Shown in pieces: positions 1-64,000 of a stretch of DNA of 64,000 nt. The position numbers were made by a program, and so were the translations under genes. Origin of the DNA: Streptomyces sp. TG1A-60 (GTDB taxonomy: Bacteria > Actinomycetota > Actinomycetes > Streptomycetales > Streptomycetaceae); assembly GCF_037201975.1 (NCBI RefSeq), contig NZ_CP147520.1, positions 3,224,001-3,288,000 of the forward strand. Reading direction: 5' to 3'. The first letter of the stretch is position 1; each line of letters begins with the position of its first letter. The notes below the pieces were generated by a model, which ran no database searches, had not been told where the DNA came from, and was given only the letters and a program-made list of their open reading frames with translations.

Positions 1-125
1 CAACGCCCCCTACCCGTAGGCCCGTTCCGGACAGGCCCGACAACGCCGGACAAGCCCTGGACAGTAACCGTACGTACCGGCGTAGTCACTGTTCACACTA
101 GGCGCACGCCGCCACGCTGAGTGAC

Positions 126-692
126 GTGAATCCGGAAACCGTCGCTCCCGACAGCGAACTCGTCAGCCCCATCCGCAACTTCAGCGTGCGGCTGTCACCC
201 ACGCCTCGTGGAGCCCGTCTCGCCCGCCTCCTCGCCACCGAGCAACTGCGCGAGTGGGGAATGCCGTTGCACCCGGCGGACCACATCGTCGCCGAGCTGG
301 CGGCCAACGCGGCGACGCACGGACGGGTTCGGGGCCGCGACTTCGACCTGACGATGTACGTCATCGGCGCCACCCTTCGTATCGAGGTGACGGACACGCG
401 CGGTGAACGGCTGCCCCGGGCCCAACACCCCTCCCCCGACGCCGAGTCCGAGTCCGAGTCCGGCCGAGGCCTCCTCCTCGTCGAGGAGCTCGCCGACCGC
501 TGGGGCACCGCGCCGGGGAGGCCGCCGCGCAAGACCGTCTGGGCCGAGGTCGCTCTCCGACCGGCACCGAAACCCAGTTCTGCGGGCTTCGGTGCGACGA
601 GCGGTCTTTCCCCAAAGGACCGGGGAGAGAAAGAACCCCACCAAACCCCACCCCTCCTCCCGCCCAGCATGCCGCCTCACCCTCGCGGGTGA
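126..692 (+). CDS. ATP-binding protein, anti-sigma-type GHKL ATPase fold
   Basis: A 188-residue cytoplasmic protein with the histidine-kinase-like ATPase fold used by the small SpoIIAB/RsbW-type regulators abundant in Streptomyces. The N-box is near residues 54-66 (HIVAELAANAATHG). The first glycine-type loop is near 88-96 (VTDTRGERLP) and a second lies near 112-120 (SGRGLLLVEEL), followed by the usual DRWG. There is no sensor or dimerisation domain, so it is not a full kinase. The GTG start is chosen because it leaves a normal short leader before the fold. The fold ends near residue 142. The last ~45 residues are Pro-rich and may be extra, and the stop (690-692) lies in the same frame as, and 3 bases before, the next gene. 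The partner protein is unknown. Fold confidence is high; role is inferred. Confidence 0.8.
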   Translation: MNPETVAPDSELVSPIRNFSVRLSPTPRGARLARLLATEQLREWGMPLHPADHIVAELAANAATHGRVRGRDFDLTMYVIGATLRIEVTDTRGERLPRAQHPSPDAESESESGRGLLLVEELADRWGTAPGRPPRKTVWAEVALRPAPKPSSAGFGATSGLSPKDRGEKEPHQTPPLLPPSMPPHPRG

Positions 693-695
693 ACG

Positions 696-1085
696 GTGGC
701 CCACACGGGCACCCCAGATGTGGAGGACGAGCCCGAGGGGGTCATGCGACACCCCGACGTGATGCTCATCGCCGAGGCGGACATGGAAGGAGACGGCTCC
801 TTCGACGCACGTACGCTGATCGCCGCGATCGAGATCGTGTCCCGTTCCAACCCCGACAACGACTGGATCGGCAAGGTCCGCGACTACCCCCTGCTTGGCA
901 TCCCCGTCTACGCCGTCTTCGACCCACGCACCGGCACCGGCGCCGTCCTCACCGACATCCACTCCACCCCGGACGGTCCCCGCTATGCCACCCGCAAGGA
1001 CTTCGTCTACGGCGAGGACGTCACCATCGCCGACTGGACCATCTCCACGGACAACCTGCCTCGCTACCCGTTCAAGTGCACGTAA
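696..1085 (+). CDS. Uma2-family endonuclease-like protein, N-terminally short
   Basis: 129 residues resembling the C-terminal two thirds of Uma2/DUF820 proteins, which have a PD-(D/E)xK nuclease fold and are usually near 190 residues. The core is visible: the PDV aspartate near residue 20, the glutamate in AIEIVSRS near 46, and the lysine in IGKVRDY near 59, then GIPVYAVFD. The first 60 or so residues of the family are missing. The GTG start has only a weak ribosome site. The gene follows the preceding one in the same frame with a single stop between them, so it may be a 5'-truncated remnant. It could still encode a small folded protein. Uma2 paralogs are numerous in Streptomyces and their biological role is not settled. 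Confidence 0.6.
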   Translation: MAHTGTPDVEDEPEGVMRHPDVMLIAEADMEGDGSFDARTLIAAIEIVSRSNPDNDWIGKVRDYPLLGIPVYAVFDPRTGTGAVLTDIHSTPDGPRYATRKDFVYGEDVTIADWTISTDNLPRYPFKCT

Positions 1086-1138
1086 CAGCGGCGGTTACCG
1101 GGCGGCGCTCCGGAACGCGGGACGGGCCGGAGCGCCGT

Positions 1139-2356
1139 TCAGGTGCGGGTGACCTGGCCGCACCCCTCGTGGTTCTGCTCCCGCAGGGACTCACTGCGGT
1201 CGTAGGGATCCTTGGCCGCGCCGGTGGCGGGCCCGCCGGTGGGAGTACCTCCGGGGAAGACCGGGTGGAGGTAGCCGTCGTAGACGTCGCACTCGTTGTT
1301 GAAGGTGTCGACGGCGTACTCGCGGATCATCAGCTTGCCCCGCGTGACGTTCCATCGCTCCGGGTCGGACAAGGACAGCGTCAGATCGCGGCGAACGATG
1401 GTCCGCGCCACGAGGTCTCCGCTGTCGTCGGGCCGCACCAGGGGGTAGACGAAACTGTAGTCCGCGTGGACGAGCACCTCACCCGGCTCTCCGGCGGCGA
1501 ACGTCAGATGCCCGCGCACCTTGATCACGTCACCGGCCGGCTCCACCTCGTCCGGGTCGAAGCGGCTGAAGAAACCCACGGGGTCATGGCCTTGCGACGG
1601 CCGACGCAGCGACCGTCGCACTTCGGGCAACATGTCCGGCTGCTGGGGGTCGAGCAGGGCCAGGGCCTTGGCGGGGTGCCCGCCCCGCAGCACGGCCGGG
1701 TCCAGGTTGGAGGCGACCAGGAAGTCCTTGGTGCGGCGCAGCGCGAGCGCCACGTCGTCCTTGCCCAGCCCGGCGACCGCCCGCGCGGCCGGCAGCTCGA
1801 TGGCGTCCGCGCCGTCGGCCCAGCGACGGGCGGGCGATCCACGGAACGGATGGCCGACCGTGGGCAGCCCGGCCTGGGTGTCGGCGTCCGCCGCGGCGGA
1901 GGGCAGGGCCTGCTCGGCGGGCAGCGGCGACGGGGAGGCCTCGGCGCCGGACGCCGAGTCGTGTCCGGGGAGACGGTCCAGCACCAGCGAGGGGCGGATG
2001 GCGACCACGAGGACCGCCAGGGCCAGCACCACGCCGAAGGCCGATCCCAGTCTGCGGCGCCGGTCGCGGCTGCCGTCGATCTCCTGCCAGGCGGGGCCGG
2101 TGCGCCAGCCGGGCGGGGCCGGGGGCTGTGGGTTCCGCGCCGCCTTCCGCCGCCCCCACCGCCGGCCGCCGCTCGCCCGCCGCGCCGCCTCGTCCTGCTC
2201 CGCCAGCCGCCGCGTGACCATGCGGGCGCGCGCCGACGGCTCCTTCGGCAAGGAACCGCCACCGCCCTCCTCCGCCTTCCGCAGGAACGCCTCCCACTCC
2301 TCGTCGGATATGGAGGGCTGCTCGTCGGGCTGCTCACTGGGCGGGACGGTACTCAC
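1139..2356 (-). CDS. membrane-anchored hypothetical protein
   Basis: 405 residues from the GTG at 2356, preceded by a GAGAG-type ribosome site. Longer forms reach 2485, but their extra N-terminus is not protein-like. The N-terminus is acidic (PSEQPDEQPSISDEEWEAF), followed by a basic Arg/Ala/Pro-rich stretch to about residue 105. A single hydrophobic segment lies near residues 110-130 (AFGVVLALAVLVVAI), and about 270 residues follow, probably outside the cell. The outer part reads like a soluble domain with VALALRRTKDFLVASNLDPAVL and GKLMIREYAVDTFNNE, and ends HEGCGQVTRT. No enzyme motif is recognised. Similar proteins beside tuf in Streptomyces are annotated only as membrane or hypothetical. 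It is convergent with the Uma2-like gene. Confidence 0.75.
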   Translation of the reverse strand: MSTVPPSEQPDEQPSISDEEWEAFLRKAEEGGGGSLPKEPSARARMVTRRLAEQDEAARRASGGRRWGRRKAARNPQPPAPPGWRTGPAWQEIDGSRDRRRRLGSAFGVVLALAVLVVAIRPSLVLDRLPGHDSASGAEASPSPLPAEQALPSAAADADTQAGLPTVGHPFRGSPARRWADGADAIELPAARAVAGLGKDDVALALRRTKDFLVASNLDPAVLRGGHPAKALALLDPQQPDMLPEVRRSLRRPSQGHDPVGFFSRFDPDEVEPAGDVIKVRGHLTFAAGEPGEVLVHADYSFVYPLVRPDDSGDLVARTIVRRDLTLSLSDPERWNVTRGKLMIREYAVDTFNNECDVYDGYLHPVFPGGTPTGGPATGAAKDPYDRSESLREQNHEGCGQVTRT

Positions 2357-2625
2357 GGTGTCACTCTCGTAGTCGGGGCGTACGCGGCTGCGACACCCCG
2401 GCAGGGCCCTCCAGCAGGTCTGTCGACCGGCTGGACACCCCGGCAGGGACTCCCGCGTCCGATCATGCTCGGACGGGGCGCCCACGACTCACAAGCCCCG
2501 CACGAGGCGTACGAGGAGTCGTACGGAACACGTGATCCAACCGGTACGGATCCGAGGCACGGGCCCTGATCAGGCACCCGTCGCCAGGCACTCACGCGCA
2601 CTCTCACCGGGTCCACGCGGAGAAC

Positions 2626-2663
2626 GAAGAGGCCCGTACGACCGAAGTCGTACGGGCCCCTTC
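2626..2663 (-). terminator. stem-loop terminator of tuf
   Basis: A perfect 12-bp stem (2631-2642 with 2647-2658) closed by a CGAA loop and extended by GAAG/CTTC at the base, about 40 bases past the tuf stop. There is no U tract, as is usual in Streptomyces. Confidence 0.8.
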
Positions 2664-2703
2664 GTGGAACTCGCGGTGGAGCTACCAGGTCAGGTCGACA
2701 AGC

Positions 2704-3897
<1,194 letters not shown>

Positions 3898-3973
3898 TGG
3901 GGTCCTCCTGTGTGGTTCTGGTACGCCTTACTTCATCGGCGCCAGGTGATCTTTGCTGGATGGCCCGGATCCC

Positions 3974-4010
3974 CGGGGCATTCCCTCCGTCAGTACGGCG
4001 GAATGCCCCG
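3974..4010 (-). terminator. stem-loop between fusA and tuf
   Basis: An 11-bp perfect inverted repeat (3974-3984 with 4000-4010, CGGGGCATTCC) in the fusA-tuf gap, placed to terminate or attenuate transcription from the str operon before tuf. Confidence 0.65.
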
Positions 4011-4052
4011 CGAGGCTCCGGAGTCAAGCCTACGGCGTGTGAACGCGGTGCG

Positions 4053-6179
4053 TTACTCGCCCTTGGCCTTCGCGATGATCTCCTCGGCGACGTTCCGCGG
4101 AACCTCGGCGTAGGAGTCGAACTGCATCGAGTAGCTCGCGCGACCCGACGTCTTGCTGCGGAGGTCTCCGACGTAGCCGAACATCTCCGAGAGGGGCACG
4201 AGGCCCTTCACGACGCGGGCACCGGCCCGCTCCTCCATGGCCTGGATCTGGCCACGGCGGGAGTTGATGTCGCCGATGACCTCACCCATGTAGTCCTCGG
4301 GCGTGGTGACCTCGACGGCCATCATCGGCTCAAGCAGAACAGGGCTGGCCTTGCGCGCGGCCTCCTTGAAGGCCTGCGAACCGGCGATCTTGAATGCCAG
4401 CTCGGAGGAGTCGACCTCGTGGTAGGCACCGTCGAGCAGCGTGATGCGGACGCCCGTCATCTCGTACCCGGCGAGGATGCCGAACTGCATGGCCTCCTGC
4501 GCACCGGCGTCCACCGAAGGGATGTACTCCTTCGGGATACGGCCACCGGTCACCTTGTTCACGAACTCGTACGAGGCGTCGCCACCCTCGATCGGCTCGA
4601 TCGCGATCTGCACCTTGGCGAACTGACCGGTACCACCGGTCTGCTTCTTGTGGGTGTAGTCCACGCGCTCGACGGCCTTGCGGATCGTCTCACGATAGGC
4701 GACCTGCGGCTTGCCGACGTTGGCCTCGACCTTGAACTCACGGCGCATACGGTCGACCAGCACCTCGAGGTGCAGCTCGCCCATACCACCGATGATGGTC
4801 TGACCGGTCTCCTCGTCCGAGTGAACCTGGAAGGAGGGGTCCTCCTCCGCGAGACGCTGGATGGCGACACCCAGCTTCTCCTGGTCACCCTTGGACTTGG
4901 GCTCGATGGCGACCTGGATGACCGGCGCCGGGAAGTCCATGGACTCCAGGATCACCGGCTGCTTGTCGTCGCACAGCGTCTCACCGGTCGTGGTCTGCTT
5001 CAGACCCATCACGGCGATGATGTCGCCGGCGCCCACCGAGTCGATCTCCTCACGCTTGTTCGCGTGCATGCGGTAGATCTTGCCGATGCGCTCCTTCTTG
5101 CCCTTGACGGAGTTCAGCACGGCGGTGCCGGACTCCAGGCGGCCCGAGTAGACCCGGACGAAGGTGAGCTTGCCGAGGTGCGGGTCGCTCATGATCTTGA
5201 ACGCCAGCGCGGACAGCGGCTCGTCTTCGGACGGCTTGCGCTTGACGACCAGCTCGGGGTCCTTCACGTCGTGGCCCTCGATGGCCTCGACGTCGAGCGG
5301 GGTCGGCAGGTAGCGCACGACCGCGTCGAGCAGGGGCTGGACGCCCTTGTTCTTGAACGCGGTGCCGCAGAACACCGGGGTGACCGTGGTGTCCTGGGAC
5401 TTGCCGGACGCGATGGTGATGCGACGGATCGCGGCGTACAGCTGCTCCTCGGTGGGCTCCTCGCCCTCCAGGTACAGCTCCATGATCTCTTCGTCGTTCT
5501 CGGCGACGGCCTCGACGAGCTTGCCGCGGTACTCCTCGGCAGCCTCGGCGTGCGTGGCCGGGATGTCGACGACGTCGTACATCTCGCCCTTGGCGGCCTC
5601 GGCGGACCACACGAACGCCTTCATGGTGACGAGGTCGACGACACCCTTGAAGTCGGCCTCGGCACCGATCGGGAGCTGCATGACGAGCGGCTGGGCGCCC
5701 AGGCGGTCCGAGATCATGTCCACGCAGCGGTGGAACTCGGCGCCGGTGCGGTCCAGCTTGTTGACGAAGCAGATGCGGGGCACGCCGTAACGGTCGGCCT
5801 GACGCCACACCGTCTCGGACTGCGGCTCCACGCCGGCGACGCCGTCGAACACCGTCACGGCACCGTCGAGAACGCGGAGCGAACGCTCCACCTCGACGGT
5901 GAAGTCGACGTGGCCCGGGGTGTCGATGATGTTGATGGTGTGGTCGACGCCCTCAAGCGGCCAGTGACAGGTGGTGGCAGCAGAGGTGATCGTGATGCCA
6001 CGCTCCTGCTCCTGCTCCATCCAGTCCATGGTGGCGGCGCCGTCGTGGACCTCACCGATCTTGTAGGAAACGCCGGTGTAGAACAGGATCCGCTCGGTGG
6101 TGGTCGTCTTGCCCGCGTCGATGTGGGCCATGATCCCGATGTTGCGGACCCTGGCCAGGTCAAGCGAAGTGGTAGCCAT
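4053..6179 (-). CDS. fusA: elongation factor G
   Basis: 708 residues, full length for EF-G, the GTPase that drives ribosomal translocation and, with RRF, recycling. The P-loop AHIDAGKT is at residues 18-25. Switch II DTPGHVD and NKLD follow, then domains II-V through the C-terminal [20 protein letters not shown] region. It starts ATG, 39 bases after rpsG. It is part of rpsL-rpsG-fusA(-tuf). There are no frame breaks, and it is the ordinary housekeeping type. Confidence 0.98.
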
Positions 6180-6218
6180 AAGGCTTCAGTCTTCTCTCGG
6201 TCTCGATGGGGTCTGCGA

Positions 6219-6689
6219 CTACCAGCGGTAGTGCGCGAAGGCCTTGTTGGACTCGGCCATCTTGTGCGTGTCCTCGCGCTTCTTCACAGCGGCACCGAGG
6301 CCGTTGGAGGCGTCGAGAAGCTCGTTGAGCAGACGCTCGGTCATGGTCTTCTCGCGACGGGCGCGGGAGTAACCGACGAGCCAGCGCAGCGCGAGCGTGT
6401 TGGCACGACCGGGCTTGACCTCGATCGGAACCTGGTACGTCGCACCACCGACACGGCGGGACTTGACCTCGAGGGTCGGCTTGATGTTCTCCAGAGCGCG
6501 CTTCAGCGTGATGACCGGGTCGTTGCTGGTCTTCTCGCGCAGGCCCTCCATGGCGCCGTACACGATGCGCTCGGCGGTGGAGCGCTTGCCGTTCAGCAGC
6601 ACCTTGTTGATGAGTGACGTGACAAGAGGAGAACCGTAGACCGGGTCGATGATGACCGGGCGCTTCGGGGCGGGGCCCTTACGAGGCAT
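6219..6689 (-). CDS. rpsG: 30S ribosomal protein S7
   Basis: 156 residues, the standard length. It is a primary 16S rRNA 3'-domain binder and contacts the exit-site tRNA. It begins [10 protein letters not shown] and ends KAFAHYRW, both typical of actinobacteria. The ATG start lies 2 bases after the rpsL stop, so the two are translationally linked. In E. coli S7 represses its operon by binding mRNA; I see no equivalent site here. Confidence 0.98.
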
Positions 6690-6691
6690 TC

Positions 6692-7063
6692 TTACTTCTC
6701 CTTCTTGGCGCCGTAGCGGCTGCGGGCCTGCTTGCGGTTCTTGACACCCTGGGTGTCGAGCGAACCACGGATGATCTTGTAGCGAACACCGGGCAGGTCC
6801 TTCACACGGCCGCCGCGCACGAGCACGATGGAGTGCTCCTGCAGGTTGTGTCCCTCACCCGGAATGTAAGCGGTGACCTCGATCCCGCTGGTCAGACGCA
6901 CACGCGCGACCTTACGCAGGGCCGAGTTCGGCTTCTTCGGGGTGGTCGTGAACACACGCGTGCAGACGCCGCGGCGCTGGGGGGAACCCTCCAGTGCGGG
7001 CGTCTTGTTCTTCTCGACCTTGTCCTGCCGGCCCTTCCGGACCAGCTGCTGGATCGTAGGCAC
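6692..7063 (-). CDS. rpsL: 30S ribosomal protein S12
   Basis: 123 residues from a GTG start with GGAGAA upstream; a longer in-frame reading to 7123 is rejected because S12 is always near 123 residues. It is part of the decoding centre. Lys43 and Lys88, the positions where streptomycin-resistance and antibiotic-overproduction mutations arise, are both wild type (TTTPKKPNS and GGRVKDLPG). This predicts streptomycin sensitivity at the ribosome. It is the first gene of the str operon, about 190 bases downstream of a recognisable vegetative promoter. Confidence 0.98.
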
Positions 7064-7259
7064 TACTTCTCCGGTTTCTGTGTGCCGAATGGTGAAGCTA
7101 ACCTGGAACACTCGCCGACCCACGCGGTCGGGTGTGTCGAATGCTGCGGACTCTCGCCGCGAGGCAGAAAGGGCGCAGATTACGGTGGCCGCTTACGGCT
7201 CCCCCTATGCGGTTGAAGGCACGCACGGGAGCCAGGGCACACCCCAGGCACAAGGTCTG

Positions 7260-7288
7260 AGCGTACCTACCTCATTCGCTATGGTCAA
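7260..7288 (-). promoter_or_regulatory. predicted vegetative promoter of the str operon
   Basis: On the minus strand, TTGACC (7283-7288) and TACGCT (7260-7265) are 17 bases apart, matching the HrdB consensus TTGACN/TANNNT. They give a leader of roughly 190 bases before rpsL. Inferred from pattern only. Confidence 0.65.
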
Positions 7289-7352
7289 AACAAATGGACG
7301 TGCGCGGGTTTGAGGACCGGGCGCGTCCCTCCCCGAGAGGCGCCGCCGGGGC

Positions 7353-7901
7353 TCACACGCCGCTGTTCGACGCGGTTCCCGCGATCACCATGAGGGCGAG
7401 GAAGAGCGCCCAGCCCGCGACGGAGAGCCAGCCCAGGATGATGCCGGCCAGGGCGAAGCCCTCGCCGCCCTCGCCGGTGCGCTTCATCTCGGCGCGGGCG
7501 GTGTGGCCGAGCACGACCGCCGGAATCCCGGTGAGCCCCATCGTCATGGTGGTGAGGACTCCGCAGATCATCGAGCCGACGGCCTTGCCGTTGGTGGGCG
7601 GGGGCGGCATGGGGGCCGGCATGAACGTTCTCGGGACCGGGGCGCCGCCCATGACGGTCGGCTGCGCCGCCGAGGGGCCCTGGGGCAGGTCGGCGACCAG
7701 AAGGGTCAGCTCCCCCACCGTGCGCGCCGTGTAGGCCCTCTCGACGCGCTTCTCGTACTCGTCCTGCTGAAGGCGGCCCTCACTGAAGCCTGCCCGCAGG
7801 ACATCCACGGCACGCTCACGGTCGGCATGTGCGGCGAGCAGCGAAGGACTACTGCCCTGCGCCTGCTGCCACGGCATCGGCTGCCACTGCGGGTTCGACA
7901 C
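7353..7901 (-). CDS. DUF1707/DUF4190 membrane protein
   Basis: 182 residues from GTG at 7901, preceded by GGGGGAG; the longer reading to 8000 lacks a ribosome site. The N-terminal half holds the DUF1707 pattern, DRERAVDVLRAGFSEGRL then YEKRVERAYTARTVGELTLLVADLP (about residues 22-70). A Pro/Met-rich linker follows. Two hydrophobic segments form a DUF4190-like region with GLTGIPAVVLGHTARAEM between them. It lies between rpoC and rpsL in the same direction, but a strong rpoC terminator precedes it. Function unknown; it is probably a small cell-envelope protein. Confidence 0.8.
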   Translation of the reverse strand: MSNPQWQPMPWQQAQGSSPSLLAAHADRERAVDVLRAGFSEGRLQQDEYEKRVERAYTARTVGELTLLVADLPQGPSAAQPTVMGGAPVPRTFMPAPMPPPPTNGKAVGSMICGVLTTMTMGLTGIPAVVLGHTARAEMKRTGEGGEGFALAGIILGWLSVAGWALFLALMVIAGTASNSGV

Positions 7902-8019
7902 GAGAAACACTCCCCCGGACTGGTTGTGCCTCCATGATGCTCCAACGCACGGCCCACGGCATCGGTTCCCCGCCCCACTTCTGTCCCGGTTCTGCCACAC
8001 CGAACACCCGCACGACGCC

Positions 8020-8060
8020 GAAGGGCGGCCACCCCGTACGCAACGGAGCGACCGCCCTTC
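8020..8060 (-). terminator. stem-loop terminator of rpoC
   Basis: GAAGGGCGG (8020-8028) pairs with CCGCCCTTC (8052-8060), starting 26 bases past the rpoC stop. Confidence 0.75.
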
Positions 8061-8085
8061 AGATCAGGCAACCACTACTGCTCGC

Positions 8086-11985
<3,900 letters not shown>

Positions 11986-12045
11986 TATGCGTCAATCCCT
12001 CTCAGGGTTGTAAGTCATGGGGTCTGATACGGGGGTCCTGGGGCC

Positions 12046-12070
12046 GGAGGCCTTCATGGCGAAGGCCTCC
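12046..12070 (-). promoter_or_regulatory. rpoB-rpoC intergenic hairpin
   Basis: A perfect 10-bp inverted repeat, GGAGGCCTTC (12046-12055) with GAAGGCCTCC (12061-12070) and a 5-base loop, sits in the 94-base rpoB-rpoC gap. It could be an mRNA processing or stability element or a weak attenuator. Confidence 0.5.
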
Positions 12071-12079
12071 GAACTCCCG

Positions 12080-13011
12080 TCAGACCTCTTCGACGCTGCT
12101 CGGCTCACGCCGGGACAGGTCGATGCCAAGCTCCTCCGCAGCGCGGAAGACGTCCTCGTCGGTGTCGCGCATCTCGATGGACATGCCGTCCGAGGACAGC
12201 ACCTCCACGTTGAGGCACAGGGACTGCATCTCCTTGATGAGCACCTTGAAGGACTCGGGGATGCCGGGCTCAGGGATGTTCTCGCCCTTGACGATGGCCT
12301 CGTAGACCTTCACGCGGCCGGTGACGTCGTCGGACTTGATGGTCAGCAGCTCCTGGAGGGCGTACGCGGCGCCGTAAGCCTCCAGCGCCCACACCTCCAT
12401 CTCACCGAAGCGCTGGCCACCGAACTGGGCCTTACCACCCAGCGGCTGCTGGGTGATCATCGAGTACGGGCCGGTCGACCGGGCGTGCAGCTTGTCGTCG
12501 ACCAGGTGGTGCAGCTTGAGGATGTACATGTACCCGACCGAGATCGGGTCCGGGAACGGCTCGCCGGAGCGGCCGTCGAACAGTCGCGCCTTGCCGGAGG
12601 GGAGCACCATGCGCTCGCCGTCGCGGTTGGGGATGGTGTGCTGGAGCAGACCGGCGAGCTCGTCCTCGCGGGCACCGTCGAAGACCGGGGTCGCGACGTT
12701 GGTGCCGGGGGCGACGGAGTCGGCGCCGATGACCTGCAGACGCTGCGCCCACTCGTCGGCGAGCCCGGAGACGTCCCAGCCGCGGCTGGCGAGCCAGCCG
12801 AGGTGGATCTCCAGGACCTGTCCCGGGTTCATTCGGGACGGCACACCGAGCGGGTTGAGGATGATGTCGACCGGGGTGCCGTCCTCCAGGAACGGCATGT
12901 CCTCGATCGGCAGGATCTTCGAGATGACACCCTTGTTGCCGTGACGGCCGGCGAGCTTGTCACCGTCGGTGATCTTGCGCTTCTGCGCCACGTACACGCG
13001 CACCAGCTGGT

Positions 13012-13015
<4 letters not shown>
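12080..13015 (-). CDS. rpoB: RNA polymerase beta, C-terminal part (311 residues) as read
   Basis: 311 residues from a GTG that overlaps the upstream stop as GTGA. It contains [29 protein letters not shown] and [20 protein letters not shown], the hybrid-binding, switch and clamp-anchor segments of beta. It ends [11 protein letters not shown] like other Streptomyces beta chains. A GAGGAGG lies 17 bases before the GTG, too far to be a convincing ribosome site. This is most simply the rest of rpoB after a one-base error and not an independent gene. Confidence 0.85.
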
Positions 13016-15564
<2,549 letters not shown>

Positions 15565-15749
15565 GAGGGGGTCCTTCCGAGGGCTCGGACTCACTACGCG
15601 CGTACCGGCCCCTCTCCTGTGCAAAGAGAGCAGGCTGGCCCCGAACTGACTCGATAGGCCAGGTCGGGAATGGTCTGTTCGTCGATGCTCAAGTGAGGGC
15701 ATGCCCCTGGTGACGGGCAGGGGACAGCTAACAGGCAGCGCAAAGGGTC

Positions 15750-15779
15750 AGTGTAGCCACTTGGCACACTGATGTCCAA
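15750..15779 (-). promoter_or_regulatory. predicted vegetative promoter of rpoB
   Basis: On the minus strand, TTGGAC (15774-15779) and TACACT (15750-15755) are 18 bases apart, fitting the HrdB consensus. They give a leader of about 180 bases before the rpoB TTG. The remaining rplL-rpoB gap, 15780-16072, holds no gene that I can support. Confidence 0.6.
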
Positions 15780-16072
15780 TGCGGGTTTCTCGCGACCCTC
15801 GTTGTTCTCGACACTTGCGCAAGCCCACGCCCTCAATGCACGTTGATACTGCCCTCTTCGCCGTCGATCCATGCCTCGGAGTTCGGATCGGTGTGACGAC
15901 GCGTCCTGAGAATTGCGCGCTGCGTGCCGTTCGTCAAGGCCCCTCCCGCCCGATCCTGGTACCGCGGTCGTCACTCGCGGTGCGTCACCCGGGGCGTCGG
16001 CGGCACGACGAAGATCACCATACTCGTCGCCACCGACAGTGCAAGGCAGCCGTCGCTCGACGTCCCGGAACG

Positions 16073-16110
16073 CCGAAGGGCGACCACCCAGTTGGGTGAT
16101 CGCCCTTCGG
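16073..16110 (-). terminator. stem-loop downstream of rplL
   Basis: CCGAAGGGCGA (16073-16083) pairs with TCGCCCTTCGG (16100-16110), with further pairing inside. It lies about 100 bases after rplL and before the rpoB promoter. It is placed like the partial terminator that lowers rpoBC output relative to the ribosomal proteins. Confidence 0.75.
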
Positions 16111-16211
16111 TACGTCCGCGTTACAGCCTCGAACGAGTTTTTGACACTCGCCCCGGAACTGTCCCGCTCGGGTCCTCGCGGACCCAGGCGTGCCGGCGGA
16201 CCGGCGAGGCC

Positions 16212-16598
16212 TTACTTGACCTCGACGGAGGCGCCGGCGCCCTTGAGGGACTCGGCGGCCTTCTCCGCGGCGTCCTTGGCGACCTTCTCGAGAACGGGCT
16301 TCGGGGCGCCGTCCACGAGGTCCTTGGCCTCCTTCAGGCCCAGGGAGGTCAGCTCACGCACGACCTTGATGACCTGGATCTTCTTGTCGCCGGCGGCGGT
16401 GAGGACGACGTCGAACTCGTCCTGCTCCTCGACGGCCTCGGCGGCGCCACCAGCGGCACCACCCGCGACGACGACCGGCGCGGCGGCGGCGGCGGTGACG
16501 TCGAACTTGTCCTCGAACGCCTTCACGAACTCGGAGAGCTCGATGAGGGTCATCTCCTCGAACTGCGCGAGCAGGTCTTCCTGGCTGAGCTTCGCCAT
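16212..16598 (-). CDS. rplL: 50S ribosomal protein L7/L12
   Basis: 128 residues from ATG at 16598 with GGAAGGA upstream; the extra 15 in-frame residues to 16643 are not used. It has the N-terminal dimerisation helices ([29 protein letters not shown]), an Ala/Gly hinge near residues 35-55, and the C-terminal domain ending GASVEVK. It forms the flexible stalk with L10 that recruits translation GTPases. It lies 137 bases downstream of rplJ. Confidence 0.97.
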
Positions 16599-16735
16599 GA
16601 GGGGCGATCCTTCCACTAATTCGGCTGGTGCCGGGATGTACATGTCTGGCGGGCGTACGTTCGGCCCGCTACGACCGCTTCCTGAAGGCGGGTCCTGGCG
16701 GACGGCCTCAGGCGGCGGTCATTTCGCGAGCCGAA

Positions 16736-17266
16736 TTACTCGGCACCGCCCTGCTCGTCCTGCTTGGCACGAAGAGCGTCCACGGTGCGGACGAGCTTCG
16801 ACGGCAGCGCCTGGAAGACAGAGGCAGCCTGCGACTGCTTGCCCTTCATCGCACCGGCCAGCTTGGAGAGCAGAACCTCGCGGGACTCAAGGTCCGCAAG
16901 CTTCTTGATCTCGTCGGCGGACAGCACCTTGCCGTCAAGGACACCGCCCTTGATGACGAGGTTCGGGTTGTCCTTGGCGAAGTCACGAAGACCCTTCGCC
17001 GACTCCACCGGGTCACCGGTGACGAAGGCGACCGCCGTCGGACCGTTGAACAGGTCGTCGAGCGTCGAGATCCCGGCCTCGTTGGCCGCAATCTTGGTCA
17101 GTGTGTTCTTCACCACGGCGTACTGGGCGTTCTCACCGAGCGAACGACGCAGCGTCTTGAGCTGCGCCACGGTGAGACCCCGGTACTCGGTCAGCACGGC
17201 GGCGCTCGAGCTACGGAACTGCTCCGTGAGCTCGGCCACCGCGGCAGCCTTGTCGGGCCTTGCCAT
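16736..17266 (-). CDS. rplJ: 50S ribosomal protein L10
   Basis: 176 residues from ATG at 17266 with a strong GGAAGGAGG. It begins [17 protein letters not shown]. It anchors L7/L12 dimers at the stalk base. The C-terminal helix that binds L12 ends DEQGGAE. L10 usually represses its own operon by binding the mRNA leader, and a structured leader lies upstream. Confidence 0.96.
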
Positions 17267-17284
17267 AGAGCGTCGGCCTCCTTC

Positions 17285-17510
17285 CGGGTGATGAGGACCG
17301 CTCGGAAGGGGCTGGGGGAAACGAAACGCCCCGGCGCAGGCGCTCGGGGCGTAGCTCGACCGGACGAATCCCGTACGGGACGGAATGGGCCCAGGAGCAC
17401 TTCCACAATCACCTGCGCGGGTCGTCCGCAGTTCAGCGGATCCTTCGGCCACCGAGCCCTCTCACGAGCACACGGCAACGACCAGCGGTCTTTGGCTTCC
17501 TCGGAAGACT
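17285..17510 (-). promoter_or_regulatory. probable L10 leader (rplJL autoregulation)
   Basis: The GC-rich region before rplJ contains, on the minus strand, a CCAAAGACCGCTGGT element near 17485-17499. This resembles the conserved L10-binding part of bacterial L10 leaders. Several short inverted repeats follow (for example around 17330-17355). Limits are approximate and the assignment is from pattern memory. Confidence 0.45.
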
Positions 17511-17550
17511 ACGGGACCGAATCCCCGTCGGGCAAATCCGCCCTCCCGGG

Positions 17551-17739
17551 TCAGCGCCCAGGTCCAGAGTCGACGGTCTGGGCAGTCGACGGCTCCTCGG
17601 ACCTGTCCACGTGGCTTCGGCGCCGCGAACGGATCGCCCCCGCCGCCCTCACCCGAGCCGGAGGACCCGCGCAGGCCGCCACCCCCGTCAGCGCCGCCAC
17701 CGCCGCGGGCGACAGGACCGTACGGCGGCACCTGGTCAT
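17551..17739 (-). pseudogene. lipoprotein gene remnant (signal peptide only)
   Basis: Reading from ATG at 17739 gives MTRCRRTVLS, then a hydrophobic stretch ending in a clear lipobox, LTGVAAC. Directly after the cysteine the frame turns Arg-rich. Shifting by one base gives GSSGSGEGGGGDPFAAPKP, a typical Streptomyces lipoprotein linker. No folded domain follows before the rplJ leader. I read this as the start of a lipoprotein gene that has lost a base and most of its body. It sits between rplA and rplJ. A short lipopeptide or a chance reading cannot be excluded. Confidence 0.35.
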
Positions 17740-17856
17740 GCCAAGTCATGCGTCCCCCTCGGGGAGAATCCCGTCCTCGGCACACCGGAGCTCAGCACCC
17801 TTGCGCGACGCGCGTACGCACACCCGTAGGACCGAGAACGCCCGTATGCCGAAAGG

Positions 17857-17893
17857 GACGAGCCCCGCACCTCGAAAGGTTGCGGGGCTCGTC
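17857..17893 (-). terminator. stem-loop terminator of rplKA
   Basis: A perfect 13-bp stem, GACGAGCCCCGCA (17857-17869) with its complement at 17881-17893, starts 45 bases past the rplA stop. The 11-base loop can itself pair CCT with AGG. Confidence 0.85.
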
Positions 17894-17937
17894 CTCGGGC
17901 TGTGCGTCCGCGACGCGGCTGCCGGTGAGCGTCAGGC

Positions 17938-18663
17938 TCAGACGGCGGCCGGGTCCTCCTCGACGAGGAGGTTGCGGGTGCGGTTCGAGTCGATCGGAAT
18001 GCCGGGGCCGATCGTGGTGCTGATCGCGGCCTTCTTGATGTAGCGACCCTTGGCGGCCGACGGCTTCAGACGGAGGATCTCCTCCAGCGCCGCGGCGTAG
18101 TTCTCCACCAGCTTGGTGTCGTCGAACGACGTCTTGCCGATGATGAAGTGCAGGTTCGAGTGCTTGTCGACGCGGAACTCGATCTTGCCGCCCTTGATGT
18201 CGTTGACGGCCTTCACGACGTCCGGGGTCACGGTGCCGGTCTTGGGGTTCGGCATGAGACCACGAGGACCGAGCACGCGGCCGAGGCGGCCGACCTTGCC
18301 CATGAGGTCCGGGGTGGCGACGACGGCGTCGAAGTCCAGACGGCCCTTCGCCACCTCGTCGATCAGTTCGTCGGAGCCGACGATGTCGGCGCCGGCGGCG
18401 GTCGCGGCCTCGGCACGGTCACCGGTCGCGAAGACCAGGACCCGGGCGGTCTTACCGGTGCCGTGCGGGAGGTTCACGGTGCCACGGACCATCTGGTCGG
18501 CCTTGCGCGGGTCGACACCCAGACGGAAGGCGACCTCGACGGTGCCGTCGAACTTGGACGTGGAGGTCTCCTTGGCGAGACGGACGGCCTCGAGCGGGGC
18601 GTAGAGCTTGTCCCGGTCGACCTTGGCGTCCGCAGCGCGGAGAGCCTTGCTGCGCTTGCTCAC
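17938..18663 (-). CDS. rplA: 50S ribosomal protein L1
   Basis: 241 residues from GTG at 18663 with AGGAGC upstream. It begins [21 protein letters not shown]. It contains the L1 hallmark [15 protein letters not shown] and ends [13 protein letters not shown]. It binds 23S rRNA at the mobile L1 stalk by the E site. It lies about 100 bases after rplK in the same operon. Confidence 0.97.
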
Positions 18664-18766
18664 AACTGCTCCTGTGTGTTCTGAAAGGAGTCGTGGTACG
18701 GGCCGAGCAGGCCCTGCCACGTGCGACCGCTCGTACGTCGGCCGCATGGTTCTACAGATGCGGTGG

Positions 18767-19201
18767 TCAGCCCTCGACCGTGACGCCCATGGAACGCGCG
18801 GTACCGGCGATGATCTTCGCGGCGGCGTCCAGGTCGTTGGCGTTGAGGTCGGGCATCTTCGTCGTGGCGATCTCGCGGACCTGCGCCTCGGTGATCTTGG
18901 CGACCTTGGTCTTGTGCGGCTCGCCGGAGCCCTTCTCGATACCCGCGGCCTTGAGGATCATCTTGGCGGCCGGGGGCGTCTTGGTGACGAAGGTGAAGGA
19001 GCGGTCCTCGTAGACCGTGATCTCCACCGGGATGACCCAACCGCGCTGCGACTCGGTCGCGGCGTTGTAGGCCTTGCAGAACTCCATGATGTTGACGCCG
19101 TGCTGACCCAGCGCCGGGCCGACCGGCGGAGCCGGGTTGGCCGCGCCGGCCTGGATCTGGAGCTTGATGAGCCCCGTGACCTTCTTCTTCTTGGGAGGCA
19201 T
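18767..19201 (-). CDS. rplK: 50S ribosomal protein L11
   Basis: 144 residues. The proline-rich N-terminal domain is intact ([23 protein letters not shown]), including the prolines that mutate to thiostrepton resistance, so it is wild type there. The C-terminal domain that binds the 23S GTPase-centre rRNA ends [15 protein letters not shown] start with GGAGAG. In Streptomyces this protein is also needed for the ribosome-dependent (p)ppGpp response. Confidence 0.97.
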
Positions 19202-19307
19202 TGCTCTCCGGGTCCTTTCGATTCGGGTCTACCCCCATCCGGGTCGCGTCCCGGATGAAGGCATACCGCGCAACGATAACGGGTATAGTTGCGCGGCCAA
19301 AACCGAG

Positions 19308-19343
19308 CAGGTCAGACAGGCTTTTGACAGCCGGTCTGACCTG
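19308..19343 (-). terminator. stem-loop downstream of nusG
   Basis: CAGGTCAGAC (19308-19317) pairs with GTCTGACCTG (19334-19343), 27 bases past the nusG stop. A second 9-bp inverted repeat, CCGCGCAAC (19266-19274) with GTTGCGCGG (19288-19296), follows within the rplK leader. Confidence 0.7.
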
Positions 19344-19369
19344 GTCGGAAGCGGTACGTCCAGTAAGAA

Positions 19370-20203
19370 CTAGTTCTTCTGGATCTGGTCGAAGGAAAGC
19401 TCGACCGGCGTCTCGCGGCCGAAGATCTCCACCAGGCCCTTGACCTTCTTGGAGTCGGCGTTGATCTCGTTGATGGTCGCCTGCAGCGTGGCGAACGGAC
19501 CGTCCGTGACAGTGACCGAGTCGCCCACCTCGAAGTCCAGCACCTGGACCTCGACCTTGCGCTGCGGCGCCGGCTTGCCCTCGGCCTCGGCCGCCTCGCG
19601 GGCCGCCTTCTCCTCGGCCTCCGGCGCGAGCATCTTGACGATCTCGTCCAGGGTCAGCGGGTACGGGTCGTAGGCGTTGCCGACGAAGCCGGTGACACCG
19701 GGGGTGTTGCGGACGACGCCCCAGGACTCGTTCGTCAGGTCCATGCGCACCAGGACGTAGCCGGGGAGCTTGTTCTGGCGGATGGTCTTGCGCTCGCCGT
19801 TCTTGATCTGCGTGACCTCTTCCTGCGGCACCTCGGCCTGGAAGATGAAGTCCTCGACGTTCAGCGAGACGGCACGCTGTTCGAGGTTGGTCTTCACGCG
19901 GTTCTCGTAGCCGGCGTACGTGTGGATGACGTACCACTCGCCGGGCATGGACCGCAGTTCCTCACGCAGGGCCTCGATGGGGTCGACCGGCTCGGTCTCC
20001 TCCTCGACGGCCTCTTCGACGGCGTCCTCGTCCTCGTCGCTCGCGCCGTCCTCGACGTGCACGGCCTCTTCCTCGGCCGGCTCCCCCGCCTCGGCTTCGG
20101 CAGCCTCGAACTCGTCGACCTCGTCCGCTCCCTCGACGATGTCGAGCTCATCATCCACGGACTTGTCCGGCTCGATGGCGTCGTTCAGGTTCGGGTCAGA
20201 CAC
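19370..20203 (-). CDS. nusG: transcription termination/antitermination protein NusG
   Basis: 277 residues from GTG at 20203 with AGGAAGAAG. The first ~85 residues are a highly acidic, low-complexity extension typical of actinobacterial NusG. The NGN domain follows ([17 protein letters not shown], about 95-190), then the KOW domain near the C-terminus ([16 protein letters not shown]). It binds the RNA polymerase clamp and links it to Rho or the ribosome. It lies 77 bases after secE with a small hairpin between. Confidence 0.96.
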
Positions 20204-20244
20204 GTGGCTGCTTCTTCCTGGATACATGGGGGTGGAACACGCGA

Positions 20245-20270
20245 AAGGGGCGCCAGGTTACGGCGCCCTT
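20245..20270 (-). terminator. secE-nusG intergenic hairpin
   Basis: AAGGGGCGCC (20245-20254) pairs with GGCGCCCTT (20262-20270) with one bulged base, in the 77-base secE-nusG gap. It may act as an attenuator. Confidence 0.5.
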
Positions 20271-20280
20271 CGCTTTCGGC

Positions 20281-20568
20281 TCAGCCGAAGACGTACTTGG
20301 CGGCCTTGTCGAGTCCGAAGTCAAACAGAGTAACAAGACCGATCATGACGACGACGAAGACGATGACCACCATGGTGTACGTCGTCAGCTGGGAGCGGGT
20401 CGGCCAGACGACCTTACGCAGCTCCGCGACGATCTGGCGGTAGAAGAGCGCGAGGCGCTTCAGCGGGCCCTTCTTGGCGCGCTTGCCGCCCTTGCGGGTC
20501 TTCTTCTTGTCATCAGGCGCCTCGTCCTGGGCATCAGGCGTGTCGAGGGAGCCCACGGCGTCCGTCAT
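20281..20568 (-). CDS. secE: preprotein translocase subunit SecE
   Basis: 95 residues. The N-terminus is charged and lysine-rich (KKKTRKGGKRAKKG). The conserved amphipathic segment FYRQIVAELRKVVWPTRSQL is at about residues 42-61, followed by one membrane helix (TMVVIVFVVVMIGLVTLF). It clamps SecY in the secretion channel. It follows tRNA-Trp and precedes nusG, the conserved bacterial order. Confidence 0.97.
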   Translation of the reverse strand: MTDAVGSLDTPDAQDEAPDDKKKTRKGGKRAKKGPLKRLALFYRQIVAELRKVVWPTRSQLTTYTMVVIVFVVVMIGLVTLFDFGLDKAAKYVFG

Positions 20569-20683
20569 TCATCCTCACCTGATTCCGGTCCGGGTCGTGG
20601 CCGTGCCGCGCCCGGTCTGAGCCGCACGGCGGAACATTGCTGTACGTACAATGCGCACACATCCTGGCGTGAGGAGTGTGTAG

Positions 20684-20756
20684 CAGGGCCGGAGGGACTT
20701 GAACCCCCAACCGCTGGTTTTGGAGACCAGTGCTCTACCAATTGAGCTACGACCCT
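20684..20756 (-). tRNA. tRNA-Trp (CCA)
   Basis: 73 bases with a 7-bp acceptor stem (AGGGTCG with CGGCCCT), a GGTTCAAGTCC T arm and anticodon CCA in CTCCAAA. The discriminator base is G. It lies directly upstream of secE. Confidence 0.97.
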
Positions 20757-21007
20757 TTGCGGTTCTCCCCCAACGTACCGCATCCGACCGGGTGCTCGGT
20801 GTGCACCTGACGGGTGCGGCCGAAGAAGGCCAACGAGGTGAGAGTGTACGTGGTCCGAGGGCTGCCGTCGAACAGTAAGCGTCCGCAGGGGCGTTGGCCG
20901 TCGAAGATCGACCGCTTCCGGGCCCGGATACGGACGGTTGTTCCTGCGCCGTTCACTGGGTGAAACCCGCGTGCCGCGCTGGTTTCCGGTCTGGGACGAT
21001 GGGCCCC

Positions 21008-22234
21008 ATGAGCCCTGCAACCCCTCCCACCGAGCGCCGGGTCTCCGCCCGAGTCGGCGCGATCTCCGAGTCCGCCACCCTCGCCGTGGACGCCAAGGCC
21101 AAGGCCCTCAAGGCCGCCGGGCGTCCGGTGATCGGCTTCGGCGCCGGTGAGCCCGACTTCCCGACCCCGGACTACATCGTCGAGGCCGCCATCGAGGCCT
21201 GCAAGAACCCGAAGTTCCACCGCTACACGCCCGCCGGCGGTCTGCCCGAGCTGAAGGCCGCGATCGCCGCGAAGACCCTGCGCGACTCCGGGTACGAGGT
21301 CGACCCGTCGCAGATCCTCGTCACCAACGGCGGCAAGCAGGCCATCTACGAGGCGTTCGCCGCGATCCTCGACCCGGGCGACGAGGTCATCGTCCCGGCG
21401 CCGTACTGGACGACGTACCCGGAGTCGATCCGCCTGGCCGGCGGTGTCCCGGTGGAGGTCGTCGCCGACGAGACCACCGGTTACCGCGTCTCCGTCGAGC
21501 AGTTGGAGGCGGCCCGCACGGAGAAGACGAAGGTCGTCCTGTTCGTCTCCCCGTCCAACCCGACCGGCGCGGTCTACAGCGCGGAGGACGCCGAGGCGAT
21601 CGGCCGCTGGGCCGTGGAGCACGGCCTGTGGGTGCTGACGGACGAGATCTACGAGCACCTGGTCTACGGGGACGCGAAGTTCACCTCGCTGCCCGCGATC
21701 CTGCCCGAACTGCGCGACAAGTGCGTCGTGGTCAACGGCGTCGCCAAGACGTACGCCATGACCGGCTGGCGCGTCGGGTGGATCATCGGCCCGAAGGACG
21801 TGGTCAAGGCCGCGACCAACCTCCAGTCGCACGCCACGTCGAACGTGTCGAACGTCGCCCAGGTGGCCGCCCTCGCCGCCGTCTCCGGCGACCTGGACGC
21901 CGTGGCGAAGATGCGCGAGGCCTTCGACCGCCGTCGCAAGACCATCGTGCGGATGCTCAACGAGATCGACGGTGTCCTCTGCCCGGAGCCCGAGGGCGCG
22001 TTCTACGCCTACCCGTCGGTGAAGGACCTGATCGGCAAGGAGATCCGCGGCAAGCGCCCGCAGGACACGGTCGAGCTGGCCGCGCTGATCCTGGAGGAGG
22101 CCGAGGTCGCGGTCGTACCCGGCGAGGCGTTCGGCACCCCCGGCTATCTGCGGCTGTCGTACGCCCTGGGTGACGAGGATCTCGTCGAGGGCGTCTCGCG
22201 CGTCCAGAAGCTGCTGGCGGAGGCGACGGACTGA
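21008..22234 (+). CDS. pyridoxal-phosphate aspartate aminotransferase (AspC type)
   Basis: 408 residues from ATG at 21008; ATG at 20999 is an alternative and 20894 is too far upstream. It is a class I aminotransferase of the bacterial AAT-I gamma type. [14 protein letters not shown] is near the N-terminus, [11 protein letters not shown] binds the substrate, and the PLP lysine is K247 in [12 protein letters not shown]. The C-terminal arginine is in YLRLSYAL. It should interconvert aspartate and oxaloacetate, or a prephenate-type substrate. It is divergent from the tRNA-Trp operon and ends at a strong stem-loop. Confidence 0.93.
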
Positions 22235-22249
22235 GTGCCGTTCTCCCAG

Positions 22250-22286
22250 GTGGGCCTCACGTACGACGTTCGTATGTGAGGCCCAC
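22250..22286 (+). terminator. stem-loop terminator of the aminotransferase gene
   Basis: GTGGGCCTCAC (22250-22260) pairs perfectly with GTGAGGCCCAC (22276-22286), 16 bases past the stop. The inner bases can extend the stem. Confidence 0.85.
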
Positions 22287-22359
22287 TCCCTTGTGCGAGC
22301 AAGACCACGTTCGGGGATTCCGCTTTCGGGACGGCACGGACGTACGGCAGGATCCTGCA

Positions 22360-23412
22360 ATGGAGCGCGTACGTGATCTCTCTGAACTGCCGAAGGCCCA
22401 TCTGCACCTGCACTTCACCGGGTCGATGCGGCCCACGACCGTGCTGGAACTGGCCGACAAGTACGGGGTGCGGCTGCCCGACGCGCTGACGGAGGCGCTG
22501 ACCAGCGGGGAGCCGCCGAAGCTGCGGGCGACGGACGAGCGCGGGTGGTTCCGGTTCCAGCGCTTGTACGACGCGGCGCGCTCGTGCCTGAGAGAGCCCG
22601 AGGACATCCGGCGGCTGGTGCGGGAGGCCGCGGAGGAGGATGTGCGGGACGGCTCGGGCTGGCTGGAGATCCAGGTGGACCCGACGTCGTACGCGCCCCG
22701 GCTGGGCGGGCTGATCCCGGCGCTGGAGATCATCCTGGACGCGGTCGACACGACGGCGCGGGAGACCGGGCTCGGGATGCGGGTGCTGGTGGCCGCGAAC
22801 CGGATGAAGCACCCCCTGGACGCGCGCACGCTGGCCCGGCTGGCGGTGCGGTACGCGGACCGGGGCGTGGTCGGCTTCGGGCTCTCCAACGACGAGCGCC
22901 GGGGCATGGCACGGGACTTCGACCGGGCTTTCGCGATCGCGCGCGAGGGCGGTCTGCTGTCGGCGCCGCACGGCGGTGAGCTGGCCGGCCCGTCCTCGGT
23001 GCGGGACTGCCTGGACGATCTGGAGGCGCACCGGGTGGGGCACGGGGTTCGCGCGGCGGAGGACCCACGCCTGCTGAAGCGGCTGGCGGACCGGGGCGTG
23101 ACGTGCGAGGTGTGCCCGGCCTCGAACGTGGCGCTCGGTGTCTACGAGAAACCCCAGGACATCCCGTTGCGCACCCTCTTCGACGCCGGTGTTCCGATGG
23201 CTCTGGGCGCCGACGACCCCCTGCTCTTCGGCTCCCGGCTGGCGGCCCAGTACGAGATCGCCCGCCACCACCACGCCTTCACGGACCAGGAGCTGGCGGA
23301 GCTGGCCCGGCAGTCGATCCGGGCGTCGGCGGCGCCGGAGCCGACACGGGCGAAGCTGCTGTCGGGGGTGGACGACTGGCTCACCCGTCCGGTCGGCCAG
23401 TGCTCCCGTTAG
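22360..23412 (+). CDS. adenosine deaminase family protein
   Basis: 350 residues from ATG at 22360. TIM-barrel metal hydrolase with the family's zinc histidines H16 and H18 (HLHLHFTGS), the HGGE proton-shuttle motif, HRVGHGV, and GADDPLLF for the paired aspartates. The usual HxHLDG is here HLHFTG, so the substrate-contact aspartate is replaced by threonine. Deamination of adenosine is the family reaction, but this change leaves the exact nucleoside uncertain. Its last 4 bases overlap convergently with murB. Confidence 0.85.
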   Translation: MERVRDLSELPKAHLHLHFTGSMRPTTVLELADKYGVRLPDALTEALTSGEPPKLRATDERGWFRFQRLYDAARSCLREPEDIRRLVREAAEEDVRDGSGWLEIQVDPTSYAPRLGGLIPALEIILDAVDTTARETGLGMRVLVAANRMKHPLDARTLARLAVRYADRGVVGFGLSNDERRGMARDFDRAFAIAREGGLLSAPHGGELAGPSSVRDCLDDLEAHRVGHGVRAAEDPRLLKRLADRGVTCEVCPASNVALGVYEKPQDIPLRTLFDAGVPMALGADDPLLFGSRLAAQYEIARHHHAFTDQELAELARQSIRASAAPEPTRAKLLSGVDDWLTRPVGQCSR

Positions 23413-24464
23413 AGGCTGACGCCCACCGTCACCGGCTCGTTGACCAGGGTGATCCCGAAGGCGGCCCGGACTCCGGTCACGACCTCGCGGGCCAGCATGA
23501 GCAGGTCCTCGGTGGTGGCCGCACCCCGGTTGGTGAGAGCCAGGGTGTGCTTGGTGGAGATCCGGGCGGGTCCGGTGCCGTACCCCTTGGTGAAGCCCGC
23601 CTTGTCGATGAGCCAGGCGGCGGAGGTCTTGGTGCGCCCGTCGCCCGCGGCGTAGGCGGGCGGGGTCACGTCGTCCCCGAGCCGTTCGCGCACGCGCGCG
23701 TGGAACGCGGTGAACTCCTCGTCCGTGAGAATCGGGTTGGTGAAGAACGACCCGGCGGACCAGGTGTCGTGGTCCTCGGGGTCGAGCACCATGCCCTTCC
23801 CGGCGCGCAGCTTCAGGACGGTCTCGCGGGCGTCGGCGAGGGGCACGCGGTCGCCGGCCTCGACGCCGAGCGCGCGGGCCGTCTCGGCGTACTTGATCGG
23901 TCCCGACAGGCCGCCCGCGTCCTGAAGCCCGAACCGGACCCGCAGGACGACATACCGCTCGGGCTCGTCCTTGAAGCGGCTGTGGCGGTACGAGAAAGCA
24001 CACTCCGCCTGCGGCACGGTGACCGTCTCGCGGGCGAGGCGGTCGTAGGCGACGACCTCGGTGATGGTGGTGGCGACCTCCTGGCCGTACGCGCCCACGT
24101 TCTGGATCGGCGTCGCCCCTGCGGACCCGGGGATTCCGGCCAGGCACTCGATCCCCGCGAGCCCGGCCTCTACGGTCCGGGCGACCGCGTCGGTCCACAC
24201 CTCGCCGGCGGCCAGCTCCAGCCTCGTCCCGTCGAGCGCGAAGCCCTTCGTGGCGATGACCAGCGCGGTTCCGGGGAACCCTTTGTCGCCGATGACCAGG
24301 TTGGATCCGCCGCCGATGAGCAGCAGCGGCGTACCCGTGTCGTCCGCCTCACGGACGACGGCGATCACCTCGTCATCGCCGGTCGCGGTGATCAGCCGGT
24401 GCGCGGGCCCGCCCAGCCGGAAGGTGGTCAGCGGGGCGAGGGGCGCGTCGTGGAGTTCCTGCAC
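23409..24464 (-). CDS. murB: UDP-N-acetylenolpyruvoylglucosamine reductase
   Basis: 351 residues. NADPH- and FAD-dependent reduction of UDP-GlcNAc-enolpyruvate to UDP-MurNAc, the second committed step of peptidoglycan synthesis. The FAD-binding N-terminal domain has LLIGGGSNLVIGDKGFPG and ECLAGIPGSAGATPIQNVGAYGQ. The C-terminal MurB domain contains SAGSFFTNP with the catalytic serine near residue 237, then AAWLIDKAGFKG-type sequence (AWLIDKAGFTKGYG). GTG start. Convergent 4-base overlap with the deaminase gene. Confidence 0.96.
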   Translation of the reverse strand: MQELHDAPLAPLTTFRLGGPAHRLITATGDDEVIAVVREADDTGTPLLLIGGGSNLVIGDKGFPGTALVIATKGFALDGTRLELAAGEVWTDAVARTVEAGLAGIECLAGIPGSAGATPIQNVGAYGQEVATTITEVVAYDRLARETVTVPQAECAFSYRHSRFKDEPERYVVLRVRFGLQDAGGLSGPIKYAETARALGVEAGDRVPLADARETVLKLRAGKGMVLDPEDHDTWSAGSFFTNPILTDEEFTAFHARVRERLGDDVTPPAYAAGDGRTKTSAAWLIDKAGFTKGYGTGPARISTKHTLALTNRGAATTEDLLMLAREVVTGVRAAFGITLVNEPVTVGVSL

Positions 24465-24529
24465 GGGCTCAAGAGTACGAGACCCCCGCGCCGCTGAAGG
24501 GCGCGGGGAAGCCGTCGGGCGGTCGGCCG

Positions 24530-24958
24530 TCAGGCCAGGCGTACGACCGCCCGGGACATGCCCAGCACCTTCTGGCCGGCGCTCATCGCCGTCAGGTCGA
24601 CGCGGACGGTGTTGTCGTCGAGCTTGGCGCCGACCTTGGCGGTGACCTCGACGGTGGCGCCCTGGCCGTCGTCGGGGACGACGACGGGCTTGGTGAAGCG
24701 GACTCCGTACTCGACGACGGAGCCCGGGTCGCCGGTCCAGTCGGTGACGACGCGGATCGCCTCGGCCATGGTGAACATGCCGTGGGCGATGACGTCGGGG
24801 AGACCGACCTCCTTGGCGAACCTCTCGTTCCAGTGGATCGGGTTGAAGTCGCCGGAGGCGCCCGCGTACCGCACGAGGGTGGCGCGGGTCACGCCGAAGG
24901 TCTGGGCGGGCAGTTCGGTGCCGACCTCGACGTCGTCGTAGGAGATCTTCGCGGTCAT
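24530..24958 (-). CDS. MaoC-type dehydratase, HadB-like
   Basis: 142 residues with the hot-dog hydratase signature: D37-x4-H42 in GDFNPIHWNERFA, then HGMFTMAEAIRVV. It lies 7 bases after the HadA-like gene. In mycobacteria the same order, rpmG-hadA-hadB, encodes the (3R)-hydroxyacyl-ACP dehydratase of FAS-II. Streptomyces lacks mycolic acids, so the substrate here is probably another acyl thioester. Together the two subunits should form a heterodimer with catalysis in this one. Confidence 0.88.
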   Translation of the reverse strand: MTAKISYDDVEVGTELPAQTFGVTRATLVRYAGASGDFNPIHWNERFAKEVGLPDVIAHGMFTMAEAIRVVTDWTGDPGSVVEYGVRFTKPVVVPDDGQGATVEVTAKVGAKLDDNTVRVDLTAMSAGQKVLGMSRAVVRLA

Positions 24959-24965
24959 CGGGTCC

Positions 24966-25418
24966 TCACGCCTTCTCGGCCGCGCGGGCCACGAGCTTGG
25001 TCCAGGCGGTCACGACGTGCTCGCCGGCCTCGTCGTGAACCTCGCCGCGGATGTCCAGGATGTCGTTGCCCGCCAGGGACTTGATCGCGTCGATGGTCGA
25101 GGTGACCGTCAGTCGGTCGCCGGCGCGCACGGGGCGCGTGTAGGCGAACTTCTGGTCGCCGTGCACCACGCGGCCGTAGTCCAGGCCGAGCCGGGGGTCC
25201 TGGACGACCTGTCCGGCGGCCTTGAAGGTGATGGAGAACACGAAGGTCGGCGGGGCGATCACATCGGCGTGTCCGAGTGCCTTGGCGGCGTCCGGGTCCG
25301 TGTACGCCGGGTTGGCGTCCCCCACGGCCTCGGCGAACTCGCGGATCTTCTCCCGGCCGACCTCATAGGGATCGGTGGGCGGGTAGGTCCGCCCCACGAA
25401 GGACTGGTCGAGCGCCAT
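24966..25418 (-). CDS. MaoC-type dehydratase N-terminal-like subunit, HadA-like (UPF0336)
   Basis: 150 residues of the FAS1-DH/UPF0336 hot-dog family: REFAEAVGDANPAYTDPDAAKALG, PPTFVFSITF and VVHGDQKFAYTRPVRAGDRL. The catalytic D-H pair is absent, as in HadA, which stabilises the partner and binds substrate. ATG start with AGGAGG. It is downstream of rpmG behind a terminator, so it may have its own promoter. It lies 7 bases before the HadB-like gene. Confidence 0.88.
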   Translation of the reverse strand: MALDQSFVGRTYPPTDPYEVGREKIREFAEAVGDANPAYTDPDAAKALGHADVIAPPTFVFSITFKAAGQVVQDPRLGLDYGRVVHGDQKFAYTRPVRAGDRLTVTSTIDAIKSLAGNDILDIRGEVHDEAGEHVVTAWTKLVARAAEKA

Positions 25419-25472
25419 GGGCTCGGCACCTCCTGGTTGCTCTACTGGCCGGTATCGGGTCGTTCAACGACG

Positions 25473-25506
25473 CGAGGCCGCCCCCGATCACTCGGGGACG
25501 GCCTCG
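25473..25506 (-). terminator. stem-loop terminator of rpmG
   Basis: CGAGGCCG (25473-25480) pairs with CGGCCTCG (25499-25506), and CCCCGA with TCGGGG inside, 15 bases past the rpmG stop. Confidence 0.85.
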
Positions 25507-25520
25507 TGTACGAGCCTGAT

Positions 25521-25685
25521 TTATCGCGTTTCGCGGTGCGCGGTGTGCGCGTTGCAACGCGGGCAGTGCTTCTTCATCTCAAGACGGTCCGGGTTGTTAC
25601 GCCGGTTCTTCTTGGTGATGTAGTTCCGCTCCTTGCACTCCACGCAGGCCAGCGTGATCTTCGGGCGGACGTCGGTGGCAGCCAC
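25521..25685 (-). CDS. rpmG: 50S ribosomal protein L33
   Basis: 54 residues from GTG at 25685 with AAGGAG upstream. It reads [20 protein letters not shown] through [19 protein letters not shown] to HTAHRETR. Both zinc pairs are present (CVEC and CPRC), so this is the zinc-containing form and not the zinc-free paralog induced by zinc starvation. It lies just after tRNA-Thr and tRNA-Met, and the three are probably co-transcribed, the usual actinobacterial arrangement. Confidence 0.96.
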
Positions 25686-25775
25686 GTGAGTGCTCCTTGA
25701 CGAACGGATGGGACTGGTTCAACGCAAGAAAGAGTAGCCGATCGAAGGACCGACCCCGCAATCGGCTACTGTCAG

Positions 25776-25848
25776 TAGCGGTGACCGGACTTGAACCGGT
25801 GACACAGCGATTATGAGCCGCTTGCTCTACCGACTGAGCTACACCGCT
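25776..25848 (-). tRNA. tRNA-Met (CAT), elongator
   Basis: 73 bases. Acceptor AGCGGTG pairs with CACCGCT and the anticodon is CAT in CTCATAA. The paired first position (A-T) marks the elongator and not the initiator type. The T arm is GGTTCAAGTCC. Confidence 0.95.
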
Positions 25849-25894
25849 GTGATGTGATCGGGCCCCGCCTCGCGGCGGAAGCCTTTCACACCAG

Positions 25895-25967
25895 AGCCCC
25901 AATACGGAATCGAACCGTAGACCTTCTCCTTACCATGGAGACGCTCTGCCGACTGAGCTATTGGGGC
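25895..25967 (-). tRNA. tRNA-Thr (GGT)
   Basis: 73 bases. Acceptor GCCCCAA pairs with TTGGGGC and the anticodon loop ATGGTAA gives GGT. It is first of the tRNA-Thr, tRNA-Met, rpmG group, 46 bases upstream of tRNA-Met. Confidence 0.96.
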
Positions 25968-26391
25968 GAGCGATGAAGACATTACACGCCCCACGGCCGT
26001 TCGCCCAAATCCGTTTCCCCGTCCTCACAGGCGGACCTTCCAGCGATCATCCGGTGGCTGTCAGCGAGCCGTCCGGGGTCGTTGTCCGCCCCGTTTCCCG
26101 AGGTCCCGGCGGCCTCGTCCGCATCGCCGTTCCCGGCCTTCCCCGACGATCCCGCGCCAGGTGAACCACGCCGGTACGACTATTGCGCTCCTCCGAGACG
26201 AGGACGGACGCCCCGCCTAGGCTCGACTCACTCTGTGTGATCTTGTGTCCATTGCCATAGCGTCCACCGCCGTCCCTGTCCACCTTTTGTCCCCGCCCCT
26301 GTCCACCGTCCCTGTCCACCGTCCCCGTCTGCCGTCCCTGTCCGCCACCGTGTGCGTCATCGTGCAGCCGTCGTCGAGCCCCGGGAGTGCG
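25968..26391 (+). other. intergenic region without a supported gene
   Basis: About 420 bases between tRNA-Thr and the amidohydrolase. It holds the tandem 13-base repeats listed next and presumably divergent promoters. No gene is supported. Confidence 0.6.
26272..26346 (+). repeat. 13-base tandem direct repeats
   Basis: Four head-to-tail 13-base units at 26295-26307, 26308-26320, 26321-26333 and 26334-26346, consensus GTCCCTGTCCACC with one to three changes each. An isolated exact copy is at 26272-26284. The array ends 45 bases before the amidohydrolase start. Confidence 0.8.
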
Positions 26392-28353
26392 ATGCCCGAC
26401 AGTCAGCCGCAGCCGTCCCACTCCTCGTCCGGTCCCCCCTCGGGCCCGGACGAGGCAGGCGCCCTGCTGCTGTGCGGTGCGCGACTGACCGACGGCCGGG
26501 TGGTGGACGTACGGCTGGGCGGCGGGCGTATCGAGGCGGTCGGCACGGCGGGCAGCCTGGGCGCGGGCTCCGCCGCGTCCGGAGTGCCCGCCACCCGGGT
26601 GGACCTCGGCGGCCATCTGCTCCTGCCGGCCCCTGTCGAACCGCACTCGCACGGCGACACGGCCCTGTCGGCCGATGTCGAGGGGCCGGTCCCGTACGAC
26701 GGCCAGGACGTCCGGCGGCGGGCCACCGAGGCCGCACTGCTCCAGCTCGGGCACGGCACCACGGCGGTGCGCTCGCACGTCCACGTGGGCGACGTCCAGG
26801 GGCTGGGGGCGCTGACGGCGGTGCTCCGGGCGCGGCGGGCGCTGCGCGGGCTCGTCGAGCTGACGGCGGTGGCGATGCCCCGGGTGCTGACCGGGGTGGC
26901 CGGGGCGGACGGGCTGGCGATACTGCGGGACGCGGTCAGGATGGGCGCCTCGGTGGTCGGCGGCTGTCCGGACCGGGACCCCGATCCCACCGGGTACGTG
27001 GAGGCGGTGCTGGAGATCGCCTCCGAGTACGGCTGCCCGGTCGACCTGCACACCGACGGCGCCGATCCGGCCCGGCTGGCCCGGCTCGCGGCCATGGCGG
27101 GCGGTCTGCGGCCCGGCGTCACCCTCGGCCCCTGTGGCGGCCTCGTCCGCCTCCCCTCCCAGGCCGCCGCGCGCGCCGCCGACCAGCTCGCCGCGGCCGG
27201 CGTGAACGTCGTCTGTCTGCCCCAGGGCGGCTGCGGCGCCGTGGACCGCCGGGGCACCGCTCCCGTACGGCTGCTGCAGGCGGCCGGCGTACGGGTCGCG
27301 GCCGGCAGCGGGGCACTGCGGGACGTGTCGAACCCGGTCGGCCGCGGCGATCCCCTGGAGGCGGCCTACCTGCTGGCCTCCCGGTACGGCCTGCGGCCCG
27401 AGGACGCGTACGACACCGTCAGCGGAGCGGCCCGCGCCGCGCTCGGCCTGCCCGAGGTCCGGGTGGAGGCCGGCTTCCCCGCCGAACTCATCGCCGTACG
27501 CGGCGACCGTCTCGCGGGAGCGCTGTCCCTGGCCTACAGCCGGATCGTCGTGCACCGGGGGCGCGTGGTGGCACGCACCAGCGCAGTACGCGAGTACTGC
27601 GGCTCATCGTCCACGGCGGCGCTCGATCTGCCTCGACAGGGGCGGGGGAGCCGTCGTGAGGGGTGTTCACGGCGGATGCCGGCACGCGTAGAAGGCGTCC
27701 GGGGTACGGGAGGGGCGCGTGCGGGTGTGCGGCGCGAGGCGTGGGAGACGCGCGGGGCCGTACGGGAGCGGCGTGAGGGGATGCGTCCGTCGGGCGCATG
27801 CGGGAAGGCATGGTCGTCCGCGGGACACGCGGGAAGGTCGGCGTGCGCGGGCGGCGGACGTGCCCGCCGATGTGGGAGCAGCACACGTACGTCGGGATTT
27901 CGTGCTCCACGCGTGCGTGCCCGCCGGGCCGGCCCCTGGTGGCCCGCTGAACAAACCGGTGCAGCTGGTCAGATGCTCATCATTCCGCTGCCGAACGGGC
28001 CGCCGAAGTCCTCGACCGGGACTTCGGTGGCGCCCTTGGGCGCGTTGATGGCACCGGCCTTGCCGAAGGTGAGGACGAGAGGGGCCTTGGCGCCCTTCGG
28101 GTCGTCGGCGAGGACGGCGAGGTCGGTCTCGATGCGGGTCAGGTCGCCGTTCCTGAGGGTGAAGTCGACCGCGACCTTCTTGTCGGGGGCGTCCTTCAGG
28201 TCCTTGCCCGTGGGCAGTTCGGCACCTGGCGGCAGGTCGTCCTTCAGGGGCTGGAGCTTGCCGAGGACGCCGGTGAGCAGGTCGCGGAAGTCGGCCTTCG
28301 CGGTGATGACCTCGGTGCCGTCCTTGCCCTCTTTGGTCTTGAAGCCGACCTAA
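26392..28353 (+). CDS. amidohydrolase family protein (cytosine-deaminase-like), C-terminal tail suspect
   Basis: 653 residues as read, from ATG at 26392 (GGGAG upstream). The amidohydrolase barrel occupies residues 20 to about 410: ALLLCGARLTDGRVVDVRL, the metal motif PVEPHSHGD, HVHVGD, and VDLHTDGAD. The cytosine-deaminase GHDD is replaced by GSGALRDV, and no histidine appears where the third ligand is expected, so catalysis is uncertain. After DLPRQGRG near 27650 the frame becomes Arg-rich and runs 230 residues across an antisense lipoprotein remnant. A one-base shift in the GGGGCGGGGG run would give a natural end, GEPS-stop, at 27659. The real gene is probably about 420 residues. Confidence 0.75.
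   Translation: MPDSQPQPSHSSSGPPSGPDEAGALLLCGARLTDGRVVDVRLGGGRIEAVGTAGSLGAGSAASGVPATRVDLGGHLLLPAPVEPHSHGDTALSADVEGPVPYDGQDVRRRATEAALLQLGHGTTAVRSHVHVGDVQGLGALTAVLRARRALRGLVELTAVAMPRVLTGVAGADGLAILRDAVRMGASVVGGCPDRDPDPTGYVEAVLEIASEYGCPVDLHTDGADPARLARLAAMAGGLRPGVTLGPCGGLVRLPSQAAARAADQLAAAGVNVVCLPQGGCGAVDRRGTAPVRLLQAAGVRVAAGSGALRDVSNPVGRGDPLEAAYLLASRYGLRPEDAYDTVSGAARAALGLPEVRVEAGFPAELIAVRGDRLAGALSLAYSRIVVHRGRVVARTSAVREYCGSSSTAALDLPRQGRGSRREGCSRRMPARVEGVRGTGGARAGVRREAWETRGAVRERREGMRPSGACGKAWSSAGHAGRSACAGGGRARRCGSSTRTSGFRAPRVRARRAGPWWPAEQTGAAGQMLIIPLPNGPPKSSTGTSVAPLGALMAPALPKVRTRGALAPFGSSARTARSVSMRVRSPFLRVKSTATFLSGASFRSLPVGSSAPGGRSSFRGWSLPRTPVSRSRKSAFAVMTSVPSLPSLVLKPT
27969..28349 (-). pseudogene. 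C-terminal fragment of a lipoprotein-type protein
   Basis: 126 clean codons: VGFKTKEGKDGTEVITAKAD, then GVLGKLQPLKDDLPPG, KVAVDFTLRNGDLTRIETDL and GFGGPFGSGMMSI at the end. This reads like the last half of an LppX/LprG-type Streptomyces lipoprotein. It is preceded immediately by an in-frame TAG (28350-28352), and no lipoprotein start lies upstream. The gene has therefore lost its 5' half. It lies antisense to the doubtful tail of the amidohydrolase. Family assignment is by general character only. Confidence 0.6.
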
Positions 28354-28556
28354 GGCACGACGGGCGACGGGCGTCCCGGCGGCGGATGCGCGCGCCAGGG
28401 ACGTGCGTACGACGGTGTCGCGCGTGACTTCGCGTATGGCGGTGATGTGTCCCCCTGCGGTTTTGGCGCTCGCCGGGACGGCGAACATGGTTGAGACGCC
28501 TGGGGCAGCCGGAGGTTGCGCGGCGAACGCGTCCGTTCGGGCGTACGGTCGAAGAC

Positions 28557-29213
28557 ATGCGCATTGTCATCGCTGGAGGTCATGGTCAGATCGCGCTGCG
28601 CCTGGAGCGGCTGCTCGCCGCGCGCGGGAACGAGGTCGCGGGGCTCATCCGCCGCACCGAACATGCCGACGAGCTGCGCGCGGCCGGTGCCGAACCGGTG
28701 CTGTGCGATCTGGAGTCGGCCTCGGTGGAGGAGGTCGCCGCTCATCTGCGGGGCGCGGACGCCGCCGTGTTCGCGGCGGGCGCCGGTCCGGGCAGCGGGG
28801 CGGCCCGCAAGGACACGGTCGACCGCGCCGCCGCGGTCCTGTTCGCGGACGCCGCGGTCCGGGCGGGCGTACGACGTCATGTCATCGTCTCGTCCATGGG
28901 CGCGGACCCGGAGCACGAGGGCGACGAGGTCTTCGACGTCTACCGGCGGGCGAAGGGCGAGGCCGACGCGTATGTGCGCGGCCTGGAGGCCCTGGACTGG
29001 ACGATCCTGCGCCCCGGCATGCTCACCGACGACGCCGGCACCGGTCTCGTACGTCTGGAGGTGTCCACGGGGCGCGGCCCCGTCCCCCGCGACGACGTGG
29101 CCGCCACCCTCGCCGAACTCCTCGACACCCCGGCGACCGCCGGCCTGACCCTGGAGCTCGTCAGCGGCTCGACGCCGGTGTCGGTGGCCGTGAAGTCGGT
29201 GGCGGGCAACTGA
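28557..29213 (+). CDS. NAD(P)H-binding protein, atypical short-chain dehydrogenase (SDR_a5 type)
   Basis: 218 residues from ATG at 28557. Rossmann fold with MRIVIAGGHGQIALRLERLL (GGxGxIA nucleotide loop, residues 7-12), an arginine pair RR near 31 suggesting NADP preference, and HVIVSSMGA. YRRAKGEADAYVRG keeps a YxxxK-like arrangement, then WTILRPGMLTDD. The group is widespread and mostly uncharacterised; some members act on flavins, biliverdin or quinones. Monocistronic in this context. Confidence 0.88.
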   Translation: MRIVIAGGHGQIALRLERLLAARGNEVAGLIRRTEHADELRAAGAEPVLCDLESASVEEVAAHLRGADAAVFAAGAGPGSGAARKDTVDRAAAVLFADAAVRAGVRRHVIVSSMGADPEHEGDEVFDVYRRAKGEADAYVRGLEALDWTILRPGMLTDDAGTGLVRLEVSTGRGPVPRDDVAATLAELLDTPATAGLTLELVSGSTPVSVAVKSVAGN

Positions 29214-29229
29214 ACGGCGGAGCCCCGCG

Positions 29230-29436
29230 TCAGAACAGCGGCAGCTGACCAGGGAAGTCGGGAACGACGAACCCGTCGAGCGCGGGCTGGGCCGCCCCGA
29301 TCCGGGCCGGCCTGCGCGACCCGGGACACGACACCAGGACCCCGCTCGCCCCCGGCGGATCGTGCCGTGCGAACCGCCCCGCCACGACGGCGATCTCACG
29401 ACGGCACTCGGGGCAGCTCCTGCGACGCGATGACAT
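29230..29436 (-). CDS. small zinc-ribbon-like hypothetical protein
   Basis: 68 residues from ATG at 29436. SCPECRREIAVVAGRFARHD carries one CxxC pair near the N-terminus and a third cysteine appears in LVSCPGSRR. The protein ends VPDFPGQLPLF. The pattern suggests a metal- or nucleic-acid-binding knob. It is convergent with the SDR gene, 16 bases apart. Function unknown; coding potential judged from its protein-like composition. Confidence 0.65.
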   Translation of the reverse strand: MSSRRRSCPECRREIAVVAGRFARHDPPGASGVLVSCPGSRRPARIGAAQPALDGFVVPDFPGQLPLF

Positions 29437-29508
29437 GCGGTCAGTGTGCCCCGCGGGCCGTGCGGACTCCCCGCATCCGTCGCGCCCCCGGTCGTACACG
29501 CGAACGAA

Positions 29509-29550
29509 GAAGCCCCTCCCGAACTGCTCTCACAGTCCGGAAGGGGCTTC
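29509..29550 (-). terminator. stem-loop terminator of tRNA-Tyr
   Basis: GAAGCCCCT (from 29509) pairs with AGGGGCTTC (to 29550), with further pairing inside, 9 bases downstream of the tRNA 3' end. Confidence 0.8.
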
Positions 29551-29558
29551 CATCCACG

Positions 29559-29640
29559 TGGCGGCGCCAGGATTCGAACCTGGGTAGGCTAAGCCGACGG
29601 ATTTACAGTCCGCTCCCATTGGCCACTCGGGCACACCGCC
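29559..29640 (-). tRNA. tRNA-Tyr (GTA)
   Basis: 82 bases with a long variable arm. Acceptor GGCGGTG pairs with CGCCGCC, anticodon GTA in CTGTAAA, T arm GGTTCGAATCC. In S. coelicolor and S. lividans a tRNA-Tyr gene is the SLP1 attachment site. Here there is no integrase or duplicated 3' end nearby. Confidence 0.95.
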
Positions 29641-29886
29641 TGGGATCTGCCGCCCTTCGGAACCGCTTTTCGGCGGTGCTCCGTGGCGACGACGTAAACG
29701 ATACCTGATGCCCAGGGGTGCTTCGCCACCTGATTGATCAGTACTCGCAGGGGGCCGGGTGGCTAGGCTTGTCCGGATGCGGTCCGGGACATACGCCGGG
29801 CTCGGCGGTCGTCTACCGCGCGCGCCGATACGCACCCGATGGTCCCGACAAGCCCCCCGACACCCCGATACAAGGAGCCACAGGAC

Positions 29887-30375
29887 ATGGCCGACTCCAG
29901 TTTCGACATCGTCTCGAAGGTCGAGCGGCAGGAGGTCGACAACGCCCTCAACCAGGCCGCCAAGGAGATCTCTCAGCGCTACGACTTCAAGGGCGTCGGC
30001 GCCTCGATCTCGTGGTCCGGCGAGAAGATCCTGATGGAGGCGAACTCCGAGGAGCGGGTGAAGGCCGTCCTCGACGTCTTCCAGTCCAAGCTGATCAAGC
30101 GCGGGATCTCCCTCAAGGCCCTGGACGCGGGTGAGCCCCAGCTGTCCGGCAAGGAGTACAAGATCTTCGCGTCGATCGAGGAGGGCATCTCCCAGGAGAA
30201 TGCCAAGAAGGTGGCGAAGATCATTCGCGACGAGGGCCCCAAGGGCGTCAAGGCCCAGGTCCAGGGCGACGAACTCCGCGTCAGCTCCAAGAGCCGCGAC
30301 GACCTGCAGGCCGTGATCGCCCTCCTCAAGGGCAAGGACTTCGACTTCGCGGTGCAGTTCGTCAACTACCGGTGA
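29887..30375 (+). CDS. YajQ-family nucleotide-binding protein
   Basis: 162 residues, full length for YajQ/UPF0234. ATG at 29887 with AAGGAG. It begins [20 protein letters not shown] and contains QRYDFKG and [16 protein letters not shown]. Members bind RNA or nucleotides, and one Xanthomonas relative is a cyclic-di-GMP effector; the role in Streptomyces is not established. It is divergent from tRNA-Tyr and ends at a strong terminator. Confidence 0.93.
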
Positions 30376-30402
30376 CCCGCCGGTGGTCGGAGTCGTAAGT
30401 GG

Positions 30403-30444
30403 AAGGGTGGGCATCCGGGTTCGGCCGGGTGCCCACCCTTTTTC
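30403..30444 (+). terminator. intrinsic terminator of the yajQ gene
   Basis: AAGGGTGGGCA (30403-30413) pairs with TGCCCACCCTT (30430-30440), with CCGG inside, followed by a T run. It is one of the few classic U-tract terminators in the window. Confidence 0.9.
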
Positions 30445-30484
30445 GCTGCCGACTGCGGGTTCGGGGTGGTGGGGGCGTAGGTGC

Positions 30485-30751
30485 TCAGCGGCGGGAGTGA
30501 CCGAACAGGAGGCGGTAGGCGATCAGCAGGACCAGGGAACCGCCGATCGCCGCCGCCCAGGTGGCGCCGTCGTAGAAGTCCCTGGAGATCGGGTGGTCCA
30601 GCCAGCGGGCGGAGATCCAGCCGCCGGTGAAGGCGCCCGCCACGCCGATGAGGGTGGTGCCCAGGAAGCCGCCCGGGTCCCGGCCCGGCAGCAGGAACTT
30701 GGCGATGGCGCCGGCCAACAGCCCCAGAATGATCCAGCCGATGATGCTCAT
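30485..30751 (-). CDS. GlsB/YeaQ/YmgE family small membrane protein
   Basis: 88 residues from ATG at 30751. It has three hydrophobic segments with glycine-rich faces: IIGWIILGLLAGAIAKFLLPG, LGTTLIGVAGAFTGGWI and AAIGGSLVLLIAYRLLF. This is the transglycosylase-associated/GlsB pattern linked in other bacteria to stress, with no known enzymatic activity. It is convergent with yajQ. Confidence 0.9.
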   Translation of the reverse strand: MSIIGWIILGLLAGAIAKFLLPGRDPGGFLGTTLIGVAGAFTGGWISARWLDHPISRDFYDGATWAAAIGGSLVLLIAYRLLFGHSRR

Positions 30752-30903
30752 GCCGTGAACCTGCCCTTTCGTGCTGTACCTGTGCTGTGTTTCCCCCCAC
30801 AGAGGCCAGGTGCCGTGGTGTCGCGCCCTGTTGTCGTGCCCCGTTGTCGTGGAGGACGTCTCGTTGACGTCTGCCGGTTGCACCGATCAGTAGGGTGCGG
30901 TCC

Positions 30904-32160
30904 ATGACACAGGCTGGATCGGATGCCCGGCTGCGCCGCAGGCTCGGGGTCGGGGACGCCGTTGTCATCGGGCTGGGGTCGATGGTCGGCGCGGGCGTCT
31001 TCGTGGCGCCGGGCCCCGCCGCACGCGTTGCCGGGTCCGGGCTGCTGCTCGGGCTCGGGGTGGCCGCCGTGGTCGCGTACTGCAACGCGATGTCGTCGGC
31101 GCGGCTGGCGGCCGTGTATCCGGCGTCGGGCGGCACGTATGTGTACGGGCGTGAGCGGCTCGGGGACTTCTGGGGGTATCTGGCCGGCTGGTCGTTCGTC
31201 GTCGGCAAGACGGCCTCGTGCGCGGCGATGGCGCTCACCGTGGGCGCGTACGTGTGGCCGGGGCAGGCGCACGCCGTCGCGGTCGCGGCCGTGGTGGCGC
31301 TGACGGCCGTGAACTACGGCGGTGTACAGAAGTCGGCCGGGCTGACGCGGGCGATCGTGGCCGTGGTGCTGGCGGTCCTCGCCGCCGTGGTGGTCGTGTG
31401 CCTGGGGTCCGGCGCGTCGGATGCCGGGCGGTTGGGCAGCGGGGCGTCGGGGGGTGTGGGCGGGGTGCTGCAGGCGGCCGGGCTGCTGTTCTTCGCGTTC
31501 GCCGGGTACGCGCGGATCGCGACCCTGGGCGAGGAGGTACGGGACCCGGCGCGGACCATCCCGCGGGCGATCCCGCTGGCGCTGGGCATCGCGCTGGTCG
31601 TGTACGCGGCCGTCGCCGTCGCGGTCCTGTCCGTGCTGGGTTCCGACGGGTTGGGGCGGGCCACGGCTCCGCTGGCCGACGCGGTACGGGCGGCCGGGGC
31701 GCCGGGGTTGGTGCCCGTGGTGCGGGTGGGGGCGGCCGTGGCCGCGCTCGGGTCGCTGCTGGCACTCGTCCTGGGCGTCTCGCGCACGACCCTCGCCATG
31801 GCCCGGGACCGGCACCTCCCCAGCGCCCTGGCCGCCGTCCATCCCCGCTTCAGGGTGCCGCACCGGGCGGAGCTCGCCGTCGGTGCCGTGGTCGCCCTCC
31901 TGGCCGCCACGGTCGACGTGCGGGGCGCCATCGGGTTCTCCTCCTTCGGAGTCCTCGCCTACTACGCCGTCGCCAACGCGTCCGCCTGGACCCTGAGTCC
32001 GGCGCCCGTCGCACGGATCGTGCCGGTGGTCGGGCTCGTCGGGTGCGTGGTCCTCGCCTTCGCGCTGCCCGGGGTGTCGGTTGGCTCGGGCCTGGCCGTA
32101 CTGGGCGTGGGGGCGGTCACGTACGGCGTACGGCGGTGGTGGGCTGGGCGGAGCCGCTGA
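30904..32160 (+). CDS. APC-superfamily amino acid permease
   Basis: 418 residues from ATG at 30904, with about twelve hydrophobic helices. The first helix carries the APC motif GLGSMVGAGVFVAPGP. Helix 6 carries LFFAFAGYARIATLGEEVRDPARTIPRAI, the conserved intracellular loop of amino-acid transporters, and RTTLAMARDRHLPSALA follows helix 8. Substrate not predictable from sequence. Standing alone between convergent and divergent genes, it is probably expressed from its own promoter. Confidence 0.9.
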   Translation: MTQAGSDARLRRRLGVGDAVVIGLGSMVGAGVFVAPGPAARVAGSGLLLGLGVAAVVAYCNAMSSARLAAVYPASGGTYVYGRERLGDFWGYLAGWSFVVGKTASCAAMALTVGAYVWPGQAHAVAVAAVVALTAVNYGGVQKSAGLTRAIVAVVLAVLAAVVVVCLGSGASDAGRLGSGASGGVGGVLQAAGLLFFAFAGYARIATLGEEVRDPARTIPRAIPLALGIALVVYAAVAVAVLSVLGSDGLGRATAPLADAVRAAGAPGLVPVVRVGAAVAALGSLLALVLGVSRTTLAMARDRHLPSALAAVHPRFRVPHRAELAVGAVVALLAATVDVRGAIGFSSFGVLAYYAVANASAWTLSPAPVARIVPVVGLVGCVVLAFALPGVSVGSGLAVLGVGAVTYGVRRWWAGRSR

Positions 32161-32167
32161 ACGTGTA

Positions 32168-32203
32168 GGGCAGCGGGACGCCCCTCGGCCGCTGCGGCTG
32201 CCC
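32168..32203. terminator. convergent terminator between permease and yccF genes
   Basis: GGGCAGC (32168-32174) pairs with GCTGCCC (32197-32203) in the 64-base gap between converging genes. Confidence 0.5.
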
Positions 32204-32224
32204 CGCCCTCCCGGGCGCTCCGCT

Positions 32225-32623
32225 CTACCAGCGCTGCTGGGCGAAGGGCTGGTCGGAGCGGACGATCTCGCGGCCCAGCGGCATCAGCGAGACCGGGACG
32301 AGCTTGAAGTTGGCGATGCCGAATGGGATGCCGATGATCGTGATGCAGAGCGCGATACCCGTGAAGATGTGGGTCAGCGCCAGCCACCAGCCCGCCAGGA
32401 CCAGCCACAGGATGTTGCCGAAGCAGGAGGGCGCGCCCGCGTCTCGGCGCTCGACCGCGGTGTATCCGAAGGGCCACAGGGCGTAGATGCCGATGCGGAA
32501 CGACGCGATGCCGAACGGGATGCCGATGATCGTGATGCACAGAAGCAAGCCTGCGAACAGGTAGCCGAGGAAGAGCCAGAAGCCGCTGAGGATCAGCCAG
32601 ATGATGTTGAGAATGGTCTTCAC
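32225..32623 (-). CDS. YccF domain-containing inner-membrane protein
   Basis: 132 residues from GTG at 32623, overlapping the htpX stop as GTGA, so translation is coupled. Two internal repeats each contain the YccF signature ([13 protein letters not shown] appears twice, in the first and second halves), giving about four membrane segments. Function unknown. Its pairing with the envelope protease HtpX suggests a shared membrane-quality role, which is inference. Confidence 0.9.
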
Positions 32624-33483
32624 TGGGGGCGACCTGCCATCTTCTCGAGTCGGGCGATGCGTTCCGCCATCGGCGGGTGTGTCGAGAACATTCTGGAGAA
32701 GCCCCGGCCCGGCCGGAAGGGGTTCGCGATCATCATGTGGCTCGCGGTCTCGATCCGGGGCTCGGGGGGCAGCGGGAGCTGCTTGGTTCCCGCTTCCAGT
32801 TTGCGAAGGGCACTGGCGAGGGCCAGAGGGTCGCCGGTGAGCTGGGCGCCGGAGGCGTCCGCCTCGTACTCCCTGGAGCGGCTGATCGCGAGCTGGATGA
32901 GGCTCGCGGCGAGCGGACCCAGGATCATGACCAGCAGCATGCCGAGGAGGCCGGGGCCGTCGTCGTCGTCCGAGCGACCGATGGGGATCAGCCAGGCGAA
33001 GTTCACCAGGAACATGATCACGGAGGCGAGGGCGCCGGCGACCGTCGAGATCAGGATGTCGCGGTTGTAGACATGGCTCAGCTCGTGGCCGATGACGCCG
33101 CGCAGCTCTCGCTCGTCGAGCAGGCGGAGGATGCCGTCGGTACAGCACACGGCCGCGTTGCGGGGGTTGCGGCCGGTCGCGAACGCGTTCGGGGCATCCG
33201 TCGGGGAGATGTACAGGCGGGGCATGGGCTGGCGGGCCTGGGTGGAGAGCTCGCGGACCATGCGGTACAGCGCCGGGGCCTCGAACTCGCTCACCGGGCG
33301 GGCACGCATCGCGCGTAGAGCGAGCTTGTCGCTGTTCCAGTACGCGTACGCGTTCGTGCCGAGGGCGATGAGGACCGCGACGAGCAGGCCCGTGCGGCCG
33401 AAGAAGCTTCCTATGCCGATGATGAGTGCGGACAGCCCCCCGAGGAGTACGGCGGTCCTGAGCCCGTTGTGCCGGCGGTGCAC
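32620..33483 (-). CDS. htpX: membrane zinc metalloprotease HtpX
   Basis: 287 residues from GTG at 33483 with GGAGGG upstream; the reading to 33606 adds a non-conserved tail. Two N-terminal membrane helices (residues 10-50), then the M48 zinc motif HELSH (H133, E134, H137), further hydrophobic segments with [12 protein letters not shown], and [13 protein letters not shown] with the third zinc glutamate. It degrades damaged membrane proteins on the cytoplasmic side. It lies 163 bases downstream of nuoN and overlaps yccF by 4 bases. Confidence 0.95.
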
Positions 33484-33646
33484 GGTACGCCCTCCAAGTC
33501 GTGCGGCAGGGGAACCCTTTGCCTGCTGTTGCTGTCGACTCCACTTCTCAGTGGACTCTCCCGTACCGGTCAACGCCAGGCGGGGAGTACTAGTTCCCTT
33601 GTGCACGCGGCCCGACCGGTGGGCCGGCCGGGTGAAGGCGGGCTCG

Positions 33647-35200
33647 TCAGAAGAGGCTGGTGTCGGCGAAGCGCAGGACGAGCTGGGGTGCGCCGGAGAG
33701 GGCGATGCCGACGATCCCGGTCAGGGCGAGGGCGGCCGTCAGTGGTGCCGGGACGCGATGCGGCAGGGCGCCGGCGCTGTCGCCTTCGGGGGCGCGGAAC
33801 AGCAGGGCGGTCCACTGGAGGTAGTAGAAGAGGGCGATCACGACGTTGACGGCCATGACGACGGCGAGCCAGCCGAGGCCGGCGTCGACGGCCGCCGAGA
33901 AGACGGTGACCTTGGCGAACAGGCCGATGATGCCCGGCGGCAGCCCGGCGAGGCAGAGGAGGAAGAAGGCCAGGAGCAGGGCGGGCAGGGGGCTCGACGC
34001 GTACAGGCCCCGGTAGTCGCTGACGCGGTTGAGGGTCTTCGTACGGCCGACGAGGGCGGCGACGGCGAAGGCGCCGAGGTTCACGGCCGCGTACATCAGG
34101 GCGTAGGCGACGGTGGAGCCGATGGTCTTCTCGGCGTCGTCGGTGTTCTCGGCGTATGCCGCCGCCGCGATCGGCACCAGGAGGTAGCCGGCCTGGCCGA
34201 CAGAGGACCAGGCGAGCAGCCGGACCGCGCTGTGGGCGCGCGTGGACTGCTGCCGCAGGGCGCCGACGTTGCCGACGGTCATGGTGAGGGCGGCCAGTGC
34301 GGCGAGGGCGGGTCCCCAGACGTCGGCGTACGACGGGAGGGCGACGACGGTGACGAGGATCAGGCCGGAGAAGCCGACCGCCTTGCCGACGACCGAGAGG
34401 TAGGCGGCTACCGGCAGGGGGGCGCCCACGTAGGTGTCGGGGACCCAGAAGTGGAACGGTACGGCGGCCGTCTTGAAGGCGAAGCCGATGAGGGTGAGGA
34501 CGACGCCGGCCTGCGTGAGGGTGTGCAGTTGGCCGTCGACGTCCTGGATCCGCTCGGCGATCTCGGTGAGGTACAGGGTGCCGGTGGTGGCGTAGAGGAA
34601 GCTGACGCCCAGCAGGCTGACGGCCGTGGCGGTGACGGACGACAGGAAGAACTTCAGGGCCGCCTCGGAGGACCGCTTGTCGCCGTTCCGGATACCGACG
34701 AGGGCGAAGGCCGGCAGGGAGGCGACCTCCAGGGCGACGATGAGGGTCGCGAGGTCGCGGGAGGCGGGCAGGAGGGCGGCACCGGCGGCGGAGGACAGCA
34801 GCAGGAACCAGAACTCCCCTTCGGGGAGTTCCTTCTTTTCGTCGTTCAGGGCCGTCATCGACAGCAGGGCGGCGACGAGGGCCCCGCCGAGGACGAGCAA
34901 CTGGACGACGAGGGTGAAGCGGTCGGCGGTGTAGCTGCAGACGTCCGGGGTGCCGGTCAGGCAGAAGGTGGCGCGGTCGCCGTCCAGAAGGGGTACGAGG
35001 GCCAGCAGGGAGACGGCGAGGCCCGCGACGGAGGTCCAGCCGAGGAGGGGCTTCCGCTTGTCGCCCACGAAGAGGTCGGCGACGAGCACGGCGAGGCCGG
35101 CGACCGCGGCGATGGTGGGCGGCGCGATCACGAGCCAGTCGACGGACTGGACGACGGACTCGGCCAGGGCCTGGGTCGGCGGCTGGGCCAGGACGCTCAA
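33647..35200 (-). CDS. nuoN: complex I subunit N homologue
   Basis: 517 residues from TTG at 35200, overlapping the nuoM stop by 3 bases, with AGGAGG just upstream. A 14-helix antiporter-like proton channel: [17 protein letters not shown] carries the helix-5 glutamate, [22 protein letters not shown] the helix-7 lysine region, and [16 protein letters not shown] the helix-12 lysine region. It is the last gene of the incomplete nuo cluster. Proton translocation should be possible by motif content. Confidence 0.95.
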
Positions 35201-36771
35201 CGGATGCCTCCTGCGAGGAGCTGCTGCACGGCCGGATCGGTCAGACCGAGGAGGGCCGCGGGCCAGAGGCCGGCGAGGACGGTGAGGGCGACGAGCGGGG
35301 TCCAGGCCGCGAACTCGTACGTCTGTACGTCGGCGAGCCGCGTCCCTTCCTTGGGGGTGGCGCCCATGCAGACGCGGCGGACCACGATCAGCAGATACGC
35401 GGCGGTGAGGAGCGTGCCGAACGCGGCGATCGTCATGAAGGTGAGGAAGGCCGGGCGGCTGAGGCCCTCGGCGGGCCGGAACGCTCCGAACAGCGCCAGC
35501 ATCTCGCCCCAGAACCCGGCCAGACCGGGCAGGCCGAGGGAGGCGACGGCGGCGAAGGCGAGCAGGCCGCCGAGGCGCGGGGCCCTGCCGTAGAGGGCGG
35601 CGCCGGTCTCCTGCGCGAGGGTGTCCAGGTCGGTGGTGCCGGTGCGGTCCTTCAACGCGCCGACCAGGAAGAAAAGCAGGCCGGTGATGAGACCGTGCGC
35701 GATGTTCGCGAAGAGCGCGCCGTTGACGCCGGTCGGGGTCATCGTGGCGATACCGAGGAGCACGAAGCCCATGTGGCCGACGGAGGAGTACGCGATGAGG
35801 CGCTTGAGGTCGCCCTTCGCGCCCTGCTTGGCGAGGGCGAGGCAGGCCAGCGAACCGTAGATGATGCCGACGACCGCGAGGGCGGCGAGGTACGGCGCGA
35901 AGGTACGGAACCCGTCGGGTGTGATCGGCAGCAGGATGCGGACGAAACCGTAGGTGCCCATCTTCAGCAGGACGCCCGCCAGCAGGACCGAGCCGACGGT
36001 CGGGGCGGCTGTGTGGGCGTCCGGCAGCCAGCTGTGCAGCGGCCACATCGGGGTCTTCACCGCGAGGCCGATCCCGATCGACAGAACGGCGATGACCTGC
36101 ACGGATGTGGTCAGCTCAGGGTGATTGTCAGTGGCGAGTGCCACCATGTCGAATGTGCCCGCCCTGAGTCCGATCAGGAGCAGGCCGAGCAGCATGACCA
36201 CGGAACCGAGCAGGGTGTAGAGGATGAACTTCCAAGCGGCCCGCGTGCGTTCCTCGCCGCCCCAGCGGGCGATGAGGAAGTACATCGGGATGAGCACCAT
36301 CTCGAACGCGAGGAAGAACAGCAGCAGGTCGAGGACGGCGAAGGTCGCGAGGGTGCCGGATTCGAGGACGAGCAGCAGGGCGACGAATGCCTTCGGGGAC
36401 GGGCCCGCAGGCATCTTGAAGTAGGAGTAGAGCGCGCAGAGGAAGGTCAGCAGCGCGGTCAGGACCAGGAGGGGGAGGGAGATTCCGTCGATTCCGAGGT
36501 GGATGCGCACGTCGAGTGCGGGGATCCAGCTGATGTCCGTGGTGGCCTGCATCTTCGACGGCTGGTCGTGGTCGAAGCCGAGCGCGATGGCGATCGCGGC
36601 GATGAGGACCGCGCCGGTCACGGTCATGCCGTGGCGGAGTACGGCCTGCTCGGGTGACTTTCCCTTCAGTCCGGGCGGCGCCGGCAGGAGAGCGGCGGCG
36701 GCGCCGATGAGCGGGCCGACGACGACGAACGCCAGAAGGAACTGCATCACGGACTCGTTGATATCGATCAC
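35197..36771 (-). CDS. nuoM: complex I subunit M homologue
   Basis: 524 residues from GTG at 36771; ATG at 36747 is an alternative start. Antiporter-like subunit with FFLAFEMVLIPMYFLIARWGG (helix-5 glutamate), GLAVKTPMWPLHSWLPDAHTAAPT (helix-7 lysine), and RLIAYSSVGHMGFVLLGI. The C-terminus ends QQLLAGGIR. It is 6 bases after nuoL and overlaps nuoN. All proton-channel residues that I can place are present, so decay is not suggested. Confidence 0.95.
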   Translation of the reverse strand: MIDINESVMQFLLAFVVVGPLIGAAAALLPAPPGLKGKSPEQAVLRHGMTVTGAVLIAAIAIALGFDHDQPSKMQATTDISWIPALDVRIHLGIDGISLPLLVLTALLTFLCALYSYFKMPAGPSPKAFVALLLVLESGTLATFAVLDLLLFFLAFEMVLIPMYFLIARWGGEERTRAAWKFILYTLLGSVVMLLGLLLIGLRAGTFDMVALATDNHPELTTSVQVIAVLSIGIGLAVKTPMWPLHSWLPDAHTAAPTVGSVLLAGVLLKMGTYGFVRILLPITPDGFRTFAPYLAALAVVGIIYGSLACLALAKQGAKGDLKRLIAYSSVGHMGFVLLGIATMTPTGVNGALFANIAHGLITGLLFFLVGALKDRTGTTDLDTLAQETGAALYGRAPRLGGLLAFAAVASLGLPGLAGFWGEMLALFGAFRPAEGLSRPAFLTFMTIAAFGTLLTAAYLLIVVRRVCMGATPKEGTRLADVQTYEFAAWTPLVALTVLAGLWPAALLGLTDPAVQQLLAGGIR

Positions 36772-36777
36772 GCCTGC

Positions 36778-38772
36778 TCACGCTCCCGTGGCGACGACGA
36801 GGGCGGCGACCACCAGGACGACGGTGCCGGCGAGCAGCGCGCTCACATAGGTCTGCACATTGCCGGTCTGGGCCCGGCGGACAGCCGCGCCCAGCAGGCG
36901 GGGCAGGGCGCCCGCGCCGTGTACGTAGGTGTCGACGACCTCGCGGTCGAGGAACCGGACGAGACTCGCGCCGGCCTGGACCGGGCGGACGAAGAGGGCC
37001 GTGTAGACGGCGTCGATGTGGAAGCCGGCGGCGGCGTGGCGGTGCAGCGGGCCGAGCAGGAGGCGGCCCGGGTCCGCCGGGTCGGGTGCCGAGGCCACGT
37101 TCCCGTAGGCGGGGGTGTGGCTGGCAATGGCCTCCGCCTCGACCGTGGCGGCGTCCGCCTCGGGGTGGGCCGCGACCGCGCCGAGGGGCGCGCGGGCAGC
37201 TGCCGCCGTGGTGTGCCGCCAGGCCGCGTAGGTCACCAGGGCTCCGATCAGGGCGACGCCCGTGCCGAGGACGGACGTGGTGAGGGTGGGGGCCAGATCG
37301 TCGCCGTCGAACCAGTCGGGGAGTCTGCCGTAGGCGAGTGCGCCGAGGGCGAGGGACGGGACGGCGAGCACCCACAGCACGACGGTCATGGTGCGCGGCT
37401 GGCGACCGTGGTCGGGGGCTTCGGCGCCCTTGCCGTGGAAGGCGAGCAGCCACAGCCGAGTGGCGTACGCGGCGGTGAGCAGGGCGGTGAGGACGCCGGC
37501 GACGAGGACGGTCCAGCCGGCGGCGCCGGGGATGTGCTCGGCGTGGCCGGTGGCGGCGTGCTCGGCGGCGCCGAGGACGGACTCCTTGGAGAAGAACCCG
37601 CTGAAGGGCGGGATCGCGGCGAGGGCGAGCAGCGCCACGGTCATCGTCCAGAAGGCGTCCGGGACGCGGGCGCGCAGGTGGCTCATGCGGGACATGGCGG
37701 CCAGGGAGTTGGTGCCGGCGGCGTGGATGATCACGCCGGCCGCGAGGAACAGCAGCGCCTTGAAGGCGCCGTGGGAGAGGAGGTGGAAGACGGCGGCTCC
37801 TCGGTCACCGACGGCGAGGGCCCCGGTCATGTAGCCGAGCTGGCCGATCGTCGAGTAGGCGAGGACGCGCTTGATGTCGTCCTGGGCGAGGGCGGCGAGC
37901 GCCGAGCCCGCCATGGTGAGCGCGGCCATGACGGCGAGGACGACCAGGGCCGCCGAGGAGGCGGCGAAGAGCGGGAGGAGGCGCGCGACGAAGTAGACAC
38001 CGGCGGCGACCATCGTCGCGGCGTGGATCAGCGCGGAGACGGGCGTGGGGCCCGCCATCGCGTCGGGGAGCCAGGTGTGCAGCGGGAACTGGGCGGACTT
38101 GCCCGCGACACCGGCCAGGAGCAGCAGGGCGATCAGGGTGGGGTGGTCGACGCCGCCGCCGGCGACCGTGTCGAGGATCCGGGTGATGCGGAAGGAACCG
38201 GCGTCCCCTGCGAGGGCGAACAGACCGATCAGGAAGGGGACGTCACCGAGCTTGGTGACCAGGAATGCCTTGAGGGAGGCGGCGCGGGCCTGCGGGGTCT
38301 CCCAGTAGTGGCCGACCAGGAAGTACGAGCAGATACCCATGATCTCCCAGCCGACCAGGAGCACCATCAGGTCGCCGGAGTAGACGACGAGGAGCATCGC
38401 GGAGGTGAAGAGGGAGACGAGGGCGGCGTAGGAGGGGTAGCGGGGGTCGTCGCGCAGATAGCCCGTCGAGTAGATCTGCACACAGGTCGCGACCAGGCCG
38501 ACCAGGACGGCGACGAGGGCGGCGAAGCCGTCGATGTGCAGGGCGAGTTCGACGGGGACCGAGCCGGTGGGGGTGAGCTGGGTGGCCGCGTCGACCGGGC
38601 TGTCGCCGCCGTGGCGGACGGCGACCAGTGCGGCCAGGGCGAAGGCCGCGAGGGTGGGCAGTACGGCGAGGGGGCGGACGAAGCCGGGGGCGGTGCGGCC
38701 GAGGAGCAGGCCGGCGGCGGCGCCGAGGAACGGGAGGAGGGGGACGAGGACGGCGAGGGTGGTCGTGGTCAC
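36778..38772 (-). CDS. nuoL: complex I subunit L homologue
   Basis: 664 residues, full length for the distal antiporter subunit with its C-terminal lateral helix. [20 protein letters not shown] carries the helix-5 glutamate, [30 protein letters not shown] the helix-7 lysine-type region, and [17 protein letters not shown] the helix-12 lysine. It starts GTG, overlapping the nuoK stop as GTGA. The loop after helix 14 (near residue 520-560) is Ala/Glu-rich. It lies at the far end of the membrane arm. Confidence 0.96.
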
Positions 38773-39176
38773 GCGGTGGCCTCGGCCTTCTCGCTCCGGC
38801 CGGACGGGTCGGCCGTGGCGGTGGCCTCGTCGGGGGCGTCGGGATCGTCGGTCTCGCGGCCCTCGGCGGTGTCGCGGAGCTTGTCGATGTCCGCGGTGCC
38901 CCGGTTGCGGTGGACGGCGAGGACGATCGCCAGGCCGATGCCGATCTCGGCGGCGGCGATGGTGATGGTGAACAGGGTCAGGGCCTGGCCGGAGTGCAGG
39001 GTCTCCTCGGCGGCCTTGCTGAGCCAGACGTCGAAGGCGACGAGGTTGAGGTTGACGGCGTTGAGCATCAGCTCGACCGACATCAGGACGAGGATCGCGT
39101 TGCGGCGGGCGAGGACGCCGTACAGGCCCGTGCAGAACAGGAGGGCGGAGAGCACGACGGGATAGGCGAGGTGCAT
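38769..39176 (-). CDS. nuoK: complex I subunit K homologue
   Basis: 135 residues, somewhat longer than the usual 100 because of an acidic tail ([19 protein letters not shown]). It has three membrane helices. The conserved glutamate is in [21 protein letters not shown] and the second in [18 protein letters not shown] start one base into the nuoJ stop; its own stop overlaps nuoL. It forms part of the E-channel and proton path. Confidence 0.95.
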
Positions 39177-39835
39177 CAGCGGACGCCTCCCTTGGATCCC
39201 TCGGATCCCTCGGGTTCCTTGGATTCGTCGAGCCCCTTCGACCCCTTGGTCTCTGTGCCCGGCCTGGGTGCGCCGGATGCCTTGGCCGGGTCGGCGTTCG
39301 TCTTGGCCTTGCGGGAGAGGACGATCGCGCCGACCAGGGCGGCGAGGAGGAGGACGGAGAGGGCCTCGAAGGGGAGCACCCAGTTCTGGAAGAGGCTTTC
39401 GCCGGTGGTCCTCGTGGAGCCGGCGGCGGGGCCGTCGAGGTCGATCCAGGTGGTGCGGAAGGCGTCGACGACGACCCAGACGAGGGCGGCGGCCGAGGAG
39501 ACGGCCACGGTGAGGGCGGCCCAGCGGTTGCCGGAGTCGGCGTCCGGGGAGCGGCCGATGGGGGCCTTGGTGAGCATCAGACCGAACAGGAGGAGGACGA
39601 CGACGGAACCGACGTAGATGAGGACCTGCACCCAGGCGATGAACTCGGCGGTGAGCAGGAGGTACTCGACGGCGAGACCGCCGAGCGCCACCACCAGCCA
39701 CAGGGCGGCGTGCACCAGCTGCCGGGTGGTGACGGTGACGATCGCCGCGCCCAAGGTGACCAGGCCGACGAGGAGGAAGGCGATCTCGACGCCGGTCGGG
39801 GAGAGAAAGCCGTGGGGTGGCTGGGCGAGGATCAC
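39176..39835 (-). CDS. nuoJ: complex I subunit J homologue
   Basis: 219 residues from GTG at 39835, overlapping the nuoI stop as GTGA. Five membrane helices. Helix 3 has [23 protein letters not shown], the pi-bulge helix involved in coupling. The tail is charged and repetitive ([21 protein letters not shown]), longer than usual. It lies between nuoI and nuoK. Confidence 0.95.
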
Positions 39836-40446
39836 GACTCCCCTCCCCGGCTCTCGTTCGGCTCGGCCTGGGCCGCCGCCAGCTTCTCGGCGGATTTGCG
39901 GGCTGCGGCAAGTTCCTTGGGTTCTTCGGCCGAGGGGTCCAGGGCGGGTGGGGAGGGGACCGTCCACATCCACTCGCGGAGCTTGTCGCGTTCGTGGGTG
40001 AGTTCGTGGATGTCGGTCTCGGCGTACTCGAACTCCGGGGACCAGAAGAGTGCGTCGAAGGGGCAGACCTCGATGCAGATACCGCAGTACATGCAGAGGG
40101 AGAAGTCGATGGCGAAGCGGTCGAGGACGTTGCGGCTGCGCTCGCGACCGCCGGGGGCGGCGGGCGGGACCGTCTCCTTGTGGGAGTCGATGTAGATGCA
40201 CCAGTCCGGGCACTCGCGGGCGCACAGCATGCAGACCGTGCAGTTCTCCTCGAAGAGACCGATGACGCCACGGGTGCGGGGCGGGAGTGCGGGCTGGACG
40301 TCCGGGTACTGCTCGGTGACGGTCTTCCTCGTCATCGTGCGGAGGGTGACGGCCAGACCCTTGGCCAGGCCGGAACCGGGGATCGACGGACGGGGCCGCC
40401 CGGAGGGCGTCGTCGAGGGGTGCTGGTCGGGCGACGGGCGGGACAT
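39832..40446 (-). CDS. nuoI: complex I subunit I homologue, two [4Fe-4S] clusters
   Basis: 204 residues from ATG at 40446. Both ferredoxin-type motifs are complete: C69, C72, C75, C79 and C118, C121, C124, C128, giving clusters N6a and N6b. The C-terminal 40 residues are Ala/Glu-rich. It would carry electrons to NuoB. It lies 2 bases after nuoH. With no nuoE/F/G here, the electron donor to these clusters is unknown; a reduced ferredoxin is one possibility. Confidence 0.95.
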
Positions 40447-40448
40447 GG

Positions 40449-41417
40449 TTACCGGATCACCACCTTGACGACGCCGGTGAGGGCGATCTGGGCGAGGGAG
40501 AGTGGGACGAGGAGGGTCCAGGAGAGCTTCTGGAGCTGGTCCTCGCGCAGGCGGGGGTAGGTGACGCGGAGCCAGATGACGAGGAAGGCGAGGACGGCGG
40601 TTTTCAGGAGGGTCCAGACCCAGCCGAGGCCGTCGGCGCCCCAGGGGCCGTGCCAGCCGCCGAGGAAGAGGACGGTGGTCAGGCCGCACAGGAGGACGAT
40701 TCCGGCGTACTCGGCGAGGAGGAACAGGGCGAAGCGGAGGCCGGTGTACTCGGTGTAGGCGCCGAAGATGATCTCCGAGTCGGCGACGGGCATGTCGAAC
40801 GGGGGGCGCTGGAGTTCGGCGAGGCCGGCGACGAAGAAGACGATCGCGCCGACGATCTGCCAGGGCAGCCACCACCACTCGAACGCGTCGAGGATGCCGA
40901 CGAGGGAGACCGTGCCGGCCGCCATCGCCACCGAGGCGGCGGTGAGCAGCATCGGGAGTTCGTACGCGAGGAGTTGGGCGGCGGTGCGGAGGCCGCCGAG
41001 GAGGGAGAACTTGTTCGCGGAGGCCCAGCCGGCCATGAGTGAACCGAGGACGCCTACGCCCATCACGGCGAGGACGAAGAAGATGCCCGCGTCGATGACC
41101 GTGCCGACGGCGCCCTCGCCCGGACCGATCGGGATGGCGAGGAGGACGAGGAGGTAGGGGAGGAGGGCCACGGCCGGGGCGAGTTGGAAGATGCGACGGT
41201 CGGCTCCGGCCGGGACGACGTCTTCCTTCTGTGCGAACTTCACGCCGTCCGCGACGAGTTGGGCCCAGCCGTGGAAGCCGCCGGCGTACATGGGGCCCAG
41301 GCGGCCCTGCATGTGGGCCATCACCTTGTGTTCGGTCTGGCCGATGATCAGGGGGAAGGTGAGGAAGACGACGAAGACGAGGAGGAGTCGCAGGGCGACG
41401 TCCAGAGCGTCGTTCAC
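40449..41417 (-). CDS. nuoH: complex I subunit H homologue
   Basis: 322 residues, eight or more membrane helices. It has the family segments [20 protein letters not shown] (a variant of RxGPNxVGPxGxLQ), [17 protein letters not shown], and [23 protein letters not shown] with the quinone-cavity acidic residues. It starts ATG, overlapping the nuoC stop by 4 bases. It should form the quinone chamber together with NuoB and NuoD, yet nuoD is not in the cluster. Confidence 0.95.
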
Positions 41418-42955
41418 TGCCGGCCTCCTGTAGGGGGTTCGAGGTTGGGAGGTTCGGGGTCGGGGGTCTCGTCGGCGGGCGCGTCGGTGTCGTCAGGTGT
41501 GCCGCCGTCGGGGCTTTCGCCGGGAGGGGCCTCGTCCGGGGGTGTGCCGGGTGACTTGGGTCGCTGCGGTGGGGTGCCGGGAGCGGGGGTGCGCCCGGCT
41601 GAGTCGGCCGCGTCGGAGTCGAGGGCGGAAGCGGGCTCGACGGTCTCGGCCTCGTCCGGGGCTGCCTTGGCGCGGGGTACGGCGTCCGGCTCGTCGAAGG
41701 CGGGGCGCGCGTGGTGCCAAGGCGCGTCCGCGCTGCGCGGGGCGGGGCGCGCAGGGCGCGGACGTGCGGTGGGCTCGGCGGGGCCGGAGGACTCTGCGGG
41801 GGGCGTGCGTCGGCTCGCCGGGCCTTCGGACGCGCTGCGGGAGCGGCGCGGTGCGGCCGGAGGCGTTGGCTCAGCGGGGGGCGGCTGGTGGCCGGGGGCC
41901 GGCTGCTGCTCCGATGCGGCACCCGGCTCCGCGGAGGTGGCCCGGTCTCCGGGAGCGGTGCGCTCCTCGGACGCCGGCTGCTCCCCGGCAGCGGTCCGCG
42001 ATCCGGCGGCCGGGGGCTCTGCTGGGGAGGGCCCCGCTGCGGTCCGGGACCGTTGCGTGGCTGAGCCCTCGCTCGCGCTGCGCGCGCGGCGCGGGGCCGT
42101 AGGGCTGTCGGCACCGTCACGGGCCGTACCCGTCGCGGTCTGGCTCGCGGAGCCCTCGGCCGCCGAACGGGTGCGACGCGGCGACCCCGGAGCAGCCGAC
42201 CCATCCCGCACCGGACCACCCCCCACCTGGCTCGCCGAACCCTGCGATGCCGAGCGGGTGCGGCGTGGGGTGGTGGCGGGGGCTTCGGGGTCTTCAGTGG
42301 AGGGCCGGCCGGCCGAGTCTTCGTTTGCCGAGCGGGCTCGGCGGGCCGGGCGGTCGGCGGGGCCTCGGGCGGGGCGGGCGGGGGCCGGGGGGAGTTGGCC
42401 CTTGAGAGGGCCCCATTCGTTGGGGTCGGGGACGCCGGGTGGGAGCATCTGGCGGCGTTTGGGGGCGCCGTGTTCGGACTCGCCCGGTTCCTTGGCACCT
42501 GGCCAGGCCTTGGCGACGCGCGCGGCGAGGACGAAGTCCTTGCGGAGGGGGTGGCCCTCGAAGTTCTCGGGGAGGAGAAGGTGGTCCAGGGCGGGATGGC
42601 CCTCGAAGCGGACACCGAACATTTCGTGGGTCTCGCGTTCGTGCCAGGCCGCGCCGGCGTAGATGTCCACGGCGGTGGGCAGGACCGGGGACTCGTGCGG
42701 GACCGTCGTACGGACGAGGAGACGTCGGACGGGGTCCAGGGCGACCACGTGGGCCGACACGCGCAAGCCCGTGCCCGGTTCGTCGACCGCGCTGAGCCAG
42801 TCGAAGTAGGTGCAACCCAGGGTGGAACGGGCCGTGCGCAGGGCCTCCGTCCAGGATGCGGGCGGGACGTCCACGGTGAGGACGGCGTACGACTCCTCGG
42901 CCGTGGCCTCGGGGCCGAAGAGTTCCTCGGCGGGGGCGGGCAGCCAACCTGTCAC
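41414..42955 (-). CDS. nuoC: complex I subunit C homologue with long repetitive C-terminal extension
   Basis: 513 residues against 170-240 normally. Residues 20-145 are the 30-kDa domain with the signature [19 protein letters not shown] and [11 protein letters not shown]. From about 185 to the end the sequence is Pro/Ala/Ser/Glu-rich and disordered in character. Five copies of an RR-x-RSAxEGSA motif start at residues 205, 231, 260, 289 and 370, the first four 26-29 apart. The frame stays open to the nuoH overlap, so the tail is translated if nuoC is. GTG start overlaps the nuoB stop. No nuoD follows and none is fused to it. Confidence 0.92.
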
Positions 42956-43608
42956 TCGTCACCCTCCCCGGCACCGGTACTCGTCCCGCCGCCGGGCGCG
43001 GCCGACGGCGGCTTGACCAAGTCGCTCTGCAGGGCCGCCGGCGACGGGCGGGACCCTGCCGCGGCCCCCGTCCCCGTACCGGGGCCGTTCCCGTAGCGCT
43101 CGCTCAGGGACTCTCGGGAGATCTTCTCCTGGAGTTTCAGGATGCCCTGGAGGAGGGCCTCGGGGCGGGGCGGGCAGCCGGGGACGTAGACGTCGACCGG
43201 GATGATCTGGTCGACGCCCTTGGTGACGGAGTAGGAGTCCCAGTAGGGGCCGCCGCAGTTGGAGCAGGCGCCGAAGGAGATGACGTACTTGGGCTCCGGC
43301 ATCTGCTCGTACAGGCGCTTCACGGCCGGGGCCATCTTGTCCGTGACCGTGCCGGAGACGACCATCAGGTCGGCCTGGCGCGGGCCCGGGGCGAAGGGGA
43401 TGACGCCGAGGCGGATGAAGTCGTGGCGGGCCATGGACGCGGCGATGAACTCGATCGCGCAGCAGGCGAGGCCGAAGTTGAAGACCCAGAGGGAGTACCG
43501 GCGGCCCCAGTTGAGGATCACCTTCATCGGCTCGGGGGCGAGGCGGGCTAGGGCGCCCAGCCGCTTCGGCTCCGGGAGGAGAACGGGTTCCGCGGGGTTC
43601 ACGTCCAT
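42952..43608 (-). CDS. nuoB: complex I subunit B homologue, N2 cluster
   Basis: 218 residues from ATG at 43608. All four N2 ligands are present: tandem C49-C50 in [11 protein letters not shown]115 in GACSNCGG, and C145 in VPGCPPRPE. The extra C118 is also typical. The C-terminal ~45 residues are Gly/Ser/Pro-rich beyond the fold. It overlaps nuoA by 10 bases and nuoC by 4. It would pass electrons to quinone. Confidence 0.95.
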
Positions 43609-43994
43609 GCCAGGACGCCCTTCTTGTACGCGTAGAGCAGGCCCACGGCCAGGAAGCCGAGGAAGACGAACATCTCGACGAGCGTCGTCGCGCCGTAGCC
43701 GGGGTCGGCGAAGACCGTCGCCCAGGGGAAGAGGAAGATCGAGTCGATGGCGAAGATGACGTAGAGGAAGGCGTAGACGTAGTAGCGGACCTGGGTGTGG
43801 GCCCAGCCCTCGCCGACCGGGTCGACGCCGCACTCGTACGTCAGGAGCTTCTCCCGCGTGGGGACCTCGGGCCGCAGCAGCCGTCCCGCGCCGAAGGCGA
43901 CGGCGACGAAGAGCACGCCCACGGCGGCGAGCAGTCCGACCACCGAGTAGGACTCGAAGTAGTCCGCCGCTGTGGCGACGGTCGGTTCCGGCAT
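43599..43994 (-). CDS. nuoA: complex I subunit A homologue
   Basis: 131 residues from ATG at 43994. Three membrane helices with [16 protein letters not shown] in the loop between helices 1 and 2 and [21 protein letters not shown] in helix 2. The first gene of the minus-strand nuoABCHIJKLMN run. The 276 bases upstream face the divergent sensor-kinase gene and should contain both promoters. Confidence 0.95.
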
Positions 43995-44270
43995 GTCCGT
44001 CCCTCGCTCCCTGGCCTGGCGACGTGTACGTACGGCGACACGGACGCTGTACGTGGGTCGCTGTTCGACGATCTGTACGCACGGGAGTCTAGGCCCTGCT
44101 AAGGAGACCGTAAGCAGCCCGTCACGGCTCGGCACGCCCCGGGGCGCGGGCCCGGCCGTGCCCGGCCGTTCCGGTTCGGCCGGTCGGCACGGCGTGGTGG
44201 GGTTTTCCCCGGGGCTGCGGGGCGGTCCGCCTCATGGCGCGGGCGGGGGCGGGCGGGCAGGCTGGTCGGC

Positions 44271-45491
44271 ATGACCGATGCCCTCGCCTCCTCGACCGGC
44301 TCCGGACGGTCGAACAGCCGTCCGGAGCCCGCCAGCCACACGCCTTCCGAGCCGCTGCCGCCCGCGCGGTTCGCGTTCGAGGGGCAGACGTGGCGGGAGA
44401 TCGCGCATCTGCTGGCGAACCTGCCGTTGGCGCTGTTCGGGTTCGTGTATGTGATGACGGCGCTGTCCACCAGTGTCTTCCTGACGCTGACGGTGATCGG
44501 TTTCCCGCTGCTCGCCGCCGCGCTGATGGGCGCCCGGCAGCTGGGCCGACTGGAGCGGGCGCGGGCCCGCACGCTGCTGCGGGTGCGGGTGGACGAGCCG
44601 AGCCCGCTGCCGTTCCGTAACCGCCGGGCGGGCGAGGGGTTCGTCACGCAGGTGTGGATGAGCGTGAAGGATCCGGTCGGCTGGCGTTCGATGCTCTACG
44701 AGCTGATTCGGATGCCGTGGAGCGTCGCGACGTTCGCCATCACCCTCACGGGGCTGTTCGTGGCGTGGCCGGTGCTGCCGTACATCGTGCGCGGGCTGAC
44801 GAACGTGGACCGGGCGATGGTGCGCGGCCTGCTGTCGCCCTCCGACGAACTGGAGCGCCGGATCGCCGAACTGGAGTCCGACCGGGGGGTCGTCGTCGAC
44901 ACCGCGGCGGCCGATCTGCGGCGTATCGAGCGGGATCTGCACGACGGGGCGCAGGCGCGGCTGGTGAACCTGGCGATGGGGCTCGGTCTGGCGAAGGAGA
45001 AGTTGCTGGAGGACCCCGACGCGGCGGCCTCGATGGTGGCGGAGGCGCACGGCGAGGTGAAGCTGGCGCTTCAGGAGCTGCGGGATCTGGCGCGGGGCAT
45101 CCATCCGGCCGTCCTGACGGACCGGGGGCTCGACGCGGCGCTGTCGGCGGTCGCCTCGCGGTGCACCGCGCCGGTGAAGGTGACCGTCGATCTCGCCGTC
45201 CGGCCCGCCGCCGCCATCGAGGGCATCGCGTACTTCACCGTGTCCGAGTTGCTGCAGAACGTCAGCAAGCACAGTGGGGCGAAGTCGGCCGCCGTGGACG
45301 TCTGGCGGTCCGACGACCGGCTGCTGATCCAGGTCTGGGACGACGGCTGCGGCGGGGCCGACCTCAACGGCGGCACGGGCGTCGCCGGCCTCGCGGAACG
45401 GCTCGACGCCGTCGACGGGCTCTTCGTCATCGAGTCACCGGTGGGCGGGCCGACGACGATCACGGCGGAGTTGCCGTGGCGGGAGCGTTGA
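44271..45491 (+). CDS. two-component sensor histidine kinase, NarL-partner type (first copy)
   Basis: 406 residues from ATG at 44271. The N-terminal half is the PF13796-like sensor region: TWREIAHLLANLPLALFGFVYVM and later IRMPWSVATFAITLTGLFVAWPVLPYI, about four membrane helices. HisKA_3 phospho-acceptor H224 lies in RRIERDLHDGAQARLV. The ATPase domain shows ELLQNVSKHSGA (N box), DDGCGGAD and GVAGLAERL. Ligand unknown. It is divergent from nuoA and followed by a paralog. Confidence 0.94.
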   Translation: MTDALASSTGSGRSNSRPEPASHTPSEPLPPARFAFEGQTWREIAHLLANLPLALFGFVYVMTALSTSVFLTLTVIGFPLLAAALMGARQLGRLERARARTLLRVRVDEPSPLPFRNRRAGEGFVTQVWMSVKDPVGWRSMLYELIRMPWSVATFAITLTGLFVAWPVLPYIVRGLTNVDRAMVRGLLSPSDELERRIAELESDRGVVVDTAAADLRRIERDLHDGAQARLVNLAMGLGLAKEKLLEDPDAAASMVAEAHGEVKLALQELRDLARGIHPAVLTDRGLDAALSAVASRCTAPVKVTVDLAVRPAAAIEGIAYFTVSELLQNVSKHSGAKSAAVDVWRSDDRLLIQVWDDGCGGADLNGGTGVAGLAERLDAVDGLFVIESPVGGPTTITAELPWRER

Positions 45492-45492
45492 C

Positions 45493-45510
45493 GTCGACAT
45501 CGATGTCGAC
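45493..45510. repeat. 18-base perfect palindrome
   Basis: GTCGACATCGATGTCGAC begins two bases after the stop of the first kinase gene. It may be a protein-binding site or a short hairpin; there is no tail typical of a terminator. Confidence 0.6.
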
Positions 45511-45731
45511 CGGGTGGCGGTGAGGGCGGGGTCGGGTGCGTCGCGGGGCGGGGCCGTGCATGGGCGCTGACCGTGCGTCGCGGCCCGGCCGACCGGGGCG
45601 GGTGGGGTGGGCGGGGTGGGGAAAACCCCCGTGCCGAGACGCCGATGTGCTCCATGGTCCGGGCGGCTGGGGGCGAGCACTGTGGGAGTACGGCATCCGA
45701 AGTGCGGGACGATCAGAGACGGGCGAGGGCG

Positions 45732-47102
45732 ATGGCCACGGAGTACGGACGCGGGTACGAGAGGTGGGGCGGGGAGCGGCGGCATCGGCTGCCGGCCGGG
45801 TTGCGGGCGCCGATCGAGGCACGCACCTGGCGGGAGTTCGGATATGTGCTGCTGGGGCTCCCGATCGGGATTCTGCTGTTCACGTACGCCGTGACGATGC
45901 TGTCCGTCGGCGCGGGCCTGCTGGTCACCTTCCTCGGGGTGCCGGTGCTGGCGGCGGGGCTGGCCGGGTGCCGGGGGTTCGGCGCGCTGGAGCGGGCGCG
46001 GGCGCGGGCGCTGCTCGGGGTGGAGGTGGACCCGCCGGAGCCGTTGCCCATGAAGGGGCGCGGGGCGATGGCGTGGATGGGCGCCGTGCTCCGCAGCGGG
46101 TCCTCGTGGCGGCACCTGCTGTACGCGGTCGTGCAGTTCCCGTGGTCCGTGTTCTCGTTCGCGGTGGCGGTGAGCTTCTGGACGTACGGCTGGGCGCTGC
46201 TGACGTATCCGCTGTGGTTCTGGGTCTTCCCCGTGTGGGCCGGGCAGGACGGGTTGCAGCTGTACGGGGACGAGACGCACTCCGTGTACCTCGACAACCC
46301 GTTCGAGGTGACCGTGACCGCACTGGTGGGGCTGCTCTTCACCGTGGCCACCCCGTGGATCCTGCGGGCGCTGACGATGGTCGACCGGGTGAGCGTGACC
46401 GCGTTGCTCGGGCCGTCGCGGCTGGGGGCGCGGGTGGTGGAGCTGGAGTCGGACCGGGGGGTCGTGGTCGACACGGCTGCCGCCGATCTGCGGCGTATCG
46501 AGCGGAATCTGCACGATGGCGCGCAGGCTCGACTGGCGGCGCTGGCCATGGAGCTGGGGCTGGCGCAGGAGAAGATGGCGGAGGATCCGCGGGCGGCGGC
46601 GGTGATGGTGGACTCGGCGCACGGGGAAGTGAAGACGGCGTTGCGGGAGCTGCGGGAGCTGGCGCGGGGCATCCATCCGGCCGTGCTCACCGACCGGGGG
46701 CTCGACGCGGCGCTGTCGGCGGTCGCCTCGCGGTGTGCGGTGCCGGTGGTGGTGGACGTGGATCTGCCGGCGCGGCCGGTGCCGGCGATCGAGGGGATCG
46801 CGTACTTCACCGTGTCGGAGCTGCTCCAGAACGTGAGCGGGCACGCGGGGGCTTCGCGCGCGACCGTGGATGTGTGGAAGGTCGAGGACCGGCTGATGCT
46901 CCAGGTCATGGACGACGGCATGGGAGGCGCCGACACCGCGTCCGGGTCCGGTCTCGCGGGGCTGGCCGAGCGGATCGGTGCCGTCGACGGAATCCTGATC
47001 GTCGACTCACCGGCCGGCGGCCCCACACGCGTGACGGCGGAGCTGCCGTGGCGGGCGGCGCGAGGGAGCGGGGCTGCGAGCGCCGGCTCGGGGAGGGCCT
47101 GA
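45732..47102 (+). CDS. two-component sensor histidine kinase, NarL-partner type (second copy)
   Basis: 456 residues from ATG at 45732 with GAGGGCG. Same architecture as the preceding kinase, with a longer extracellular loop between helices 3 and 4 (about 25 residues more, QDGLQLYGDETHSVYLDNPF). H261 in RRIERNLHDGAQARLA is the phospho-acceptor. The linker ELESDRGVVVDTAAADLRR is identical in both copies, marking a tandem duplication. N box ELLQNVSGHAGA and G box GLAGLAERI are intact. Confidence 0.94.
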   Translation: MATEYGRGYERWGGERRHRLPAGLRAPIEARTWREFGYVLLGLPIGILLFTYAVTMLSVGAGLLVTFLGVPVLAAGLAGCRGFGALERARARALLGVEVDPPEPLPMKGRGAMAWMGAVLRSGSSWRHLLYAVVQFPWSVFSFAVAVSFWTYGWALLTYPLWFWVFPVWAGQDGLQLYGDETHSVYLDNPFEVTVTALVGLLFTVATPWILRALTMVDRVSVTALLGPSRLGARVVELESDRGVVVDTAAADLRRIERNLHDGAQARLAALAMELGLAQEKMAEDPRAAAVMVDSAHGEVKTALRELRELARGIHPAVLTDRGLDAALSAVASRCAVPVVVDVDLPARPVPAIEGIAYFTVSELLQNVSGHAGASRATVDVWKVEDRLMLQVMDDGMGGADTASGSGLAGLAERIGAVDGILIVDSPAGGPTRVTAELPWRAARGSGAASAGSGRA

Positions 47103-47743
47103 CGGTGGGCCGAGGTCGGTGCCTTGCGGCGGCCTGGGAAGGGGCGGCCTCATCGTGGCGGCCCGAGAGGAGAACCTGAGGCGGCGACCTGAGAGGTGGC
47201 GGCGACCCGAGGGGGCTGAGCGCGGTGCCCGACGGCCGCCTCGTGGCACGGCAGGCGCGCTTGCCCCTCAAGGAGCGGCGTCCGGTGCGTGCTCTCGGCG
47301 TGTCGGCCGGAAGGCCTTGTACCGGACGGGTGCATGGGCTTTCGGCCGGTGCGGTGAGAGGGCGTGCCGGGCGTCACGACGGGGCGGACGTTGCCTGTCG
47401 CGGCAGACAACCAGGGAGGTGGCCTGACGGCAGCGCGGCCTGGTGGGGCCCTGACCGTGGTGCCAGAAGCGCGTCCAGGGGTTCTCGTCCCTGGGCGCGC
47501 CTCCGTGTCTCACCCCGGCGCGTATCCGTGCCCCCCTCCGACGGCGCGGCCCGGGGGCGAGCCCCCTGCCTCGCCGGCACAGGGATGGCAATCGGCCACT
47601 TCACAGCCGCTTCCTGCCCCTGTTTTCTCGTCGTCGGAGCGCCTGGGCGGTCCGATGCTGGAATGCTGGTGTCTGCTGTGCGGGCCGGGCCGAGGTCGAG
47701 GGTCGGCGGGGGTGGGTGTCGGTTGCCGTGGGGGGAATCAGGC
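47103..47743 (+). other. 641-base G-rich spacer without a supported gene
   Basis: Lies between the second kinase and the response regulator. Open frames here are Arg/Gly-rich and not protein-like. I see no tRNA, riboswitch or strong terminator. The response-regulator promoter may lie at its right end. Confidence 0.5.
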
Positions 47744-48415
47744 GTGGAGGACAGCGTGCGGGTGGTCATCGCCGAGGATTCGGTGCTGTTGAGGGAGGGG
47801 CTGACGCGGCTGTTGACCGACCGGGGGCACGAGGTCGTGGCGGGGGTCGGGGACGGGGAGGCGCTGATCAAGACGATCACGGATCTCGCGGCCCAGGGAG
47901 ACCTCCCGGACGTGGTCGTGGCGGACGTACGGATGCCGCCGACGCACACGGACGAGGGCGTGCGGGCCGCCGTACAGCTGCGGAAGCAGCACGGGGAGCT
48001 GGGGGTGCTCGTACTGTCGCAGTACGTGGAGGAGCGGTACGCCACCGAACTGCTCGCGGGGTCCAGTCGCGGCGTCGGGTATCTGCTGAAGGACCGGGTG
48101 GCCGAGGTGCGGGAGTTCGTGGACGCGGTCGTACGGGTGGCGCGGGGCGGTACCGCGCTGGACCCGGAGGTGGTCGCGCAGTTGCTCGGGCGGAGCCGGA
48201 AGCAGCACGTGCTCGCGGGGCTCACCCCGCGCGAGCGCGAGGTGCTGGGGCTGATGGCGGAGGGGCGGACGAACTCCGCGATAGCCCGGCAGCTCGTGGT
48301 CAGTGACGGTGCCGTCGAGAAGCACGTCAGCAATATCTTTCTCAAGCTCGGGCTGTCCCAGAGCGACGGGGACCATCGGCGTGTTCTGGCGGTGCTCACC
48401 TACCTCAATTCATGA
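47744..48415 (+). CDS. NarL/LuxR-family response regulator
   Basis: 223 residues from GTG at 47744 (GGGGGGA upstream); GTG at 47756 with GGAGG is nearly as good. Receiver domain: acidic pair E11/D12, phospho-acceptor D61 in VVVADVRMPP, and LKDRV for the conserved lysine. LuxR helix-turn-helix at about residues 157-210 (LTPREREVLGLMAEGRTNSAIARQL). It is presumably phosphorylated by one or both upstream kinases. Targets unknown; the flanking nuo and kor operons are the obvious candidates (inference). Confidence 0.94.
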   Translation: MEDSVRVVIAEDSVLLREGLTRLLTDRGHEVVAGVGDGEALIKTITDLAAQGDLPDVVVADVRMPPTHTDEGVRAAVQLRKQHGELGVLVLSQYVEERYATELLAGSSRGVGYLLKDRVAEVREFVDAVVRVARGGTALDPEVVAQLLGRSRKQHVLAGLTPREREVLGLMAEGRTNSAIARQLVVSDGAVEKHVSNIFLKLGLSQSDGDHRRVLAVLTYLNS

Positions 48416-48817
48416 TCACCTGACACTGTGTCAGTTACATCGGGGCTCGGACCGGTCGGTTCGGCGGGCCGGGCGGCTCGTGATCGATCGACTCGCGGTC
48501 CATCGGGACGGTCGGGAGGGTCGGCTCGCGACCCATCGGCGTTCGCCTCCGCCCGGCCTCGCCCAACCCCCGCCCACCCCCGTCCAGCCCGCGCCCACCC
48601 CCCGTCCGACGGAGAGCCACCGAACGGCGGTCCGTGGCTCCACGGGAAGCACCACAGGCAGGTAAAGCATGACAATTCAGGGTGCCCGAGAGTCTCGAAA
48701 CAGCGTCCATCAGGCGAAAGGGCGAGGGAAGGGCACCCTCGCCGACGTAGGGTTGGTCTTGGGAGGGCCGGCGGGACGGCCGTTCCCGGACAGCCGCCTC
48801 AAGGGAGGTCCAGTTCA
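48416..48817 (+). other. korA upstream region with inverted repeat
   Basis: About 400 bases with no supported gene. AGGGTGCCC (48679-48687) is repeated inverted as GGGCACCCT (48731-48739), and GGCGAGG/CCCTCGCC pairs locally. These could be an mRNA leader structure or an operator of the kor operon. Confidence 0.45.
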
Positions 48818-50755
48818 GTGACCAGCCAGGTCAGCAGCCCAGCGGAGCAGGCCGACGAGGCCGCTCTGGGAGAACTGAGGGAACAGCGCAGAACGACGGG
48901 GACGAAGGACGTCCGTCGGCTCGATCGGGTGATCATCCGGTTCGCGGGCGACTCCGGTGACGGTATGCAGCTCACCGGTGACCGTTTCACCTCCGAAACG
49001 GCCTCCTTCGGCAACGACCTCTCCACCCTGCCGAACTTCCCCGCCGAGATCCGCGCCCCCGCCGGCACCCTCCCGGGTGTGTCCAGCTTCCAGCTGCACT
49101 TCGCCGACCACGACATCCTCACCCCCGGTGACGCGCCCGATGTGCTCGTCGCGATGAACCCGGCCGCACTGAAGGCGAACATCGGCGACGTACCACGCGG
49201 CGCGGAGATCATCGTCAACACCGACGAGTTCACCAAACGGGCTTTGCAGAAGGTCGGGTACCCGACCAGCCCGCTGGAGGACGGCTCACTCGACGGATAC
49301 AGCGTCCATCCGGTACCGCTGACCACCCTCACCGTCGAGGCCCTCAAGGAATTCGACCTCACCCGCAAGGAGGCCGAGCGCAGCAAGAACATGTTCGCGC
49401 TCGGCCTCCTGTCCTGGATGTACCACCGTCCAACCGAGGGCACCGAGAAGTTCCTGGCCGCCAAGTTCGCCAAGAAGCCCGACATCGCCGCCGCCAACCT
49501 CGCCGCCTTCCGCGCCGGGTGGAACTTCGGCGAGACCACCGAGGACTTCGCCGTCCGCTACGAGGTCGCGCCCGCCGCGCAGGCGTTCCCCGCCGGCACC
49601 TACCGCAACATCTCCGGGAACCTGGCCCTGTCCTACGGCCTGATCGCCGCCTCCCGGCAGGCGGATCTGCCGCTCTACCTGGGCTCCTACCCGATCACCC
49701 CGGCCTCGGACATCCTGCACGAGCTGAGCCGGCACAAGAACTTCGGTGTCCGTACCTTCCAGGCGGAGGACGAGATCGCGGGTATCGGGGCGGCACTGGG
49801 GGCCGCGTTCGGGGGTTCCCTGGCGGTCACGACGACCTCCGGCCCGGGTGTGGCGCTCAAGTCGGAGACCATCGGACTCGCCGTCTCGCTCGAACTGCCG
49901 CTCCTCGTCATCGACATCCAGCGCGGCGGCCCCTCCACCGGGCTGCCGACCAAGACCGAGCAGGCCGACCTGCTCCAGGCCATGTACGGACGCAACGGCG
50001 AGGCCCCGGTCCCGGTCGTCGCGCCGCGCACACCCGCCGACTGCTTCGACGCCGCCATCGAGGCGGCCCGCATCGCACTGACGTACCGCACGCCGGTGTT
50101 CCTGCTCTCCGACGGCTACCTGGCCAACGGCAGCGAACCCTGGCGCATCCCCGAGCCCGACGAACTCCCCGACCTCACCGTGCAGTTCGCCCAGGGGCCG
50201 AACCACACGCTCGACGACGGCACCGAGACGTTCTGGCCCTACAAGCGCGACCCTCAGACCCTCGCCCGCCCGTGGGCGGTCCCGGGCACGCCGGGGCTCG
50301 AACACCGCATCGGCGGCATCGAGAAACAGGACGGCACCGGCAACATCTCCTACGACCCGGCCAACCACGACCTCATGGTGCGGACCCGGCAGGCGAAGAC
50401 CGACGGGATCGACGTCCCCGACGTCGACGTCGACGACCCGCACGAGGCGCGCACGCTCGTACTGGGCTGGGGGTCGACATACGGGCCGATCACTGCGGCG
50501 GTACGGCGGCTGCGGACGGCCGGGGAGTCCATCGCGCAGGCCCATCTGCGGCATCTCAACCCGTTCCCGCGCAATCTCGGGACGGTGCTGAGGCGTTACG
50601 ACAAGGTGGTGATCCCCGAGATGAACCTCGGGCAGCTCGCCACCCTCGTCCGGGCGAAGTACCTGGTCGACGCCCAGCCGTACAACCAGGTGAACGGCAT
50701 GCCGTTCAAGGCGGAGCAGCTCGCCACGGCTCTCAAGGAGGCCATCGATGGCTGA
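48818..50755 (+). CDS. korA: 2-oxoacid:ferredoxin oxidoreductase, alpha subunit
   Basis: 645 residues from GTG at 48818 with AAGGGAGG. Fusion of the gamma domain (RLDRVIIRFAGDSGDGMQLTG at residues 33-53) with the alpha pyrimidine-binding domain (LGSYPITPASDILHELS and FQAEDEIAGIGAALGAAFGG). With KorB it oxidatively decarboxylates 2-oxoglutarate, or a related 2-oxoacid, to the acyl-CoA while reducing ferredoxin. This two-subunit form works in aerobes, including mycobacteria. It overlaps korB by 8 bases. Confidence 0.94.
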   Translation: MTSQVSSPAEQADEAALGELREQRRTTGTKDVRRLDRVIIRFAGDSGDGMQLTGDRFTSETASFGNDLSTLPNFPAEIRAPAGTLPGVSSFQLHFADHDILTPGDAPDVLVAMNPAALKANIGDVPRGAEIIVNTDEFTKRALQKVGYPTSPLEDGSLDGYSVHPVPLTTLTVEALKEFDLTRKEAERSKNMFALGLLSWMYHRPTEGTEKFLAAKFAKKPDIAAANLAAFRAGWNFGETTEDFAVRYEVAPAAQAFPAGTYRNISGNLALSYGLIAASRQADLPLYLGSYPITPASDILHELSRHKNFGVRTFQAEDEIAGIGAALGAAFGGSLAVTTTSGPGVALKSETIGLAVSLELPLLVIDIQRGGPSTGLPTKTEQADLLQAMYGRNGEAPVPVVAPRTPADCFDAAIEAARIALTYRTPVFLLSDGYLANGSEPWRIPEPDELPDLTVQFAQGPNHTLDDGTETFWPYKRDPQTLARPWAVPGTPGLEHRIGGIEKQDGTGNISYDPANHDLMVRTRQAKTDGIDVPDVDVDDPHEARTLVLGWGSTYGPITAAVRRLRTAGESIAQAHLRHLNPFPRNLGTVLRRYDKVVIPEMNLGQLATLVRAKYLVDAQPYNQVNGMPFKAEQLATALKEAIDG

Positions 50756-51836
50756 GAGGTCCACGGAAGGCACCGCAGGCGCGGGCACGGTCGAGGCCCT
50801 GTCGCTGGTGCCGAAGGCCGAGGCCAAGCAGTCCATGAAGGACTTCAAGTCCGACCAGGAAGTGCGCTGGTGCCCCGGTTGCGGCGACTACGCGATCCTT
50901 GCCGCCGTACAGGGCTTCATGCCCGAACTCGGCCTGGCGAAGGAGAACATCGTCTTCGTCTCCGGCATCGGCTGCTCCTCCCGCTTCCCGTACTACATGG
51001 ACACCTACGGGATGCACTCCATCCACGGCCGCGCCCCCGCCATCGCCACCGGCCTCGCCACCTCCCGACGCGATCTGTCCGTCTGGGTCGTCACCGGCGA
51101 CGGCGACGCCCTCTCCATCGGCGGCAACCACCTCATCCACGCCCTGCGCCGCAACGTCAACCTCAAGATCCTCCTGTTCAACAACCGGATCTACGGCCTC
51201 ACCAAAGGCCAGTACTCCCCCACCTCCGAAGTCGGCAAGATCACCAAGTCCACGCCGATGGGCTCACTCGACGCCCCCTTCAACCCGGTGTCACTCGCCA
51301 TCGGCGCGGAGGCGTCCTTCGTCGCGCGGACCGTGGACTCCGACCGCAAGCACCTCACGGAAGTGCTCCGACAGGCCGCCGCCCACCCCGGCACGGCCCT
51401 GGTCGAGATCTACCAGAACTGCAACATCTTCAACGACGGCGCCTTCGAGGCCCTGAAGGACCGCCAGCAGGCCGAGGAGGCCGTGATCCGCCTGGAACAC
51501 GGCAAGCAGATCAGGTTCGGGACGGACCGCGCGCGGGGCGTCGTACGGGACGAGGCCACCGGCGACCTCAAGGTCGTCACCGTCACGCCCGAGAACGAGT
51601 CCCGGGTCCTGGTCCACGACGCCCACGCCGCGTCCCCGACCACCGCCTTCGCCCTCTCCCGCCTCGCCGACCCGGACACGCTGCACCACACCCCGATCGG
51701 CGTCCTCCGCTCCGTCGAACGGCCCGTCTACGACACCCTGATGGCCGACCAACTCGACACCGCCGTCGAACAGTTCGGCAAGGGTGACCTGTCGGCACTG
51801 CTGGCGGGCGGGGACACCTGGACGGTTGTCGGCTGA
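50748..51836 (+). CDS. korB: 2-oxoacid:ferredoxin oxidoreductase, beta subunit
   Basis: 362 residues from ATG at 50748, inside the end of korA. Thiamine-diphosphate and [4Fe-4S] subunit: WCPGCGDY (C42, C45), GIGCSSRFPYY, and the ThDP/magnesium motif GDGDALSIGGNH starting at residue 117. YQNCNIFNDGAFE has the later conserved cysteine. The operon ends at a terminator shared with the converging regulator gene. Confidence 0.95.
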   Translation: MAERSTEGTAGAGTVEALSLVPKAEAKQSMKDFKSDQEVRWCPGCGDYAILAAVQGFMPELGLAKENIVFVSGIGCSSRFPYYMDTYGMHSIHGRAPAIATGLATSRRDLSVWVVTGDGDALSIGGNHLIHALRRNVNLKILLFNNRIYGLTKGQYSPTSEVGKITKSTPMGSLDAPFNPVSLAIGAEASFVARTVDSDRKHLTEVLRQAAAHPGTALVEIYQNCNIFNDGAFEALKDRQQAEEAVIRLEHGKQIRFGTDRARGVVRDEATGDLKVVTVTPENESRVLVHDAHAASPTTAFALSRLADPDTLHHTPIGVLRSVERPVYDTLMADQLDTAVEQFGKGDLSALLAGGDTWTVVG

Positions 51837-51850
51837 GTACGGTTCTCCTG

Positions 51851-51881
51851 GAGGCCCGGGTCCGCTTCAGGCCCGGGCCTC
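51851..51881. terminator. bidirectional terminator between korB and the HxlR gene
   Basis: GAGGCCCGGG (51851-51860) pairs with CCCGGGCCTC (51872-51881). It starts 15 bases after korB and overlaps the 3' end of the converging gene. Confidence 0.75.
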
Positions 51882-52235
51882 GTCGTATGTCCGGCGGGCC
51901 TGCTCCACGTCGTCCATGCGGTCCTCGGTCCAGGCGGCCAGGGCGCGGACCTGTTCGGCGGCCTCCCGGCCGAGGTCGGTGAGGGAGTAGTCGACGCGGG
52001 GCGGGATGACGGGCTTGGCGTCGCGATGGACGAGGCCGTCGCGCTCCAGGTTCTGGAGGGTCTGGGTGAGCATCTTCTCGCTGACGCGCCCGATGGCCCG
52101 GCGCAGCTCGCTGAAGCGGTAGGGGCGCTCCAGCAGCTCGATCAGGACGAGGACGCCCCAGCGGCTGGTGACGTGTTCCAGGACGAGGCGGTACGGGCAC
52201 ATGCCCTCGGCGTCCCTCTTACCACTTACGACCAT
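51867..52235 (-). CDS. HxlR/DUF24-family redox-type regulator (QorR-like)
   Basis: 122 residues, winged helix: VTSRWGVLVLIELLERPYRFSELRRAIGRVSEKMLTQTL then LVHRDAKPVIPPRVDYSLTDLG. A single N-terminal cysteine, C13, sits just before the first helix (GMCPYRLVLEHV). In QorR, YodB and HypR this residue senses quinones or disulphide stress. It is divergent from a QOR2-type oxidoreductase, the arrangement of the QorR-qor2 pair of Corynebacterium. It probably represses both genes through the dyad between them. Confidence 0.9.
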   Translation of the reverse strand: MVVSGKRDAEGMCPYRLVLEHVTSRWGVLVLIELLERPYRFSELRRAIGRVSEKMLTQTLQNLERDGLVHRDAKPVIPPRVDYSLTDLGREAAEQVRALAAWTEDRMDDVEQARRTYDEARA

Positions 52236-52238
52236 GCC

Positions 52239-52263
52239 AGTACCTTACTTCAAAGTGGGTACT
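52239..52263. promoter_or_regulatory. predicted operator of the HxlR-type regulator
   Basis: A dyad AGTACC (52239-52244) and GGTACT (52258-52263) with 13 central bases that include ACTT and AAGT, 8 of 12 positions symmetric. It lies 4 bases before the regulator start and 64 before the oxidoreductase start. Confidence 0.6.
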
Positions 52264-52326
52264 TTCATTCAGTTAGCGCACAACTTAGGGTTAGTGGCGT
52301 ACCCGCCCCCCTGGAGGAGTCACACC

Positions 52327-53181
52327 ATGAGCATCGTCGTCACCGGAGCAACCGGAAACCTCGGCAAGTTCGTCATCGAAGGGCTGCTGGAGAAGGTCCC
52401 GGCCGAGCAGATCACGGCCGTCGTACGCAGCGCGGAGAAGGCCGCCGGGTTCGCGGCGCGCGGCGTGAAGATCGCCGTCGCCGACTACAGCGCCCCCGAG
52501 ACCTTCGACGGCGTGTTCGCCGCCGGCGACAAGGTGCTGCTGATCTCCGGCAGCGAGGTGGACAAGGGCCGCGTCGCCCAGCACCAGGTCGTGATCGACG
52601 CCGCGAAGGCGGCCGGGGTCGCGCTGCTCGCGTACACCAGCGCGCCGGGCAGCCTGACGGCCGCGCTGGCGGACGACCACCGGGGCACCGAGGAGGCACT
52701 GCTCGCCTCCGGTCTGCCGTACGTCCTGCTGCGCAACGGCTGGTACAACGAGAACTACACCGAGCAGCTGGCCCCGGTACTGGAGTACAACGCCGTCACC
52801 CACGCCGCCGGGGAGGGCCGGGTCTCCTCCGCGGCCCGCGCGGACTACGCCGCCGCCGCGGTCGCCGCGCTGACCGGGCAGGGCCACGAGAACAAGACGT
52901 ACGAGCTGGGCGGCGACGTCGCGTGGAGCTTCGCCGAGTACGCGGCCGAGCTGAGCCGGCAGACCGGCAAGGAGATCGCGAACAACCCCGTCCCCGTCGA
53001 CGCCCTCGTCGGCATCCTCACCGGCGCCGGGCTCCCCGAGCCGTTCGCCGCGATCCTCGCGGGCGTCGACGCGTCCATCGAGAAGGGCGAGCTGGTCGTC
53101 TCCTCCGGCGACCTCTCCCGCCTGATCGGCCGGCCGACGACGCCGATCGCGGCGTCGATCTCGGCGGCACTGAAGGCGTGA
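52327..53181 (+). CDS. NmrA/QOR2-type NAD(P)H:quinone oxidoreductase
   Basis: 284 residues from ATG at 52327 with GGAGGAG. Rossmann loop GATGNLG at residues 7-13, then VRSAEKAAGFAARGVKIAVADY, DKVLLISGSEVDKGRVAQHQ, LAYTSAP and LRNGWYNENY, all as in YtfG/QOR2. It should reduce quinones at the expense of NADPH and protect against quinone stress. Divergent from the HxlR regulator. A long hairpin follows at 53259. Confidence 0.9.
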   Translation: MSIVVTGATGNLGKFVIEGLLEKVPAEQITAVVRSAEKAAGFAARGVKIAVADYSAPETFDGVFAAGDKVLLISGSEVDKGRVAQHQVVIDAAKAAGVALLAYTSAPGSLTAALADDHRGTEEALLASGLPYVLLRNGWYNENYTEQLAPVLEYNAVTHAAGEGRVSSAARADYAAAAVAALTGQGHENKTYELGGDVAWSFAEYAAELSRQTGKEIANNPVPVDALVGILTGAGLPEPFAAILAGVDASIEKGELVVSSGDLSRLIGRPTTPIAASISAALKA

Positions 53182-53258
53182 CCGGCCCGAGCCGGACATC
53201 TGAACCCCCGGGGCCATGAGCCCCGGCCATGAGCCCCGGACTCCCCCTCGGGGCCTCG

Positions 53259-53306
53259 CCCCCGGCTGTCATGACCGTATCCCGATACGGGCATGACAGC
53301 CGGGGG
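53259..53306. terminator. very stable hairpin downstream of the oxidoreductase gene
   Basis: CCCCCGGCTGTCATG (53259-53273) pairs perfectly with 53292-53306, then after one mismatch CCGTAT with ATACGG, closed by CCCG: 21 base pairs in all. It lies 78 bases past the stop. Confidence 0.8.
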
Positions 53307-53421
53307 TGCTCGGCGTTACCTTCGTGAGGGCCTGAGGCTGAGGGCCTGAGGCTGAGGGCTTCGGCGCTGTGGCCGAGGGCATGGGGGTCGCGGCGGTGCG
53401 GCCGGGCGAGAAGGAGGGGCC

Positions 53422-54471
53422 GTGGCGGCGCAGTCGAGGAGCGAGCACCGGATAGGGCTGTTGAACGGCTTCGCGGCATACGGGATGTGGGGGCTCGTTC
53501 CCCTCTTCTGGCCCCTGCTGAAGCCCACCGGCGCGGTGGAGATACTCGCCCACCGCATGGTCTGGTCCCTCGCGGTCGTCGGCCTCGCCCTGCTGGTGCT
53601 GCGGCGCTGGTCCTGGGCCGGTGAGCTGCTGCGCCAGCCACGCAGGCTCGGCCTGATCACGGTCGCGGCATCGGTGATCACCGTCAACTGGGGCGTGTAC
53701 ATCTGGGCCGTGAACACCGAGCAGGTCGTCGAGGCCTCCCTCGGGTACTTCATCAACCCGCTCGTCACCATCGCCATCGGCGTTCTGCTGCTGAAGGAAC
53801 GGCTGCGGCCCGTCCAGTGGGCGGCGGTCGGTGTCGGCTTCACGGCCGTCCTCGTCCTCGCCCTCGGATACGGGCGACCGCCGTGGATCTCCCTCTGCCT
53901 CGCCTTCTCCTTCGCCACGTACGGGCTGGTGAAGAAGAAGCTCAACCTGGGCGGCGTAGAGTCGCTCGCCGCGGAGACCGCGGTCCAGTTCCTGCCCGCA
54001 CTGGCGTATCTGCTGTGGCTGGGGTCCCAGGGAGACTCCACCTTCGGCACGGAGGGGACGGGGCACGCCCTGCTCCTCGCCGCGACCGGCCTGGTGACCG
54101 CCCTGCCGCTGGTCTGCTTCGGGGCCGCCGCGATCCGGGTACCGCTGTCCACGCTGGGGCTGCTGCAGTATCTGGCGCCGGTGTTCCAGTTCCTGCTGGG
54201 TGTTCTGTACTTCGGTGAGGCCATGCCGCCCGAGCGGTGGGCGGGCTTCGCGCTGGTCTGGCTGGCGCTGTCCCTCCTGACGTGGGACGCGCTGCGTACG
54301 GCGCGGGTGGCGCGGCAGCGGTTGGAGAGGCTGGAGGAGCAGGAGGAACATGTGGGGCCGTCGGAGCAGGGGGAACAGGCGGGACAGAGGGAGATCGGCG
54401 TGGTGAAGGCCTGGGAGGCCGTGGAGGCGGTTGCCGATGGCTCTGTCGCGCCGACTCCCCTGGCCAAGTAG
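53422..54471 (+). CDS. rarD: EamA-family transporter RarD
   Basis: 349 residues from GTG at 53422 with AAGGAGG. Ten membrane helices of the RarD branch of drug/metabolite transporters: GLLNGFAAYGMWGLVPLFWPLL, VNWGVYIWAVNTEQVVEASLGYFINPL and PLSTLGLLQYLAPVFQFLLGV. A charged C-terminal tail of about 60 residues extends past the family core. Often linked to chloramphenicol phenotypes, but the natural substrate is not known. Confidence 0.92.
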   Translation: MAAQSRSEHRIGLLNGFAAYGMWGLVPLFWPLLKPTGAVEILAHRMVWSLAVVGLALLVLRRWSWAGELLRQPRRLGLITVAASVITVNWGVYIWAVNTEQVVEASLGYFINPLVTIAIGVLLLKERLRPVQWAAVGVGFTAVLVLALGYGRPPWISLCLAFSFATYGLVKKKLNLGGVESLAAETAVQFLPALAYLLWLGSQGDSTFGTEGTGHALLLAATGLVTALPLVCFGAAAIRVPLSTLGLLQYLAPVFQFLLGVLYFGEAMPPERWAGFALVWLALSLLTWDALRTARVARQRLERLEEQEEHVGPSEQGEQAGQREIGVVKAWEAVEAVADGSVAPTPLAK

Positions 54472-54627
54472 CACTCCGCGCTGGCCGTGTCCCGCGCGGA
54501 CTACCGGCCCACGAAGCATCTGCGGTTCGCGTGGTGGGTGCGGAGGAGCTGGTCCAACATCAACGACACAGCGCTCGACCGGAACGGGGACGCGCTGGCG
54601 TACGCGGTGTGGGAGCCGTCGGAGTAA
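54472..54627 (+). pseudogene. in-frame fragment after the rarD stop
   Basis: Directly after the rarD TAG, the same frame continues for 51 protein-like codons: HSALAVSRADYRPTKHLRFA, then WSNINDTALDRNGDALAYAVWEPSE and a stop. There is no good ribosome site; GTG at 54487 is the only plausible start. It may be a leftover 3' end of another gene. I do not recognise the family. Confidence 0.3.
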
Positions 54628-54700
54628 GGGCGCTTCCAGAGCCGTTCTGGGACATCAGAGGCTCGCAGAGGGCACTGTTCCCTTCGGGTTCCGGGATCGG

Positions 54701-56017
54701 TCAGTGGCGTGGGCCGGGGTCGAGCTCGTGGTCGAGGGCGCGGGCTCGTTCGGTGAGACGGAGCATACGTGTGCGGGCCTTTTCGAGCTGTTCGAGGTCA
54801 TCGGCGGCTGGGCCGTCATCGGCGGCGAGTTCGGTCCAGACGGCGATCAGGTCGCGGCCCAGGTGCAGGCCCTGGAGCGGGTCGCGGACCGCGCGCCAGG
54901 CCGCCGCCGCGCTCTGGATGTTCCCGTACGCGGCGCGGGGATCGTTCAGGAGGTGGCGGAGGGCTGCCAGGTCGAGGGAGAGGTGGAAGGAGCGGACGGC
55001 ATCACCGGCCAAGTAGGCGATGTACGCGGTGAGTTCGCGGATCCTCAGGACCTCCGGGTGCCGTGGGCCGAGTGCCTCCGTCGCCTGGGCCACGGTCTGC
55101 TCGGCCCTCTCGGCGGCCTCATCGATCCGGCCCAGCTTCACGGCCTCGTTGATGCGTGCCGTGGGCGCCGCGAAGGGGGAGGCCTCGCCGCCGCTCGTCT
55201 CCTCCGGCTCCAACACGGCTTCAGCGACCGCGTCGAACTCCCGCACCGGGGGTGGTTTGGGGCAGGGGTTCTCTTCCGCGACCTTCCATTCGGGGGCGGA
55301 GCAGGGTTCCACCGCGGACTCCTCCGGAGAGGCGAGCGCGGCGGCCGGGGCCGGGGGGGTGGCGAGTACGGGCACCGCGTCGGGGGCCTGGTTGAGGCTC
55401 GGTGGCCAGGGCCGGGGCTCCAGCGAGACGGGCTTCGCCTCCAGGGACTGCGAGGTCATGCCGTGCACCGGAGCCGGGACCTGCCCCTGACCCTGGATCG
55501 GCGGCCACGGCTGAGGCTCCAACGCGGCCGAGGGCACGGGGCCGGGGGTGAGGGCGGGTTCCGCAGGGCCGAACTCGCCCGTCGGGGGTGCGACGGTGCC
55601 GAGGGACACGGCTGCATCCGGAACCTCCGCGGGCTGCTCGGCGACAACCGCGGCGCCTGCCGGTCGTTCGGCGATCGATGCAGCGGCGCCCCCCGGCTCT
55701 CCTACCCGCACCGGCTCACCGGCGTACTGGCTGGCCCCGTCCACGCACACCCGCAACGGCACCACGTACCCGATCCGCTCGTCGTGGACCGTGGCATGTA
55801 CGGGGTGACCGGTGGCAAAGGCGAGGCGGTGGAGGTGGCGAAGCACAGCTACCTGGATCTCCTCGCCCTCGTCGGCGACGACCGGCACACCGCCGATCGA
55901 CGCAGCGCCCGCACCCGGGCCGACCGGGACGTGGACGTCGACCGGCACCGGCGCCGGGGCGGCCGAGGACGCCCAGCGCTTCTGTTCCCGCTTCTTCTCT
56001 CGGCTGAGTCGGCGCAT
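54701..56017 (-). CDS. hypothetical protein with C-terminal TPR-like helical domain
   Basis: 438 residues from ATG at 56017 (GAGGGA upstream); an ATG at 56086 would add 23 doubtful residues. The N-terminus is basic ([15 protein letters not shown]), followed by a segment with [28 protein letters not shown], then about 170 residues of Pro/Ala/Glu-rich linker. The last 150 residues are helical: [53 protein letters not shown], the spacing of tetratricopeptide repeats. No enzyme motif. It is probably a cytoplasmic scaffold or adaptor, possibly tied to signalling; role unknown. Confidence 0.7.
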
Positions 56018-56429
56018 CTGTTCCCTCACTCTGATGTGCCGGAGAACCGGCCACACGCTCAGTACCAAGTCTCTCGGCTCGTTCACGGTCTCACGTCACC
56101 GTGGCGTCACAGGCGCGTCCCAGAAGCCCGGCTACGAATCGGACCCGGCGCCTGCGCCTGCGGCCACGCCGTCCGGCACCGCGACCACCTCGGCCCCGTA
56201 CTCGCCGAACTCCGTTCCCCCACCGGCCCGTTCGCGGGCTGCAAGCAGGGCAGCCATCGGGCGAGGACGGGGCCGGTGGTCGAGGCGTACGACGGCTGAC
56301 GTCCGAGCGACGCTCGGTGTGAGGTCGTCCGAGGCAACCTCGGCGGGAAGAGTAGCGTCACCATGCCGCCCGGATTCCCGTTCACCCACATCCGGCGCAG
56401 GTCACCCAGCGGAAACGAGCCCCGAGGAC
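56018..56429. other. intergenic region without a supported gene
   Basis: 412 bases between divergent genes, expected to hold both promoters. Frames on each strand are Arg/Pro-rich with no domain that I recognise. Confidence 0.5.
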
Positions 56430-57857
56430 ATGGCGGACCAACAGCGAACCAGCGGTGTCGAGAACCAGGGCCCCCCGCAGGAACGGGCACGCGCGGGACC
56501 CGATCGTCGCGGTCGTGCCGAGGTCAGTGCCCTCGTCCACGCGGCGACCGATGACGAGCCCTGGAAAGCAGACCGAGAACCCGTGCGGCCTCACACCTCC
56601 CCGCCGTCTCCGCCGCTCCCGGCCGGCTTCCGGCCCGACGACTTCGCGACGCTCTCGGCCGAGCGGATCTCCGCCGGTGTACGCGCGCGCGAGATTCGTG
56701 CTGTAGACGTGGTGGCGGCCTCACTCGCCCGCATCGAGCACGCGGAGCCCACGCTGCGCGCGTTCGTCGAGGTGTGGGCCGAGGAGGCGTTGCGGCGGGC
56801 GGCTGAGGTGGACGCGCGGGTCGCCGCGGGTGTACGGCTGCCGTTGGCCGGGGTGCCGATCGGGGTGAAGGGGCGGGCCGGGCTGCGTGCGGCACCGGCG
56901 CGGGCGCTGGTCGCGGCCGGGTGCGTACCCGTGGGGGCGACCTCCGTGCCGGGCCCCGGTACGCCCTGGCAGACCTGGGGGCTCGGGGCGGGCGGCCGGA
57001 CCGTCAACCCCTGGCGGGCCGACCGGACACCGGGCGGCTCTTCGGCCGGGTCCGCGGCGGCGGTCGCCGCGGGCCTCGTGCCGATGGCCACCGGCACGGA
57101 CGGCGCCGGGTCGGTACGCATCCCGGCCGCGTGGTGCGGTGTCGTCGGCCTGAAGACCACGAACGGGCGTCTGCCCTCCGCCGACCGTACGGGCCTCACG
57201 GCGGCCGGCGTCCTCACCCGGTACGCGTCGGACGCGGCGGCGTACTGGCGGTGCGTGCGGGGCGGGTCGGACCACGAAGGGCACGAGGAGCCGAAACCGG
57301 CCGGGCTGACCAAGAACGTGCACACACCCGTCACCGCCGTCTGGTCTGCGGACCTCGGCTTCGCAGACACCGCCCCCGAGCCCGCCGCGATCGCCCACAG
57401 CGCCGCGCTCCGCCTCGCGGACACCGGTCTCGTACGGCCCGTACGGCCCGACGAGACCGTACGCCTGATGGACCCGGGGCCGGTTTGGCTCGCCCTCCGC
57501 TCCGCACCGGACACCGACCCGGCGGCCGTGCGCGCCACCCACGAACTCCGCGCCGAGAACGACCGGCGGCTCGCCGCCCTCTTCACCGAGGCCGACCTGA
57601 TCCTCACACCCACCACGCCCAACGCCCCGCACGGTCATGAGGGCCCCGGTGACCGCTACTCCACGGCCCTCACCTGGGCGTTCAACCTCAGTGGCCACCC
57701 CGCCACGAGCATCCCGGCCGGCTTCGACTCCGACGGCTGCCCGGTCGGCCTCCACCTGGTGACCCGGCACGGCGGGGAGGACCTGTTGCTGCGCCTCGCA
57801 CGCGGCGCCGAAGCCGCCCGGACCCACCCCGACCGACAGCGGGAGAACCCGGCATGA
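56430..57857 (+). CDS. amidase signature family protein
   Basis: 475 residues from ATG at 56430. Serine amidase with the Lys-cisSer-Ser triad: K147 in [10 protein letters not shown]204 in [12 protein letters not shown], and S228 in [10 protein letters not shown]. The 24-residue spacing between the two serines matches characterised family members. The stretch between the lysine and first serine is about 18 residues shorter than usual. The first ~60 residues are a disordered leader. Substrate unknown. Its stop overlaps the next ATG as ATGA. Confidence 0.87.
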
Positions 57858-58058
57858 GATGGACCGACCACTGGCCGGGTTGGCTACGCACCCCCGGGCT
57901 CGACTTCAAGCAGACGATGGCGGGCCGCACTCTCTGTCGGGTCACCGCGCCCGCCCACTACGAGAAGGAGGCCGCCGAGCCCTCGCGGCACGCTCGACAA
58001 CTCCGGGGAACCGCCGTTCACGCGCTTCCCGTACGACACGGAGGAGGACGCCTCCTGA
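57854..58058 (+). pseudogene. small hypothetical gene with two apparent one-base deletions
   Basis: The ATG overlaps the amidase stop. The first frame gives [20 protein letters not shown] through AHYEKEAAE. Adding one G after GAG near 57980 continues as ALAAR. Adding a second G near 57992 continues as LDNSGEPPFTRFPYDTEEDAS with a stop at 58056-58058. The three pieces make a coherent small protein of about 68 residues. Without correction the first frame runs on as unrelated sequence to 58075 and overlaps the converging permease gene. Function unknown; probably coupled to the amidase. Confidence 0.6.
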
Positions 58059-58064
58059 GCCGGG

Positions 58065-58973
58065 TCAGGCGGTGATGTCCTTCGCCGTGAACCGCGCCCA
58101 CGCCGCCGAGCCGAACACCGCCGCGTACAGGGCCTGGAGGCCGAGGTTGCGTCGCAGGTCGTCCCAGTAGACGGGCTCGCGCATGAGGTCGGCGAAGGAG
58201 AACCAGTAGTGGGAGAAGAAGTACGGGTGGAGGGTGTCGAGCTGGGGGATCTGGCCGAGGATCTGGACGGTGACGAGGAGCCCCACCGTGGTGGCCATCG
58301 CCGCGATGCCGCTGTTGGTGAGGGTGGAGATGAACAGCCCGAGGGCCGCGATCCCGGTCAGTGACGCGGCCACCGCCAACGCGATCAGCAGCGCCCGCAG
58401 CAGCCCCTCGGCGAAGCTGATGCGCGTGCCGGAGATCGTCGTCACGTCTCCCAAGGGGAACAGCAGCGCCCCGACGGTCAGCGCGGAGGCCGCCACCACG
58501 AGGGTGGCGACCAGACAGAAGGTCATCGTCGTCGCGTACTTGGTGAGCAGCAGCCGGGTCCGGCCGGCGGGCGAGACCAGCAGATAGCGGAGGGTGCCCG
58601 CGTTCGCCTCGCCCGCGATCGCGTCTCCGGCGATCACCCCGACGGCCATCGGCAGGAAGAAGGGGAGCGTCGCGGCCAGCGCCGTGAACACCAGGAACAG
58701 CCCGTTGTTGCTGATCTGCGCGATGAACGCCGGGCCGCCACCGCCACCGCCGCCCGTCGAGGACCCGTCACCGGTCTCGATCCGCACCGCGATCCCCACG
58801 AGAACCGGCACCGCCGCGAGCACGGCCAGCAGCGCGATCGTCCGCCACCGCCGGAAGGTGGTCACCAACTCGCTGCGAAACAGCCCGAAGGTCCACAGGA
58901 GGCCGGGTGTACGGGCGGCCGTGCCGACGGCGGCCGTGCCGGCATCCGTGCCCGTGGTGTCAGCCCGCGACAT
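58065..58973 (-). CDS. ABC-2 type transporter permease
   Basis: 302 residues with six membrane helices and a long first loop containing a glycine run (SSTGGGGGGGPAF). AGDAIAGEANAGTLRYLLVSPAGRTRLLLTKY is the conserved ABC-2 cytoplasmic segment. It pairs with the overlapping ATPase gene (14 bases). Together they form an exporter of drug, lipid or polysaccharide type; the cargo cannot be told. Confidence 0.92.
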   Translation of the reverse strand: MSRADTTGTDAGTAAVGTAARTPGLLWTFGLFRSELVTTFRRWRTIALLAVLAAVPVLVGIAVRIETGDGSSTGGGGGGGPAFIAQISNNGLFLVFTALAATLPFFLPMAVGVIAGDAIAGEANAGTLRYLLVSPAGRTRLLLTKYATTMTFCLVATLVVAASALTVGALLFPLGDVTTISGTRISFAEGLLRALLIALAVAASLTGIAALGLFISTLTNSGIAAMATTVGLLVTVQILGQIPQLDTLHPYFFSHYWFSFADLMREPVYWDDLRRNLGLQALYAAVFGSAAWARFTAKDITA

Positions 58974-59967
58974 CGAAACCCTCCCCCGTCAGCGCCACGA
59001 ACGCGTCCTCCAGCGAGGCCCGTTCGAGGCCGAAGCCGCGGACGCGGACGCCCGCGGTGACCAACGCGGCGTTCAGTTCGGCGAGGTCGCGGTCGGGTGG
59101 CGGCGGTTCGGCCGTCACCCGGCTCCCCTCCGGTGCGCCACCCACGGCACCGCCCCCGGGCCCCTCGCCCTCGGTCACCACCACATCCCCGACACCCTGT
59201 TCCTTGAGCACCCGCGCCGCGTCCGCCGTGTCGGGCGTGGTGACGACGAGGCGTCCGCGTGCCCCGGCGGCCAGTTCACCGACCGGCCCCTGGGTGATCA
59301 GCCGGCCCCGGGCCATGACGGCGGCGTGGGTGCAGACCTGCTCGACCTCGTCGAGGAGGTGGGAGGAGAGGAAGACGGTGGTGCCGTCGGACGCCAACTC
59401 CCTTACCAGCGCCCGGATCTCCCGCATGCCCTGCGGGTCGAGGCCGTTGGTCGGCTCGTCGAGGACGAGGAGGCGGCGCGGCTGGAGCAGGGCCGCCGCG
59501 AGACCCAGCCGCTGTTTCATGCCCAGCGAGTACGCCTTCGCCTTCTTGCCGGCGTCGGCCGTGAGTCCGACCCGGTCGAGCGCGGCGCCGACCCGCGTAC
59601 GCCGGGTGCGCGGGTCGGCGGTCGGGTCCGCGGAGTCGTAGCGCAGCAGGTTGTCGCGCCCGGAGAGGAACCCGTACAGCGCGGGTCCCTCGATGAGCGC
59701 GCCCACGTGCGGGAGCACGGTCCGGATGGAGCGCGGCATGGGCCGGCCGAGGACCCTGGTCGTGCCCGAGGTCGGCTCGATCAGGCCCATCAGCATGCGG
59801 ATGGTGGTGGTCTTGCCCGAGCCGTTCGGGCCGAGGAATCCGAAGACACTGCCCGCCGGGACGGTCAGATCGAGGCCGTCCACGGCGAGCTGCCCGCCGC
59901 GGTAGCGCTTGGTGAGCGCGCGGGTGGCGATCACTGCGTCCGGGTCCGCGGCGGACAGCTCCTCCAT
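58960..59967 (-). CDS. ABC transporter ATP-binding protein
   Basis: 335 residues. Walker A GPNGSGKT at 46-53, a signature loop YSLGMKQRLGLAAALL (variant of LSGGQ, normal in ABC-2 exporters), Walker B LLVLDEPTNGLD and the switch histidine in SSHLLDEV. A C-terminal DUF4162-like region follows with a glycine-rich insert (EGEGPGGGAVGGAPEG). ATG start. It drives the adjacent permease. Confidence 0.94.
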   Translation of the reverse strand: MEELSAADPDAVIATRALTKRYRGGQLAVDGLDLTVPAGSVFGFLGPNGSGKTTTIRMLMGLIEPTSGTTRVLGRPMPRSIRTVLPHVGALIEGPALYGFLSGRDNLLRYDSADPTADPRTRRTRVGAALDRVGLTADAGKKAKAYSLGMKQRLGLAAALLQPRRLLVLDEPTNGLDPQGMREIRALVRELASDGTTVFLSSHLLDEVEQVCTHAAVMARGRLITQGPVGELAAGARGRLVVTTPDTADAARVLKEQGVGDVVVTEGEGPGGGAVGGAPEGSRVTAEPPPPDRDLAELNAALVTAGVRVRGFGLERASLEDAFVALTGEGFDVAG

Positions 59968-60011
59968 GGACTCCCTCGATTCACGTACGGCGACGAGCTA
60001 GGCTCCGACGG

Positions 60012-61328
60012 CTACTTGGCCGCGTCGGCCGCCTTCACCAGCGCGTCCTTGGTGACGGCGCCCGCGTACACCTTGCCGTCCTCGGTGAACAGGACGTTGA
60101 TCAGCCGGGTCTTGAAGACCGTACCGGAGCCGAACTCGCCCGTGACCTGGTCGCCGAGGGAGTTCAGGAACCCGTCGACGCGGGCGTCACCACCCGCGTC
60201 GGAGCCGCCGCCGGTGGGCATGCCGCCCTCGGTGCCGCTGTCGAACTCGGCGATGGTGCTCCAGCCCTTGCCGATGGTCTTCAGCCCGTCGAGTCCGCTC
60301 GCGAACCCCTCCTCGGAGCCGTCGTGGCCCCTGGCGTCCTTGTGCGCCGCGCCCTTGCCTGACTCGTCGGCCTTGTTGTCGTGGTGGCCCGACTCCTCCA
60401 TCTCGTCGGCCTCGGTGACCTTCGCGCCCTTCGGTGGCTCGAAGTCGAACGTCGACGCGGCGGGCTTGCCGAAGTCGACCTTGGTGAAGCCCGCGTCCAC
60501 GACGGCCGCGCCGCCGCTCGCCGGGGTGAGCGTGAACTTCAGCGGCAGCCCCGTCTTCGCGTCCACGGCGATCGAGATCGCCCCGACCGTCGAACCGGAC
60601 TGCTTCGGCTGGATCACCAGCTTGTACGCGTCCCGCCCGGCGACCTGCGCGGTCCCGTCGACGGTCACGGACGTGGTGTCGTCGACGGCCTTCAGGGCCT
60701 CCTCGGCGAGCTCCCGGGGTGTGGCGGGCACGTCCTCGGTGGCGCCGGGAGCGCCCTTGTGGGCCTTGTGGTCCTTGCCATCCTCGGCCCCGGTCGCGTG
60801 GTACACCTCGTTCGAGGCACTGTCGTACGCCCACAGGTCGTCGCCGTTGTGGATGACGCTGTACTCGGCCGCGTCGTCCAGCAGCGACAGCTTCTGCTTG
60901 TCGGGGCCGTCGGCGGCGACCCGCAACGTGTGGGTCCCGGAGGCGAGTTCGAGGAGCTTGGCGGAAGGGTCGGCGGCCGATCCGCCGTCGCCCTCGGAAG
61001 GGTCCTGCGCGAGGCCGCCCGCCAGACCGCCCAGATCGGGCAGGCCCAGATCCGTGGTGATCTTCACCGTGCCGGACACCTGCTGCACGTCCGAGGCAGC
61101 GATCTTCTCGATGAGTTCCTGTGCGCTGATCTTCGGCAGATCGGGGTCACCGGAGCCGGCGAAGGCCGGGACGAGCCCGATGGTCGCGGCCGCCACGCCC
61201 AGCACGGTGACCGGGACGACATAGCGCGCCGCCTTGCGTCGCCGTGCCGAGCGCTTCTCCTCGACCTCGGCCGCGAGCACGGCCGCGTCACCGGCCCGGC
61301 CGCTGTCGTCGGTTTCGTACGGTGCCAT
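60012..61328 (-). CDS. LolA-like envelope protein
   Basis: 438 residues. A single N-terminal membrane segment (VVPVTVLGVAAATIGLVPAFAG, residues 37-58) anchors an external domain. The domain resembles LolA/LprG-type half-barrels: ELIEKIAASDVQQVSGTVKI, DDLWAYDSASNEVYH, and GRDAYKLVIQPKQSGSTVGAISIAVDAKTGLPLKF. A His/Lys/Asp-rich insert lies near residues 300-335. It precedes the ABC genes by 44 bases and is likely co-transcribed, so it may bind the exported lipid or lipoprotein (inference). Confidence 0.85.
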   Translation of the reverse strand: MAPYETDDSGRAGDAAVLAAEVEEKRSARRRKAARYVVPVTVLGVAAATIGLVPAFAGSGDPDLPKISAQELIEKIAASDVQQVSGTVKITTDLGLPDLGGLAGGLAQDPSEGDGGSAADPSAKLLELASGTHTLRVAADGPDKQKLSLLDDAAEYSVIHNGDDLWAYDSASNEVYHATGAEDGKDHKAHKGAPGATEDVPATPRELAEEALKAVDDTTSVTVDGTAQVAGRDAYKLVIQPKQSGSTVGAISIAVDAKTGLPLKFTLTPASGGAAVVDAGFTKVDFGKPAASTFDFEPPKGAKVTEADEMEESGHHDNKADESGKGAAHKDARGHDGSEEGFASGLDGLKTIGKGWSTIAEFDSGTEGGMPTGGGSDAGGDARVDGFLNSLGDQVTGEFGSGTVFKTRLINVLFTEDGKVYAGAVTKDALVKAADAAK

Positions 61329-61634
61329 GTGTGCCTTACCTCCGTCGTCGGCGGCGGCGTCTGCTCAGAGCCGCCATTCTCACCCGAATCGGTGAGGAGT
61401 GGTGATACCCATCTGACCAAATCGGCCGCCGGGAATCGTCAGACTCGGGGCTCAACTCCACGTACTGCTACGGGATGACATGACAAGGCAACACCGGTCC
61501 GAACCCGTAGGGGTCGTCGGGGTCGCGAAAGGGCACGCGACGGCGCCGCCGAGCGCGGCGGGCCCGGCAACCCCTTCGCGCAGCTCCCAGCTCGTGGAGG
61601 GGGCGGGCAGGGGCGGCGAGGGCCGTTCGGGCGC
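61329..61634. other. intergenic region without a supported gene
   Basis: 306 bases between the LolA-like gene start and the end of the polyprenyl synthase gene. Presumably holds the promoter of the LolA-ABC operon. No gene, tRNA or clear hairpin seen. Confidence 0.5.
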
Positions 61635-62645
61635 CTAACCCGCCCGGTGCACGACCGCGTCGCACAGCTCCACGAGCGCGGCCTTCGCGTCGCACTCCGG
61701 CAGGGGCGTCAGCACGGCGCGCGCCTCCTCGGCGTAGCGGATCGTGTCGCGGCGGGCCTGTTCCAGGGCGGGGTGGACGCGGAGCCGGGTGAGGGCCTCG
61801 GCGTGCCGGGCCTCGTCGGTGAGATCGGAGTCGAGCAGCTCGCACAGGGCGATGTCGTCCGGCAGCCCCAGCCGTCCCGCCCGCTCGCGCAGCCGCAGCA
61901 CCGGCATGGTCGGCACGCCCTCGCGGAGATCCGTCCCCGGTGTCTTGCCGGACTCGTGCGAGTCGGAGGCGATGTCGAGGACGTCGTCCGCGAGCTGGAA
62001 GGCGACGCCGAGCCGCTCCCCGTACTGGGTCAGCACGTCGACCACCGTCCCGTCGGCTCCCGCCATCAGCGCGCCGAGCCGTCCGGCGACCGCGACCAGG
62101 GAGCCGGTCTTGCCGCCGAGCACATCGAGGTAGTGCTCGATCGGGTCGCGTCCGTCGCGCGGCCCCGCCGTCTCCAGGATCTGCCCGGTGACCAGCCGCT
62201 CGAAGGCCTCGGCCTGGATACGGACGGCGTCCGGACCGAGGTCGGCGAGGACATGCGAGGCACGGGCAAAAAGGAAATCGCCGGTCAGAACGGCCAGGGA
62301 GTTGTCCCAGCGCGCGTTCGCACTCGGCACGCCCCGGCGCACCTCGGCCTCGTCCATCACGTCGTCGTGGTACAGCGTGGCGAGATGCGTCAGCTCGACC
62401 ACCACGGCCGAGGGCACGACCCCCGGCGCGTACGGGTCGCCGAACTGCGCCGCGAGCATCACCAGCAGCGGCCGGAACCGCTTGCCGCCCGCGCGCAGCA
62501 GGTGCTGGGCGGCCTCCTGGATGAAGGGCACCTCGCTCTTGGTGGCTTCGAGCAGACCCTCCTCGACGGCCGCTATTCCGGCCTGGACATCGGCTTCGAG
62601 AGCCTGGTCCCGCGCGCTCAGCCCAAACGGCTCGACGACGGTCAC
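61635..62645 (-). CDS. long-chain polyprenyl diphosphate synthase
   Basis: 336 residues. Trans-isoprenyl synthase with GGKRFRP (53-59), the first aspartate-rich motif DDVMD (94-98) and the second DDVLD near 219-223. Residue 89, five before the first motif, is alanine; small residues there permit products beyond C20. This suits the octa- to nonaprenyl chain of menaquinone. Catalysed reaction: repeated addition of isopentenyl diphosphate. Monocistronic. Confidence 0.92.
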   Translation of the reverse strand: MTVVEPFGLSARDQALEADVQAGIAAVEEGLLEATKSEVPFIQEAAQHLLRAGGKRFRPLLVMLAAQFGDPYAPGVVPSAVVVELTHLATLYHDDVMDEAEVRRGVPSANARWDNSLAVLTGDFLFARASHVLADLGPDAVRIQAEAFERLVTGQILETAGPRDGRDPIEHYLDVLGGKTGSLVAVAGRLGALMAGADGTVVDVLTQYGERLGVAFQLADDVLDIASDSHESGKTPGTDLREGVPTMPVLRLRERAGRLGLPDDIALCELLDSDLTDEARHAEALTRLRVHPALEQARRDTIRYAEEARAVLTPLPECDAKAALVELCDAVVHRAG

Positions 62646-63257
62646 GAGGGTTCTCCTGTCTGCTGACGTCTGCTGACGGTCACACGGTCGGTCTCACGGT
62701 CGATGACAAAGTTTGTCGATCTGTCGCTGCCATCACCCGAGTCAGCGTATCCGGTCACCTTTCGATCGCCACGAGCGCCCACGGGTTCGCCCGGGGTGGT
62801 ATGGGACCGCACTCTCCGTATTGCTGATCAACTGATGCGCGCCGATATCCGCCGACGCACACGCCACGCCCCGGCCCGCACGGCGCACCAGGTACCGGCC
62901 CGCACGGCGCCCCCGCACACGGTCGCGTACGGCGCCCCACGCGACGCCCCGTCCCGGGCGCCCGCGCCCCCTTCCCGTCCCGCACACACCCCTGCCACCC
63001 TCGGCCCGAGTTGACCGATTTGCGGAGTACCGCCCACTTCACCCGACTCCTCTCGTGAGTTGAGTCACGCGCTCCCCGTGCGACACCTTCGCCCCACCCC
63101 GTGGATTCTCCCTTTGCGGTAGGCAAGTTGAGCCGCACCCCGCACCCGCACCAGAACGCCGGAACACGACGAAGTCAAGGTCAACTGGATCAATCCACCC
63201 AACCGGGACTTGTTCCTGCCATGTGCTCTCGCATACGTTCACACCTCGTCCGGACGG
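62646..63257. other. intergenic region without a supported gene
   Basis: About 610 bases between the divergent synthase gene and the riboswitch. It should contain the promoter for the LysM gene. Frames here are His/Arg/Pro-rich and not convincing. Confidence 0.5.
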
Positions 63258-63480
63258 ATCGCCGAATCCTGCCGCCGCCCGGACTCCCCACCCACCACTC
63301 ATCCACGCACGGCAGGAGCGGGGGACCCAGGCAAGCCGCCGGTCCGTCTTTCCCCATCGGACCGGCTAGGGGTGAAGCCACGCGCAGTACGAGCGGACGC
63401 GGCACGCACAGCGACCGCCGGACGACGCGCGCGGCCGGGCATCTCCAGCCCGAACCCGACAGCTCACCTCGCAGGCGCCG
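63258..63480 (+). promoter_or_regulatory. c-di-AMP riboswitch (ydaO-yuaA type)
   Basis: Conserved pieces in order: GCCGAATCCTGCCG (63261-63274) with CGGCAGG (63310-63316) pairing back, GGGGGACCC (63320-63328), GGGGTGAAGCC (63369-63379), GCCGGGCATCTCC (63434-63446), and CCCGAACCCGACAGCTCACC (63449-63468). These match the ydaO-yuaA consensus, which binds cyclic di-AMP and usually switches transcription off in actinobacterial cell-wall hydrolase genes. It ends just before the ribosome site of the LysM gene. Outer limits approximate. Confidence 0.88.
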
Positions 63481-63493
63481 GAGAGGAATCCTC

Positions 63494-64000
63494 ATGCCCG
63501 CACGAGGCAAGCACCGTCGCCCCAGAACCAACCCGCTGACCCGTGGTGTCGTCGCCGCCGGAACCGGCGGGGCCGCACTCGTCCTCCCGCTCGTGGTCGC
63601 CACCACCGCGAACGCCGCCGTACCGGCCCAGGCCGCCACCTCCGTACAGTCAGCCCCGCGGTCCGCGCCGGCCGCGGCGGCCAAGTCCCTTACGTACACC
63701 GTGGTCTCCGGTGACACGCTCTCCTCGATCGCGCGCAAGCACGGCACGAGCGGCGGCTGGCAGCGGCTCTACAAGGACAACCGCGCGGCCGTCGGCGACA
63801 ACCCCGCGCTGATCCACCCGGGCCTGAAGCTGGCAGTGAAGGCGAAGAAGTCGTCCACCGCGCCGAAGGCCTCCGCGTCCGGCATGGCGTCCAAGGCCTC
63901 CACGGCCACACAGGCGTCGCTCAAGACGTACACGAACGACCTCGACGGCTGGATCCGCGAGTCGCTGGACATCATGGCGCAAAAGGGAATCCCCGGGACG
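63494..64000 (+). CDS. secreted LysM cell-wall enzyme, 3' end outside window
   Basis: 169 residues, open at the window end. ATG at 63494 with GAGAGGA upstream. A twin-Arg-less signal peptide: MPARGKHRRPRTNPLTRGVV, then a hydrophobic core and TANA-A cleavage near residue 42. The LysM repeat spans 66-112 (LTYTVVSGDTLSSIARKHG, ending PGLKLAV). An Ala/Ser/Lys linker follows, then TYTNDLDGWIRESLDIMAQKGIPG, the opening of a transglycosylase (SLT) domain seen in Streptomyces LysM/SLT proteins. It is probably a peptidoglycan-cleaving enzyme under c-di-AMP control. Confidence 0.88.
   Translation, partial: MPARGKHRRPRTNPLTRGVVAAGTGGAALVLPLVVATTANAAVPAQAATSVQSAPRSAPAAAAKSLTYTVVSGDTLSSIARKHGTSGGWQRLYKDNRAAVGDNPALIHPGLKLAVKAKKSSTAPKASASGMASKASTATQASLKTYTNDLDGWIRESLDIMAQKGIPGT

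Follow-up and report, generated by a model that had tools for sequence, protein, structure and literature searches.

What does a set of complex I genes do when NuoD and the NADH-input module are missing from it? Such a set (nuo2) is found in Streptomyces sp. TG1A-60, within the window analysed here, a stretch of 64,000 nucleotides of contig NZ_CP147520.1. The evidence collected below makes nuo2 look like an additional proton pump of the respiratory chain. Its electrons probably come from 2-oxoglutarate by way of ferredoxin and not from NADH, and it probably does not borrow subunits from the canonical operon of the same genome.

The gene cluster and its maintenance

The cluster consists of ten intact genes, nuoABCHIJKLMN, on the minus strand at 33647-43994 (Table 1), all products of which score above the curated Pfam cut-off (NuoI via its Fer4 domains). 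None of the ten genes has a Pfam match to NuoD, NuoE, NuoF or NuoG, which confirms the gene content given in a preliminary description of the locus; with NuoE, F and G absent, the cluster falls short of a 14-subunit NADH:quinone oxidoreductase. The missing genes do not lie at another contig edge, as that description had considered, because the genome is one contig. Most junctions overlap or touch (nuoA2 and nuoB2 by 10 bases), and nuoC2 indeed runs straight into nuoH2, with a 4-base overlap. The overlaps of 1-10 bases claimed for nearly every junction do not extend to nuoH2-nuoI2, with a gap of 2 bases, or to nuoL2-nuoM2, with a gap of 6 or 30 bases depending on the choice of start codon. Two further features had escaped the preliminary description: the tail of NuoC2, and a korA-korB pair that lies upstream of nuo2 and divergent from it, beyond a two-component system.

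Table 1. Positions of nuo2 and neighbouring genes in the window
Feature	Position	Strand	Pfam	Remarks
HtpX-like M48 protease	32620..33606	-	PF01435	also neighbour in several arm-less relatives
YajQ-like DUF520 protein	29839..30375	+	PF04461	also neighbour in some arm-less relatives
nuoN2	33647..35200	-	PF00361	likeliest start TTG at 35200
nuoM2	35197..36771	-	PF00361	start 36771 or 36747
nuoL2	36778..38772	-	PF00361, PF00662	
nuoK2	38769..39176	-	PF00420	
nuoJ2	39176..39835	-	PF00499	GTG start
nuoI2	39832..40446	-	Fer4 domains	two 4Fe-4S motifs; N-terminal helix present; ATG start
nuoH2	40449..41417	-	PF00146	
nuoC2	41414..42955	-	PF00329 (residues 28-146)	NuoC domain and long low-complexity tail; 513 aa
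nuoB2	42952..43608	-	PF01058	Thr at place of Thermus Nqo6 Arg83
nuoA2	43599..43994	-	PF00507	ATG start
Sensor kinase, AbrC1-like (name from PMC9739823)	44271..45491	+	PF13796, PF07730	
Sensor kinase, AbrC2-like	45573..47102	+	PF13796, PF07730	
LuxR-type response regulator, AbrC3-like	47225..48415	+	PF00072, PF00196	
korA, 2-oxoacid:ferredoxin oxidoreductase alpha/gamma	48428..50755	+	PF01855, PF01558, PF17147	open frame; true start probably further in
korB, TPP-binding subunit	50748..51836	+	PF02775	

The set had been described as maintained and not decaying, and this holds. In a comparison with two relatives, A, B, H, I, L, M, N and the lone NuoD2 discussed below had dN/dS values of approximately 0.06-0.23. 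The three subunits with low-complexity tails (C, J and K) had values of approximately 0.4-0.6 (all values, obtained by NG86, are rough because the codons are GC-rich). Moreover, each of the 40 sampled genomes from the same genus has nuoH2. A relic, left by the decay of a second complex I, could account for the loss of the membrane arm in several lineages of a quick tree, for the nuoH2 remnant with internal deletions that is retained in one genome (G030), and for the nuoJ marked as a pseudogene in the S. ambofaciens operon (PMC8388888). Nevertheless, with ten open genes under purifying selection in the genome studied, and with the conservation of nuoH2 within the genus, we consider a relic very improbable and have rejected it.

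A dedicated NuoD and its arginine

The preliminary description had suggested a search for a lone nuoD, and one was found: NuoD2 is encoded 206 kb from the nuo2 cluster, so that the genome encodes NuoA, B, C, D, H, I, J, K, L, M and N, ten in the window and NuoD2 elsewhere. The nuoD2 gene adjoins a gene for a methyltransferase of the NDUFAF7/MidA family (PF02636, E 8.5e-16), with weak matches (E 3e-8 and 3e-5) to homologues of solved structure. In a sample of 394 genomes of the class, NuoD2 and nuoH2 occur together in 94, nuoH2 alone in 2, NuoD2 alone in 46 and neither in 252. Thus 94 of the 96 nuoH2 genomes have NuoD2, and both exceptions are MAGs that are 72 and 80% complete. NuoD2 and the PF02636 family are found together in 127 of the 394 genomes, with 13 and 7 exceptions. 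A contig scan of at least 80 loci revealed that in other actinobacterial lineages this type of NuoD is encoded inside the operon, between C and H, giving an 11-subunit complex I, and that in Fodinicola NuoD2 and the methyltransferase follow directly behind nuoN2. In a quick tree, which has long branches among the arm-less rows, leaves out two too-short rows and includes a Fodinicola row that covers 29% of the alignment columns, all NuoD with a characteristic Trp (see below) form one group and the lone NuoD form another group within it.

The residues around cluster N2 provide a second link. In mitochondria NDUFAF7 dimethylates Arg85 of NDUFS2 (PMC3829151, PMC8042128). The matching arginine is present in all 119 readable NuoD2 sequences, whereas canonical NuoD has Thr there (31 of 31). 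The reverse holds for NuoB: lone NuoB2 has Thr (58/58), and canonical NuoB has Arg at the matching place, which aligns with position 83 of Thermus Nqo6. In fact, exactly one Arg is found in each of the 76 readable pairs of neighbouring NuoB and NuoD. The co-occurrence, the residue pairing and the in-operon relatives together support the assembly of nuo2 and NuoD2 as one predicted complex. The quinone-site His is kept in all 73 readable NuoD2 from nuoH2 genomes, and Trp stands in place of the quinone-site Tyr in every one of the 119 readable NuoD2. This Trp puts ordinary quinone reduction in question, where it should be noted that the use of His and Tyr to recognise an 11-subunit complex I is our own and that Tyr may not be required.

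Both the accessible text of PMC9239103 and, for NuoL/M, PMC8388888 raise the possibility that the canonical complex takes up subunits of nuo2. Such a hybrid, in which nuo2 borrows canonical NuoD/E/F/G or swaps subunits into the canonical complex, would fit the opposite shifts in expression of the two operons in a gbn mutant reported in that part of PMC9239103, and the presence of canonical NuoD in 47 of the 54 sampled nuoH2 genomes outside the genus. However, a 100% complete genome (G128) has nuo2 and NuoD2 and, at the thresholds used, no canonical NuoB, NuoD or NuoF; NuoB2 has Thr at the place where NuoB of the canonical pair must supply the Arg; and NuoD2 accompanies nuoH2 almost without exception. 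A hybrid is therefore improbable and was rejected, and the evidence counts against the published idea. Of the two alternatives in the preliminary description, the evidence supports a distinct complex with a different electron donor and does not support the borrowing of NuoD/E/F/G, because there is a dedicated NuoD2, the residue of canonical NuoD does not match NuoB2, and at the thresholds used G128 has no canonical NuoD or NuoF to lend. We thus think it likely that nuo2 belongs to an 11-subunit complex I of the ferredoxin type, for which it supplies the membrane arm and the greater part of the electron core, while NuoD2 is provided in trans and encoded beside a MidA/NDUFAF7-family methyltransferase. 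The NuoD2 and MidA assignment is the strong half of this explanation, the donor the weak half.

The electron donor and the arm-less relatives

The conserved neighbourhood points to KorAB and ferredoxin as the putative donor. The products of korA and korB have the POR gamma/alpha and TPP domains of a 2-oxoglutarate:ferredoxin oxidoreductase in Pfam, and in 60 of the 61 genomes that have KorB and nuoH2 on one contig the two are no more than 15 kb apart (72 have both coordinates among the matches listed). The presence of KorB as such is no evidence and was dropped, because KorB is found in at least 296 of the 394 genomes, many of which lack nuo2; position alone was used. An 11-subunit enzyme with NuoD2 could instead have F420H2, NADPH or another protein as its donor. 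The abundance of KorB means that its neighbourhood could be historical, and some genomes without nuoH2 have Kor close to the canonical nuo operon. Against such a donor, which we hold to be possible and rather unlikely, stand the proximity of KorB to nuoH2, the persistence of KorAB beside reduced loci (below), and the location of the NuoE and NuoF matches of the genome itself, which lie far from nuo2 and have a molybdopterin oxidoreductase and a ferric-reductase-like protein as neighbours. None of the 20 proteins of the window that were submitted to Pfam matched an FrhB/FpoF-type F420 subunit.

With KorAB as donor, 2-oxoglutarate would be oxidised and ferredoxin reduced, which would pass electrons to the two 4Fe-4S clusters of NuoI2, the motifs of which are present. 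From there they would reach cluster N2 in NuoB2, beside the NuoD2 arginine, Arg61, that MidA is predicted to dimethylate, given the residue, its pairing and the enzyme family. Menaquinone would be reduced where NuoB2, NuoD2 and NuoH2 meet, and protons would be pumped by L2, M2 and N2.

NuoD2 is not confined to genomes with the full complex: 46 of the 140 NuoD2 genomes show no nuoH2 (including G070, whose contig ends inside nuoC2). At first impression these genomes seemed counter-evidence; 43 of the 46 then proved to have at least two NuoB matches (the second was typed in some), and the other three have one each (type 2 in G370, type 1 in G190, and one NuoB in G343). In the 20 arm-less loci fetched, which were chosen by hand out of the 46 genomes, nuoB2-C2 is kept in all, the membrane helix of NuoI2 is gone in 16 of 17, and KorAB still adjoins the reduced locus in 13 of 20. 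These loci would have lost the seven membrane subunits and kept nuoB2-nuoC2-nuoI2, with NuoD2 and the methyltransferase elsewhere. The loss of the NuoI helix suggests that the arm-less core probably does not dock on the canonical arm. Since some relatives dropped the pump and kept the core (Actinosynnema pretiosum is one arm-less species), the electron core seems to serve a function independent of the pump. On balance we favour, with some reserve, the idea that many actinobacteria have a soluble, membrane-arm-free NuoBCDI core that works with KorAB and an acceptor other than the usual quinone site. If so, the core of a respiratory complex has reverted to a soluble redox enzyme, and would act together with KorAB also in genomes that have the pump.

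Relation to known systems

The mention in the preliminary description of a second incomplete nuo set in other Streptomyces agrees with print: the nuo2 operon and a separate nuoD2 have been published (the accessible text of PMC9239103, and PMC8388888, where nuoD2 lies apart from the operon). That text of PMC9239103 lists NuoC and NuoL as missing, whereas both are present here by Pfam, and both papers incline towards a mixture with the canonical complex, a view that the present analysis speaks against. Our literature search found no earlier account of the NuoB/NuoD pairing evidence or of the arm-less form.

The hosts are aerobic, genetically tractable bacteria and offer natural experiments for complex I. 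The arginine at N2 changes from one subunit to another, a methylase accompanies one NuoD paralogue, Trp takes the place of the quinone Tyr, and the membrane arm was lost repeatedly while the electron core stayed. In Campylobacter, complex I receives its input by flavodoxin from a 2-oxoglutarate oxidoreductase. There too a 2-oxoacid oxidoreductase feeds a complex I without NuoE/F, but the carrier is different and NuoD is encoded in the operon. With the NDUFAF7/MidA system nuo2 shares the methyltransferase family and a target arginine in an HRGxE motif, although the methylation of NuoD2 is predicted and the match to solved homologues is weak. The canonical 14-subunit complex I of the same genome has homologous subunits in the same order (approximately 31-36% identity for the A, C, D, H and L pairs), but includes NuoD/E/F/G and has the shared arginine in NuoB, as in Thermus Nqo6, instead of in NuoD.

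The electron source of the 11-subunit complex I is an open question according to the accessible part of PMC11238625, and nuo2 adjoins one likely source. As described there, Desulfitobacterium hafniense has NuoABCDHIJKLMN without the NADH module and ferredoxin has been proposed as donor, in both of which it resembles nuo2. Unlike that complex, as far as this part describes it, nuo2 has its nuoD in trans beside a MidA-family methyltransferase and a Trp for the quinone Tyr in NuoD2, shares its host with a canonical 14-subunit complex, and has given rise to arm-less derivatives.

The ten-gene cluster and a distant, lone NuoD

The source contig is single and 7.83 Mb long, the window covering bases 3224001-3288000. 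Pfam analysis bore out the preliminary description of the cluster (nuo2) as nuoABCHIJKLMN in order, with no nuoD, nuoE, nuoF or nuoG found within its limits, and the tight junctions claimed there were likewise recovered, most gene borders overlapping or touching. The proposed dN/dS check, made against two relatives, gave higher values for nuoC2, nuoJ2 and nuoK2 than for the other seven cluster genes and NuoD2, all of which are low. The gene order is identical in nine named loci, all Streptomyces (L257-L259, L263-L268), with NuoA and NuoB 81-98% identical, a likeness that points to Streptomyces for the source genome as well. The S. coelicolor counterpart is SCO4599-4608, with AbrC1-3 (SCO4598-4596) as divergent regulators (PMC9739823). 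The protein NuoC2 carries a Pro/Ser/Arg-rich tail of more than 300 residues in which TRSASQGSA-like near-repeats recur: three match a single pattern, and two or three looser ones were picked out by eye.

Features of the source genome and of related loci (window coordinates unless stated)
Feature	Location	Strand	Context	Basis
nuoA-B-C-H-I-J-K-L-M-N	33647-43994	minus		Pfam
NuoC2	41414-42955		within nuo2	
Two sensor kinases, response regulator, korA-korB			divergent from nuo2	Pfam
HtpX-like protease, YajQ-like gene			behind nuo2	Pfam
NuoD2 (386 aa)	contig 3473961-3475118		alone	
NuoE-NuoF fusion (source genome)	L012 2837-5290		beside molybdopterin oxidoreductase	Pfam
NuoF-like protein with ferredoxin domain (source genome)	L013 2978-4591		beside ferric-reductase-like membrane protein	Pfam
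nuoH2 remnant	L235 9930-10301		between nuoC2 and nuoI2	
Unrelated genes, about 4 kb	L234 9900-13990		between nuoC2 and nuoI2	
Arg-form NuoB	L299 13504		near NuoB/NuoD pair of other type	

The genome was also to be searched for a complete operon and a lone nuoD, and both exist: of its two NuoD copies one belongs to a canonical operon some 42 kb away from nuo2, and the other, NuoD2, is 206 kb off and 36% identical to the first. A convergent PF02636 methyltransferase (NDUFAF7/MidA family) adjoins NuoD2. We take the lone NuoD to be SCO3392 in S. coelicolor; no mention of SCO3392 was found in the open-licence papers searched.

Across a sample of 394 genomes from the class, 140 carry NuoD2 (E <= 1e-85) and 96 carry nuoH2 (E <= 1e-70): 94 have both, 46 NuoD2 alone, two nuoH2 alone and 252 neither. 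Forty of the 94 come from the genus of the source; leaving that genus out changes the counts to 54, 46, 2 and 252. Since the two genomes with nuoH2 only are MAGs, 72 and 80% complete, NuoD2 is present in all 84 high-quality nuoH2 genomes. The methyltransferase family occurs in 134 of the 394, 127 with NuoD2 and seven without, and is missing from 13 NuoD2 genomes; by tblastn it lies within 79 of the 100 NuoD2 loci retrieved, a set that includes loci cut off by a contig edge. Genome G128 (100% complete) has NuoD2, the nuo2 cluster (tblastn matches for A, B, C, H, I, L, M and N in one locus, L059), and a single NuoB, of type 2 by residue. No canonical NuoD was found there at E <= 1e-90, and no NuoF match, NuoF being found in four relatives of its family. 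By the gene content of G128 at these thresholds, the canonical complex would be dispensable for nuo2 and NuoD2.

Residues at the quinone site and at cluster N2

A tyrosine binds the quinone head group (PMC8119997). By alignment it corresponds to Nqo4 position 87, where tryptophan stands in all 119 readable NuoD2 and in 16 in-operon relatives; among the matches listed (at least 80), 30 NuoD of other loci keep the tyrosine. Nothing else in the data casts as much doubt on ordinary quinone chemistry as this tryptophan.

Human NDUFAF7 dimethylates Arg85 of NDUFS2 (PMC3829151). The Yarrowia equivalent, Arg121 in an HRGxE motif, is required for cluster N2, Thermus has threonine there, and superposing the Yarrowia and Thermus structures puts Arg121 and an Arg83 of the neighbouring subunit in one and the same space (PMC8042128). 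We aligned 120 NuoD2 (all 100 from outside the genus and 20 of the 40 inside) with 31 canonical NuoD, and found that every readable NuoD2 (119 of 119) has arginine at this position and every canonical NuoD (31 of 31) threonine. At the equivalent of Thermus Nqo6 position 83 the canonical NuoB of the source genome has arginine; its NuoB2 has threonine, and so does each of the 58 lone NuoB2 from the loci that were compared. Of 78 NuoB/NuoD pairs (genes at most 4 kb apart), all 76 with readable residues hold exactly one arginine, 46 in NuoD and 30 in NuoB, the 30 all being canonical operons of this class and hence non-independent. This one-arginine rule, together with the threonine of NuoB2, means that NuoD2 fits NuoB2; a canonical NuoD paired with NuoB2 would, on these alignments, leave N2 lacking this arginine. 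A Chloroflexota-labelled MAG (Ardenticatenaceae, L299) has an Arg-form NuoB with no NuoD within 4 kb.

The arm-less loci and the proposed electron donor

Of the 46 NuoD2 genomes without nuoH2, 44 have a single NuoH match, 43 a canonical NuoD and 43 at least two NuoB matches. In 20 arm-less loci selected from these genomes, nuoB2 is always followed by nuoC2, and then by nuoI2 in all 18 that are long enough; korA adjoins in 13, and an HtpX match follows nuoI2 in seven. A YajQ-like gene lies nearby in L240 (Pfam) and in L235, L245 and L247 (sequence likeness). As the HtpX and YajQ-like neighbours are common to both, the arm-less locus is the ten-gene locus in reduced form. Apart from a piece in L235 and in L236 (a contig that breaks off within nuoC2), NuoA2 was not seen. 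The N-terminal helix of NuoI packs against the membrane arm of complex I. By eye, this helix is present in NuoI2 of 12/12 loci with nuoH2 and lost in 16 of the 17 scored without it (of the 20, one did not fit the pattern used and two stop short of nuoI2). The only arm-less locus retaining it is L235, where a nuoH2 remnant with internal deletions is flanked by intact-looking nuoC2 and nuoI2; this remnant is membrane-arm loss under way. In L234 unrelated genes occupy the expected nuoH2 place.

The quinone-site histidine is retained in 73 of 73 readable NuoD2 of nuoH2 genomes and altered in six of the 46 without. In a quick NuoD tree the median NuoD2 distance from the common ancestor is 1.73 changes per site without nuoH2 (46 rows) versus 0.60 with it (39 rows), but the rows without it belong mostly to one clade, and three of them (G016, G161, G030) are hardly faster. 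The tree requires five changes in nuoH2 presence or absence, at least one of them being the doubtful genome G070.

KorB is found in 296 of the 394 genomes, and its presence is therefore uninformative. Where both coordinates were listed (72 nuoH2 genomes), KorB and nuoH2 share a contig in 61, and are at most 15 kb apart in 60 of these. Unlike its presence, the position of KorB near nuoH2 carries information on the donor. From the Kor family we infer a ferredoxin carrier and 2-oxoglutarate as substrate; SCO4594 has been named an alpha-ketoglutarate ferredoxin oxidoreductase (PMC8981147). The other two NuoF-like proteins of the source genome are far from nuo2.

Related operons and published accounts

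A NuoB2 scan returned at least 80 loci. Among the matches listed, operons of the order A-B-C-D-H-I-(J)-K-L-M-N occur in Acidimicrobiia, Actinomarina and other MAGs, with nearly all labels actinobacterial; in those reaching nuoH the D-H gap is too small for E/F/G, and their NuoD is of the Trp-and-Arg type in 16/16 pairs. A methyltransferase follows nuoN in L281, L285 and L289, and in Fodinicola (L272) both NuoD2 and the methyltransferase come directly after nuoN2. The Trp-type NuoD all group together in the quick tree (102 rows, SH-aLRT 100), and the lone NuoD, with that of Fodinicola, make up a subgroup of them (86 rows, SH-aLRT 100). Departure of nuoD and midA from an 11-gene operon is the simplest history.

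In L281, L287, L289 and L291 the 11-gene operon has a canonical-type nuo set immediately upstream, arranged in tandem with it. An arm-less nuoB2-C2-I2 locus accompanied by korAB and htpX bears the label Melainabacteria (L280), and an 11-gene-type locus the label Bifidobacterium breve (L287); since both resemble other actinobacterial loci, the bins are probably mislabelled.

In the open-licence papers searched, we found none that connects NuoD2 with the methyltransferase, pairs it with NuoB2 on the basis of residues, or describes the arm-less form. The cluster itself is already known: a passage in PMC8388888 places nuoD2 away from the operon, and one in PMC9239103, calling the function of nuo2 unclear, suggests a hybrid.
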